Made by a program: the position numbers and the translations under genes. The notes below the pieces were generated by a model. The model saw nothing but the letters and a program-made list of their open reading frames with translations, was not told the DNA's origin and did no database searches. DNA of 64,000 nt from Lunularia cruciata (lineage: Eukaryota; Streptophyta; Marchantiopsida; Lunulariales; Lunulariaceae). The stretch is taken from assembly GCA_948567375.1 (NCBI GenBank), contig OX419757.1, forward strand, positions 52,945,665 through 53,009,664, given 5' to 3'. Shown here one piece after another: positions 1 through 64,000 of the stretch (its first letter is position 1; every line of letters begins with the position of its first letter).

Positions 1-340
1 CTTTCTCCCTGCTATGTCTTGTTGAGAGCTTTCCAACAGTACCTTACTCACGTGATTCTGAGATTCCTACAAGAAGATTCCCTAAAAAGATTCCCTCCAG
101 TCAAAGCTTGTTTGACCAACCAGATAGGACCTAGACCAGACAGGTCACCCATCCAAGTAAGTAATCCAAGGGTGGAGCTTGCTTACATGTCACCTATCTG
201 TGTCCCTAATCCTATGGTGGAGCTTCCTTGGAGGAGATCCTCTTTGTCTATATAATAAAGAGAAGGTGCTCCCTTGGGGCATCAAATGTTTGAGTGTGCA
301 ATCTGTGTTTTCTCTCTTCTCTTGTCCTCTGAGTATTACA
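1..340 (+). repeat. Family-B LTR, right part (cut by window edge)
   Basis: This segment is the reverse complement of the first part of the solo LTR at 19378-20122 and matches it closely throughout. It ends in TATTACA at 334-340, the family-B LTR end. In this orientation it reads as sense LTR, with a TATA box (TATATAATA, 249-257) about 85 bases before the end. No initiator-Met primer site follows position 340, so it is either the 3' LTR of a + strand element lying to the left or a solo LTR. It resembles the 19.4 kb copy more than the B1 or B2 LTRs, which suggests a subfamily. Confidence 0.85.
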
Positions 341-1726
341 ACAAGCCTCTTGAGGAAAGGCAAGGGGCAGTGCACAATGCTTGTGCAAAAAATGATCTAT
401 CAAGACATAAAGGTTGCTCACGGTGATATAAGATCTAAGATAATCTAAGATTTCTAGTGGTAATCCTTCTCCTACCATATGATGTAGTGAGCATGGGGAA
501 AAGATAATCTCATTAGTAGGACTAGCCATAGATAAAGAGTGTAGCTATTGTGCTGCTCTATTGAACTCTCCTTCCTGACCCAATACCTTACACCGTTGTA
601 ATCGAGTGGACTTTATGGTACCCTATGGCAAAACTTATCTCCTAAAACATTCTGCACTTATAGACTCTTCTTGTAGGGCCACCTAATCCTCCGCTTGGAA
701 TTGACAAAATCTAGCGACCACCTCTCTATGCCCCGTACGTCCCTCTCTAGCATAACAAACCCTAAAAAGTCTTAAAATCCCATAAATTTCTACTTAATTC
801 TCCATATTCTTCAATCTAGACACCAATGGAACCGAAATTGAAAAAGGGATATAATCTACTATTCATTCAAGTGCTATATGCTAGAGAGCATTCAGAAAAT
901 ATATATCTTTCCTCTCACCTCTCACCTCTCTCCCTCTCCTTTCTGGTCTGCACACTTCCCCAATTAGTTGTACCCTATTGTGACTCGGTGAGCTGTTAGA
1001 TATTTAAGAAATTGAGAATGAAAAAGCAAAAGAAAAGAAAAGAAACAATTTTTTCTTCAGTATTTAGATTAATTATTTTTCAAAGTTCTTTTATTTCCGA
1101 GTTTTATTGCTCTAATGATTATCTCTCATTTAATAAATATTTCCATTGAGGATATTGGAAAATTGGGATAAAACTGCTTTTGGTTATAGGTTGTAGATAT
1201 TATTGAGGCTTGTAACCCTATTATACATTCACAAATATAGCTTAAAACCTTAAATTCTATTATTGAATAAGCAGAAGAAAGTATAGATAAGTATAAATAT
1301 CACGGAATAGAAATCATATACGCATTTCCGTAATCGCATGCTAAACGGAATTCACAATTGGACAAAATTTAATTTAAACTCAGTGAATTACAAACTATAC
1401 ACCTCCACAAGGGAAATTTACCCAACTACTTCTCTGCACGCCAATTTTCCGCTGCTACTTGGAGATTAGAAGGTCCCGCCTGCTGCCGCAAGTTAATTCC
1501 CCACGTGTACCGAACTCGGGAAAGCCCACTCCTAGGCCAATCTTGGCTAGATCACCAAGTTAGTCACCACCGCCGGTAGTCCGTCTCCGCCAGAGCTGTC
1601 AATATTGCCTCCAACAATAGGAGCGTCAAATTCATGATGTACAGTACTCACTCCCGCCGGGAATTACACGGTTACATGATGGCCCCCGAACGATCATGCT
1701 CATGCTCCGCTCCTACCCGGCGCTTC
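341..1726. other. Intergenic, no gene seen
   Basis: No coding stretch, RNA gene or clear repeat was recognised. Positions 341-530 follow the LTR but carry no primer site or gag-like reading. The last ~250 bases are more GC-rich and probably hold the 3' UTR of the minus-strand gene that ends at 1727. Confidence 0.5.
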
Positions 1727-3880
1727 TCACCAATGAGAGGGAATCCCCGTGACGAAGGATCTGCTCCGCGGCCGTTGTGAAACGCACATTGTAGTTATGA
1801 ATTTCTCGATGAATGCACAAGTCCCCTCTTGTTCATCGTCCGAATCGGGATGCTGTAGTTTCTTGGGTTCTTCGAACACGACCTTTTTGGGTTTGAGAAT
1901 GTTTGAAATTTTACGAGGTCGAGTTGTAGCTTCCGATGGTTTAGGTGTACTAGAAGCTTTTCGATGCGGTGTTGTCAATTCCGGTTTGGATGTGTTAGAA
2001 GCCTTTCGACCTGGTGTGGGAGTGTTAGAACATTTGCGGCCTGGAGTAAGGGTGTTAGAAGACTTTCGACCTGGTGTCTTGGAGGGTTCTGCAGACTGAT
2101 GTTGTGTCCATTCCATGGAGACACGATCTAGCCTGGATCCCTCTTTAAGTATACTTGGGCGTTTAGTAGTTGGCTCTATGTCCCCACTACGGGCAGGCGC
2201 AAGCAATTCAGCTAGCTGCTGTCTGGTTGCAGATTCTATTTTGGCCTTTCCAGTCTGAAACTGCCTCTCGTATGTTGCCGTTAATTCTGACTCCTCAGCT
2301 CGAGTATCTGCCTCTTGTCCTTTAACAGCACTCGCCATTTCTGATTTTTCAGCGATCTCTTTCTCATGTGCAATTCTGCTATCCTTTTCGAAGATCCGTC
2401 TTTCTTCCGTCTTGATCGATCTTGCAGACTTCATCTTGGCTTCTACCTCTCGCTCAATCTCACGACTGCATTCATGCAATTTTTTCCTATTGTGTTCTTG
2501 AAAGAGGTTCTTTGTAGACTCTAGCTTATGTACAGCATCTTGTTCTAGTGCCGCCGTGGCAAGTGCCTCCCGGTTAGTAAACTCAATTGTCAATGACTCC
2601 TTTTCTAATTGGAGAGATTTTTTCGCCTCCTCTTCAATTGTAGAGCTTAAAATTTTCTCTTTCTCAGCCACTTCTTGTAGCCGTTCAGGTCTATTACGTT
2701 CTTTGACTACTTTTTCCTGTCCTCTGTCCCTTACCATAGATCGTCTTTGGATCCTTTCTCGGTTTATTGCTTCTATTCTGGCGTTGCAATCGTCATCGAT
2801 TTTTAGGCATTCGTCAGTAACTTGAGCCATCACAGAAGCTTCAAAGCGCTGGTTGGCATCCTCTGCCTCCTTTCGTACTTTATTTTTGGCTTCTACAAGG
2901 GCTGATGTGATATGTTGACGCAATTTTGTTTCTATTTCTTGTAGTAGTTTCTTGACTTGGCTTGCATTTTCCGCCCGAATCTTGGCCCCCACATCATTTA
3001 GGTCGGTTTTACTCTGGGCTTCTTTGGATCTCATTCGCTCATCCAGCTCACTTTGCAATCTTTCTTTCAATGGTTTTAAACGAGACTGCTCTATCTCTTG
3101 TTGAAGTAGTTTTTGTAGGGTCTCCAAATGCCTTTCATCCTGTCGTTCTTTCTCGACCAATTCTGAAGCAAGCTGCTCCTCAAGTTTGTTTCTTAATTGT
3201 ATATTTTTTATGCCCCGTATCTGCCCTAGCTTTCCTGCCATCTCTTCTCTAAGCTTCTTTATATGCTCACTTTGTTCTCGTGCCATATTGTCTCTGCTTG
3301 CTTCCAGGAGTTGAACTACTTGTGGTTCAATGTTTCTTTTCGATTGTCTCAGATGCTCCTTCGCACTGTCGGCATGTTTCTCAAGAGCCGAGGGCATAGC
3401 TTGTTGGTCAGTGTCTGAACCGTTCATAATAGCTTCCCGTACTCTCTGGTCTCCAAATGCCCTGGATCCAGGGGAGGTAGATGGTCTTCTTTTTGTACTT
3501 TGTTTTGGTGAATTAGCACTGTTTGTCCTGGAGTTGGACCTAATCCTTTGAACCTGGTGCTTCTTTGTACTTGTGTCCTTAGGATTTTCCGATGTTGAAG
3601 CGCCCGTCGTATCAAAGTGGTCATCCCCATCAGCTGTAGCGTCGGTTTCATAATCATCTAATTCAAAGCGAATGGGTGTTGAAGAGAGTAACGAGGCTCG
3701 TAACTTGAACCATCGGGCCAGCCTTCCTCCACTCTTTGCAAGAATACTTTCAGTGCTATGTGCAGTTGGTTCAAATGGGTCAGTAGGTCCAATGGCGCTC
3801 TGTCCATGAACTCTCACTCGCACAGCTGGGGCTTGAGTTGCTTGAACTACTTCCTTTTTACCGTTATCTCTATTCGGCAT
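1727..3880 (-). CDS. Long coiled-coil protein with 10-residue TPGRK repeats, unrecognised family
   Basis: One uninterrupted frame of 717 codons with no intron; the start is the ATG whose complement lies at 3878-3880, and TGA ends at 1727. Residues 1-160 are low-complexity and Ser/Thr/Asp-rich, with a short hydrophobic and basic stretch (RLARWFKLRASLL, about 53-65). About 165-565 is a highly charged Glu/Lys/Arg/Gln helix expected to form a continuous coiled coil. The tail is basic and Ser/Thr/Pro-rich with three exact-period repeats of the type TPGRKxSNT (residues ~602-631, DNA 1988-2077), followed by looser copies (TPHRKASST, RPRKISNIL). No catalytic domain, signal peptide or membrane segment is visible. 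The gene diverges from the PKA regulatory-subunit gene with 1.5 kb between the starts. A cytoskeletal or basal-body role is possible from composition only; I do not recognise the family. Confidence 0.88.
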   Translation of the reverse strand: MPNRDNGKKEVVQATQAPAVRVRVHGQSAIGPTDPFEPTAHSTESILAKSGGRLARWFKLRASLLSSTPIRFELDDYETDATADGDDHFDTTGASTSENPKDTSTKKHQVQRIRSNSRTNSANSPKQSTKRRPSTSPGSRAFGDQRVREAIMNGSDTDQQAMPSALEKHADSAKEHLRQSKRNIEPQVVQLLEASRDNMAREQSEHIKKLREEMAGKLGQIRGIKNIQLRNKLEEQLASELVEKERQDERHLETLQKLLQQEIEQSRLKPLKERLQSELDERMRSKEAQSKTDLNDVGAKIRAENASQVKKLLQEIETKLRQHITSALVEAKNKVRKEAEDANQRFEASVMAQVTDECLKIDDDCNARIEAINRERIQRRSMVRDRGQEKVVKERNRPERLQEVAEKEKILSSTIEEEAKKSLQLEKESLTIEFTNREALATAALEQDAVHKLESTKNLFQEHNRKKLHECSREIEREVEAKMKSARSIKTEERRIFEKDSRIAHEKEIAEKSEMASAVKGQEADTRAEESELTATYERQFQTGKAKIESATRQQLAELLAPARSGDIEPTTKRPSILKEGSRLDRVSMEWTQHQSAEPSKTPGRKSSNTLTPGRKCSNTPTPGRKASNTSKPELTTPHRKASSTPKPSEATTRPRKISNILKPKKVVFEEPKKLQHPDSDDEQEGTCAFIEKFITTMCVSQRPRSRSFVTGIPSHW

Positions 3881-5383
3881 GATCGATTGTCACTGTGTCA
3901 TACTTGGTGGTCCGTACCTGAAGCCGTCATGCATATGCATGAACTTCTGTGAGTTTCACTCATGAGCATCTAATCGCTGGATATCTTCCACTGACTACAA
4001 TTGTTACCTCCGTTTCAGTAGTCTGATCTAGTCAGGCATCCCTTCTCTGAACCCCGGTGAATTTCTGACACGAAGTTTGTTTCCCATTTTTCTAGACCAA
4101 TCGTCCACTCTGGGTTATGTGGACGGAAACGAGGAACCAGAGATCAAACACTGTAAGAATGATGCCGATTTGGACTTACCAAAACATGTAGCACGTTTAT
4201 TTCTGAAAATCCCAGTCTGTTAACAAAGACTGGGATTTTCGGCACTTCCTCCAGCGGCCCAGTGATTAGCTACAACCAGAAGTCACTTTATACGTAGATG
4301 CACGGACGAAATGATTTTACCTTAATTTGGGATCGCGGTACGGGGTTCAATCGTTTGATCACTCTGTAAAACTAGGAGATGAAAATAATCACGAATCGTC
4401 GCATCGATTTGGTTTTGGAGCAACGTTATGCCACTTCCCAGTTGTACATACTTATACCTTTATCATTCTACGCACAAGTTCATCCCCCTTTCAGGTTCTT
4501 TACCATAATGTTTGCACCAAAGAGCGGTCCTTTTGTTGCGTAAGTCTCTGCACGCGCCCAACATCTTGTATTCGAAGAATCTCAAAGAAATGTGACTAGA
4601 ACGACGATGTCCCATTCAGTTATCAGTGTGGGGAGAAACCGGTTGCTTTTCTCACGTTCAGTTGTTGAAGTTGAGCTCTTACAAAGAATAGATCAACTGG
4701 TCGACCAAATGTAGTCCTTCCGGTAAGTAGTCACCGACGAACCAACGTTCACCGAACATACTCTATCGTTCAAGTGGTCTGTGCTTTGCCTCATCCACCA
4801 ACGTTCACGGAACGATTAAGTACTCTCTACCTTGCCCACTCGCGGTCAAATCTGGTATACACCTGCTTCCTAGGTTGAAATGTCTGAAGTTCAAAACGAG
4901 TTACAAGTGAAAAGCGACCTTGGGAGAACTCATATTAAAGCGTACTCCTGAGCAGGGGCGTGCTTGTCTGCACAAGCATCCTACTCTTCGAAACTGATCT
5001 TGACTTCGTTCCTTTATATAACGACAGAAGTTTTTTCTCTGCGTTAGAGGTTTTCTTTCGTTGGTTAAAGAGGATGGAGTGGAAAGGTAGAAATCTTTCA
5101 CCCGTCCACGAATCCTCTGTCCGTCGAGATCTCCTTTGCTAGCATCAGTTTGTCATTACCCTGATATATCGGATCGGTCTGAAGCCAAGAGGTTCAAGTT
5201 CGGAAAGGGTGAGTGGGCTCGTCCTACATACTTGTAGAGGAGTTCGCATTGATGTTTGGGGTGCTAGTTGATGGGACCCGCTTTGAGATTACCAAGAATT
5301 AAGAGTTTGAGTTCGAGAACGTGTAATCAAAGATCTGTTGAGGTGCTGGTAAATATCGGAGAGGATATATTAGTGGAAAATCT
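3881..5383. promoter_or_regulatory. Shared upstream region of a divergent gene pair
   Basis: This 1.5 kb lies between the starts of the coiled-coil gene (-) and the PKA regulatory-subunit gene (+), so it must hold both promoters and 5' UTRs. No coding stretch is convincing. The one clear structure is the perfect inverted repeat at 4205-4240. I saw no TATA box placed well enough to assign a start site. Confidence 0.5.
4205..4240. repeat. Perfect 14-bp inverted repeat, 8-nt loop
   Basis: GAAAATCCCAGTCT (4205-4218) is followed after GTTAACAA by its exact reverse complement (4227-4240). It could form a hairpin in either transcript or act as a symmetrical protein site in the divergent promoter. 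Confidence 0.9.
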
Positions 5384-6490
5384 ATGGGTTCCTCGGGCGG
5401 TGGTCGTGATATCAGCATGGGCATGGCTGATATGAAGCTCAAAGCCAAGGCTAAGAGTCTTTCTGGGCCTGTTGATAAGAACATTGCTGCAATCAGAGCA
5501 AGGGACAGGAGTAAGACTCTCTCATTTCGAAGAACCGGGGTGAGTGCCGAAGTTTTCACGGGCAATGAGAAATTTGAGAAGAGAGTAGTAGAGAAGAATG
5601 AAGAAGCCAGAAAGCGAATACGTGCCTGCTTCACACAGAGTTATCTTCTTCAACATCTTGATCAAGAGCAATCAGAAACTGTTGTAGACGCGGTGGAAGA
5701 AGTCCGATTCAAAGAGAATGACATTATTATTCAGCAGGGTGAACCTGGAGAATATTTTTATCTTTTAGAGCAGGGAGCAGCTGAAGTCTGGATAACCAAG
5801 ATGGGGGAAACGAAGCCAATCATGGTAAAGCAGTATGCAGCAGGAGACAGTTTTGGAGAGCTTGCCCTTCTGTATAATGCTCCGAGAGCTGCTACCGTTA
5901 AGGCCACCACAGATTGTGTGTTGTGGGCGGTGGACAGATCAACTTTCCGGGCCATATTAATGTCCACAACTCAAGAAAAGAGAAATCTGTATGAAGAATT
6001 TCTCAAGGAAGTCCCGCTTCTAAAGTCGCTCGACAAATACGAGAGATCGGCCATTGCTGACGTTTTAGAAGCAGCATATTTCGCTCCTCAGCAAGTTATT
6101 ATCGTTGAAGGAGCAAAGGGTGACAGATTTTTCTTGCTGGAGGAAGGGGAAGCTGAGGCCAGATCAAAAGGCAAGGTAATTATGAAATACAAACGTGGGG
6201 ACTACTTCGGGGAGCTTGCACTACTCAATGATGCTCCTCGTGCTGCCACAATTACCGCGCTGACCAAATGCAAAGTTGTGTCAATTGAACGTGAACAGTT
6301 TAAGAGGTTGTTAGGCAAACTTGAAGACATTTTACAACGTAAGAAGGAAGACTACGAGAAGTTGAATGCGGTCACTGTACTTTCTCCAGAGGATGCACCC
6401 GCAAACCTTCCGGACTTTCTGGCCTCTCCTTCAGACACCTCGTCTGCTCCTTCTTCGCCCACAAGTGAATCTGGACCTAGTGGCACATAA
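5384..6490 (+). CDS. cAMP-dependent protein kinase regulatory subunit, RI-like
   Basis: A 368-residue intronless frame from ATG 5384 to TAA. Known role of the family: it holds the PKA catalytic subunit inactive until cAMP binds. Visible features: an inhibitor segment RRTGVSAEVF (residues 49-58) with Gly at the phospho-acceptor position, so a pseudosubstrate as in type I subunits; cyclic-nucleotide domain A (~83-205) with phosphate-binding cassette FGELALLYNAPRAAT, carrying cAMP-contacting Glu159 and Arg168; and domain B (~206-320) with FGELALLNDAPRAAT, carrying Glu277 and Arg286. Both sites look functional. Only 48 residues precede the inhibitor, too few for the usual docking/dimerisation domain, so it may be monomeric. 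The N-terminus MGSSGGG could be N-myristoylated (inference). The tail (~330-368) is Ser/Pro-rich. It is not a plant CNGC channel or Shaker K+ channel, because it has no membrane segments. Confidence 0.93.
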   Translation: MGSSGGGRDISMGMADMKLKAKAKSLSGPVDKNIAAIRARDRSKTLSFRRTGVSAEVFTGNEKFEKRVVEKNEEARKRIRACFTQSYLLQHLDQEQSETVVDAVEEVRFKENDIIIQQGEPGEYFYLLEQGAAEVWITKMGETKPIMVKQYAAGDSFGELALLYNAPRAATVKATTDCVLWAVDRSTFRAILMSTTQEKRNLYEEFLKEVPLLKSLDKYERSAIADVLEAAYFAPQQVIIVEGAKGDRFFLLEEGEAEARSKGKVIMKYKRGDYFGELALLNDAPRAATITALTKCKVVSIEREQFKRLLGKLEDILQRKKEDYEKLNAVTVLSPEDAPANLPDFLASPSDTSSAPSSPTSESGPSGT

Positions 6491-7669
6491 ATTGGTCAGG
6501 TGCATGAGAAAACATGTACAGTACATGTATGTGTAATGACATCAGGCCAGTACCCCACCACAATACACGATAAGGTAGGCTCAATGTCTAGCATCTCACA
6601 TTCAGCACGTGGTTCTTATTTGCTCATAGTAGGATACTGAGGGGCATCATTTGGGATCACGAGGTCTGCTCAGACCAATCCGAGAGGTGCATATTGCTCT
6701 GGAAAAAGGTTGCTTAAAAGTTGATGTTGGTAATTTGCAATTTGGAACGTTTCCTGCGGGTTGTTTACCATTAAGATAACACAACGATTTCTCCCATTTG
6801 AGTGTCCTTAGGTGTCATGTGTCTATAAAGTGTGCGTTTAGATGCCATCTTCATGTGCCAATTTTATGATGTGCCTTCCTCTGGAAATGTCAACTAAAAT
6901 GACAACCTTCCTCTGGAAAGTGTAGGGAGAACATCTCCTTTCAGAACGCCAGAGTATAGAGATCAGTTAGGGTCCTTTTTAGCCTGAGTTTGACAAGTTC
7001 GTTAGTTGGAATGATCTTGGATGTGAGACAATGTAATTAATAGTTCACTGGGACGAGAAATGTCAGGATGTTAAACATTTGGTACGATCATTTTAATATA
7101 GAAGCCCGCAAGCCCGCAAGGAACATGAACCAGTTTGCAGTTCGTGTTACTGGAGGCATGCACCTTTTAACTTTGTTATCTCAAACCAACTGAGATGCTT
7201 GGGAGGCTTGAATATCGGTACTGACTATCTTGGCGGAAATCCATGATCCTCTCAGCTTTTCATGCTGGTAGAATACCCCGTCTTGCAGACTTCTTCAATC
7301 CCCTATTTCGCATTTCAGTCGGTAAAGGTAAGGTAGTTTTTCTGGCTCGTTACGACCTCAAACTTTCTCTATCACAAAGAGGTGAACTAGTTGAGGAGCT
7401 CTAATGTACAACGTGTTCGGTGGCACAGTATGGGAACGCATTAGTACAACATGCAACAAGTAATGCCCTTTGTGTTCCTTTATGCTCCTTCAGACAAGTA
7501 GACGAAATTGAACGCTGAATGATGAGGAAGACAGAATTCAGGACTCTGATTAATTTGTTTATGATTAGAGACAATTTATAAAAAATTTATAACAACGATT
7601 TACAATTTACAATTTAAACAATAAATTTTAAAGTTATATAATACTTTTATCACTGCTCGGGGGCATCAA
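6491..7669. other. Intergenic, no gene seen
   Basis: It includes the 3' UTR of the PKA regulatory-subunit gene, then unremarkable sequence that becomes AT-rich after ~7540. A short direct repeat (AAGCCCGC twice) lies near 7107. No further gene was recognised. Confidence 0.5.
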
Positions 7670-7742
7670 GGGGATGTAGCTCAGATGGTAGAGCGCTCGC
7701 TTAGCATGCGAGAGGCACGGGGATCGATACCCCGCATCTCCA
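7670..7742 (+). tRNA. trnA-AGC: tRNA-Ala (anticodon AGC)
   Basis: It folds as a complete cloverleaf. The acceptor GGGGATG (7670-7676) pairs with CATCTCC (7735-7741) with one G-T wobble, followed by discriminator A at 7742. The D arm is GCTC/GAGC, the anticodon stem CTCGC/GCGAG with loop TTAGCAT (AGC at 7703-7705), the variable loop AGGCA, and the T arm CGGGG/CCCCG with loop ATCGATA. There is no intron and no encoded CCA, as normal for a nuclear gene. The internal A and B boxes are intact. Confidence 0.97.
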
Positions 7743-7754
7743 AACCGCAATCCG

Positions 7755-7759
7755 TTTTT
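7755..7759 (+). terminator. RNA polymerase III terminator of tRNA-Ala
   Basis: A run of five T lies 12 bases after the tRNA discriminator base, the usual position and length for Pol III termination. Confidence 0.75.
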
Positions 7760-7761
7760 GT

Positions 7762-8094
7762 CTGAAGCAATGTTTCTTGATCAAGCCCATATTGGATTGG
7801 CGTAGGTTGCAGCAACTTGCGTGGTTCTCAACAGGGTAGAGGATAATGTACTTCAAACCTTCCATGTGTGTAAGGTAACTTTTGTGGTGGGTTGTCCGTT
7901 TCTATCGGTAGTGAGATCCAGACCCCGCTTTTAGCTGAAGCAATGTTTTCTTGACCAAGCCCATAATGGATTGGCGTAGGTTGCAGCAACTTGGGTGGTT
8001 CTCAACAGGGTAGTGGATAATGTACTTCAAACCTTCCTTGTGTGTAAGGTAATTTTTGTGGTGGGTTTGTCCGTTTCTATCGGTAGTGAGATCC
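7762..8094 (+). repeat. ~160-bp direct tandem duplication between tRNA-Ala and the T-protein gene
   Basis: Copy 1 (7762-7919) and copy 2 (7935-8094) both run from CTGAAGCAATG to GGTAGTGAGATCC with few differences and are joined by a 15-base spacer. Copy 1 starts just after the tRNA terminator; copy 2 ends 112 bases before the T-protein ATG. The duplication lies in the promoter or 5' UTR of that gene and is recent compared with the other repeats here. Confidence 0.9.
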
Positions 8095-8206
8095 TCCGCT
8101 CCTTTCCCCTCCGTCAGAACCAGGATACCATACAATTCAGGAGCGGAGACTCCTGCCTTGTGTCGATCAGAGGCAGAGGAGTGAAGTGCAGGAGAGAGCA
8201 GGCAAG

Positions 8207-9427
8207 ATGAGAAGAGCAGGATGTCAATTGGCTGCATCCGCGAAACGGATTGTGAGAGGAGAGGCCCCCCAGCTCCAGCGCCGAAGCTATGCGGATCAGG
8301 CTACATTGAAGAAGACCTCACTGTATGACTTTCACGTCGAGAATGGGGGCAAAATGGTGCCTTTCGCTGGCTGGAGCATGCCCATCCAGTACAAAGATAG
8401 TATCATGGACTCCACAACAAATTGTCGGAGCAATGGCAGTCTTTTTGATGTTTCCCACATGTGCGGATTGAGTCTGAAAGGGAAGGATGCTATACCTTTC
8501 CTGGAATCCCTCGTTGTTGCGGACATAGCCTCTTTAGCCCCAGGAACCGGTACTCTGTCAGTCTTCACGAATGATAACGGTGGAGTGATTGATGACACTG
8601 TCATCACCAAGGTTACTGACGAACACATTTACATGGTTGTCAATGCCGGGTGCCGCGATAAGGATTTGGAGCACATGGAGAACCACCTGAAGCCCTTCCA
8701 ACAATCCGGCAAAGGTGTTGGATGGCATATTCATGACGAGAGGTCACTGCTAGCCATTCAGGGACCTCTTGCAGCTCCCACCCTGCAAAAGCTCACCAAT
8801 GCTGATGTTGGTCAGATTTATTTCGCCGACTTTAAGGTTTTGGATGTGAATGGCGCTTCCTGTTTCGTCACTAGGACAGGGTATACCGGGGAAGATGGGT
8901 TCGAGATCTCCGTCCCTCATGAGAACGCTGTGGATCTGACCAAGGCCTTTCTGGAGAAGAGCGAAGGGAAAATTCGTTTGACCGGATTAGGAGCAAGAGA
9001 TAGTTTGAGATTGGAGGCCGGGTTATGTTTGTATGGGAACGATTTGGAGCAGCACATTACGCCAATTGAAGCCGGTCTCGCTTGGACTATCGGGAAGAGA
9101 AGACGAGCTGAAGGCAATTTCCCAGGAGCTGAAGTTATTCTTCAACAGTTGAAGGACGGACCTACAAAGCGCAGGGTAGGTCTTATGGCTGCCGGAGCCC
9201 CGGCAAGGAGTCATGCAGAGATCTTGGATGCCAATGGTGAAGTCATTGGGGAGGTAACAAGCGGAGGTTACAGTCCTTGTTTGAGGAAAAACATCGCCAT
9301 GGGGTATGTGAAATCTGGACACCATAAGAGTGGAACAGCCATCAAGGTCAATGTAAGGGGCAAGGTTAATGATGGTACCATCACTAAAATGCCTTTTGTG
9401 CCAACAACCTACTACAAGAAGCCTTGA
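8207..9427 (+). CDS. GDT: Glycine cleavage system T-protein (aminomethyltransferase), mitochondrial
   Basis: 406 residues, close to the usual ~408 for plant T-proteins. In the family, the mitochondrial enzyme moves the aminomethyl group from lipoyl H-protein to tetrahydrofolate, releasing ammonia and methylene-THF; in plants this serves photorespiration. An Arg-rich presequence (residues 1-28) ends in QRRSY, a typical R-3 cleavage context. GcvT signatures follow in order: DVSHM (81-85), GGVIDD (125-130, holding the catalytic Asp), [11 protein letters not shown] (223-233), [12 protein letters not shown] (~268-279) and KRRR (297-300), then the C-terminal barrel. The start is ATG 8207 (AAG before the ATG, good context); an in-frame GTG at 8186 is not used as the start. 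The coding sequence has no intron, whereas flowering-plant homologues have several. No degraded poly-A tail is visible, so retrocopy origin is unproven. Confidence 0.95.
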
Positions 9428-12400
9428 AATTCTCTCGTATTATGTATCCTCTTTTCTGTCATTTGGATTTTGGGTTTTAGGCTCTGGGTTTAAGCTCTAG
9501 ACGTTACCTGTCCTTTTTCCTTTAGGAATCAAGTGGGTTAAAGCTCATTGGGATTTTTCATCTGGTTCATTAACTATTTCCCATTTCTTGAGTTGCTATG
9601 GGTAATGTATATATCTGGGTCCTTCAAAAAATTTGAGAACAGGGTACACTTTGTAATATAAGTTATATGTATCATGTTGGACTTCGATTGCACAAGTTCA
9701 ATATTGATTCGATTAAGAGCTCAACTGGGTGTAAAAGTAAAGGTGTCAATTCAGATACGAATGTGAAATTGTAGATAGTTTATTACTTCATATCTGTTGA
9801 ATATTTCAAGTATGCACTTGACTTGAAGGTAATCAAGGTAAAAGAATTTGCCACAATTTGAAAGGCATTCTACTTTCTCCATTGTCATTCACATTTACAC
9901 AAAATTAAGGTTACTGTGGCCAGGTAAGGACAAATTAATTTCCACAAGTTTTAAGAGTTTGATTCATGGATATGTCAACATGCACTTGCTCGGTACGGAC
10001 AACTATGTAGCGACTTGACTCCAAAGTATAGTGCTCCAAAGTTTCATCACTCCAAAGTGATGAAACTCCTCATGTATCCGTATACATAGAATCTAACCTA
10101 GTTATATCTAAACAAATTCAAGATTGAAAAGCCACAATTGAAACATAAATACTCAAATCAAACGGCCTATCCCAAGCGAATGAAAATGGTATGAACATTG
10201 AACACATCATCGAGATTGACTTAATTAGATCACATGAAGAAATTGTACGTACCAACTAGATTGAGCGAATGGAGAACGACATTATTACGAAAATCACAAC
10301 TGCTCGTATAATGGGAGAAATGTACTCTGTATCTGTTTCGAGGGAGGTGAGGCCATTCTAACAAAGCCAAAAGCCATGAACTTGTAAACATCATAGTAAA
10401 ACCTCCCCCAAAAGCCGGAGTCATAAACATTTTATCAAGGAGTAGTGACCGGTGCCAAGGGTCTTCCTGGGTGTATCCAACTTCTTAGCCTGATTTTCTA
10501 TTGTGACCACCCATAACAGATGAGATTCTTCACCTTTAAAAAACCTTTTCTCAGCTCACGGAAGAAGCTATCAAGTGAAGTCCATACGGAGGGTCCTTGG
10601 GAAGCTCCTCGGACCATGGAGATGGAAAACTCAAAGAGTGTCAATAGTCTACTGAGGACGAGTTCATACACACCCATCTTTTAGAAACTTATCAAGAACA
10701 CTATCAATTCACTCCAGCTTTCTCCTCTCTCGCCTCCACAATACATCATAGTTGAAAGACTATATAAATCATTTCATGAAGTGCTTCGGAACATCTACGA
10801 ATAGTGGTAGGGTAATGAATTCTTAATGTCCCGAGCTTAGACAATCAATACTCTCTCCACATATTGGTGGATGGTCAAAATGAGAAACTGCCAAACATCC
10901 AATCGATGATCAGATCCTCATCCACAATATTACGGGGCATTTCAGTTCTGGAATTAACGGGAGGTGGGCTGACCCAGTAAGAGTCCCGTAAATCAAATCA
11001 AGTCAAGGGTATTTGTGAATGGGCCAGTATAAAATTGTTTAGGGTTTAGATTGTTTTCGTCTTTGATACAATATCGGTAGCTATGGTCTACGGGGACCTC
11101 CGGTAACCCGTCAAATTTTTCAGTGTTGTAAAAATCATGACCCGTTAACATTTAGAGGGTTACGGGAGTACGTCCCGCACAATATTGAAGCACCTCCTCT
11201 CACACCTCGTAACGTTTTAGGGGATGTCCCGTACAATATTGAAGCACCTGTGAAAACCTTAAACGGAAGACCCCTGTGTATTCTGAAGACGACATCCAAC
11301 ACACGACACAGCTACATTTGAAGCCGTAGTTTGGATAATTTAGGAGGACTTACCTTGTCCTAGTAAAACGAATCTCGGTTGCAACACTAGAGTAAGCTTA
11401 GTCCTCTTACATATCTTGATGTTACTCATCACCGTTTAAGATGCTTTGAAAATCATGAAGGGAGAAATCAAGAACTAAATGATAAATTCCAATTTTGGTT
11501 TATTCGTTCAAAAGATATTTTCTACAAATGAAAACTTCAAGAGTTATATGAGGTCTGGACTTCTGCATGAGTCACAATTGTTTGAGCGTAACTATTACGT
11601 ATACTGAGCTGGTATTGCAAGATTGATGTTTACGATTCATGGATTTTCAAATGATTTAAAATTAGACTATATCTGCTCCTTACCATTGCCGGATTACCGG
11701 GATAAACTTGTAAAATGTCAATCTCATCACGAGCATTCAATAACTCTTAATTATTTTCAGTCTCCTCACTAGAGATTATGATATAATATAAATATTTTAT
11801 AAACTCTTCAAACTTTCTCGATCTGGTACTAGGTATTCAAGACGAATTGTAATTTCTGGCATAGTTATTAGATAGTATTCTTCATAACAAGATATGGTAC
11901 AAAATTTTTAAATTTTTTGGAGGAGATTGATTAGAGTAAAAATCAATAGGGGTTTCACAAAATTACAATATGGATTACTTATAGATTATAAGTGAGGATA
12001 AAATATCCTGAAATTTAAAATTTTTTTTCTTAAGCTAGTAGGTTTCTGTAGTATTTAAAAAATTGAGTTTTATTTCATTTTTAAATTTTAAATTACACTA
12101 TTTTAGTATATAAAAGTTTTATATGAGATATATAGATCATTCTATTATATATTTTGTTTTATAGAATTTTGCCTTATGGCTTAAAGCAATTATGGGTAAT
12201 TCTTCGATACAGGAAACATTCAATTTTCATAACATGGCAACTTCTCGTTATCCATTTTTCTTGACATATAGTGGTGCATAATTTGCTACTTGCTTTATAG
12301 CTAATTGTTGAACATGTGATCTATACAAAAATATTAAATAGTACATGATATTTATTGAACGGTCTTGGAAATAAGGCTTGCCATATATAGTTGAATAATA

Positions 12401-13650
12401 TTTCACATAGACTTTAGATATTAAACAAATAGGTGATATGAGCTAATGAGTATGTATGTTCTTTTTGTTGACAATTATAAATAACATTATGTTTGATAGT
12501 TTTCATATGTATGACTCAAAAAGAGTATTTTAAAGTAAACACTTTTGGAACACATGTACAAAGAGTCACATTTTACTAAGAACACATAATATAATTTTTA
12601 TTTGTGCATAGATATTGTGTATATAATTATTATATTAAATAAAATTAATTAAAATAAATATTTATGCTGGTATCAACCTTGATATAGTTGACATATGAAA
12701 GCTCAAAATATAACCAATAAGGAACATTTAGAATACGAAATGTTTGAAATGTGAGAAGAATCTAGTAAGAGTATACTTTGGAATAAAATTAGCAGAGTTG
12801 ATGGGCTTTTGCAATAACTTATATATTTTAGACGATTTAGATTTGTTCTAGATTCATCAGAGTATAGAATGCAAATATATTTATTCTCATCTTATCAAAG
12901 TAGCCTTTCACTATCTTTGGTATAGATTCAAGATATATCTTAATAATATAGTTTGAACGAGGACTTCAAATGTTTATGTATACAAGCGATACATGCTCAA
13001 TTTGTGGTGTGATATGCAAATGGGTGAAAATATAAAATTGAATGGTTGAGTAAGTGTGGGGGGAGAATTGTGAAGCTATAATTAATATTCAAAATCAATG
13101 ATTATTTATATAAATCAACATAAATTAGACATAGAGTTTATGAGACATTGTGATTGATGAATGAGTACACTTATATGTTACTTAATAACAAAGGCATCTT
13201 ATCATGAAGTAATATCACGATAAAGGTTAATTAGAAAGGGTTCAGAATGCATTTCATCTATTATGAAAGATGATAAAGTGACATTTTAATTTTCTTTATG
13301 TGTTTAGATCCTTCTTGATATTCTAGTGCAGATCTGCTTTGAACAAGTTTATCCATAACTTATGTTGAATTAACTTTACTTAGAAAAAGGTCTTATAGAA
13401 TATATATATCACTTTATTATATATATATATATATATATATAAACATTAAAATTATTAATTTAATATAAAATTATTAAAATTAATTCTTCAATAATATTTA
13501 CTATATTCATTTACCATATAATCAACATATAAAAAATCACAAATATATTATCATACACAAAATAATAGTCATATTTTTAAAAGCACGATACTTTCAACAA
13601 ATATTTAAAATATGATTTTTTTCGATTATTTAATACTCAAATAAATAATT
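9428..13650. other. Gene-free AT-rich region
   Basis: The first ~200 bases are probably the T-protein 3' UTR. After that no coding stretch or RNA gene was found. Small structures: a perfect 12-bp inverted repeat with a 4-base loop at 10040-10067 (AGTTTCATCACT), a short repeated phrase (ACAATATTGAAGCACCT) twice between ~11180 and ~11250, and an AT run at 13422-13441. From ~11750 to 13650 the sequence is extremely AT-rich. Confidence 0.6.
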
Positions 13651-13728
13651 CAATACATTTAAATTTATTTGTACAATTCATTAGCAAAACGAATTCTTCT
13701 TAATTTTTTCCTGTCAAACTCCACCTCA

Positions 13729-13744
13729 ACCCTAAACCCTAAAC
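13729..13744 (+). repeat. Telomere-like motif, two CCCTAAA units
   Basis: CCCTAAACCCTAAACC is the plant telomere repeat or telo-box. Two units are too few for an interstitial telomere tract. It may be a chance or promoter-type telo-box; no gene follows that I can recognise. Confidence 0.5.
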
Positions 13745-14329
13745 CGCAACTTCGAGTTGAATTTCTTCGTTCTTCGGATCTTATTTCCAATACTGGATTC
13801 GAACTCCAGTTGGAAACTCTGTTCATATACTGTGTTTACAATTACAATTGTACATTGCATCCTTCTCCAGGATAATATATTTTTCCTCATGAAACCATAT
13901 TCCTTAAAACTACACACTCCATGTGAATTATATATCAGTTGTAATTCCCCAAAAGGTTTCAAAAATCTTCAATTACAGAAAATTCGAGTCTGTATGAAAT
14001 TGGATCCAAATAAATAAGAATATGATCTAATTGTTCGGGTTATTAGGCGTCATATAGGACTCCTATATGTCAAGTCAACCTAAAAGGACTACTATCAAGC
14101 CTTTCTGGCAACTTGAGATCTGGTAAATCGATATGCCGAAATTACCGTACCGATAAGTCCATCTTTAGAAAGGTTGCTTGGGTAAAGTGCAATCCTTACT
14201 TTACTTTAATGTATAGGAAAGTAAAGCTTGCCCCTTACCCGAGCCATCGTAAGATACACAAGTTCAATATATCTTGACTTGTACCATCGGATTAATAAAC
14301 ATAATAAGTGTGTCCATCCAACACTAACT

Positions 14330-15590
14330 TGATCTAAAACTGCGAGTCAACTATATATTATCTCTTAGGCTAACTTTAGGTGAATATATTCAATTCATTA
14401 TTACCTCAGACCTTTCAACACTTGGACTCCAAAGACAAAGCGATGCCTTTTGGATAAATGGTAATTACAAAATGTGAGTCAACTTACCAAATAGTAGTTC
14501 AATAACTTCAAGTGTACTAATTTTATTTAATAGAGGTTTCCATATTTTGACTTCCCAAAGATTGGAGTCTGAATAATCCGCTCCAAATCCTCTCGAGCAA
14601 AAGCGCCTGCGCGGAATTTAATCTTGACCTCTGATCATACGGTGACTCTGCATTAGAAAAGCCGTAAATCTCAGATGTGAGAGGCTTTCGCGAAGTAAGT
14701 ATACCTTTTCATCAAGTCACCTTTCGCATTTAATTATTCAATTGTTTAAATTCCTTTGGATGAACTCACTAATAAGCTATTTGGCTGCATGGTCTGCAAG
14801 TCAAGCAACTCTCAAAGAAGTTGCTTTGACTTGAATGGATGTAAGTTAATACGTTATTGTAACCGCTAATTGTTAAGCTAAACCCTTTTTTGGTAATAAC
14901 GATAAACTAAATTAGAAGACTTTGTTCTAACTACAGACCTAGAGTTTTAGTCAACTTGAGAAGCGGTTGTGAGCTATTACAATGATATAATTTTCTTATA
15001 GGTTTATAATCCAAGTTTTAGTCATGGTTCCAAACTAGACGATAACACTGATGGTTATACTAGAACATACTTAGACGTGAACTTGAAGCACAAATAAGGG
15101 TAAACCCATACTATTCCACAAACATTGTGGAATGTGAAGTCCATGTACAACAACTATTTGTAGATCTTGGAACCGAAGTCAAAGCTACAATTCGTCCGTG
15201 ATCAATGCACTCAAGTTCCTCAAAGTTACACCGTCCCAAAGGATTGTCCAATAAACTTTTGAGTTTCAAGTTGGAGCTCCTCTCATTCCAGTATATACAT
15301 ACAAGTGAAGAAGCAAGACAGTTTCACGACATGCATCTGGATAGAGATTGTGAGCACCGAGGACGAACTCAAGAATCATTATAGTTTATTTAGTGAAGAG
15401 TTAGTAACTGGCGTTATCGCAATGTACTATAGTGACATTGGTGGAGTTGACTGACAGTTTCACGACATGCATCTGGATGGAGATTGTGAGCACCGTGCAC
15501 GAGCTCAAGAATCATTATAGTTTATTCAGTGAGTGGTTAGTAACTGGTGTTATCACAATATACTAGAGTGACAATGGCGGAGTTAACTGA
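14330..15590 (+). repeat. Diverged dispersed repeat, copy 1
   Basis: It aligns by eye with 17440-18800 over most of its length. Shared phrases include CCAAAGATTGGAGTC, CTACAGACCTAGAG and GATTGTGAGCACCG. Its right end holds a tandem duplication of 136 bp (15317-15452 and 15453-15588), followed by a TATA-like CTATATAAAG at ~15604. The TATA motif suggests an LTR or promoter fragment of an unclassified element, but I see no coding part or defined ends. Confidence 0.65.
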
Positions 15591-15599
15591 CAACACTCG

Positions 15600-17030
15600 A
15601 ATGACTATATAAAGCCCTATCGAGGAAAAAATGAAGTAACTTTTTGATCCTTTGTATCAAGACCTCCTCCAGTAACTTTTTGAGCAAACAACTTAATTGA
15701 AGAGCGAAGGAAGAAGAAAAGGTTCACGGTGCTACTGGCTTTTTTGTGTGCAAAGGGATTATATTAGTTTCTTCACATAGTATTAAGCTCCAGTTCCTGT
15801 GTAAACTAGCAAGCAGAAACTTGTTAGTACCGTATGCATCCTAAGAGCATCAAGAAGAGTTTGAGAGAAGTTGAAGGATAGAAAATGAATTAGAAGGAAG
15901 AGATATCTTGCGTTGAAATTTGGGCAATGCATTCCGCTAGTAGAGAGGAACAAAAGGTACTAGTGAGAGTTTGCAAAAAGGAGGTCTCATTTAGGAGATA
16001 TTCCCAGTTCCGGTAACAAGGGAAAAATATGTCAAAATGGTTATTTAGCTTTTAAAGGCCTTCTAGTTTCCAAATGGCAAATCAGAGGGTAATCCGTGCT
16101 TGGAGTCTCTTACAATTTACAAGAGCTTTTCAAAGCATTTCTTATTTTTGTAAACAGACTTTATTAAGGAAGATAATACATATATTTGATGTCTTAGAAG
16201 TGAGTTTTTCAAAAATTTAGGGTTTGAATTTGGCCATTCTAATGTTACTTTTGACCTTGGTCTATTTTTCTATGGTATCTACATTTCACAAAATTGGTTA
16301 TTTTTTTTATTTCCCACTCTTGTTTGTAAAGATTTGATAGAATAATTTGCTACTTAGGAAGGAAAAACTTTGTAATTGAAGTATCTTTTGGAGTTGTGTT
16401 GTTAAATGTTATAGTACAAAGCAAACAAGTACAGAGCCAAATGCACTCTAAAGGAAGAATGCCAAATTATAACAACTCAGAATGATGGTCAGAGGGGAAG
16501 AATTCAAGTCAGAGTATCTTTGTATCCAAGTACCTTTATACCAAAAGACAATACATCAACTTGAGTGCATTGTTTGGGAGCCGATAACCTCACCATAGGT
16601 TTTGAATAAACTCACTACACCCCATAGGACATAACCAAGGACCATCATAAAGGCTTAACTAATACCTAAAATGGGAGAGACCTTACCATTTCCTTGAATT
16701 AGGACCTCCTCCCAATCCCTTAATTTTGTCAAGAACTAAACAAGATAGTGCCTTGCAAATGCAGAAGTACAACATATGGTTCACCATTATGCATGTTGTT
16801 AGAGTTGGAATAGTTATAGTTGTGATCTTTTGTCTATGATTGGCATGTGATCAAAAGGATGTGGTGAGGTTATCAGCTCCCTATCATTAAGGTCATCTCT
16901 ATAAATGTTGTTAGGGGAAAGTGCAATCCTTACTTGAATGTATGGGTTGCTAAGTGTTTCCTTGGAGTTATATGGAGTGATGGATACGGCATTTGACACA
17001 TTTATCAAGGAATACACAAGAGAATATCAT
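15600..17030. other. Gene-free, no feature recognised
   Basis: No coding frame, RNA gene or clear repeat was found, apart from a short match at ~16915 (AAGTGCAATCCTTACTT) to ~14185 that hints the copy-2 duplication once extended further left. Confidence 0.5.
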
Positions 17031-17037
17031 ATTAGAC

Positions 17038-17410
17038 ATCAAGGGTACCACTCTCACTCTCATACTTTATAACATATTTCAAACAGTGTGTATCCATTGC
17101 TCTATAAAGAGCATCGGCTTGAGCAATCCATAAGAGAGCAATCACACTAGGTGATGCTTCTTCAGATGTTCTAATTGTTTGTAGACCTTATGACTTGCAT
17201 AACTTGAATATCTTAGGTGAAAATTTCTCATATGGATACTATTGAGGCTTAGCTCCATTTTACCCTCTTTTTTTTGCCCTTGTATGGCTTGATAAGGTCT
17301 TCCCATGCTTTTTTTTTTTTATCTATGAAGTCATTGTTTACCCTTACTTGATCCATCCTAAGTTTCATAAATCCACTATATCATTTGATCTTTAATTTCA
17401 CTATTGGATT
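17038..17410 (+). repeat. Dispersed copy of the 25.2-25.56 kb sequence
   Basis: It begins with AGGGTACCACTCTCACTCTC and continues in parallel with 25215-25560 (shared CAATCACACTAGGTGATG, TTAGCTCCATTTTAC, GGTCTTCCCAT). It appears to interrupt the left part of the copy-2 dispersed repeat. In the 25 kb copy this sequence lies directly after the LINE fragment, so it may be LINE 3' sequence. Confidence 0.7.
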
Positions 17411-17439
17411 GAAAAAGAAAAGTGTGTGTCTATCAAATA

Positions 17440-18800
17440 CAAACTCTACCAAAATTGCAAGTCAACTATACATTAACTCTTAGACTAATTTTAGTGAATT
17501 CATTCAACTTATTATCAATTCTAGGCCTTTCAAAAATTGGACTCCAAAGATAAAGAAATTCTTTTTAGCTAGTTAATTATTAAATGTGAATCAAGTAATC
17601 AAATAATAGTTCAATAACTCTAAACATATTAAGTTTATTTAATAGAAATTCCCATATTTTGATGTCCCAAAGATTGGAGTCCAAATAATCCACTCCAAAT
17701 CCTCTTGAACAAAAAGGCATGCGTGGAATTGTCTCTTGACCTTTGATCATATGGTTACTCTACATTAGAAGGTTCTAAATCTTTGGTTGGAGAGTCTATC
17801 ATGAAATAAGTATATATAGTTGTCACTTTTAGCATTAAATTATTCAAGTCTCTTTGGATGAACTCAATAATAAGCTGTAAGGCTACATGGTCTACAAGTC
17901 AAAGAATTCTCAAAGAAGTTGCTTTGACTTGGATGGATGTAAGTTGATAAGTTTTTGTAACATCTAATTGTTAAGCTAAACTAGGTTTAGGGTAACAAGA
18001 AGAAAGCTAAATTAGAAGACTTTATTTCAACTACAGACCTAGAGCTTTAGTCAGCATGGCAAGCGGTTGTAAGCTATTACAATGCTGTAGTTTTCTTCTA
18101 GGTTTATTTCCTATGTATCAGAAAATTCTTATAATTGGAAGACTTCATTCAAAGTACAAACCTAGAGCTTTAGTCAACATGGCAAGTGGTTATGAGCTAC
18201 TATAATTATACTAATCAATTGTGTGTCCTCCAATCATCATGAAAGGAAACATGTAGTCTATCTGCCTATAACGTCAAAATCCGATTGTTGTATACCAATG
18301 CTTGTTTGTCTACTTGCCATAACACTCAAATCCAATTTCTACTAAGAAATGCCAAAACCTAAGTCTATTATATACATTTTTTTCTTATAGATTACTTCAT
18401 TTTTATTTTAAAAAAAAATTCTTATAATCTAAGTTTTAGCCTTGGTTTCACCAGACATTAATAAATATAGTTGTACTTGAATGTGAACTTGAAGTACTAA
18501 CATCAATAAACCCACTATTACATAAGCATTGTGGGATGTGAAGACCTTACACAATAATTATTTGTAGATTGTGAAATCAAAGTTAAAGCTATAATTCATC
18601 CATGATCAATGCATTTAAGTTCTATCAAAGTTACACATACCAAAGGATTGATCAATAAATAAAATATTGAGTTTCAAGTTTGAGCTCCTTTCATTCTACT
18701 ATATATATATATATATATATAAGCAGGATAGTTTCACTGGCATAAAAAAGCTATAAGGTGTAGATTGTGAGCACCGTGTACAAGCTCAAGAATCATCATT
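17440..18800 (+). repeat. Diverged dispersed repeat, copy 2
   Basis: This is the partner of 14330-15590. It contains its own internal duplication: ~18010-18080 and ~18140-18205 both hold the phrase ACCTAGAGCTTTAGTCA. A TA run lies at 18702-18720. No coding content was seen. Confidence 0.65.
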
Positions 18801-19017
18801 CACTAAAGGTGTATGCAAAGTCCAAAAGCATGCATTTGGGATGGTTATTCTAAGGTGCATGAAGGTTATTTTGGGAGTGTGGACAATCTTACAAGCATTG
18901 AAAACTACCTTCTTGTGCCTTTCAGTTTCCATGAGATGCATTGGTGAAAAATGGTCCAATATTTGGATAGGAATCAAAGTTGATCAAGTTCCTTGCTTGA
19001 TAATGGCAATGATGTTG

Positions 19018-19020
<3 letters not shown>

Positions 19021-19109
<89 letters not shown>
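19021..19109. repeat. (AT)n microsatellite, 89 bp
   Basis: An uninterrupted alternating AT run. Open frames reading Ile-Tyr across it are artefacts of the repeat. Confidence 0.99.
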
Positions 19110-19110
<1 letters not shown>

Positions 19111-19377
19111 CACTTACCCTTGTTATAGAACCCCACACAAAGATGCACAAGCATATATAATGGTCATTAATCCTTTCTTTTATGGTGATAGAGAATTTGG
19201 GAATATTGACTATTTTGTTAATTTGTTGTTGCTTAAGGCTAAGCACCTCAAAAATCTGATTTATGAGCATGCATCTATATTTTGTGCAATACAAGGATTC
19301 ATAATTTTTTAGTAGGAGTGGTTGTACACTAAGATTTGTCCTATTTTTGTATAACATGCTTGCTATACAAGTAGCAT

Positions 19378-20122
19378 TGTAATACTCCGAGGACAAGAGG
19401 ACAGAAAACATAGATTGCACACTCAAACAATCGATGCCCCAAGGAAGCACCTTCTCTTTATTATATAGACAAAGAGGATCTCCGCCAAGGAAGTTCCATC
19501 ATAGAATTAGGGACACAGATAGGTGACATGTCAGCAAGCTCCACCCTTGGATTACTTACTTGGATGGGTGACATGTCTGGTCTAGGTCCTATCTGGTTGG
19601 TCAAACAAGCTTTGACCGGAGGGAATCTTTTAGGGAATCTTCCTGTAAGAATCTCAAAATCACGTGAGTAAGGTACCATTGGAAAGCTCTCGACAAGACA
19701 AAGCAGGTGGGAGGGAAGGGCAGCCTTTCCTCCATTGGGGGGGGGGGGTGTGTACACATTTTTGAGGCCTAATTCATCCGTTTAGGCCTCCAAAATTGCC
19801 TTCAAAGTTTTCAAGCATATTTTGGTTCCTACTCTATTAGTAGAAGTCCCCTTTTGGTGGTACCTCTTTCTGATCTGTTTAGTCCATCATGTGTAACATC
19901 CTTCCAGATGTTACCAAACCAATTCTCACCTTTAAATCATATGTCTAGCTATTGGTTCTAAGGTTCTCAAGTCTATTTTGGTTTCTGCCCTATTAGTAGC
20001 AGTAATCTTTTGGTGATACTTCTATCTTATCTATTTTGACCATCATGTAGATGTAACATCATTCTAGATGTTACCAAGCTAAATTTCACATCTAGATCAT
20101 ATGGCTAGCTCTTGGTATTACA
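19378..20122 (-). mobile_element. Solo LTR of family B with target duplication
   Basis: It runs from TGTAATACTCC to GGTATTACA, the family-B ends, and is flanked by AGCAT at 19373-19377 and 20123-20127. It has no internal region, so it is a solo LTR left by LTR-LTR recombination. The LTR sense strand is minus (TATA near 19463). It is longer than the ~600 bp relatives because of an internal tandem duplication of ~155 bp (about 19808-19959 and 19964-20115). A run of G lies at 19737-19748. Confidence 0.93.
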
Positions 20123-21290
20123 AGCATTAAAGTCAAAGAAGTGCTTTCTAACATTATGTATAATAAAGATAACATTAGTGCAAGTCATGAGGAAATCAAT
20201 TCGGATTACTTGCATGCTTCATTAATTTAGATGCACTATTTTTAGCTTTTTCTATAACTATTACTTTACAAAATGCAATTCAATTGCTCAATGTTGGTCA
20301 TAGTGAAGCATCTAGTTGTATGCTACTAAAATTTATTGGCTGCTTTAGTCACCTTGATGGTATACTTTGCTATATGAATTGACTAATAATTGAGCTCCAT
20401 ACTATAAGAGGAGAATGTATTGTTTTAATAACATTATTTTCATTGATTACGAAAATCTCATAATTTTTATGGATGTTTGGATTTATTGGTTCCTTCCATG
20501 ATGTTAGGTATTTGTGAGTCTATCACATTGACAATTACTAATCTGAGTATCTTTGAAGTGAAAATCATAAGAAGAATTTGGATAATATTTACTTGGAGAT
20601 CTAGGTTATATGAGTATAGAAATGTTTGTGCTCCAATGCATGGATGGATGAAAAGTTGAGAATACCCAAGTAAACAATCCAATACTACAAGCATTCAACA
20701 TGTACCATGTGTAAAAGTACATCAAATTCAAAAGGGGAATTTTTAGTATTAAGATCCATTTTAGATTATAATTTTGTACTCTAATCAATGTGATATTTGC
20801 TCCAATGTTTGAATCTAATTGCCAATAAAAGAAATTTATTCTTTGTTCTTGTTTAGATTTTTCCACATCAAAGTCTAGAAATACTCTTGATTCAGACCTT
20901 ACTACCAAATTTTTTTTCAATGATTAGGCTCTTGATATATAACAATTCATTTGATCAAAGATAGTACAAACATGTGAAAATAAAAAATATTACAAATTTT
21001 CATGCTCTTTTTGGGTAAGAGATTTGTGCATTATTATGCTTAAAATTGAGTAGGATCATTGTTTTGTTAGACTTAGGGGTATTTCAAGCATTGACCTACC
21101 TTCCTCTTGATGAACTTGGACCCTTGAGATGCTAAATGTTCATAATTTTCACAACTTCCAATTGAATCCTTTGGACTCAGTGGCAAATGCTAATTGTAAT
21201 CCCACTACTTGTACACTCCCCGACAAATAGAATCCTCCTAAATAGCTACTAAATTTCATTTGGTGGATTATAGACCAAATTGCTTCTCCA
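20123..21290. other. Gene-free, no feature recognised
   Basis: AT-rich sequence without a coding frame, RNA gene or repeat match that I could see. Confidence 0.45.
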
Positions 21291-21299
21291 ATCTCTTGG

Positions 21300-22076
21300 T
21301 GTGATTGATGTGATTAGATTGTTGTGATGAAGTCATGGCTATGGTTAGTCTTCTTAAGGGAATGGTTTCAAGTGGAGGTTACTTAAAAGGCAAAGGCAAC
21401 TATTTTTTGCATCTTCTTATTATAGAATGTCATATAATAAAACTCATGATTTCATTGCTCTTGGCATTGTTCATCACTTGGAATAAATAGCAATTTAGCC
21501 AAAAGTAATGTTTGAGTACAATTTAGAGTGAACATAATTTAAAGTGATTTAGAATAAATCTCTTGATGTAATTGATGTATTGAGATTGTTGTGATGAATT
21601 TATGGCTATGGTAAGTATTCTTTAGAGAATGATTTCAAGTGGAAATTACATAGAGGCAAAGGTAAAAAAAATTCATCTTCTTATTGCAAAATGTCATAAC
21701 ATCAAATTGATAATTAAGACTAGATGGTTATCTTGCAATATTCATTCCTTTGAATAAGTAACAATTTAGCCAAAGGGATATCCAAGTACAATGTAGAATG
21801 AATGAAATTTAGAGTGACTTAGAGTAATCTTGGGATGCAATCAATGCTATAAAATTACTATAGAGAAGTTGTGGCTATGATGAGTCTTTCTCAAGAATAG
21901 TTTTAGGTAGAGTTTACACCAAGGTAAAGGTAATTTGTTTTAGCATTGTCTTATTGTAGAATCTCATAACATCAAACTGATGATTAGGACTAGATAATTT
22001 TCTAGTAGTGTTCATCACTTAGAATAAGTAACAATTTAGCCAAAGTTGATGGTTGAGTACAATTTAGAGTGAATTG
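21300..22076 (+). repeat. Three diverged tandem copies of a ~260-bp unit
   Basis: The copies begin near 21300, 21562 and 21829. Each contains in order a GTTGTGATGAA-like start, GGCTATG, an AGGCAAAGG-like phrase, TCTTATT, CATAACATCAAA and GTAACAATTTAGCCAAA, and ends near GAGTACAATTTAGAGTGA. No coding reading is shared, so this is a short non-coding minisatellite. Confidence 0.8.
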
Positions 22077-22082
22077 TGAGCC

Positions 22083-22330
22083 TACCTATCTTTCTCTCTC
22101 TCTCTCTCTAAAATAAACCTTTGATAGTAATTAAGGTAGCACATCATGGACTAAGAAGACAAAGAACTAAACTCTATCACATCCCTCTAAGGCTAAAACT
22201 ACAAAGACCTCCAAGACTCAAGTAATTGCTCATTAAAGAACTCATGGAGAGAAATATAGTTGCAAATGAAAAGATGATTAATACAACCTCATCCTTGGTT
22301 TATATGTTAGCAAAATACTTGTAAACCTTT
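22083..22330 (+). repeat. Dispersed repeat C, copy 1
   Basis: It shares a long diverged match with 53335-53590. Common phrases are AACCTTT.ATAG, CATGGACTAAGAAG.CAAAGAAC, TCCAAGACTCAAG and GTTTATAT. A (CT)n run at ~22090-22110 sits at its left edge. It is probably a fragment of the same unclassified element that carries the minus-strand relic at 40-53 kb. Confidence 0.65.
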
Positions 22331-22979
22331 GCTTGACAATTCAAGCTTGTGTTGTTCATTTTTGTGTTTGTATTTTTCTTTGCTCAATTTAAGTTTATCT
22401 TGCAACACTCTCAGCTTTTGAGTAGATACATCTCATTGTTGTTTGAAAATTTCATAATGGCTTCTCCTATAGTCTTCTTGTTTTTGCTATTCTCGCCATA
22501 GCTTGAGCTGGTTTGCTTGGAGCTCAATCTTAGTTTCTTTTGTGGTTTTATTTGAACTTGTTTAAATTGGTGTGCAAGTTTTGACCTTTTTTTGGGTTAA
22601 AACAATTGATGAATTTGATAATGGAATTTGAAGTGTTAGCAATCAACTTGATTGCTTTCAATTCTTTTGAATTTTCTCATTTTGTAATGAAAGTTTGCTG
22701 TATTTTTGGGATCATTATTTTCAATCTGTACACTTGATATTGTGCACTGCTAAGAGTCATGAAGAGTGCGTTCACTAGGCCTGCTCTTCTTGTACAAATG
22801 CAATTTCTTTCTTTGGGCAAAATTTCAATGCGTCTTGGGAAAGTACAGATAAATTTCCAAACGTTTGATTGCAGCTTCTTTCTAACAATATTATTACCCT
22901 TGCAATACTCCAAAAATTGTATAAGATAGTCAACTTTCATAGTTGCCAAGTATTATGTCTATCAATGGTAAACTTATAC

Positions 22980-23024
22980 TTCTGCCAAGAACTGCACTCC
23001 ATGTGAGTGCAGTTCTTGGCAGAA
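22980..23024. repeat. Perfect 19-bp inverted repeat, 7-nt loop
   Basis: TTCTGCCAAGAACTGCACT (22980-22998) and its exact reverse complement (23006-23024) flank CCATGTG. In such AT-rich decayed DNA a perfect 19-bp stem stands out. It could be a young hairpin element, a small-RNA precursor or a transposon terminus. Confidence 0.9.
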
Positions 23025-23329
23025 ATCTCCATAGTCGGCTTTCAAAATGGCTTTGGTTGTCCAAATGGTTCAAGAGGGATGCTCCGTAAACATATCATTG
23101 GTGTACTTTGGGATTTTGGCATTCCTTCAAAATTAGCTGGATAGTATAAGCACGTGCATTCTATACCTGCACCTACTTTTTGGCTGTTGTGGTGACAAGA
23201 AGAGTGAAGTCCAATTGTTGCTCGGAGCAATTACTTAGAAACAAAATCAGGTGGGCTGCTAAAAAAGTAGTTGCAGGTTGTTGAGGGTTTAGGTAATTAG
23301 ATCTATTGTTAGTGGAGAGATCCTTTTGA

Positions 23330-25020
23330 GTTTAGTAAGCCTCACCACTTTTCGGTTTAGTAAGCCGCACCATTGTCCTTCAACATCATTCTCACTTTCA
23401 ACAACACCTCAGTACACATCAGTTTGGAGTAGTTACACCTAGAGGATGTGAGGTTATATCTCTAGGCATTAGGGCACTCTAAGATATCCAGCCGGAGTGG
23501 ATTGTCCTACAAGTAGATGTTGAGAACATTTTTAATAGTGTCTCATGAGCATCCATCTTTAGAGAGCTTAAGGAGGCCGGTGGATCCTTGGCGAGTCTTA
23601 TTCCTTTTATGTGATCTTTTTATGGCTCTCTTGCTTCTCTTCACTACAAGCACAATTTTTCACAAGATATGGTTCTCCTACTTCCCTTTACTACAAGCAC
23701 GGTTGTTCACAAGAGGGAGTCACCATCTTGGAGTCCGTTATCGGTACACATCAGGGAGATCCTATAAGGGGACCCTTATTTACCATGGCTCACTTTAGAG
23801 CTCTCTTATCTACTACTTTGGCCATGCCAGGTTGTGTGTTTCCTCCTTGGTAGATGATACACACATCAGGCCTTGTAGATCAAATTAGGCAGGCCTTTGA
23901 CCACTTGACTACCGAGCTACATCTAGTAGACTTGAGAGTCAAGGTGTCAAAGTGCATGGCATGGTCCCCTTTAGGTATCCCTTTCTACCTTGAGTTTCCA
24001 AAGGGGTGTATCACATTTACATATGGACTATATGTTCTTGGAGTGCCAATAGGATCCGAGGATTTTGTCACACGTTTCTTAGACTCTGCCCTTGCAGAGG
24101 ATGTTTTCCATGTGGATGACCTTTTGTTACTAGGAGTTCCATACGTTGTATGTTGCACTTAGTATACTCTCCTCTAGTCTTGCTCGTCGACCAATTTACC
24201 TCTTCCACATAGTTCCTTCCTCCTTGACCTTCCTATTACATCTGAGAGCCTTTGATAGGAGGATTATGTGAGTCTTTGGTGATATTGTTGGACCATGGAC
24301 ATTTGAGTATGTAATAGCGGATTTGTCAAGTAGACAGACATCTCTACCAATCTCATGTGACGGGGTTGGCTTGTTATCTATGCAGGAGACAACACCTATA
24401 GCATTTTTGGGTAGTTGGACTCTCTTTGCACCCCTACCTTCTTCTCATTTTGTGGTTGTTGATAGGCCGGTTTTAGAGACTATGTGATAGAGATGGAAAA
24501 GGAATCCATTTCTCTCCATATGTTATTGCACCATACAAGAGATGGTCTATCCCAACGGGCATGTGAGGACCTTCTATCTTTTTCTTCACTATCATCAGAT
24601 TGGACTAGAGGTTTATAATCTCCCTTACAAGAGCATTAGAGTGAACATACGCTACATTCTCTCTTACTTGACTCGTCCATTCCTCAAGCTACTAGAGCAT
24701 GTCTTCCCTCTTGCTCCAGCAAGGGTGCAGGCTCTTGCATCCTAGCTCGACCATGCATTTGGGCATTTCGACTCGCACTACTCTTTCTCTATAGCGATGA
24801 GATTTTGCCTAGGTTTGGTCCATCCATTTGCATCTTCATTACTCACTTGTGAGTGTGGTTCTACACTAGATACAACAGCGGTCCATATGAAGCGGTGCCA
24901 TTTTTGGAGGACAAAGGATAGTTACCCATGATGTTATTAGGGACATAGTGTTTGTTATGGCACGAGAGAGTGGATACTTGGCTTGGACGGAGCATTAGTA
25001 TGCTTTGTAGATAACACGTG
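23330..25020 (+). mobile_element. Decayed LINE (non-LTR retrotransposon), reverse-transcriptase part
   Basis: Three-frame reading gives a broken reverse transcriptase. QFGVVTPRGCEV (~23421) is followed by LQVDVENIFNS (~23507, domain A with its catalytic Asp) and LVDDTHI (23847-23867, the catalytic DD of the YADD box). C-terminal of this is a putative zinc knuckle, LTCECGSTLDTTAVHMKRC (~24843-24899), as in many plant LINEs. Frameshifts and stops occur throughout, so it is inactive. No endonuclease domain or 5' end was found. A second fragment covering only the 3' part lies at 33240-33830. Confidence 0.8.
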
Positions 25021-25030
25021 TCAGGGCAAT

Positions 25031-25284
25031 ATCGGATGTCGTGGTTACAAATACTACTCATGAGAGTGAGAGTGAGAGTGGTACACTTTGCGCCAAGGGT
25101 ACCACTCCCACTCTCATACTTTATAGCATATTTTAGATAGCGTGGGTCCATTGCTCTGATAGCGGATGTCGTGATTACGGACACTACTCATGAGAGTGAG
25201 AGTGGTACCCTTTGCACCAAGAGTACCACTCTCACTCTCATACTTTGTAGCATATTTTAGACAGCATGTGTCCATTGCTCTAAG
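25031..25284 (+). repeat. Tandem duplication, each unit holding a long inverted repeat
   Basis: Unit 1 (25031-25160) and unit 2 (25161-25284) both run from CGGATGTCGTG to CCATTGCTCTGA/A. In unit 2, ATGAGAGTGAGAGTGGTAC (25190-25208) is perfectly complementary to 25223-25241 across a 14-base loop. Unit 1 has a near-perfect version with an extra GAGAGT. Confidence 0.88.
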
Positions 25285-25600
25285 GAGTGAAATGGCTGGT
25301 GCAATCCATAGAAGAGCAATCACACTAGGTGATGTTTCTTCCTATACTCTAGTTGTTTGTAGACCGTTGGACTTGCATAGCTCGGTTATCTTAGGTTGGA
25401 CTTGCATAGCTCGGATATCTTAGGTGCAATAGGGCAGATTTCTCATATCAACTCTATAACTCTATTGGAACTTAGCTCCATTTTACTTTTTTTCGTCTCA
25501 CCCTTGTACTGGCTTGATGGGGTCTTCCCATCCTTTGTGTTTTCTACACGGTCTACCCTTTTACTTTGATGGGGATCTCCTACCAACGCATGAGAAGATC
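25285..25600 (+). repeat. Dispersed sequence downstream of the LINE, partner of 17038-17410
   Basis: It matches 17100-17410 in order. It includes a ~30-bp local duplication (GGACTTGCATAGCTCGG at ~25370 and ~25396). Its position just after the LINE fragment suggests a 3' UTR of that element, but no poly-A end is clear. Confidence 0.6.
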
Positions 25601-25656
25601 AAGTTGGTCTTCCATTCCCCTTTGAGGATTGAGTATAATGACACTACTCAAATTGC

Positions 25657-28440
25657 TTCGAGGAGTGGGCTGCAAAAGAGTTGGACAAATTGATACACAT
25701 TGTTGCCGTTAAAATCCAGAAATCAGAACCAGATTTCTTTCAGCAACTAGATTTTCAGGAATTTGAGAGAGATCTTTCTTGAAGTTCCTCTGTAACCATT
25801 ATCAGGCGGATGACAACGGAAATTTCAGCTGCAAACCTATTGCAGTTGAGACACTGGGAGCTGAGTGGGCGTGAGGAGTTCAAAGACTTCTCTGAAGGGA
25901 GCTCATCTGATTTCTCTCTTTTGCTGCAATCAAGGAAGTCCACATCTAGCTTCTGTCATTGGTTGATACACCACGGTTCCGAGAAAAGAGCGTCACTATG
26001 CGGTGCCCTTCGCTCTGGTTAAACGTGATGTCGACAGTCAGATCCATTCTCGTCCAAGTAGTTTGGATCACCCGGTGTTAGAATAGTTCATGACGACAAC
26101 TTCCTCATAGAAGAACTTGTACGGAGAAATTGAGGACTATAGAAACTATCATCTTTCTCATTGGGCAACGGAGTTTCACAGACGATGTAATAAAGCTACT
26201 TCGCGGTACTGTGTTTGACAGACTCCTAGATCCAGAGCTCACATCTCCTCCTAGGTAGCCGCGACAAGGTCTCAATTTCTTCGCGAATTGCAAAATGAAG
26301 AGATGGAATTGTGGAGGAATCAGGTTCTGTATGAAAAGATGTGTTGGTACAGTGAATTGAATAGTTTTGCCGAAGAAAACTTCTCAGATAGAAGGGGGAA
26401 TAGAATGTTCCTTCTCGTTTCCGGATTGATTTGACTGGATTCATGAAAGGAGGAGCAGAAGCAGAGGATGTAGGGTGGCCACTTTGGTCGGTTATTTCAT
26501 GAGCTTACCGCTGGAAACCCATCTAGCCTTTGTAGGCGACCTGCTAGAGAAAGGTAATACCTATGTCACTGTCCTTGACGGATTGTGGCAAGCACCAATG
26601 CTTCACAGAAACAAGCTCGTAAGTCACGCTCGTTCAAGGAGCTCATTGCCAATCACGAACAGACGATTCGGATGATTTTTCCTCCAAAGTTTACAGGTAC
26701 CCTCCAGAAGCAGATGTTCAACTGGGAGCAACCCGCGTCGCTGAACGAACAGATGGAGAATATCAATATTCTGACCCACTCTTAGTTAAAAATACTTCAC
26801 ATGAAGCTTCAGAAACTTCAGAAAGGTGACGAACTGCACATTCTGGAACAGGTTACGACTCTTACCTAGAAACCTCTTTTAGAGATTCCAGCAGATTGGG
26901 AGAGTCTTACTGGACAAGTAGGTTTTGAGAGATTCTTGATTGCAGCACAGGAGCTGAGCAAGACTGTCTACTCAGAGTTGATACCTCGGTAGTTTGACTC
27001 CTGCAGAGGATCTGGTAATACTAGCATGGACAATGCTCGAAAAGTTATGAAGAATGCTCTGGGAACTAGACCCGATGTGATTTGTGAGATTGCTATGAGG
27101 TATAGTTTTAACACTTAAGTTGCCGCAACACGTGCGGAATTTGGAAGCAAGGGGAGTCTTAAAGAGTGCTGGTTTGCAGAACGGGGAAAACAAGGGGGTA
27201 ACCCAAGATAAGATCTGGGATGAGGTTGAAGTTTTGGTGACGAAGAAGATTGGGACAGTGCAGGACCATCTTGTTAAACACACGCGCCACGAAGAAGTTG
27301 ATTAGTCGGTTGAGATTTCTGATCACCAGCACCTCACTGAGACTGGAGAAATTTACAACCGTAACCTCCGCCATACGATATATATCTCATGGAGCAGAGG
27401 CTGAACGTTCCAAGCATATCAACGCTCTTGTAGAACTCCGAAACGAGCTTCCCCACTATACAGGCCAAGTGAACAAGTAAGAAGACAAACCTAATGTAAT
27501 ACTTTAGATTGTTTCTCATCTTACTGAATTTAAGTATTCTTTCACTTATCTACTCCATAACAAGTGGTTAAATGACGTTCAGGTACAGGAGTTGATTTGG
27601 AGAAGAATTGGAGAGAATTTTAAACACTCGATACAGGTTGACACATTGGAGTTTGTCAAGAACAACTACTGGGAAATAAGCTTTCCAAGAGGATGAGACA
27701 TGATTCTGAAGCGACTCCCTTATGTTGAAATTTAGTACCAGACAGAAATTGAGTGCAGGTAGATTGGATTGAAGTTGTACAAGTTCGACAGTACCAAGAC
27801 TCTCCCGACACTTCTTGCATTCCATCTGCACGAAAGCCAAGTGCTGCCTGCCAGCAAGGGAAATGTTGCGAATTCTCTTATAGAGGATCTCTGGATTGAT
27901 TATCCCTGCGAAGGGTCAACATGAACGTGTTGGACATGTTTATCAACAGGTAAAATCAGCGGATCTCCGTTGGTCGCGGAGTTTGTGATATAAAGCAGTC
28001 TAAAAACATACAATCTTGCTCGGTCTCACTTATCAACTTCACTCCAACTTTTCGTGCAATGTACTCATTACCAAATGGAGATATGCTTTCCGCAGTGCAG
28101 ACGGTACTGACCTGTTGAGGGACTAACAGTTATGCAAGCTTTTGTTCATTAGTGAAGTATAACACTAGATCGACAGTGACAAGTACTTGACTTTTTAACT
28201 TCCAAACTGGCAACACATTGCTGTTGGATCAAGAGATAATCCCAATAGCTACGTGGCCAGATGGTTTCACACGAGCATAAGGTGGACATTCACCGCTAAT
28301 TGCCAGGTGGCAGAGATTGTTCGACATACCTGCAAAGTGTAAAGTTCATTTCTTGGCTACCTGGAAGAACTATAATTTTGGGTGCAACTGACCTTACTTC
28401 CAGATGAAACTCATAAACAGAAGATGACCGAATTCTCTCA
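25657..28440 (+). pseudogene. Unidentified long coding relic with mainly TAG stops
   Basis: The translation stays protein-like for ~2.8 kb in long blocks: frame starting 25657 to ~25970 (FEEWAAKELDKLIHIV...), then one frame from ~25980 to ~27200 (HYAVPFALVKRDVDS..., ELWRNQVLYEKMCWYSEL..., DWESLTGQVGFERFLIAAQE...), a third to ~27350, a fourth from ~27250 to 27920 (WLNDVQVQELIWRRIG..., LLAFHLHESQVLPASKGN...), and a fifth to ~28440. In-frame stops are few and mostly TAG (26084, 26108, 26252, 26783, 26867, 26990, 27505, 27733, 27760), with TAA at 27116 and 27478 and TGA at 26432 and 27694. Nearly all could come from CAG, CAA or CGA by one C-to-T change. I do not recognise the protein; it may be an endogenous virus, an unusual transposon or a dead host gene. 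The block from 26435 to 26585 reads best in a different frame (LPLETHLAFVGDLLEKGN), so some indels exist. Confidence 0.6.
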
Positions 28441-29087
28441 TCAAGAACAGTAATAAGTTTGGCAGAGAATCTTAAATCTGAGCTTTTTGACTAGCATCAC
28501 CCAGTTGCGCTCCTTGGGACAAAATTAATTCAACGTTCAAATTATTAGTCTTGCAAAAGTTAGTACAAGGAGAGTCGAGCCAGAGCTGCAAAATATCTGG
28601 TGTACTAATCGCAAAGCCCATGAGACATGTGACCTTCACTGAGCTCTTCCACGAAACATGATATCTTTGACGCACGTATTTCAGGGTGGAACTATGAACA
28701 ACCGTACGTTTACCACTATATACTAAAGTCTAACCTACGTACACTACCATGGCCAACATGACTCTTCTGTTCAAGTCCTGTACATAACCGCGTAGACCAT
28801 GGCACTAAGTTGTGGCAACTCTACTGATCTTCAACACTTATGCTACAGGCATCTCTGGATAATTCTTCGCAATCCATTCCTCCCGCAGGAAGAAATCGCA
28901 TTTCGCTTGTTCAGTCCAAACGCTTCACTTCCCTTTGGAACGCGAGGCTCCGGCAGTCGTTGGAAGTGCAGCCCGCGGTTTGGAACGTAAACTTGAACCT
29001 GCAGCCGCCCTTGTAAAGATTAACGATATCCATTCCATCTCCGTCTTATTAGAAATGAAATGTAATATTTATCGTGATGGTTCATCG

Positions 29088-32000
29088 TTATGTGGAGCGG
29101 AAGTTACCACCAGTTGATGGTAGAGCAGCTCGTGAACCTGAACTGGACCCTGCGCATCCAGCAAATTTTTCCGAAGTGACTTCAGCAAAAAAAATTCAGC
29201 TTTGTGTTTCCAGTTCAAATTGTACTCATATAGTCGTTTCAGTGAGTCCTCCAAAATAATTGAGCGGCATACAAGGAACCCATCTTGTGCAGCTATGTAG
29301 CTTACCGTGCCGTTGCGAAGAGCTTTTGTATTTTGGAAAGCTTTTCTCCGCTCGTGCTTCCCACGTCTTCTCAAAAGCTTGTACTTCATCTGGACAGATA
29401 TGCAAAAGTAGCCTTAATTGGTTGGTTCTTCTGATGCTTCACGAGATGGATGGAAAATTGCGAGTAACAGCAAGACAAGGCTTACCTTGTCCAAGATTGT
29501 GCAAGGTTTCCAGTTTCTCTTCCCGGCCTTCTGCATTCCTTTTCCGCGTCGTCGCCCTTCCCTGTACAATTCTCACAAGGTCACATATAGAACTCAAATC
29601 ATTTTACAAGACGAATGCTCGAGGGTATGTGCATTCAGCGAACAGGTCCCACAACAACTGAAACCAAGTGCAAAAACCTACTAAAAAAGTATGGCTTCAG
29701 AGCAGAAAATACCTTATCCCCCAGGCCATGCAAAACCTTATGGCTCTCCTTCCCAGAGTTCATATCCTTCTCTTGGTGTTGCTCTTCAAATACCTGGCCA
29801 CTCCAAAATATTTGAAGCTATTTAGATTATCTGCTGTGATCTCTGAGGGAATACAATCAGATAGAATTCAGACCAACTTCAGACACTCTTAATGATACTC
29901 GTCACTCCACCAAATTAATTCATTACTCGCCGAATCAATCACCAAGTTATGTGGTAAGTGGTACTAAATACCGTACCCCATCTGGTGCAACTCTCCGACT
30001 GGAATGAGCAGCATAATAAGGGCCATTGGGTCCACCGTAGGTAACAGAGGAGCTTTGGTAGGAGTATGCACGAACTGGGGTGTTGGTCGCTCGGATGTTT
30101 GATCCCGTATTTGAACTCCTCAAACGGTTGGCAGGAGGACTAGCAGGCTCATACCGGGTAATATCTGCAATAATCCAACCAAGGAGGATCAGTGGCTAAG
30201 TTGAGCAAGATGGTGGATGCAGTTCGCATCCCATTAGGAATAAGACAGATCCATTAGACTTCTTCGTCAGGATGACCATGTAGTCACATCTTCGGTCATG
30301 AACAGGGCAGACCTTCACGAGATGTTTAAACGAGATGCTGGGCATTGCACTGTATCAAGATGTGATTAGTTGCGATGTCTTATTGGACAACAAAGAGCGC
30401 TTCTCCACCCGAAATAGGCTATGCCGACCCTGGATATACCGTTCGTAAACACAAAGTAACTGTACGTTTGAATTTCAAGCAGCCAGAACAATGCCACCCA
30501 ACTGTGGATGACTGTGATGATCACGAGGGAGTGAAACTTGACGTGATGTTTGAACATTAGTACAACTAAACAGTATATCAGTGTGGAACTCTCAGCATTT
30601 CACAATTCCCTGGCGGAAGTGAATGGTAACACGATCGATCAAAGTAAAGCTATCGAGTAAACTGCAAAAATATGAGAAACAGTAGATAGTTGTACGAGCA
30701 CTAGCCTTCTACTTCCTTCACCTAGCCAAGATCATATATCATTACCTGTTGTTTTGCCTTCATCGTCTTCTGGATGCTCAACAATCGGCTCTTGATTTGA
30801 CCTGGGTCCAGCATTTCCTCCGTCATCATGATCATCCGGGAGCTCTTCAATATGGACACCCCTTCGACCTCCTTCCTGCTGCACCGAAGGATATTTATTC
30901 CAATGAGGCTCAAAGAAGTATAACCCTATTTACTCCCACGCAAGTATGCATTGTTTCAAGTAGAGTTCTGTGAAATGCCAAACAATCCTGATCTCCACTT
31001 TGACTTAACAAAGATAGAAAGATCAAGATAATAAACAGTAGAAAATTATCACTGGAAAACAAGCTCTTATGAAAATATTTGGCATTACTAGTACACAAAT
31101 TAGTATTGAAAATTTTGTCAACGGAGGACCTTATTTCTTTGAAACCAACATGGTATCATCTCTCCCAGAATTGACGTAAAATACTACGATTCGGTTCCTT
31201 TTACATGAGGTTAACTCATGACAATAAATGTAACAAAGCATTGTTTAAGAGTCAAGAGCGAACGGGCACCAAAAGGAGGATATGACTTGTTCTTCAATCA
31301 TATAAATACGGTACAGAAAAGTTCACTCTAGCGCATCTGGCATTTAGAGCATCCCCAGTTTCCAGTATGAATCCAGACTTGTCAGTGCCAACACATGTTT
31401 GGAGCGCTACAGTGAAGTGGAGCTACAACTTAATAGAACGACCATATTATAGAAAACAGAAATTTGTTACACAGCACCACGAAGGTTACTCCAAGATCAT
31501 CGCAACCTTCCTTAATTGTACTCCATAACCACAATCGTATTAGCAATAGCTTTTACAATTCACAACAAAAGGTCGACCATTCGAGCAGAAAGAATAGGGT
31601 AATCCAAAGATTAATGTACTTCAAAGTGCCACCCTATAATCGGCAATCCGTGTCCTCTGCAGAGAGAGGAAATTTCCCAACCAGGCCTGCGTTGTGTCCT
31701 TTCTAAGAGAGAACTCACGCCTTATTACGATGGAAATGACACGAGAAGTAGCACAATGGTCGTAACAGAGAAAACTTACCGGTGGCGGATTGTAAGGTCT
31801 CTCATCGATTGGAATTCCTCGCTGAAAATTGCCATGCGAAGAATGAGCTCCTATACCCGGATGAGGGAACAACCCTTGGCCGAAGAAACCACTCGGTCCA
31901 AACAGGCTCCCAGTATTACCAAAAAGGCTTCCGAACGGCCGAGTAAAAAACGGATCGCTGAAAAACGGATCATTTTCGAACATATCAGTCAAGAAACCCG

Positions 32001-32103
32001 GCCTGCCACCAAATCCTGCAAAAGGATCCGGAAACCCTTGAATTCCACCACCTCCCGCGGCACGAACATTATTTCCTCGTCCATCCCTACCTGATGGCTG
32101 CAT
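29088..32103 (-). CDS. Myeloid leukemia factor (MLF)-like protein, seven exons
   Basis: Joined on the minus strand: 32103-31780, 30878-30746, 30164-29977, 29793-29713, 29561-29486, 29389-29306 and 29149-29088 (stop TAA). Total 948 bases, 315 residues; every junction is GT...AG and in phase, for example donor CCG|GTAAGT at 31779 and acceptor TTGCAG|AT at 30165. Exon 1 (108 codons) gives the Gly/Phe-rich plant MLF N-terminus with FFSDPFFTRPFGSLF. Exon 2 has HIEELPDD and EPIVEHPEDD, exon 3 YSYQSSSVTYGGPNGPYY, exon 4 KESHKVLHGLGDK, exon 5 TTRKRNAEG and LETLHNLG, exon 6 FEKTWEARAEK, and exon 7 a Ser/Gly tail. These are the MLF-family landmarks in the right order. Plant function is poorly known; animal MLF is linked to chaperone and transcription roles. 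The exon 2 acceptor could instead lie 18 or more bases upstream in the same phase (TTTGAG|CCT). The reading frame is intact and looks expressed. Confidence 0.93.
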
Positions 32104-33235
32104 TTTCCCTAAATCTTCCTCCCTATCTACAGCTCTTCGTCTGCGGCGGCCAATTCTCCTTCCTACAAAACCTGTTCTCCTTCCACCACCTCTGCGAATT
32201 CAACACTAGAATTCCGCTTCACTTGTGAAGCTCCGCTGATCAACCCTCTCCTGCCTTTACCTCGATTCTTCACCAAAATCGACCGACACAGCACCCCAGA
32301 AAAGCACGATCGGAGCTCCTGTCGACAGAAATCAATGCCTCGCGCTTCCCCGGATCCAAGACGCAAATTGAAAAACCTTCTCGCACGAATGTGTAGATCT
32401 CTCCCGAAACTCTGAAAGCTGGAGAGAAAGAGCTCCAGGGGAAAAAGGTAGAGGAGTACTCTCTTCCAATCCTAACCGTCCAATTTCCAAATCGTTTCGC
32501 CCTAATTTAAACGTGACACTCGGTAATAAATAAATAAATTTTATTATTTTAATTGTGAAAAATATCCTAACGAAGACAAGGGCGCCCGCCTAAAAAATGA
32601 AGGATGGGCAAACCCCCATCACGCCGTACAAGAGAGAGATGGAAAAGGATCCGAAAGAGAGAATATAGATACTCGATAACACATAGCGGAAAGCGATCCA
32701 CCCACCCAGGAGAGAAAAATATCGCAAGGCCTTACCAATCCAGACAAGATAAAACCCAACATGTAAGATGCGGCTGCCGCTTGAACGTAATAGTAAACCT
32801 GTACGTTTCCAGCCACAAACTAGTCACGGTTTCTGACGTGGGGGGCAGCTGGTGACATGGAGAACGTGAAAGGTTCTCCACTCGTCGTTATCATTCTTTG
32901 ACTGCATGCGGGGTAGCTGATCTGGACGAAACCATCACTGGCATTGGTGGGGATGAAACCATCACTGGCACATGGGCTACACGGTTTAGCCCATAGGCAT
33001 CTTCACAGTCTGCATGGTTTGTGGTCTGCACTTTCTGCGTTGTCGCATTTGCAATCCTTCTATACTAGTAACGTAAGGTGGAAGAATCTACGTCTGTGTT
33101 GCGGCCCATACATTCCATGATCCGACAATCTTTGTTGGAATAAGTTTGTCGACCGATCCAAGGCATGGTCTTCGTAATATTATTACCATTTTAGACTATA
33201 ATAAAGACCATTGAGTAAGCTCCTCGGATTGAGCC
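32104..33235. promoter_or_regulatory. MLF 5' UTR, promoter and intergenic spacer
   Basis: 32104-32480 is pyrimidine-rich on + (purine-rich on the MLF strand) and is the likely 5' UTR and core promoter. The MLF start context is GGGAAAATGC. Beyond it no gene was found; a short duplicate (GATGAAACCATCACTGGCA-like) occurs near 32925-32970. Confidence 0.5.
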
Positions 33236-33239
33236 CTAT

Positions 33240-33830
33240 AAACACATACTCTCTTATATTCTCTTAATAGTACCTATGGACGCTATCTATGGAAGAGATT
33301 GCCCCTACTGCATTATGACTAGTTGTGTTCTCTAGGCACCTCTACTTTCTTCTCCGTTTGTGATGCTTGATAGGCCAATTTTGGAGAGTTATGTGATAGA
33401 TGTGGAGGGGTGATCCATTTCTCTCTAGATGTTATTGCAGCAGACAAGAGATAGTATATCTCCGTGTGCATGCAAGGATCTTCTATTTTTTGTTTCACTA
33501 TTGTCAAATTGGACTAGAGATTTACAGTCTTCTTAGATAAAACGACAATGTGAGAATATGCGACATTCTTTCTTAGTTGACTCGTCCATTCCTCAAGCTA
33601 CTAAGCACGTCTTTGCTCTTGCTTGGGCGAGGGTGCATGCTCTTGTATCCTAGCTCGATTGGGGCATTCCAACTCTCACTAGCTACTTCCTCTATAGCGA
33701 TGAGGTTTCACATAGGTTTGGTACACCCCATCTGCATCTTCATTACTCACTTGTGAGTATGGTTCTACACTAGATGTAGCAACGGTCCATGTGACAAGGT
33801 GTCCTTTTGGATGTCAAAGGACTTTTGAAG
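33240..33830 (+). mobile_element. LINE 3' fragment
   Basis: It aligns with ~24290-24905 of the LINE at 23330-25020 (shared TTGACTCGTCCATTCCTCAAGC, CTATAGCGATGAG, CATTACTCACTTGTGAGT). The zinc-knuckle reading is LTCEYGSTLDVATVHVTRC, with one Cys changed to Tyr. Only the C-terminal part is present, as expected for 5'-truncated LINE copies. Element A1 starts just to its right. Confidence 0.75.
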
Positions 33831-33897
33831 CAATACCTTGATGAATACGTGAGGAAACATAATGTTGGTAGTATTCTACATTTGTGATCACAATGTT

Positions 33898-36800
33898 TGT
33901 AACAATATGGAGTTTAGCGACGTAGTTAGTAAGGCTAATGAAATAGAGAAAAAGCCAAATATGCTTAGAATATTTCAGAAGTATCTAAGAAGTTTCTTTG
34001 GAAGCTTCCGGCTAGCTTAACTTGCACCCCCTAATAGGTAGCTTTTAGAAGCTTCCAATTAGTTTAGCTTGCACGCCAAGTAGACGGTTTCTAGAAGAAA
34101 GCTTCTTGAGAAGCTTTCTGATTAACTTGGCTTGCACTCTAAGAAAGTAGCTCAAGGAAATTTCTTGAGAAGCTTCTCAAGTGCCTTGTATGCTATCTAT
34201 AAATACCAAAGCCGAAGTTCATGCTAGGTATTCAAAGTTTTCCTACATTCAAGTGTCCCAATGTGATCTTCCATTCTCTTATTTCTCTCTTTAGTCTTGG
34301 TCCTTTACATTGGTATCATAGCAAGAATGGGATATATGGAATTTATGGACCACCAAATCCACTTCCACCAAACCATTGGGATTTTTATGTCCAAGTACTA
34401 CCCAAGCATCATTTCACACAATTCATCACCTCATGCTTTGGATAAGATTTTTTGCATATGATCATCATATGTGAGGAACCCTTGGTGCTTCCCAATTGTA
34501 ACGTATGGAGAATGGTGGACTTGTTGCTTTTATGTGTTGATAAATAAGATAGACTAGGGGTGGCGTGATAGAGTAGCAACCATGGCGGCAATGCTTGAGG
34601 TTATCATGGCTATGTAGCAATAAATCGAGCACCTTACTCAATTGTTGGATGAGTAAGATCGTCAAAGACAAGAGCACGTAGAGAGGGTACTAGTTCAAGA
34701 AGGAGAAGTTTGAATTTGATTCCCTAAACCCAAAGTATTCAAAGGTAAGAATCTCCTAAGTGTAGTGGAGAATTTTGTGCTTGATTGTGAATGTTATTTT
34801 GAAGCTACCAATCTTCAAGAGGAGTGGAAATAGATTCTCTTGGCTTCTAGTCAATTGGATGGAGTAGCAAAGCTATGGTGGCAAATCCGAGTAGAGCGAG
34901 CTAAACAATAAATTGTTGCACCAATCTTGACATAGGTAGAATTCAAGAGTGCAATAATTAGTCAATTCTAAACTATAAATGCCACACAAGCTGCATGGGA
35001 TAGGTTTGCAGAGTTGAAATAGATTGGCTCTATAAGAAGTTACATCATGCAATTCTAGGACACCATCATGAAAATTCCATATATACTTGAAGGTGAAGCT
35101 TTGGATCAATTTGTGAGGGGCTTGAAGTCAAGAACCAAAGTAGAGGTAACTATGCAAGAGCCACAACACTTGGAGGAAGCCATGCGGTTGGCCAAACATT
35201 TTGATTCCTTGGTTGCAACAACTTGGTCTTGACCTCGATCTTCACAAAATCTACCGATACATTACACACGGATGGAGGAGCCGATAACAATGGAGATTGA
35301 TGCCATTCAATGGAGACCACTTGGCACTATAGATAGAGAAAAACTACAACAAAATGGTGGTTGTTTTTATTGTTGCCAATTGGGACATCGCATCGCTGAA
35401 TGTCTACTCAAGAATGAGTGACCTCAACAAGTCACCCAGATAGAGTTTGTGGAGCAAAATGATCAAAGAAATAAGGAATCCCAGTAGTAGATTTCAAGCC
35501 GCCTACTCAGAGCTTGATTAGTTCCAATGAGATTGAAGGCTTGACCTATGCAAGTTTGCTTCACTTGCAAGGTACAATATCTAATCGGGGTTGTAAAATT
35601 TTGGTTCATTCTGGAAGTTCAAAGAATTGCATGCATATACAAGTAGCAAGGGAATAGGGTACTCCTATCAAGCCAATAATTTGAAGTAGATTAATGATAG
35701 TGGATGGTAGAAAGGGTTCTACATTCCGCACCTTACATCCTATTACCTTGGAAGGAGTATTTGGAGTGTATGAGGTTTGTAGTGGCACTTCTACACTACG
35801 ATGTCATTCTAGGACTACCTTGGCTTGAAAGTCATAAGGTTCAATTTGATTGGACCCGACAACAAATTCAAGTACAACACCAAGGTAGGAATTTTTTATA
35901 AGATTGTCTAGCACCTTTGAGTAAGGCACCTAAGAGTAATAAGTCCAAGGATAGGAAGTTTTTTGAGAAGGTAGCCATAGAGCAAGCCTTGAAGAGAGAT
36001 GAGACCCAAGATGGGAAGTTTGCCAAGAAAGCAGCCATAGAGCAAGCTTTGAAGAAAGATGAGTCCCTAGATGGGAAGTTTGTTAGTGAAGCAGCCATAA
36101 AGCAAGCTTTGGAGGAAGATAAGTATATTTTTGTGGTGTGGATCAAGCAAATTGCACAAGGACAACCTGAGGAGAGTCAAGGAGAGCCTCATCAAGCAAT
36201 GGTTGATTAGATAATTCATGAGTTTGCAAATGTGTTTCTAGATGATCTGCCAAAGGGATTACCCTCTAATTGTTGTATGCACTTCAAGATTGAGTTATTG
36301 TCAAGGAGTACTCCAATGAGTAGACCAATCTATTGGCTCTCACCAAAGGAGTTGGAAGAGTTGCGAACAACACTTACAAAGTTGTTGGAGAAAGATTTCA
36401 TACAACATAGTACCTCTCCTTGGGGAGCACCGGTACTATTTGTTCCAAAAAAAGATGGAGGACTTCATTTCTGTATTGATTACTATGGGCTCAATAAGCA
36501 AACATTGAAGAATGCATATCTCTTGCCTCAGATTGATGACTAGCTTGATCAACTGAGTGGAGCACGATATTTCTCCAAGCTGGATCTTTGTAGTGGCTAT
36601 TGGTAAATCTACCTTGATAGGGAGGATGTGAAAAAGATTACCTTATGCACAAGGTACGGGCATTTCAAGTGGAGAGTTCTACCTTTTGGGCTCACTAATG
36701 CTCTAGCAATCTTCATGGATTAGATGCATTGGGCGTTGGAGGACTATTGGATCAATACGTGGTGGTGTTCTTGGATGATATCTTAATCTATAGCAAGATA

Positions 36801-39514
36801 AAGACAGAACATGTGAATTAGTCCTAAGACAAATATGATAGTGGAAATTTTACTACAAGAAGTCAAAATGTGCCTTTCTTCTTACCTTCTTGGGTCACAA
36901 GATCTCATCAAAAGTGATCAAGATGGAAGAGGAGAAAATCAAGGCCATTATTGATTGGCCTACTCCAAAGGATCCTCTAGAAGTATGAGCATTTAATGGA
37001 TTGGCTAGTTTTTACCGATCGTTCATCCACTGTTGTGCTCATGTGGTTGCACCACTGACTAATCCCTTAGAGAAGAACTTGAGCTTTCGGTGGACTACCA
37101 AGCATGATGTAGCATTCAAGAAGGTGAAGCATATGGTGTCTTCAAAAGCTATTCTTCAACCATATGATCCTCAACTATCTTGTGTGGTTGATTTTGATGC
37201 TTCTAACTTTGCAATTGGAGCTGTGTTGTAGTAGAATCCCTAGATGAATTACATCTCATTTCCTTTTTGTCTTGTTGACTTAATACAGCTGAAATAAATT
37301 ACTCTACTTGAGATTGGGAACAACTTGTAATGGTATATGCCACCAAAGTATGGAGGCATTACCTCTTGGGGAAACAAGTGGTCATGCGAATTGATCACAA
37401 ACCATTATTGCAGACTTTTACACTTAGAACACATGAAGAGTCAACATCATCAATGGGAGGAGCAACTCTAATTATTTGACATCAAACTTGAGTACAAACC
37501 AGGTTTGTTCTATGTCATCTCTAATGCCCTATCACAACAACCTGATTTGAAGTCTCTTCCTCTCATTGAGGAGGCAATTACAATGGTGTCAATTGACACC
37601 AAGGTCTAGAATGAGTTTTGATCAGCTCTACAACAAGATCCTTTCTTCCAGATGGTACATGGTTGTCTTGCAGTATGTGACAAGGAGTACAACACCTTCT
37701 CCTTAAAGGAAATTTTTCTATTCCATGAGGACCGGATCTATGTTCCAACCAAAGGTCATCTTTGACTTGTGCGCCTTTAAGAAGCCCATGATTTACCAAT
37801 TGTTGGTCACATGGGTGTGTACAAGACTTTGGGTACCCTCCAATGCCAATGGTGGTGTCCCAATATGGCACAAGATGTTTGGGAGTTTGTCTGATTGTGT
37901 GAGAGTTGCCAATGCAACAAAGCCAGTGACCAAAAACCGAGTGGACTACTTCAACCACTCCCCATTCCATCTACTCATTGGGAACATGTGAGCTAAGATC
38001 TCATCACCTCCTTGCCTAGGACAAAGCAAGGTCAAAAAACAATTGTGGTGTTTGTGGATAAGCTTAGTAAGAAAATCCATTTAGTACCAATAGTTGATAC
38101 TATGGATGCTCCAACCTTGGCATAGATCTACTTCAATAATGCATTTAAGCATCATGGGATGCCACATATACTCATCTCCGACCGTGATCCTTGCTTCATA
38201 GAAATTTTTGGCAAGCACTCTTCTAGATACTCAGCACCAAGCTTGCTTTGTCCAAGACCTATTATCCTCAAACTTATGGACAAACTAAATGTGCAAATTC
38301 CACCATGGAAGATATACTTCATGCCTTTGTCAACATTCACCATACCAATTGGGATGAATGTCTTGTAGCTATGGAGTTTACATACAATAATTCTAAACAT
38401 GCAAGCATGGGATTCTTTCCTTTCTCTCTCAATTTTGGCCAATACCCACTTGTTCCAAATTCCCTTCTTGCTCCTCCTCCATCTCATGTCCCTCATACTT
38501 CTACCTTTTTGGCCACCATCTCCCAATCCCTTTAACAAGCCAAATCTCATCTCCTTGTTGCTCAAAATCAATAGGAACAATATGTAGATCACCATCATTG
38601 TGATCTCAACTTTCAAATTGGTGATAAGGTCATGCTCTCCTCCAATAACTTCCCTCTCCCACTTGATACCTAAGTTTGTAAATTGGCCCCTAATTGGATA
38701 AGACCCTTTGATGTCACCCAAATTGTCTCTCATGTTGCTTATCGCCTTGCCTTGCCTTGCCTTGCCTTGTCATATGAGCAACCATCTTGTCTTTCATGTT
38801 TCCAAGTTGAAACCCTTTGTTCCTAACCCATCTTATTTTTCCTCTTGTGTCTAGCCTCCTCATCCTCCTCCTATCCCTATCAATGATCATGAGGAGTACA
38901 AAGTTGATTGTATCCTTGTACGTCGCCACATTCAACAAAGCAGTCAACAACATACGGAGTACAAGGTTCTTTGGAAAGGGTATCACCTTCATGATGCCAC
39001 ATGGGAACCTTTTTCTCATCTCCTGAATGCATAATTGGCTATCCAAGAGTTTGAGGCTTCATTGGCGACAAGGATGTCACCAACTAGCGGTGGGGAAATG
39101 TGTAACAATATGGAGTTTACCGATGTAGTTAGTAAGGCTAACAAAATAAAGAAAAGGCCAAATAAACTTAAAATATTCTAGAAGTATCTAGGAAGCTTCT
39201 TGGCTAGCTTAACTTGCACCCCTAGTAGGTAGCTTCTAGAAGGAAGCTTTTAGAAGGTTTCAACTAGCTTAGCTTGCATGCCAAGTAGGCGGCTTCTAGA
39301 AGGAAGCTTCTTAAGAAACTTCCCGGTTAACTTGGCTTGCACTCTAAGAAAATAGCTCATGGAAGCTTCTTGAGAAGCTTCTCAAGTGCCTTGTATGCTA
39401 CCTATAAATACTAAAGCCAAAACTCATGCTATGCATTTAGAGTTTTCCCACATTCAAATGTCCCAATGTGATCTTCCATTCTCCTATTTCTCTCCTTGAT
39501 CTTGGTCTTTTACA
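33898..39514 (+). mobile_element. Element A1: Ty3/gypsy chromovirus, full length but decayed
   Basis: The 5' LTR is 33898-34309 and the 3' LTR 39101-39514, both TGTAACAATATGG...TTTACA, with visible divergence between them. The primer site TGGTATCATAGC (34311-34322) matches the initiator-Met tRNA type. The polypurine tract GCGGTGGGGAAATG precedes the 3' LTR. The flanks ATGTT (33893-33897) and ATATT (39515-39519) look like a target duplication with one change. A TATA box (TATAAATA) is at 34198-34205. It inserted next to the LINE fragment. Confidence 0.92.
34582..39060 (+). pseudogene. A1 gag-pol relic
   Basis: Gag starts at ATG 34582, with TAG and TAA already at codons that are Gln/Lys in A3. 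Zinc knuckle CFYCCQLGHRIAEC is at ~35363. The protease reads LVHSGSS at ~35600, where the catalytic Asp of the family has become His. Three in-frame 60-bp repeats follow (35950-36129). Reverse transcriptase is ~36260-36830 and contains a stop after PQIDD; RNase H (DASNFAIGAVL) is ~37195. Integrase is ~37700-38560 with several stops. The chromodomain at ~38891-39010 is intact, with aromatic-cage positions EEYK, LWKGY and ATWEP. A run of CCTTG units at ~38744-38770 breaks the frame before it. Confidence 0.85.
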
Positions 39515-39889
39515 ATATTGGATTGATGTGAAGAAATTTCTATTGAGGAAATTGTGCCTTTAGTGGAGGGTTAGAACCTAATTTTGAGGCAAAGTTGTTT
39601 TGTAGTGAAATAGCCTTCTTTGGGAAGAATTGAATCATCACAGTCAAGATTTGTTTGGAAAGATATGGAAGTATTGTGATTATGGGTGTTTTGATTTGTG
39701 ACAAGATTGCGTTATAGCACTTGTGACTCTCTTTTGAGTGTGGTTTCTACTCAAGAGATTAAATACAAAATTAAGAAGAATTGATTGGTGACATTTGACT
39801 TTATATTTGACTATTTTTTATTTGTATCTCTATGGAACAAACTATTACTTACTAATTACTGCAAAAGTGATACTTGTTAGGTTGTCACA

Positions 39890-40325
39890 AGTCCCAAGCC
39901 TTTAACTTCTCCAAGGAGGCCTCCATCACTTCCTTCATGATCTCTTCAAGATGGTCCTGTAATGTATCTATCCTTGCTAATGTTGTAGTCTTTTCTTGGT
40001 TGAATTAGGTCAAACTCTCCTCCATCTCAACCACAATTTCTTCTCAAATGATTGCCCAATCCTTCTTGCATTCTTCCTCCTTTTGCTTAAGACTTTCTAT
40101 GAGCTTCTTCACCTAGATTTTGGCCACTTGCAGCTCCTCCTAATGAAAAACTTCCACTACTACAAGGGACACCTTTACATTTTCTACTTTTCCCTTAAGG
40201 TGTCAACTTCTTCCACTTGGGCCTTCACTTGTTCCTCAAGCTTAAGTCATTGACATGTTTCTTCTTTCTTCAATTGGACATCTTTTGCCTTATCATCCTC
40301 TCCTCCAAAATCTTCTTCTTCAAGA
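39890..40325 (-). pseudogene. Host coding relic H, C-terminal piece (left of B1)
   Basis: Read on the minus strand from the B1 target site, it is a charged, coiled-coil-like sequence (VLKKKILEERMIRQKMSN, then KVEEVDTLREK-like stretches) with stops. With B1 and one CCATG copy removed it continues directly from 46645: ...EVAKLRAKSM | VLKKKIL.... It is the downstream end of a minus-strand ORF that begins near 53060. The product is unrecognised; the rest of this spacer (39520-39890) shows nothing. Confidence 0.6.
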
Positions 40326-40330
40326 CCATG

Positions 40331-43300
40331 TGTAATTTTTGAGGATAGGAGAACTCCCAAGAGAAACATAAGAGAAACAAAATGCTTCATCTCTTAATAC
40401 TCCGATGCCCCAAAGGAGCACCTTGTCTTTGTTATATAGCAAAGATGATCCACTCAAAGGGAGCTCCACCCTTGGATCAGATACATGGATTGGTGAAATG
40501 TGAGTGAGATTCATCTTTAGACTAGTGGCATGGATTGGTGACATGTCAATCCTTGTTGTATTTGGTTGCTCAAAACTGTTTAACCAAAGGGATTCTTTGA
40601 GGAATCTTCCTATAAGAAGCTTGGAACTGCATGGATGAGGTATCATTGGAGAGCTCTTGATGAGACATAGAAGGAGGAGAATGTAATGCCTTTCTCCCAA
40701 AGGAAGAAACTCTTTACTTTTCTGAAGGTTAATTCATATGTTTAGGCCTCCAAAGTTGGCTCTAAAATGTTTGAGGTGTTTTCAACCTTTGCCCTATTGG
40801 TGGAAGTATTTTTTTGGTGACACCTCTATCTGATCTACTAAGAGAATCATATATAACATCCCTAAAGATATTACCAAGCCAATTTCCTTCTCTAAATACT
40901 ATGTCTAGCTAATGTTATTGTAAACTTCACCCCTCTTAAGATGCAATTCCTCTTTACAAAGTTGTTGCTTAAAAGAGTGCATTAACACCAATGCATTGAT
41001 CAAGTTAGCTATTGGCTCCCATGTTGCCTCATACAATGTGTAATCTTTCCAATGGACAAGGTATATCCCATGTGCATGGTAGTTACAATGGATGCATTTT
41101 TGGAGAATGCAATTAGCTTTGTATTCCTCCATACCATTAATGAATGTTAAACAAGATTGAACTTCTTGTATGGAAGAAAAGTGGGGCGTTTGGGGTGCAT
41201 ATCTATGTAGGAAGGAAACATCAAACACTGGATGGATCTTCATGTGTGGCAGTAGCTCAAGGTGATAGGCCATTATGCTAATTTGACAGAGGATGATAAA
41301 AGGCCCAATAAAATGAGGTCTCAGCTTACGAGGGCCAACAAACATGAGGTTGGTTATGGACAACCACACTTGATCTCCAATATTGAACTCCATGTGCCTA
41401 TGATGTGCATTTGCATATTCTTTCTTTCAATTTTGGATGTTCTGCAACCTATGCTTGACAATCTCCACACCTTTTTGGATTCTAGAAACAAAAGTGTTGA
41501 CAACATTAACTTTTGTAACCACTAGATGGATCTTTACCAAGCTTGAAGGTGTGCAAGGGTGTTCTCCATACATGAGGAAGAATGGTATGACCTATGCGGA
41601 TACACTCACTAAATTTGTGTAAGCAATTTCTACCAATGGAAATAAGGTGTCCCACCTTTCTTGCTCCTCTAAGTTGAAGCCCCAAAGCATACCCTTAATA
41701 GTAGAATTAGCTTGCTATGTTTGTCCATCAATTTGTAGGAGTTATGTCATGGATATGGCAAGTTTAGTGTTAAAGATATCAAAGAGTGTTCTCCAAAACA
41801 AATTAGTGATTGAGTGCCCTAATCAATGATGAGCACTTGAGACAAGCCAAGGTGAGAAAAGATTGCAATTGAGTACAATTGAGCTAATTGTAGAGTAATC
41901 AGGTCCTTGGTTCTAAGACACACATGAATCACTTTGCTAAGGCGGTTTACAAAGATTAAAATGGAGTCAAACCTTAAGGTGGTCTTGGTCAATTCCTAAA
42001 CTTGATCCATGTTGGACTAGGGAGGGGTTGAAGGAGTCCTTTCAGAACTTATTAGAGGTTTTATATTATTGACCAAATAGGCAGCTTCAAACATAGTACA
42101 TCATATTGTTGCTCATCTGGGGCAAATAGTAATGGCATTTGATTGCATCTAAGGTCTTGTCCACTCCAACATGACTTACAATGGTAGAATCATGACATTC
42201 TGCTAGAATGGTGGTTCTTAGGTCTGGGGCATCTAGGATGCATAACTTACCATCACAAAAGGTGAGTCCTTGGGTATTTGTTAAGTTTTTAGATGATTGA
42301 GCTCTTACAATCTATAGGTCAGTCTTCATGTTAGTAAGAATCCTTGGCCAAAATTCTATGTTCATCTTGACCTCTACCACCAGATTGTTTGCCATAGGCT
42401 TTTGGGTGAATGCATCTGCAAGCTGCTTCTTGCCTTTCACATATGTGATCATCATGTTGAACCATTGTCTCCACTCTGCCCAACAAATCTATTGACAAGA
42501 GAGATCTTTTGATATCTCAAGGTAGACTGGAGATTTGAGTTCTATCTCCACTACAAATGCCTTCTTGCCAAGATAATGCTTCCAATGTTTGGTTGCAAGG
42601 ACAATGGTAACATCTTCTTGTTTGGTGGTGTGATAATTGTGCTCTGTGGGTAACAATTGGTAATAAATTTTGAGAGAAATACGCAATAGGGTGCCATCCA
42701 TCATTTCATTCCTATTGTAATATTGTTCTTATCACAATGCTTGATGCATCTATAACTAGCTTGATTGGACATTTTGGGTCATACTATTTCAAGATTGGTG
42801 TATGTAGCAATGCATCTTTTGATTCTTGAAAGGCCAATTCCTATATGGTTCCTCACATCCACTTCTTCTCCTTGCCAAGTAGTGCTGTTAGAGGTTGTAT
42901 GACCTTGGGAAAGTCCTTGAAAAATCAACAATAGAACCCCATCAATCCCAAGAAGCTCTTGAGTTGAGTTTGATCTTCTAGAGCACCACATTTTTGAATC
43001 ATCTATAATTATATATGAACACTTGGATACTTTCTGCACTTACTTTATGCCTCAAGCAATCTAATTTAGACTTGCCAAACTTGCATTGAGATTTTGGTAT
43101 ACAATTGGTTTTTTCATAAAATCTAAAGGGCTTCTTGTAGATATTGCTAGTGCTCTTTCATCTTCCGTTTGTAGACTAAGATCTCATCAAGGAAGATGAT
43201 AACAAATTTATCCAAGTATGGATGAAATATGTCATTCATCAAACTCATGAAAGTGGTTGGTATGTTGGTAAGGCCAAGTGGCATCACTAGGTACTCAAAG

Positions 43301-46300
43301 TGACCATACCTTGTTTGAAAGACAGTTTTGTGTATGTCTTCTTCCATGATCTTGGTTTGGTTATAACTACTCCATAGATCCAATTCAGTGAAGTGTTTTG
43401 CCCCACTAAGTCGATCAAATAGGTCATCCATGCAAGGTAATGGGTATTTTTGTTCCACCATTTGTTGATTTAGGCCCCAATAATCAATGTACATGTGCAT
43501 TGTACCATCCTTCTTCTTCACAAACAAGATAGGAGTCCCATAATGGTGATACAATGGTTAGATAAACCTTTTCTACATCATATCTTCAATTTGAGCCTTG
43601 CATTCCTCCAACTCATGAGGTGATAGTTGATGTGGAGCTTTACAAAGAGGTGTCTTCCCACAAAAATAGCTCAATTTTATGATCTACTCTCCTTTTTGGT
43701 GGTAATCTTAAGGGTAAATCATCAAGAAAGACATCTTGAAACTCATTGACCACATCTTTCAAATTCTCAAGAATTTTGCTATTGAGTTGTGAACTCTAGA
43801 CTTCTCTTATTAGACCCATGAAACATCTATTTGCTTATCAATAGCTATTGTCCCCATGACATAGAGAGTTAATTCTTGCCTTTGCAATCTTTCTTTATCT
43901 CTAATGATCTTCCATTGTGTAGTTCTCACTATTTTATTTCTCCAATCTACCATAGGATTGTAGTGCTCCATCCATGGCATGTTAAGATCACATTGTAATA
44001 AGCTAACCGTATCACTTGCCATTCAATTTCTTCTTGATACTCTCCTATAGAGATTTTACCTTTCTAGATTATGATTCAATCTTCTCTATTTCACCATTAG
44101 ATAACTCTACTTCTTCATTTTCATCCTTCTTTAGTTCCATCCCCAGCCTTATTGCAACAAAGTGAGAGGAGAAACTCTTTGTTGCTCTAGGTTCTATCAA
44201 TACTCTCACTTGATTTCCTTATAGGAATCCATTTATGACATTAAATTGTGCATTTGTTTTTCTTAACCTTTGTGCACTTGTTCTCTTCCTCCTCCTTCTT
44301 GTATGCTTCTTTATTGATCTAGTAAGGCCACAAGGTACATTTATTAGTGAATTTTGTTTTCCAATATGATTTTAGGATCCTCTTTTTCAATTTGTCTCTC
44401 TAAGTTATTCAAAGTTATTTGTATGGAGGCCAAGGACCTCTAGGAAGGTGAGCACAACAATTGATAGTCATGTGTCTAACTCGGCCACAATTGTAACAAT
44501 GTCATTGTTCTACTTGAGCCTCTTCCCCTCATAGGAATCTAGATCTCCTTTCTTTGACCTACTCCCATTCTACTTGGAGTGGTTGTGCTCCTTGGTCTCA
44601 AAAATGAAGATTGCCCAATTCCATAGGAATTGGTCCACAAAGTGTGGTGTTTCAGCCTGATAGTGTTGAGTTGAGACTACTTTTTCACCTCCTCCAAGTG
44701 CTCCTACTATTGTTTGAGTACATGCAATAGCTTCAAAAGTAGTGCAAGCATTTTGTACCATTACCTCTTGATAAATTCACTCTTTTAACCCCTATTTGAA
44801 ATTATCAAGAGATTTTTTTGGATTCATATTTATTATCAAAACCTATAGATCAAGAAATGCTTCCATGTACTCTTGTATGTTGTTCTTCTACTTCAACCCC
44901 CATAGTTGCATTTGAGCTATTTGTAGGGAGTCCACAAATTAGAAATTCTTCAATTGCACTTCTTGCAATGCCATCTAAGTGATCTCTCTTCCTTTTGCAA
45001 ATATTGATTGTTCTCCAGCATTGTACCATGTGAGTGCTTTATCAATCATGTACCCGCATGCAAACATGCCTACAAAATGATTGGTGATTCCAAATGTGAA
45101 TAATCAAAAGTATTTATTCATTCTTAAAATCTAGTTTTCCACTACTCCCATGGAATGTTGTCCCTTGTAAGGCTCAATATTGCATGTCTTCTTCATCCGT
45201 AGTAACAATGTGGCTTCATTGTTGATCAAGATCAATGTCATCGGCATGAGTGACTCTCCAAGTACTTTAGTTGTTGTTATTATTGAGTTTTGGGATGATT
45301 CTCCTTGATGGTTCTTGAAGGTATGTATTTGACTTTGCAATGCCTCGATTGTCATCTTGATCTCCCAAAACTTGTTCAACATCCCCTACATTCCTTGCAT
45401 AAGATCTTTCAATTGTGGATCTATGATTTGTACACATAGAAAATGCTCTATCACTATTGCTTACTTCAATAGAAGGTTAATATGGTCAGTTGGGAAGAGG
45501 CACATATGATTGAATCTACCATTGGGACCTCAAACACTATCACTCATTGATAATGCTACTCACCAAAAATGGACTATGAAATCTCTAAATATCACTTTTG
45601 GTCTAATTACATAACGAATTTCTACTTGCATGTTGAAAGGGAGAGGATTTGGTATATTCAGATCCATTGCATCATAACATAACATAAATTGTCAAATCTC
45701 ACTCTCTATCATATATCACCATAGGTAGAATCACCGGGTTTGGAAAATTTATTACTATGTCCATGAACTTTACACCAAAATGACAAACAAAATATACTTT
45801 CACTTGTTCACATTGTATGTACATAATCTTGATGTGAAACGGATTTAAGAATGGAAAATGAGGTGCAAGATATTGTCTTCAAGGAGTATCTATCCCATCT
45901 TCTTTCTAAAATACCTCCAATCTATTGATTACACTATGTTTTCTCTCCCTTAAATCACTCAATCTCAATAGCCAATGTTCTTCCAAGAGGGATGATCCAC
46001 TCTCTTGGATTAAAACACCTACTCTAATACCATTGTAATATTCCAAGGATAGGGAAACACCCAAGAGAAACTTAAGAGAAGAAAGAAAAGAGAAACACAA
46101 TGCTTCATCCCTCAATACTCAAATGTCACAAAGGAGCACCTTGTTTTAATATAGCAAAGAGGATCTACTCAAAAGGAGCTCCACCCTTGGATAAGATACA
46201 TGGATTGATGACATGTCAACAAGCTCTACCCTTAGGTTAGTTGTATGGATTGGTGATATGTCAATCCTTGTCTTATTTGGTTGGTCAAACAAGTTTGACC

Positions 46301-46639
46301 AAAGGTAATCTTTGGAGAATCTTCTTACAAAAAACTCTTATCTACATGGATGAGATATCATTGGAAAGCTCTCAATGAGATGCAAGGGGAGTAAAATGCA
46401 TTGTAAGTTTTCCTTAGGGAGTGCAAATATTTGATTTTTCAAGGCCTAATTCATCCATTTAGGCCTCCAAAATCAGCTCTAAAGTTTTCATGGTGTTTTC
46501 ATTCTCTACCTTATTAGTGGAAGTACTATTTTGGTAACACTTCTATTTGCTCTACTTAGACCACCATATATAACATCCCTCAAGATATTACCAAGCAAAT
46601 TTCCACCTTTAGATACTATCTCTAGCTAATGGTTTTACA
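40331..46639 (-). mobile_element. Element B1: Ty3/gypsy chromovirus with exact target duplication
   Basis: On the minus strand the 5' LTR is 46639-46034 and the 3' LTR 40922-40331. CCATG flanks both ends (40326-40330, 46640-46644). The primer site on the minus strand reads TGGTATTAGAG (46032-46022), of initiator-Met type. The polypurine tract AAGAGGGGTGAAGTT (40937-40923) borders the 3' LTR. It inserted into the minus-strand relic H. The LTRs differ at many sites, so the insertion is old. Confidence 0.94.
40950..46015 (-). pseudogene. B1 gag-pol relic
   Basis: In minus-strand order: a gag remnant (~46000-44450) with zinc knuckle CYNCGRVRHMTINC (~44500-44457); protease-like sequence; reverse transcriptase (43554-43147), where the catalytic box reads FLDEILVY, the second Asp being replaced by Glu; RNase H near 42704-42489 (HYLGKKAFVVEIELKSP); a broken integrase core; and the integrase C-terminus plus chromodomain (41393-40905), with YLVHWKDYTLYEATWEP and the EEYK aromatic residue kept. 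Stops separate all blocks. The chromodomain is the best-preserved part. Confidence 0.82.
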
Positions 46640-46644
46640 CCATG

Positions 46645-47531
46645 CTTTTTGCCCTAAGCTTGGCCACCTCCTATGCCAAGTCATTGCCCCACTTATCCAT
46701 CTCTAAGTGTTGGGCATGAAATTCCTTTAATTCATCCCTTGCCTTCATCCTTTCCAGATCTACTCCTTGTACCAATTGATGAAGATGATTGATGAAGGTG
46801 ACATAATCTATACCCATGCTATGAGATTTCACTTATGTGGGGAGTTTTTCCCAATACCAATGCTAGGTTGACCTTGTATGCCACTAGTTGAGAAAGTTGC
46901 ACTACCACAACTGATTTGGTCTCCTTCCTACTCAAACTATCTCCTCTTACCATTTTAAATGAAGCCAAGTATCTACTCTCCTCCTCTCAATCTTAAAAAA
47001 GATGGTAAGTCCTTCTGCTTAGACACCAATTCCATTGTGGTTGGTACATCTGTCTTGGAGGATCCTTTGTCTTGCTTGTCATCTTCTTCCCAAAGTCCAC
47101 CTTTAGCTTGATGTCCTTCCTTGTCATGGTAAGTGCCTTCATCTTTTGCCTTTGCACCTCTTTAGCACAAAGTACTCTTCTTCCCTTAGTTCCACTTCTC
47201 CTATGGTGGGAATAGAGGGGATTTTGTCATCCCCAAACCCTCTACCAAACTCTTCTTTGGACTAGAAGGTCCAACTTTTCCACCATATCATCTAGAGGAG
47301 TGTTTTTGTTCTTCTTTTGGTAAACTTTTTGTTCTTGGAGGAATTTGGGTTGGGGTAAATTGTACTTCTCTGCCCTTATCTTCAACTACATCCTTGTTTG
47401 ATGAGATCATGATCCTTGTGAACAATTGTAAGCTAGTAGTTGGAGTGGGATTTGGTTGTGACCCAACAATGCCTTTGTCCTAGACTTCTTCTTCATCATC
47501 ATCCTCTTCTTCCTCCACAAGGATCCCCTTC
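46645..47531 (-). pseudogene. Host coding relic H, middle piece (between B1 and A2)
   Basis: On the minus strand it starts at the A2 site with MKGILVEEEEDDDEEEV, passes through a Pro/Ser/Lys-rich stretch (TPTQIPPRTKSLPKEEQKH) and a charged stretch (KTDVPTTMELVSKQKDLP), and ends as coiled coil (HLHQLVQGVDLERMKARDEL) at the B1 site. Stops are scattered. It joins in frame to 52253 when A2 is removed. Confidence 0.6.
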
Positions 47532-47536
47532 ATCCT

Positions 47537-50500
47537 TGTAAAAATATGGAGTTTAGCAACGTAGTTAGTAAGGTTAATGAAGTAGAGATTAAGCCAAATT
47601 AGCCTAGAATATTCTAGAAGTATCTAGAAAGCTTCTTGGGAAGCTTCTTGGCTAGCTTAACCTGCATCCCAAGTAGATAGATTCTAGAAGGAAGCTTCTA
47701 GAAGCTTCCAACTACCTTAGCTTGCATGCCAAGTAGGCAACTTCTAAAAAGAAGCTTCTTGAGAAACTTCTCGGTTAACTTGGCTTGCACTCTAAGAAAG
47801 CGACTCAAGGAAGTTTCTTGAGAAGCTTCTCAAGTGCCTTGTATGCTACCTATAAATACCAAGGCTGAAGCTCATGCTAGGCATTTAGAGTTTATCCACA
47901 TTCAAGTGTCTCAATGTGATCTTCCATTCACTTATTTCTCTCCTTGATCTTGGAATTTTACATTGGTATCACAATAGGAATGGGATGGATGGAATTTATG
48001 GACCACCAAATCCACTTCCACCAAACATTGGGATTTTTATCTCCAAGTACTATCCAAGCATCATTTCATAAAATTCATCACCTCACGCTTTAGACAAGAT
48101 TTTTTGCATATGATCATCATATCTAAGGAACTCTTGGTGCTTCCGGTTGTAACTTATGGAGAACATTGGACGTGTTGCTTCTATGTGTTAATAAATTAGA
48201 TAGATTAGGGGTGGCATGATAGAGTAGCAACCATGGCGGCAATGCCCAAGGTTATCATGGCTATGTAGCAACAAATCAAGCACCTTACTCAATTGTTGGA
48301 TGAACTAGATTATTGACAAAAAGAGCATGTAGAGAGTGTACCAGTCCAAGAAGGAGAAGATTGAATCTGATTCCCTAAACCCAAGGTATTCAAAGGCAAG
48401 AATCTCCCAAGTGTAGTGGAGAATTTCTTGTTTGACTATGAATGTTATTTTGAAGCTACCAGTCTTCAAGAGGAGCAAAAATAGATTCTCTTGGCTTCTA
48501 GCCAAATGGATGGAGTAGCAAAGCTATGGTGGCAATTCCAATTAGAGCAAGTTGAATGGAAAATTGTTGCACCAATCTTGACGTAGGCAGAATTCAAGAG
48601 TGCAATAATTAGTTGATTCCAAGCTATAAATACCATACAAGCTCCACGGGATAAGTTGGCAGAGTTGAAACAAATTGGTCTATAAGAAGTAAAATCATGC
48701 AAATTCCATATATAATTGAAGGTGAAGCTTTGGATTGACTTGTGAGGGGCTTGAAGTCAAGAACCAAATTAGAAGTAACCACGTGAGAGCCACAACACTT
48801 AGAGGAAACCATGCGATTGGCCAAACGTTTTGATTCCTTGGTTGCAACAACTTGATCTTGACCTCAACCACCATAGAACCTACCAATACACTACAAATGG
48901 GTGGAGGAGCCGGCACTAATGGAGATTGATGCCATTCAATGGAGACCACTTGGTATTGTAGATAGAGAAAAACTACAACAAAATGGTGGTTGTTTTTATT
49001 GTTTCTAGTTGGGACATTGCATTGTTGAATGTCCACTCAAGAAAGGACAACCTCAATAAGTCGCCCTGATGGAGTTTGTGGAGCAAAATGATCAAGGAAA
49101 CAAGGAATCCCAATAGGAGATTTTGAGCCGCCTATTTGTAGCTTGATTAGTTCCAATGGGATTGAAGACTTGACCTATGCAAGTTTGCTTCACTTGTAAG
49201 GTATGATATCTAATTGGGGTTGTAGAATTTTGGTTGTAGAATTTTGGTTGATTCTAAAAGTTCAAAAAATTGTATGTCTATGCAAGTAGCAAGGGAATTG
49301 GGTATTCCTATCAAGCCAATAATTGGAAGTAGATTGATGTGCAAAAGATTACCTTTTGCACAAGGTATGGGCATTTTGAGTGGAGAGTTCTACCTTTTGG
49401 GCTCACTAATACTCTAGTCCTCTTCATGGATAAAATGCATTGGGTGTTAGATGGACTATTGGAGCAATATGTGGTGGTGTTCTGGGATGATATCTTAATC
49501 TATAGCAAGACAGAGGTAAAACATGTGAATCACATGCAAGAAGTCCTAAGATGACTACAACAATGGAAATTTTACTACAAGAAGTCAAAGTGTGCCTTTT
49601 GGCAAAAGGAGGTTACCTTCTTGGGTCACAAGATCTCATTGGAGGGGATCAAGATGGAAGAGGAGAAAATCAAGGCAATTACTAATTGGCATAATCTAAA
49701 GGATGCTACAAAATTATGGGCATTTAATGGGTTTGCCAGTTTTTATCGACTATTCATCCACTATTATGCTCATGTGGCTGCACTAGTAATTGACCTCTTG
49801 GGGAAGAACTTAAGCTTTCAATGGACCATCAAACACAAAGAAGCATTCCAAAAGTTGAAACATATGGTGTCTTCAAGACCCATTCTTCAACCATATGATC
49901 CTCAACTACCTTGTGTGGTTGATTTTGATGCTTCTAACTTTGCAATTGGAGCCGTGTTGCAACAAGAATTCCCAGATGGATTACATCCCATTGCCTTTGT
50001 GTCTCACTGACTTAATATAATTGAAAGAAATCACTCTACTCGAGATCAGGAACAACTTGTAATGGTTTATGCCACTAAGGTATGGAGTCATTACTTCTTG
50101 GGGAAATGAGTGGTCATGTGAATTGATCACAAACCATTGTTGTAGACCTTACACTTAGAACACATGAAGAGTCAACATCATTGATAGGAGGAGCAACTCT
50201 AATTGTTTGAAATCAAACTTGAGTACAAACCAGGTTGGTTCCATGTCACCCCTAATGCCCTATCACGACTACCTGATTTGAAGTCTCTTCTTCTCATCAC
50301 GGTAGCATTTTTTACAATGCCAATTGACTCCAAGGTCCAAAATGAGTTTTGGTTAGCTCTACAACAAGATCCCTTCTTCCAAATGGTACATGGTCATCTT
50401 GCAACATGCAACAAGGAGTGCAACACCTTCTCCTTCAAGGAAAGCCTTCTATTCTATGACGATTGGATATATGTTCCAACCAAAGGTGATCTCCAACTTT

Positions 50501-52247
50501 TTCATCTTCAAGAAGCCCATGATCTACCAATTGCAAGTCACATGGGTGTGGACAGGACCTTGGGTACACTCCAATGCCAATGGTGGTGGCCCTACATGAT
50601 ATGAGATGTTCATGAGTTTGTCCAATCATGTGAGAGTTGCCAATGCAACAAAGCCAGTAACCAAAAACCAAGTGGACTCCTTCAACCACTCCCCATTCCA
50701 TCTACTCATTGGGAACATGTGAGCTTAGATCTCATCAACTCTTTTCCCAAGACAAAGCAAGGTCACATAGCAATTGTGGTGTTTGTGGATAAGCTTAGTA
50801 AGTAAATCCATTTGGCACCAATAGTTGATATTGTGGATGCTCCAACCTTGCCGTAGGTCTATTTCAACAATGTATTCAAGTATCATGGGATGTCGTGTGT
50901 ACTCATCCCCAACCGTGATCCTTGCTTCATTGGAAAGTTTTGGCAAGCACTCTTTCAGATACTTGGTACCAAGCTTGCTTTGTCCATGGCCTATCATCCT
51001 CAAACTGATGGACAAACGGAACATGCAAATTGCACCTTGGAAGATATGATTTGTGCATTTGTCAACATTCACCATACCAATTGGGATGAAAGTCTTGCAG
51101 TTGCGGAGTTTACATACAATAATTCTAAACATGCAAGCATCGGATTCTCTCCTTTCTTTTTCAATTTTTGCCAAGACCCACTTGTTCTAGATTTCTTTCT
51201 TGCTCCTCCTCCATCTCATGTTCCTCATACTTCCACCTTCTTGACTGCTATCTCCCAATCCCTCCAACATGCCAAATCTCATCTCCTTGTTGTTGAGAAT
51301 TAATAGAAACAATTTGCAAATCACTTTGTTGTGATCTCAACTTTCAAATTGGTGATAAGGTTATGCTCTCATCCAATAACCTCCCTCTTCCACTTGATAC
51401 CCAAGTTTGTAAACTGGCCCCTAATTGGATAGGACCCTTTGATTTCACCCAAATTGTCTCTCATGTTGCTTATTACTTTGCCTTGCCTTGCCTTGTCATA
51501 TGCACATCCATCCTATGTTTCATATTTCCAAGTTGAAACTCTTTGTTCCTAGTCCATTGTCTTTTTCCTCTTGAGTCCAACCTCCTCCTCTTCCTCTCCC
51601 TATCAATGATCATGAGGAGTACAAAGTTGATCGTATCCTTGCAGGTCGCCACATTCAACAAGGCCGTCAACAACATATGAAATACAAGGTCCTTTGGAAA
51701 TGGGCCCCTACATGATGCCACATGGGAACCTCTTTCTCACCTCCAAAATGCATAGGCGACTATCCAAGAGTTTGAAGCTTCAATGGTGACGAGGGCATCA
51801 CCAACTAGCAGTGTGAGAATGTGTAACAATATGGAGTTTAGCAATGTATTTAGTAAGGTTAATGAAGTAGAGATTAAGCCAAATCAGTCTAGAATATTCT
51901 ATAAGTATCTAGGAAGCTTGTTTGGAAGTTTCTCGACTAGCTTAACTTGCACCTCAAGTAGGTAGCTTCTAGAAGGAAGCTTCTAGAAGCTTCCAACTAG
52001 CTTAACTTGCATGCCAAGTAGGCAGCTTCTAAAAGGAAGCTTCTTGAGAAGCTTCCTGGTTAACTTGGCTTGCACTCTAAGAAAGAAACTCAAGGAATTT
52101 TCTTGAGAAGCTTCTCAAGGGCCTTGTATGCTACCTATAAATACCAAGGCTGAAGCTCATGCTAGGCATTTGGAGTTTACCCACATTCAAGTGTCCCAAT
52201 GTGATCTTCCATTCTCCTATTTCTCTCCTTGGACTTGGTCTTTTACA
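47537..52247 (+). mobile_element. Element A2: Ty3/gypsy chromovirus with exact target duplication and internal deletion
   Basis: The LTRs are 47537-47962 and 51822-52247, 426 bp each. ATCCT flanks both ends (47532-47536, 52248-52252). The primer site TGGTATCACAAT is at 47964-47975 and TATA boxes are at 47851-47858 and 52136-52143. Each LTR carries a perfect GAAGCTTCTAGAAGCTTC array (47691-47708, 51976-51993). The internal region is ~0.94 kb shorter than in A1 and A3 because of one deletion at ~49338. Confidence 0.95.
48233..51780 (+). pseudogene. A2 gag-pol relic, protease to reverse transcriptase deleted
   Basis: Gag starts at ATG 48233. The zinc knuckle CFYCF*LGHCIVEC (~48985) has a stop inside it. 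The protease reads LVDSKSSKNCM at ~49230. The sequence then jumps within GATG (~49337-49340) from the protease into the reverse transcriptase at KITFCTRYGHFEWRVLPFGL, losing the rest of the protease, the 60-bp repeats and the RT fingers and palm. The catalytic box reads FWDDILIYS. RNase H (DFDASNFAIGAVLQQ, ~49921) and a long integrase stretch (~50203-51303) follow with few stops. The chromodomain (~51613-51730) is frameshifted. Confidence 0.85.
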
Positions 52248-52252
52248 ATCCT

Positions 52253-53060
52253 CTTGGTAGCCTTTGCCTTTGGCCTGGAAGGAATCATAGATAATTTCTT
52301 GGGTATCACTACGTGGAAATCTTTCTACCTCTACATCTTAGAGCCCAAGATGTTGTTGGCTTCTTTTACTTCCACATACTTCCCTATGCAAGAAAATTCT
52401 GCAACTACCTCTAGTACTTTCATACCTTCAGTGCTTGTTCCCTAGGTTTGTCAAAATGCCCTATGGAGAAGAAGTAGTTTGAATACTTCTTTTCTTTTAG
52501 GGTTAGTAAATACATTCTCAAATAGAAATAGATGAGAAAGAGAGACACCAAAGTCACTTCTCCTTCCTCATTCATCATTCTTGCAAGTTTTTTTGCCCTT
52601 GCCTAGAACATAGTTGCCTACTTCATAGGCTTTCCTTGGTAAATACTCAAACAAGACCGCTTGATTGTTGTTCAAGTATGTTGTTCATTTGGATTTGAAC
52701 AACTTCATGATAGATTTTACTATGATCCTCCTTGTAGGATCTTTGATACTTGGAACATACCAACCATTCTGGTCTTCTTGTCCTTAAAAGAAGCCTTGAA
52801 CTTGGCTTTAGTTGTCAAGTCTAGGCAAGTCCAAACACTATCTAGAGTCATGCTATGTAGGGATGAATTGTTATGCTCTAGCACTCTTCACCAATGCTCT
52901 TTGGTTTAAGCAAAGAGGTTCCCTCTCAAATTCTCTAGCCTTGGAGTGAAATTATCTCTTATTTCATGCAACATTATTTGATTGCTCAATTTCTAAGTCC
53001 ACTACAAAAATTATAACTTCTTGCTATGGAGCAATTCTTGTCGGTAGTACATTCCCACTT
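52253..53060 (-). pseudogene. Host coding relic H, N-terminal piece (right of A2)
   Basis: On the minus strand the region 52680-52440 reads QAVLFEYLPRKAYEVGNYVL, then FGVSLSHLFLFENVFTN and KRKEVFKLLLLHRAF. 52440-52253 reads VVAEFSCIGKYVEVKEANNI, then PKKLSMIPSRPKAKATKR up to the A2 site. Stops and probable frameshifts occur above 52700. I do not recognise a domain. Composition and context suggest a structural ORF of an unclassified transposable element rather than a host gene. Confidence 0.6.
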
Positions 53061-53334
53061 AACTAATCTTGGGGTTTTGATGATGAATTTGGGTACCCTT
53101 CTCATCCTCCTTGGTGCACTAAGGGGTGGCTACTTCCTTTCCCTTTAGTCTTCTCATCATTTTCACGTCTCTTCTCACTTCTTAACTCTCCTCATACAAA
53201 CACACCCTCAAAATTTCAAAGGTCTAAGTAAAACTTCCTGCTACGGTAAGGAAAGTGCAACTAGTCCTACTTGGGTTGATTTTGCAAAAATTTAAAATAA
53301 TCCAGGCCCCAAGTGGATATTTAAGATGTCGGCC

Positions 53335-53590
53335 ATGTGAGCCGGCTTGTCTCTCACTCAAAATGAACCTTTAATAGCTATTATGGTAGCGCAACATGGA
53401 CTAAGAAGGCAAAGAACCCCAACTCCATCACCCTCTTCCAAGGCTAACACTCCAAGACTCAAGACATTGCTCACTAGAGAACTCAATGAGAGAGAGATAG
53501 TTGCAAAATGAAAGGATGATGAGTACCTCCTCACCCCTTGTTTATATACTTATGAAATAGTTATGCACCAAAGTTACTAATTACTATAGT
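53335..53590 (+). repeat. Dispersed repeat C, copy 2
   Basis: A diverged match to 22083-22330. It lies just upstream of relic H on the minus strand, so it may be the promoter or LTR end of the element that carries H. The rest, to 54079, shows no feature. Confidence 0.65.
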
Positions 53591-54084
53591 AACTCAAGTT
53601 ACTAGAATAAAAGTCAAGTAAAGTCAAAAAGTAGGAAGGAATATCCACTCACATAGGCATATTCCACTAGCTTGTGATCTTATCTTGACCCAACCACTAA
53701 GTCAAGGATTCCTTCACATGGGCTATCCTTGGACTATAGAAGAATTCAAAACAAAAAGGCTTGCGGGCCCAAGAGTTCTCAACTCTTTCTTCAAAGCCAA
53801 ACACCTAGGAATAATACCAAGTCAACACACTAGAATCCAAAATAGTGGTGCTCATCTTTTCTACTTCCTCTAAAGTAAGGTCCTCTCTATCTTAGCTATA
53901 ACTAACTCTATCTAATTGTGACTAATGTAGAACCATACTTCATCTCTATATAAATAATATCTTTCAAGTACTTGTAATATCAAGCTAAATATCATAATAC
54001 CACACACATGGACAAATGGGTGTTACAGCCCAGCTATTATGAACTTTTGGTTAGTGCACTGTTTGGTGAGCAATTGCTACTTGC

Positions 54085-57000
54085 TATAATAATCCAAGGA
54101 TATGACAATCCCCAAGAGAAACATAGGAGAGGAAACACAAACCTTCAACAATCAATATTTTGATGCCCCAAAGGAGCACCTTGTCTTTACTATATAGCAA
54201 AGAAGATCTCCTCAAAGAAAGCTCTACCCTTGGATCAAATACATGGATAGGTGATATGTCAACAAGATCTATCTTTAGATTAGTTGCATGGATGTGTGGC
54301 ATTTTGGTCCTTATCCTATCTAGTTGGTCAAACAAGTTTGACCAAAGGGAACCTTTAGAGAATCTTCTTATAAGAAAATCAAAATTACATGGGTGAAGTA
54401 TCATTGGAAAGCTCTCAACAAGATGAAAAATGGGGAGAGAAGGCAAGTTGTTTTCCTTTCAAATCAGGGATTTTACATTTTTAGACCTAATTCATTTATT
54501 TAGGCCTCCAAAATTGGCTTTGAAGTTTTCAAAGTATTTTTAGCTCTTGCTCTATTATTGCAAGTACTCTTTTGGTGACACCTCTATCTGATCTCTTTAG
54601 TCCATCATATATAACATCCTTCCAAATGTTACCAAGCCAATTTCCACCTCTAGAAAATATGTCTAGCTATTGGTATTATGAACCTTCCTATTTTAAGACC
54701 CAACATCTTCATTGCAAAGTTTCTTAACACCTTGTTGGATTCTAGAAACAAAAGTGTTGACAATGTCAACCTTGGTAGCCATTGGGTGGATCTTCATCAA
54801 GTTCAAAGGTGTGAAAGGATGCTCTCCGTACATGAGGAAGTATGGTGTGACCTATGAAGATGCATTCACTTAATTGTTGTAGGAAAATTCCACCAATGGA
54901 AGTAAGGTGTCCCACCTCTCTTCCTCATCTAAGGTAAAGCCCCAAAGCATGTCCTCAATAGTGCAATTAGCCTGCTCTATTTTTCCATTGGTTTGTGGAT
55001 GGTAAGCCATGGACATGGTCAGTTTGGTTTTGAAGGCGCCAAAGAGTGCTCTCCAAAACAAACTAGTGAATTAAGTGCCTCTATTGGTGATGATGAGCAC
55101 TCAAGACAAGCCATGGTGAGTAAAGACTAAAACTAAGTACAATTGAGCTAATTATGGAGTAGTCACATCCTTGGTGGTAGGACGCACATGAATCATTTGC
55201 TAAGTTGGTCGACAAAGACTATGATGGAATTAAAGCCTAAAGTGATCTTTGGCAATTCACAAACAAATCCATGCTTACTTGTTCCCAATGCTATGTTGGA
55301 GTAGGGAGGAGTTGAAGGAGTTCTATGGGAACTTAATTAGAAGCTTTATTTTCTTGATAGAGTATGTAACTTTGAATATACTCTTATCACATTGTTACTC
55401 ATCTTGGGCCAATAATAATGGTGTTTGACTAAATCTAAGGTCTTGTCCACTCCAATGAGACTTGCAATGGTAGAATCATGACATTCTGCTAGGATGGTGG
55501 TTCTTATGTTTGTGGCATCTGGAATCCATAACTTACCATCACAAAAGGTGAGTCCTTGGGTACTAGTTACACCTTTGGATGATTGAGCTCCTACAATTTG
55601 TGGGTTAGTTTTTGTAGCAATAAGAATCCTTGGTCAAAATCCTAGGTTCATCTTGACCTCTACCACCAGAATGTTTGTCATCGGCATTTGGTTGAATGCA
55701 TCTACAAGTTGCTTCTTGCTTTCCACATATATGACCATCATGTTGAACCATTTTCTCCACTCTACCCATTGACTATGTTGATGAGATAGATCTTTTTGTG
55801 TCTTGAGGTAGACTAGAGGTTTATGGTCTATCTCTACTATAAATGCCTTCTCACCAAGGTAGTGCTTTGAATGCTTGGTTGCAAGGACAAAGGCCAACTC
55901 TTCTCATTTGGTGGTGTGATAGTTGTGTTATGCCGGTTATAGCTTTTGAGAGAAATATGCAACTAGGTGTCATCTGTCATTCCATTCTTGGTGTAGGATT
56001 GCTCCTATTGCAATGCTTGATGCATCTATAGCTAATTTGATTGGATGTTTTTGGGCATACTATTTCAATTCCTAAAAGGCCAATTCTTGTGTGGTTTCCC
56101 ATATCTACTTCTCACCTTGCCAAGTATTTCCATTAGAGGTTGTGAAATGTTGGAAAGGTCCTTGACAATTTGACAATTGACCCCATCAATCCCAAGAAAC
56201 TCTTGAGTTGAGTCTGATCTTTTGGAGCACCCCATTTCTAAATGACCTCTATTTTATTTTTTAACACTTGGATACCTTCTGCACTTACTCTATGCCTAAA
56301 TTAATCTACTTCAAACTTCCCAAACTTGCACTTTGAGATTTTGGCATACAACAAATTTTGTCATAGAATTTGGAGGACTTTTGGCAAAAGTTGCTTGTGC
56401 TTCATCATTGTCTTGTTGTAGACTAAGATCTCATCTAAGAAAATGATAATAGATTTATCCAAGTGTAAACAAAATAGTCATTCGTCGAGCTCATGAAAGA
56501 GGCTGGTGCTTTAGTGAGGCCAAATAGCATCATCATGGACTCAAAGTGAGCATAGCTTGTTTGAAAGACAATTTTTTGTATGTCTTCTTCCATTATCCTA
56601 ATTCGATTGTAATTGCTCCAAAGATCAAGTTTGGTGAACTGCTTTGCACCATTGAGTAGACCAAAAAAGTCATCCATGCAAGGTAATTGGTATCTCTTCA
56701 CCACTTGTTGATTAAGTCCCCAATAGTCAATGCACATACGCATTATCCCATCCTTCTTCTTCATAAACAAGACAGGAGCTCCATATAGTGATATATTGGG
56801 TTGGATAAACCTTTTCTGCATTATATCCTCAATTTGAGCCTTACACTCTTGCAACTCATGAGGTGATAGTCAATATGGTGCCTTACAAGAATATGGTTTC
56901 CAGGAATTATCTTGATTTTATGATCTACTCTCCTTTTTGGTGGTAATCTTAAGGGTAAATTATCCAAAAAGAAATCTTGAGATTCATTGACCACATCTTT

Positions 57001-58604
57001 CAATTTCTTAGAAATTTGTCCATTGAGTTCTATACTCTTGACTTCTCTTATTAGACCCATGAAACATCTATCTATCTTACAGATAGATGTTGTCCCTATG
57101 ACATAAAGAGGCAATTTTTGTATTTTTGATTATCTTTTAACCCCAAAGATCTTCCATTAGCTAGGTATCACTCCTTTCTTTCTCTAATCGACTATGGGGT
57201 TGTGCTGCTCTATCCATAGTATACACCTCATACTGAGCTAATTGTATCACTTGCCACTCAATTACTTCTTGATACTCTCCTATAGAGAGTGTTACCCTTC
57301 TAGGTAACAACTCTATCCTCTTTGTCTAACCATTAGGTAACTCTATTTCATCATTCTCATCCTTCTCTAGTTCCATCCCAAACCTTATTGGAATAGAGCA
57401 AGATAAGAAATTCTTTATTGCTCTAGGGTCTATCTATACTCTTACTTGATTGCCTTCAAGGACTCCATTTACAACAATTAGTTGTGCATTTTTCTTCCTC
57501 CACCTTTGCACACTTGTCTTCTTCTTCCCTTGCTTTGACTCTTCTCCATTGAGCCAATAAGGCCATGAGGTACATTTATTGGCAATCTTGTTTTTTGATG
57601 TGATTTTAGCATCCTCCTCTTCAATTTGTCTCTCTAAGTTGTTCAAAGGTTGCATGTATGAAGGCCAAGGGCCTTTAGGAAGACAAGAACAGCAATTGAT
57701 GGTTGTGTGCCCAACTTGGCCACAATTGTAACAACATCGTTGTCTTGCTTAAGCCGGATTTGAAAATCTACATTTTGAGGAGAGAAAACATAGTGCAATT
57801 GATAGACTAGGGGTGTTCTAGAGAAAGGATGGGATGAGGTACCTGGAGGAAATTTCCTACACCTAGCTTTCCATTCTTGAATCCATTTCACATCAACATT
57901 ATGTACATCCAACATAAGCAAGTGAGAGCATATCTCATTTATGATATTGGAGTAGAGTTCATGAACATGGCAATGAATCCACACAAACCTTCAACACTCA
58001 ATACTCTGATGCACCAGAGGAGCACCTTGTCTTTATTATATAGCAAAGAAGATCTCCTCAAAGAAAGCTCCACCCTTGGATTAGATATATAGATTGATGA
58101 TATGTCAATGAATTCCACCCTTAGTTTAGTTACATGGATAGGTGATATGTCAGTCCTTGTCCTATCTAGTTGGTCAAAAAAGTTTGAAAAAAGGGAATAT
58201 TTAAAGAATCTTCCTATATAAAGCTTAAAATCACATAGAATATGTACCATTGGAAAGCTCTAAAACAAAGGGAATATTTAAAGAATCTTCTTATATGAAG
58301 CTTAAAATCACATAGAATATGTACCATTGGAAAGCTCTTGATGAGAAAAATAGTGGGGGGAGTAAGCAAGCCTTTTCTCTTAAAGGGGAGGGATTCTCTC
58401 TATTTTTAGGCCTACTTCATCCATTTAAGCCTCCAAAATTGGCTCTAAAGTTTCAAGGTGTTTTTAGCTCTTGCCTTATTAGTGGAAATATTCTTTTGGT
58501 AGCACCTCTATCTAATCTACTTATCCCATTATATATAACATCCTTTCAAATGTTACAAAGCTAATTTCCACCTCTAGATAATATGTCTAGCTACTAGTAT
58601 TACA
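54085..58604 (-). mobile_element. Element B2: Ty3/gypsy chromovirus with exact target duplication, two internal deletions
   Basis: CTTGC flanks both ends (54080-54084, 58605-58609). The left (3') LTR is 54085-54680; its first bases mutated to TATAATAATCC. The right (5') LTR survives from ~57976 to 58604, but its inner ~50 bases, the primer site and most of gag are missing. A second deletion near 54727 removed about 490 bp that in B1 encode the integrase C-terminus and chromodomain. The right LTR also holds a 70-bp tandem duplication (58191-58260 and 58268-58337). Confidence 0.92.
54735..57970 (-). pseudogene. B2 gag-pol relic lacking chromodomain
   Basis: In minus-strand order: zinc knuckle CYNCGQVGHTTINC (~57735-57690); protease region with stops; reverse transcriptase 56854-56435 ([39 protein letters not shown]), in which the catalytic box is lost; RNase H ~55897-55780 (KHYLGEKAFIVEIDHKPLVY); and integrase core around 55061-54870 with AYHPQTNGKIEQANCT, keeping the catalytic Glu. 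Sequence upstream of the zinc knuckle differs from B1 and is probably rearranged. Confidence 0.8.
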
Positions 58605-58609
58605 CTTGC

Positions 58610-58890
58610 ACATGTAAGTAGTTGGTACAATCTAATGGTCATTAATTGTGATTCTTAACTTGTTGGTGCCACATATATTCATGAAATTTCAAGCCAAAGA
58701 ACTTCCAAGCCAAATGGATTTTTTGGCTAAAGATCATCCCAAGGCAAAGGTCTCTCTTCAAGACAAATATCTCTTAGGGCAAAGAGTTTCATTGCAAAAG
58801 GTTCTCTTGTTTGACAACCTTTCTTCTTGAAGAGCCATGCTTTCTGTTCTTTGTTAAGATCTACTATTATTAATTCTTTTGCAACATATC
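58610..58890. other. Spacer between B2 and A3
   Basis: A remnant of the sequence into which B2 and A3 inserted. A short + strand reading (60 codons at 58648) has no recognisable content. Confidence 0.45.
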
Positions 58891-59509
58891 TATAACAATA
58901 TGGAATTTAGCGACGTAGTTAGTAAGGTTAATGAAGTAGAGAATAAGCCAAATTAGCCTAGAATAGTTTAGAAGCATCTAGGAAGCTTCTTGGGAAGCTT
59001 TCCAACTAGTTAACTTGCACTCCAAGCAGGTAACTTCTAGAAGCTTCTAACTAGCTTAGCTTGCACTTTAAGAAAGTGGCTCAAGGAAGTTTCTTGAGAA
59101 GCTTCTCAAGGGCCTTGTATGCTACCTATAAATACCAAAGCCAAAGCTCATGCTAGGCATTTGGAATTCTCCCTCATTCAAGCGTCCCAATGTGAGCTTC
59201 CATTCTCCTATTTCTCTCCTTGGTCTTGGTCTTTTACATTGGTATTAGAGTAGGAATGGGATGGATGGACTTTATGGACCACCAAATCCACTTCTGCCAA
59301 ACCATTAGGATTTTCATGTCCAGATATTACCCGAGCATCGTTTCACATAATTCATTGCCTTGTGCTTTGGGCAAGATTTTGTGCATATGATCACCGTGTC
59401 TGAGGAACCCTTGATACTTCCGATTGTAACTTATGAAGAATGGTGGACGTTTGGTATCTATATGTCAATCAATTAGATAAACTGAGGGTAGTGGAATAGA
59501 GTAGTAGCT

Positions 59510-62500
59510 ATGGCGGCAATACCAAACGTTATCCTTGCAATGAAACAACAAATCGAGCATCTTACTCAATTGTTGGATGAATGAGACCAACAATGACAAG
59601 AACATATAGAGAGAGAGCTAGTTTGAGATGTAGAAGATTGCATTTGATTTCCGAAACCCAAGGTGTTTGAAGGCAATAATTTTTTTGGCACAATGGAGAA
59701 TTTTTTGTTTCACTACAAACGTTACTTTGAAGCCACCAATCTTCAAGATGAGTGGAAACAAATTCTCTTGACTTCTAGCCAATTGGATGGTGTGGCAAAA
59801 ATTTGATGGCGATTTTGAGTGGAGCAAGCTGAACGACAGACTGTTACACCAATTTTGACATGGGTAGAATTCAAGGATGCAATAGTTGATCAATTTCAAA
59901 CTATAAATGTCACTTGAGCCGCACAAGATAAATTGGTGGAGTTGAAGTAGATTGGCTCAATAAGGAGCTACATGACACAATTTTAGAACATCATCATGCA
60001 AATTCTAGATATCCAAGAAGATGAAGTTCTGGATCAATTTGTGCAAGGATTGAAGTAACAAACCAAATTGAAAGTAACCATGTGGGAGCCACACAACATA
60101 GAAGAAGCCATGCAATTGGTTGAGCGTTTTGATTCCTTTGTTGTGACAACTTAGTCTTGACCTTGACCTACACAAAGCGTACCAATACACTACGCATGAG
60201 TGGAAGAACCGGTACCAATGGAGATTGATGTTATCCAACAAAGACCACTTGGTATAGCGGATAGAGAAAGCTTGCGACAAAATGGAGGTTGCTTTTATTG
60301 TCGCCAAGTTGGACATTGCATTGCTAAATGTCCACTTAGGTGACCTTAACAAGTTGCCTAGATAGAGTCTATAGAACAAAATGATCAAGGAAACAAAGAA
60401 TCCTAGTAGGAGATTTTGAGTCGCCTACTAGGAGCTTGATTAGTTCCAATGGGATTGAAGGCTCAACCTATGCAAGTTTGCTTCACTTGCAAGGTATTAT
60501 ATCTAATCGTGGTTATAGGATTTTTGTTGATTTTGGAAGTTTGGAGAATTGCATGTTTATGCAAGTAGCAAAGGAATTGGGAATTCCTATCAAGCCATCA
60601 AGGAAGTAGATTGATGATGGTGGATAATAGATAGGGTTCTGCATTCCGTACCTCACATCCTATTACCTTCAAGATTGGGAAGGAGTATTTTGAGTGTATG
60701 AGGTTTGTAGTGGCACCCCTACACTATGATATCATTCTGGATCTACCTTGGCTTGAACGTCATAAGGTTCAATTTGATTGGACCCGATGACAAATTCAAG
60801 TACAACACCAAGGTAGGAATTTCCAACTAGGTTGTCTAGCATCTTTGAGTAAGACATCTAAGAATAGTTAGTCCCAAGATGGAAAGTTTGTCAAGAAGGT
60901 AGCAATAGGCAAACCTTGAAGGGAGATGAGTCCCAAGATGGGAAGTTTGCCAAGAAGGCAACCATGGAGCAAGCTTGGAAGAGAGATGAGTCATTGGAAG
61001 GGAAGTTGGCTAGTAAAGCAGCCATAGAGCAAGCTTTGGAGGAAGATAAGTTTGTATTTGCGGTGTGGATCAAGCCAATTGCACAAGAATAATCTAAGGA
61101 GTGCCAAGAGCCTCATCAAGCAATGGTTGATCGGATTGTTTAGGAGTTTGCGGATGTGTTTTTGGATGATTTGCCAAAGGGATTACCCTTTGATTGAGGT
61201 ATGCCCTTCAAGATTGAGTTATTACCATGGAGTACTCTAGTAAGTAGACCAATCTATTGGCTCTCACCAAAGGAGTTGGAGGAGTTGCAAATAAGATTTA
61301 TAGAGTTGTTGGAGAAGGACTTCATACAACATAGTACCTCTCCGTGGGGAATACCGGTACTATTTGTTCCAAAGAAGGATGGAGGACTTCATTTTTGTAT
61401 TGATTATCATGGGCTCAATAAGCAAACCGTGAAGAATGCATATCCCTTGCCTTGGATCAATGACTTGCTTGATCAACTAAGTGGAGCATGCTACTTTTCC
61501 AAGTTGGATCTTTGTAATAGCTATTGGCAAATTCCTATTGATAAAGAGGATGTGCAAAAGACTGCCTTTTGCACAAGGTATGGGCATTTTGAGTGGAGAG
61601 TTCTACCTTTTGGACTCACTAATGCTCTAGTAGTCTTCATGGATCAGATGCATTGGGTGTTGGATAGACTATTGGATCAGTCCATGGTGGTGTTCTTGGA
61701 TGATATCTTAATCTATAGTAAGAAAGAGGAAGAACACATGGATCATGTGCGAGAAGTCCTAAGATGACTATAATTATGGAAATTTTATTGCAAGAAGAGA
61801 AAATCAAGGCCATTACTGATTGGCCTACCCCGAAGGATGCTATAGAAGTACAAGCATTCAATGGATTGGTCGGTTTTTACCAACGGTTCATCCACTATTA
61901 TGCTCATGTGGATGCATCATTGATTGAACTCTTGGGAAAAAGCTTGAGCTTCCAATGGACCACCAAGCATGAAGAAGCATTCCAAAATTTAAAGCATATG
62001 GTGTCTTCAAGACCCATTCTTCAACCATATGATCCTCAACTACCTTGTGTGGTTGATTTTGATGCTTCTAACTTTGCAATTTGAGTTGTGTTACAACAAG
62101 AATTCCTAGATGGACTATATCCCATTTCCTTTGTGTCTTGCCGACTAAATACAGCTGAAAGAAATTACTCTACTCGAGATCAGGAACAACTTGCAATGGT
62201 ATATGCCACCAAGGTATGGTGGCATTATCTCTTGGGGAAACAAGTGATCATGCAAACTGATCACAAGCCATTGTTGTAGACCTTACACTTGGAACATATG
62301 AAGAGTCAACATCATTGTTTGACATCAAACTTGAGTACAAACCAGGTCGGTTTCATGTCATCCTTGATGCTCTATCACGATGACCTGATTTGAAGTCTGT
62401 TCCTCTCATCACGGTGGCAATTACGACAATGTCAATTGACTCCAAGGTCCATAACAAGTTTTGGTCAGCTCTACAACAAGATCCCTTCTTCCAAATGGTA

Positions 62501-63890
62501 CATGGTCATTTGACAGCAAGCGATAACAAGTACAACACCTTCTCCTTCAAAGAAAGCCTTATATTCCATGCGGACCGAATCTATGTTCTAGCCAAATGTG
62601 ATCTTTGACCTGTGCACCTTCAAGAATCCCATGGTCTACCAATAGCTGGTCACACGAGGGTGGATAAGACCTTGTGTACCCTCCAACACCAATGGTGGTG
62701 GCCCAACATGACACAAGATGTACGAGAGTTTGTTTGATTGTGTGAGAGCTATCAACGTAACAAGGCCAGTAACCAAAATCCAAGTAGACTCCTTCAGCCA
62801 CTTCACATTCCAACTACTCATAGGGAACATGTGAGCTTAGATCTCATCACCTCCTTGCCCAAGACACAACAAGGTCACACAACAATTGTGGTGTTTGTGG
62901 ATAATCATAGTAAGCAAATCCATTTGGCACTAACGGTTGATATTGTGGATGCTCCAACCTTGGTGCAACTCTACTTCAATAATGTATTCAAACATCATGG
63001 GATACCACGTGTACTCATCTCCGACCGTGATCCTTGCTTCACCGGAAAGTTTTGGCAAGCCCTCTTCCAGATACTTGGCACCAAGCTTGCTTTTACCACA
63101 ACCTATTATCCTCAAACTGATGTACAAACTGAATGTGAAAATTGCACCTTGGAGGATATACTTTGTGCCTTTGTCAACATTCACCATACCAATTGGGATG
63201 AATGTCTTGCAGCTACGGAGTTTGCATACAACAATTCTAAACATGCAAGCACTGGATTCTCTCCTTTCTTTCTCAATTTGGCCAAGATCCACTTGTCCCA
63301 AATTCTCTTCTTGCTCCTCCTTTGTCTCAAGTCCCTCATACTTCAACCTTTTTGACCACCATATCCGAATCTCTCCAACAAGCCAAATCTCACCTCCTTG
63401 TTGCTCAAAATCATCAAAAGCAATATGCAAACCACCATCATCGTGATCTCACCTTTGAAGTCAGTGATAAAGTTATGTTATCCTCTAGTAATCTACCCCT
63501 CCCACTTGATACCCAAGTTTGTAAACTTGCCCCTAATTAGATAGGACCTTTTGATGTCACCCAAATTGTCTCTCCTGTTGCTTATTGACTTGCCTTGCCT
63601 TGTCATATACGCATCCATCCTATCTTTCATGTTTCCAAGTTGAAACCCTTTGTTCCTAATCCCTCTTCTTTTTCCTCTTGAGTCCAACCTCCTCCTTTCC
63701 CTCTCCCAATCAATGATCATGAGGAGTACGAAGTTGATCATATCCTTGCACGTGGCCACATCCAACACAGACACCGACAACATATGGAGTACAAGGTCCT
63801 TTAGAAAGGGTATCCCTTTCATGATGCCACATGGTAACCGCCTTCTTACCTCCAGAATGCACAGATGGCCATCTAGGAGTTTGAAGCTTC
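59510..63890 (+). pseudogene. A3 gag-pol relic, best preserved of family A
   Basis: Gag starts at ATG 59510; zinc knuckle CFYCRQVGHCIAKC is ~60295. The protease keeps its Asp (FVDFGS, ~60520). Three 60-bp repeat units follow (60878-61056, the first with one base lost). Reverse transcriptase is open from 61201 to 61767 (188 codons), with HFCIDYHGLNKQ, PFGLTNALVVFMDQM and FLDDILIYS (DD at 61699-61704). A ~96-bp deletion lies at ~61790 relative to A2. RNase H (DFDASNF, ~62053) is followed by integrase with the D-D-E triad: VDNHSK, SDRDPCF and QTECEN (open 62738-63355). The chromodomain (~63718-63880) has stops at its cage Trp and at a Glu. Confidence 0.87.
61201..61767 (+). pseudogene. A3 reverse transcriptase, intact stretch
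   Basis: 188 codons without a stop, covering RT fingers and palm. Substrate-binding and catalytic blocks are recognisable: LPLPWINDLLDQL, FSKLDLCNSYWQI, TAFCTRYGHFEWRVLPFG and VVFLDDILIYSKK. It is the only family-A copy here whose polymerase core is uninterrupted, though upstream and downstream parts are broken. Confidence 0.88.
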
Positions 63891-64000
63891 AATGGCAACG
63901 AGGACGTCACCAACTAGCGGTGGGGAGATATGTAACAATATGGAGCTTAGTGACATAGTTAGTAAGGTTAATGAAGTAAAGGATAAGCCAAATTAGCCTA

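What the first reader, a model, noticed from the sequence alone, without database searches (positions are those of the whole stretch)
47691..47708. Perfect heat-shock elements in family-A LTRs upstream of the TATA box
GAAGCTTCTAGAAGCTTC fits the heat-shock element rule of alternating nGAAn/nTTCn blocks for four units without mismatch. It is in both A2 LTRs (47691-47708, 51976-51993); A3 has three perfect units (59035-59047) and A1 has weaker forms (34089-34096 and neighbours). A second, one-mismatch site (GAAGTTTCTTGAG, 47810-47822) lies ~30 bp before TATAAATA (47851). Heat-factor control is known for the copia element ONSEN; for a chromovirus I know of no such case.
Basis: partly seen in the sequence, partly recalled or inferred. 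Interest (0 to 1): 0.75.

Follow-up and report, generated by a model that had tools for sequence, protein, structure and literature searches.

The report
Heat-shock sites in liverwort retrotransposon promoters
A large family of jumping genes in a liverwort-like genome carries near-perfect binding sites for the host's heat-shock regulator in its promoters, and the pattern of mutations suggests that these sites matter for its spread, although heat activation itself has not been tested.

Summary
GAAGCTTCTAGAAGCTTC, a palindrome and a perfect four-unit heat-shock element (HSE), is at 47691-47708 and 51976-51993; the weaker sites are as described.

The host is liverwort-like and the element has a chromodomain. 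The 18-mer occurs 5,213 times in the own genome, its reversed control 0 times. Of 100 LTRs chosen blind to the HSE, 96 could be scored: 87 hold a perfect three-unit and 39 a perfect four-unit HSE. In 140 kb of arbitrary genome, 4 of 4 perfect four-unit sites lie in this LTR family.

Private mutations hit the GAA/TTC letters as often as other positions; variants shared by four or more copies mostly avoid them (4 in 45 columns against 83 in 240; Fisher p=0.001; 0 of 303 mask slides as low). I read this as purifying selection in transposing lineages. The host encodes a class-A-like and a class-B-like HSF.

Against: the commonest double dyad is spaced 12 bp, out of HSE register, and upstream stretches at 8 of 28 sHSP matches show no perfect HSE. 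Best reading: an HSF-coupled, ONSEN-like promoter in a chromovirus. Heat induction is untested.

The parts
47537..47962 (+). A2 5' LTR (TG...CA), holding the four-unit HSE
   Evidence: ATCCT directly before it and directly after the A2 3' LTR
51822..52247 (+). A2 3' LTR, same HSE; 37 of 426 sites differ from the 5' LTR (8.7%)
47691..47708 (.). perfect four-unit HSE, palindromic GAAGCTTCTAGAAGCTTC
51976..51993 (.). perfect four-unit HSE, second copy
47607..47629 (.). second array in A2 5' LTR: GAATATTCTAGAAGTATCTAGAA, five units, one mismatched letter; first three units perfect
   Evidence: two overlapping four-unit windows at 11/12; three-unit 9/9 at 47607
47810..47822 (.). TATA-proximal three-unit site, 8 of 9 letters
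47751..47763 (.). three-unit site, 8 of 9 letters, about 90 bp upstream of the TATA region
47851..47858 (+). TATA box TATAAATA
   Evidence: same in all five window LTRs. The genomic copies were chosen by this region, so its constancy there is by construction.
33898..34309 (+). A1 5' LTR, degenerate HSEs only
39101..39514 (+). A1 3' LTR, degenerate HSEs only
58891..59238 (+). A3 5' LTR; about 78 bp of U3 shorter than the A2 LTRs
   Evidence: 78 gap columns against either A2 LTR
59035..59047 (.). perfect three-unit HSE in A3
63931..64000 (+). start of A3 3' LTR, cut by the window end
38855..39034 (+). chromodomain of A1 (open piece)
   Evidence: Pfam PF00385, 2.1e-9
61198..61767 (+). reverse transcriptase piece of A3
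   Evidence: Pfam RVT_1, 2.9e-24

Best explanation
The U3 of a very abundant chromovirus family in a liverwort-like host is a promoter built from HSE blocks, partly on about 60-bp tandem repeats, upstream of a TATA box. When the host's heat-shock factor is activated, trimers bind the perfect three- and four-unit blocks (about -230 and -150 from the TATA region), helped by weaker sites at about -90 and -30. They drive genomic RNA from the LTR, which is then reverse-transcribed and reinserted. Shown: the sites, their abundance, their place, the element type, host HSF genes, and the avoidance of key letters by inherited variants. Inferred: HSF binding, heat-induced transcription, and heat-driven transposition.
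For: 18-mer 5,213 times in the genome, reversed control 0; 5,939 + 5,873 = 11,812 LTR TATA regions, reversed control 0. 87 of 96 LTRs with a perfect three-unit and 39 of 96 with a perfect four-unit HSE; R-U5 0 of 98. In 140 kb of arbitrary genome 4 of 4 four-unit and 14 of 17 three-unit sites are in this LTR, which covers 1.7% of the bases; reversed patterns 0 and 2. Copies with close relatives keep the sites best: three-unit in 47 of 47, against 38 of 47 in the more isolated half. Shared versus private variants: key letters 4:51, other U3 83:229, R-U5 33:104, HSE spacers 10:22; Fisher p of key against these 0.001, 0.008, 0.006; 0 of 303 mask slides as low. The 18-mer block has 0 shared and 14 private variants at its 12 key positions. 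The 18-mer lies whole inside the 'optimal' HSE gel-shift oligo of PMC1283150 (passage). Host HSF DNA-binding domains at 1.8e-23 and 2.9e-18. A liverwort HSF, Marchantia MpHSFB1, binds an HSE probe in gel shift (PMC12445474, passages).
Against: The most constant U3 feature is a 12-bp-spaced double dyad GAAnnTTCnnnnGAAnnTTC (92 of 94 copies, 215 in all), out of the 5-bp HSE register; the in-register 10-bp form is in 38 of 94 (distances). The 100 LTRs all come from the first 10.9 Mb of one contig and match the TATA pattern exactly, so they lean towards less decayed copies. The LTR-pair version of the selection test has the same direction but is not significant (13 pairs, p=0.17). Upstream stretches of 651 bp at 8 of 28 small-HSP matches show no perfect three-unit HSE (three of the eight have one 8-of-9 site) and about the background rate of dyads (6 in 5.2 kb against 157 in 140 kb), so the host's own HSE style was not confirmed. 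The window copies are old (8.7% and 12.5% LTR divergence) and their reading frames are broken into pieces. No heat data.
Confidence: 0.6

Rival explanations
1. The conserved unit is the GAAnnTTC dyad as the site of some other dimeric plant factor (for instance a GARP-type or other palindrome-binding factor; recalled), and the perfect HSEs arise where two dyads happen to fall 10 bp apart.
For: Dyads 12 bp apart outnumber those 10 bp apart 215 to 38, and the 12-bp form is in 92 of 94 copies. With dyads kept, a single U3 gets a three-unit site by chance about a third of the time.
Against: The -230 block is a separate three-unit HSE with other spacers (GAATATTCTAGAA, GAATATTCCGGAA, GAATATTCTGGAA). 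The TTC-to-GAA step of 5 bp occurs 286 times (7 bp 250, 9 bp 131, every other step 7 or fewer). 87 of 96 copies with a three-unit site exceed the dyad-preserving null.
Confidence: 0.2
2. The sites work as HSEs but respond mainly to development or other stress through HSFs, not to heat.
For: HSFs act outside heat in plants (established knowledge; the title of PMC5961379 in the listing names developmental genes under benign conditions).
Against: No direct evidence either way in these tools.
Confidence: 0.12
3. The motif is a by-product of AAGCTTCT repetition in U3 tandem repeats, without function.
For: U3 holds about 60-bp repeats, and Markov shuffles keeping 5-letter words keep three-unit sites in 50% and four-unit sites in 16% of cases.
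Against: Inherited variants avoid the key letters while private ones do not, which a by-product would not show.
Confidence: 0.08

Closest known systems
ONSEN / COPIA78 (Ty1/copia, Arabidopsis) and other Brassicaceae COPIA families
   Same: LTR with clustered nGAAn units including the four-unit (4P) class; HSFA2 binds the ONSEN LTR in gel shift and activation falls in HSF mutants (PMC3907296 and PMC5059998, passages). A legend says all cytosines of two ONSEN LTRs are CHH, without CG or CHG sites; here CHG is depleted (U3 o/e 0.18 against 0.63 in background).
   Different: Different superfamily (Ty3 chromovirus), host (liverwort-like) and copy number (thousands). CG is not depleted relative to background (0.35 against 0.38). 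Heat response and HSF binding not shown here.
TCN3 and TCN12 of Cryptococcus
   Same: LTR retrotransposons (TCN3 is Ty3/gypsy) with putative HSEs and more mobile at 37 C (PMC12810828, passages).
   Different: Fungal host; two putative HSEs in TCN3 and one in TCN12.
Heat-activated plant Ty3/gypsy: PHRE1/PHRE2 (bamboo), Cryptomeria elements, sunflower Tekay
   Same: Ty3/gypsy, transcribed or mobilised in heat treatments (PMC8656106; review PMC9780303; PMC11728184; passages).
   Different: PHRE LTRs were reported to interact with TCP, DOF and GATA factors; sunflower plants also had drugs and cold; HSE arrays were not mentioned in the passages seen.
Drosophila copia and gypsy with predicted HSF sites
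   Same: Predicted HSF sites in LTRs of heat-responsive elements (PMC10745035, passages).
   Different: Single matrix hits, animal host, gypsy is not a chromovirus (recalled).
HSE-bearing Helitrons of Caenorhabditis
   Same: A transposon type that holds substantial numbers of a genome's HSEs (PMC6927752, start of abstract only).
   Different: DNA transposon and animal host.

Membership tests
Chromovirus (Ty3/gypsy with chromodomain) | reverse transcriptase, RNase H and integrase of Ty3 type | tested here: met
   RVT_1 2.9e-24 (A3); RT_RNaseH_2 1.2e-18 (A2); rve 1.9e-06 (A3) but 28.5 bits, below the Pfam cut-off of 32.6; two further integrase-region pieces gave no match
Chromovirus (Ty3/gypsy with chromodomain) | chromodomain at the end of pol | tested here: met
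   PF00385 2.1e-9 in the A1 piece at 38855-39034; A2 piece only 13.9 bits (cut-off 25.1), A3 piece no match
Chromovirus (Ty3/gypsy with chromodomain) | which plant lineage (Reina, CRM, Tekay, Galadriel; names recalled) | not tested
   no reference set was placed on a tree
LTR retrotransposon | TG...CA LTRs, 5-bp target duplication, primer site | tested here: met
   A2 flanks ATCCT on both sides; of 14 complete candidate LTR pairs, 10 have identical 5-bp outer flanks, 3 differ by one letter or a one-base shift, and 1 is not a true pair; TTGGT follows the 5' LTRs
HSF-coupled LTR (ONSEN type) | three or more adjacent alternating nGAAn units in the LTR promoter | tested here: met
   87 of 96 LTRs perfect three-unit, 39 of 96 perfect four-unit
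HSF-coupled LTR (ONSEN type) | HSF present in host | tested here: met
   two PF00447 loci; class A-like and B-like by eye
HSF-coupled LTR (ONSEN type) | HSF binds the LTR | not testable with these tools
   needs gel shift or ChIP
HSF-coupled LTR (ONSEN type) | RNA and DNA copies accumulate on heat stress, HSF-dependent | not testable with these tools
   needs RNA-seq and mutants
HSF-coupled LTR (ONSEN type) | same HSE style in host heat-shock promoters | tested here: inconclusive
   8 of 28 HSP20 matches, 651 bp upstream of each: no perfect three-unit site; stretches may be introns or 5' leader

The most novel reading that the evidence does not exclude
The chromovirus family holds nearly all the high-affinity four-unit HSEs of this liverwort-like genome (5,213 places of one 18-mer). 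It would thus not only fire on heat but compete with host genes for HSF, acting as a sponge or, near genes, as spare heat enhancers that rewire the heat response.
Probability: 0.15. Interest if true: 0.85.

Novelty: new variant of a known kind. Interest (0 to 1): 0.62.

Why it matters
HSF-coupled retrotransposons have been worked out in copia elements of flowering plants. A chromovirus with thousands of perfect HSEs in a liverwort would show that the same trick arose in the other main LTR superfamily and in an early branch of land plants. It would also offer a host with seemingly few HSF genes (two PF00447 loci found; intron-split genes may be missed) in which titration of HSF by transposons can be tested directly.

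Tried and rejected
Chance: rejected by shuffles and by the reversed pattern.

Pure AAGCTTCT repetition: tested with dyads kept. It explains three-unit sites in about a third of single U3s, not the conservation.

Key-versus-spacer variability alone (mean minor share 0.025 key, 0.092 spacer, 0.082 other U3, 0.051 R-U5; 1 of 303 slides as low) was set aside as weak, because mutation bias could cause it: within LTR pairs the key letters (13 changes in 45 positions) also change less than the spacers (11 in 18). The shared-versus-private test replaced it. The LTR-pair test was underpowered (p=0.17); 54 further partner LTRs could not be fetched. It used 13 of 15 candidate pairs: L079/L080 was left out for 16% divergence (the flanks suggest that L079 is a solo LTR with its own duplication), L103/L104 for a missing LTR start.

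Rows dropped: 4 of 100 LTRs without a recognised start; 94 of 100 with both ends went into the alignment (99 rows with the 5 window LTRs); columns with fewer than 50 letters were left out.

The genome-wide count of GAANNTTCNNGAANNTTC was asked eight times and never answered. Host sHSP promoters as a positive control were inconclusive. No DNA of another liverwort was compared; genome contigs and viral contigs were not searched, since by their description they hold prokaryote and viral records.

'Not in print' rests on paper searches only.

Full report
What is there. The window carries three copies of one retrotransposon family (A1, A2, A3) on the + strand. LTRs run from TGTAAC or a close form to TTTACA. 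A2 has the same five bases, ATCCT, on both outer sides, so its two LTRs belong to one insertion; they differ at 37 of 426 sites (8.7%). The A1 pair differs at 50 of 401 (12.5%). A2 kept the 18-mer in both LTRs, but with 8.7% change an 18-base stretch would often survive by chance, so this alone proves nothing (inference). Open pieces match reverse transcriptase, RNase H and, weakly, integrase. A chromodomain is found in A1 at 2.1e-9. A second family with a chromodomain, B, lies on the - strand between them.

Host. The glycine-cleavage T protein at 8090-9427 is 88% identical to an unnamed protein and 83% to one of the liverwort Calypogeia fissa, then 66 to 77% to the other 118 proteins listed. 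I take the host to be a leafy liverwort; the genome is held unnamed, at 565.8 Mb in 74 contigs.

The motif. Alternating GAA and TTC at 5-bp steps is the HSE rule (established). A2 has it perfect for four units in both LTRs. The A2 5' LTR also has a five-unit array with one wrong letter at 47607-47629. A3 has three perfect units. A1 has only sites with a wrong letter. Outside the A LTRs the window has no comparable four-unit site and one three-unit site, and the four LTR regions of family B have no three-unit site. The 18-mer is contained in the 'optimal' HSE oligo used for gel shifts in PMC1283150 (passage).

In the genome. The palindromic 18-mer occurs at 5,213 places, its reversed control at none. 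A pattern on the TATA region, blind to the HSE, finds 5,939 + 5,873 LTRs with up to 2 mismatches. I fetched the 100 places listed, all exact matches in the first 10.9 Mb of one contig; 96 had a recognisable LTR start. Of these, 87 have a perfect three-unit HSE and 39 a perfect four-unit one; 31 have the exact 18-mer. Markov shuffles keeping words of 2, 3, 4 and 5 letters give three-unit sites in 1.0, 4.0, 21 and 50%, and four-unit sites in 0.1, 0.3, 2.0 and 16%. Most perfect sites fall at two places, about -250 to -210 and about -150 from the TATA pattern; sites with one wrong letter add -170, -90 and -30 to -40. The R-U5 part has none in 98. In 14 arbitrary 10-kb stretches this LTR covers 1.7% of the bases but holds 4 of 4 four-unit and 14 of 17 three-unit sites; reversed patterns give 0 and 2.

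Is it more than repetition? Keeping every GAAnnTTC dyad and re-dealing the gaps gives on average 32 of 96 copies with three-unit sites (largest of 200 runs 43) and 17.5 with four-unit sites (largest 32), against 87 and 39. But the copies share ancestry. For a single U3 the chance of two or more separate blocks under that null is about 5%, while 55 of 96 have them. So the register by itself is only moderately surprising once dyads are granted.

Selection. The stronger evidence compares two kinds of variants in 94 aligned LTRs. Changes private to one or two copies mostly happened after insertion; changes shared by four or more copies were mostly passed on through transposition (inference from the life cycle). 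Private changes fall on HSE key letters as often as elsewhere (51 in 45 columns; 229 in 240 other U3 columns; 104 in 122 R-U5 columns; 22 in 18 spacer columns). Shared changes avoid them (4, against 83, 33 and 10). Fisher p for key against other U3, R-U5 and spacers is 0.001, 0.008 and 0.006. Restricting to columns where the reference LTR has the majority letter gives 0.009, 0.039 and 0.009. None of 303 slides of the key mask along U3 is as low. With stricter and looser cut-offs the p-values range from 0.007 to 0.09; the weakest is key against spacer with shared meaning three or more. Among columns with A or T as majority, shared changes are 0 in 30 key columns against 30 in 205 U3 and R-U5 columns; for G or C, 4 in 15 against 86 in 157, not significant by columns (p=0.32) and p=0.035 against private changes. 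At the 18-mer block the 12 key letters show 14 private and 0 shared changes. Caveats: blocks were chosen on the A2 5' LTR after seeing the motif, recurrent mutations can imitate sharing, copies are not independent, and the p-values are therefore rough. About 26 columns at the start of R-U5 were fixed by the way copies were chosen, which lowers shared changes there and makes the R-U5 comparison conservative. The LTR-pair version points the same way without significance (p=0.17). Copies with close relatives keep HSEs better (47 of 47 against 38 of 47 with a three-unit site; rank correlation -0.47), as expected if the spreading lineages carry them and old copies decay.

Recent activity. Of 15 candidate LTR pairs, 14 were complete; 13 differ by 0.7 to 7.3% and one, not a true pair by its flanks, by 16%. 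Ten of the 14 have identical 5-bp outer flanks. The family has moved recently; the window copies are older and broken. I single out no copy.

Host reader. The genome encodes at least two HSF DNA-binding domains. One lies beside a long open frame with a DVFWEQFL segment, which I recognise from memory as like the activator motif of class A factors; the other resembles class B (class by eye). Marchantia MpHSFB1 binds an HSE probe (PMC12445474, passages).

Against. The most constant U3 feature is a pair of dyads 12 bp apart (92 of 94 copies), which is out of HSE register, while the in-register pair is in 38 of 94. The 12-bp form still reads as a three-unit site with one wrong letter (GAAGCTTCTTGAG), so it may be a weak HSE, or a site for something else. 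As a positive control I looked upstream of 8 of 28 small-HSP matches: no perfect three-unit site, one 8-of-9 site in three of the eight, and 6 dyads in 5.2 kb, about the background rate of 157 in 140 kb. These stretches may be introns or leader; the control is inconclusive, not supportive.

Methylation. U3 is poor in CHG (o/e 0.18, against 0.63 in the 140-kb background) but not in CG relative to background (0.35 against 0.38). Two ONSEN LTRs are described as lacking both (PMC3907296 legend). TTCnnGAA steps appear as TTCTAGAA (245), TTCCGGAA (12), TTCTGGAA (9) and TTCCAGAA (4), as C-to-T decay of a methylated CCGG could give, and all four remain valid HSE steps (inference). Copies with the CCGG form are not clearly older or younger than those with CTAG (median nearest distance 0.029 and 0.032).

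Known relatives. ONSEN and other Brassicaceae COPIA elements are the working model. Heat-responsive Ty3/gypsy elements are known in bamboo, Cryptomeria and sunflower, putative HSEs in Cryptococcus TCN3, and predicted HSF sites in Drosophila LTRs. In seven searches I saw no listing of HSE arrays in a plant chromovirus or of an HSF-driven retrotransposon in a liverwort; most listed papers were not opened, and the library holds open-licence papers only.

Verdict. Mechanism: HSF-coupled promoter, confidence 0.6.

Noticed in passing
window 47817-47834 and equivalents: CTTGAGAAGCTTCTCAAG, an 18-bp perfect palindrome close to the TATA box, is in all five window LTRs and 40 of 94 genomic copies. It may be a separate dimer site.
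   Followed up: partly
L005-L104, U3: CHG sites are strongly depleted in this LTR family (U3 o/e 0.18 against 0.63 in background), CG is not.
   Followed up: partly
window 40322-46631 and 54135-58602: A second chromodomain element family (B) on the - strand, with LTRs of about 550-600 bp and no perfect three-unit HSE.
   Followed up: partly
window 5342-6490: Open frame with two cyclic-nucleotide-binding domains (PF00027, 6.5e-45), near the glycine-cleavage T gene at 8090-9427.
   Followed up: no
window 1727-3889 (-): 720-aa open frame, rich in charged coiled-coil-like sequence, with no Pfam match.
   Followed up: no
window 58678-58690: The only perfect three-unit HSE outside family-A LTRs in the window, TTCATGAAATTTC.
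   Followed up: no
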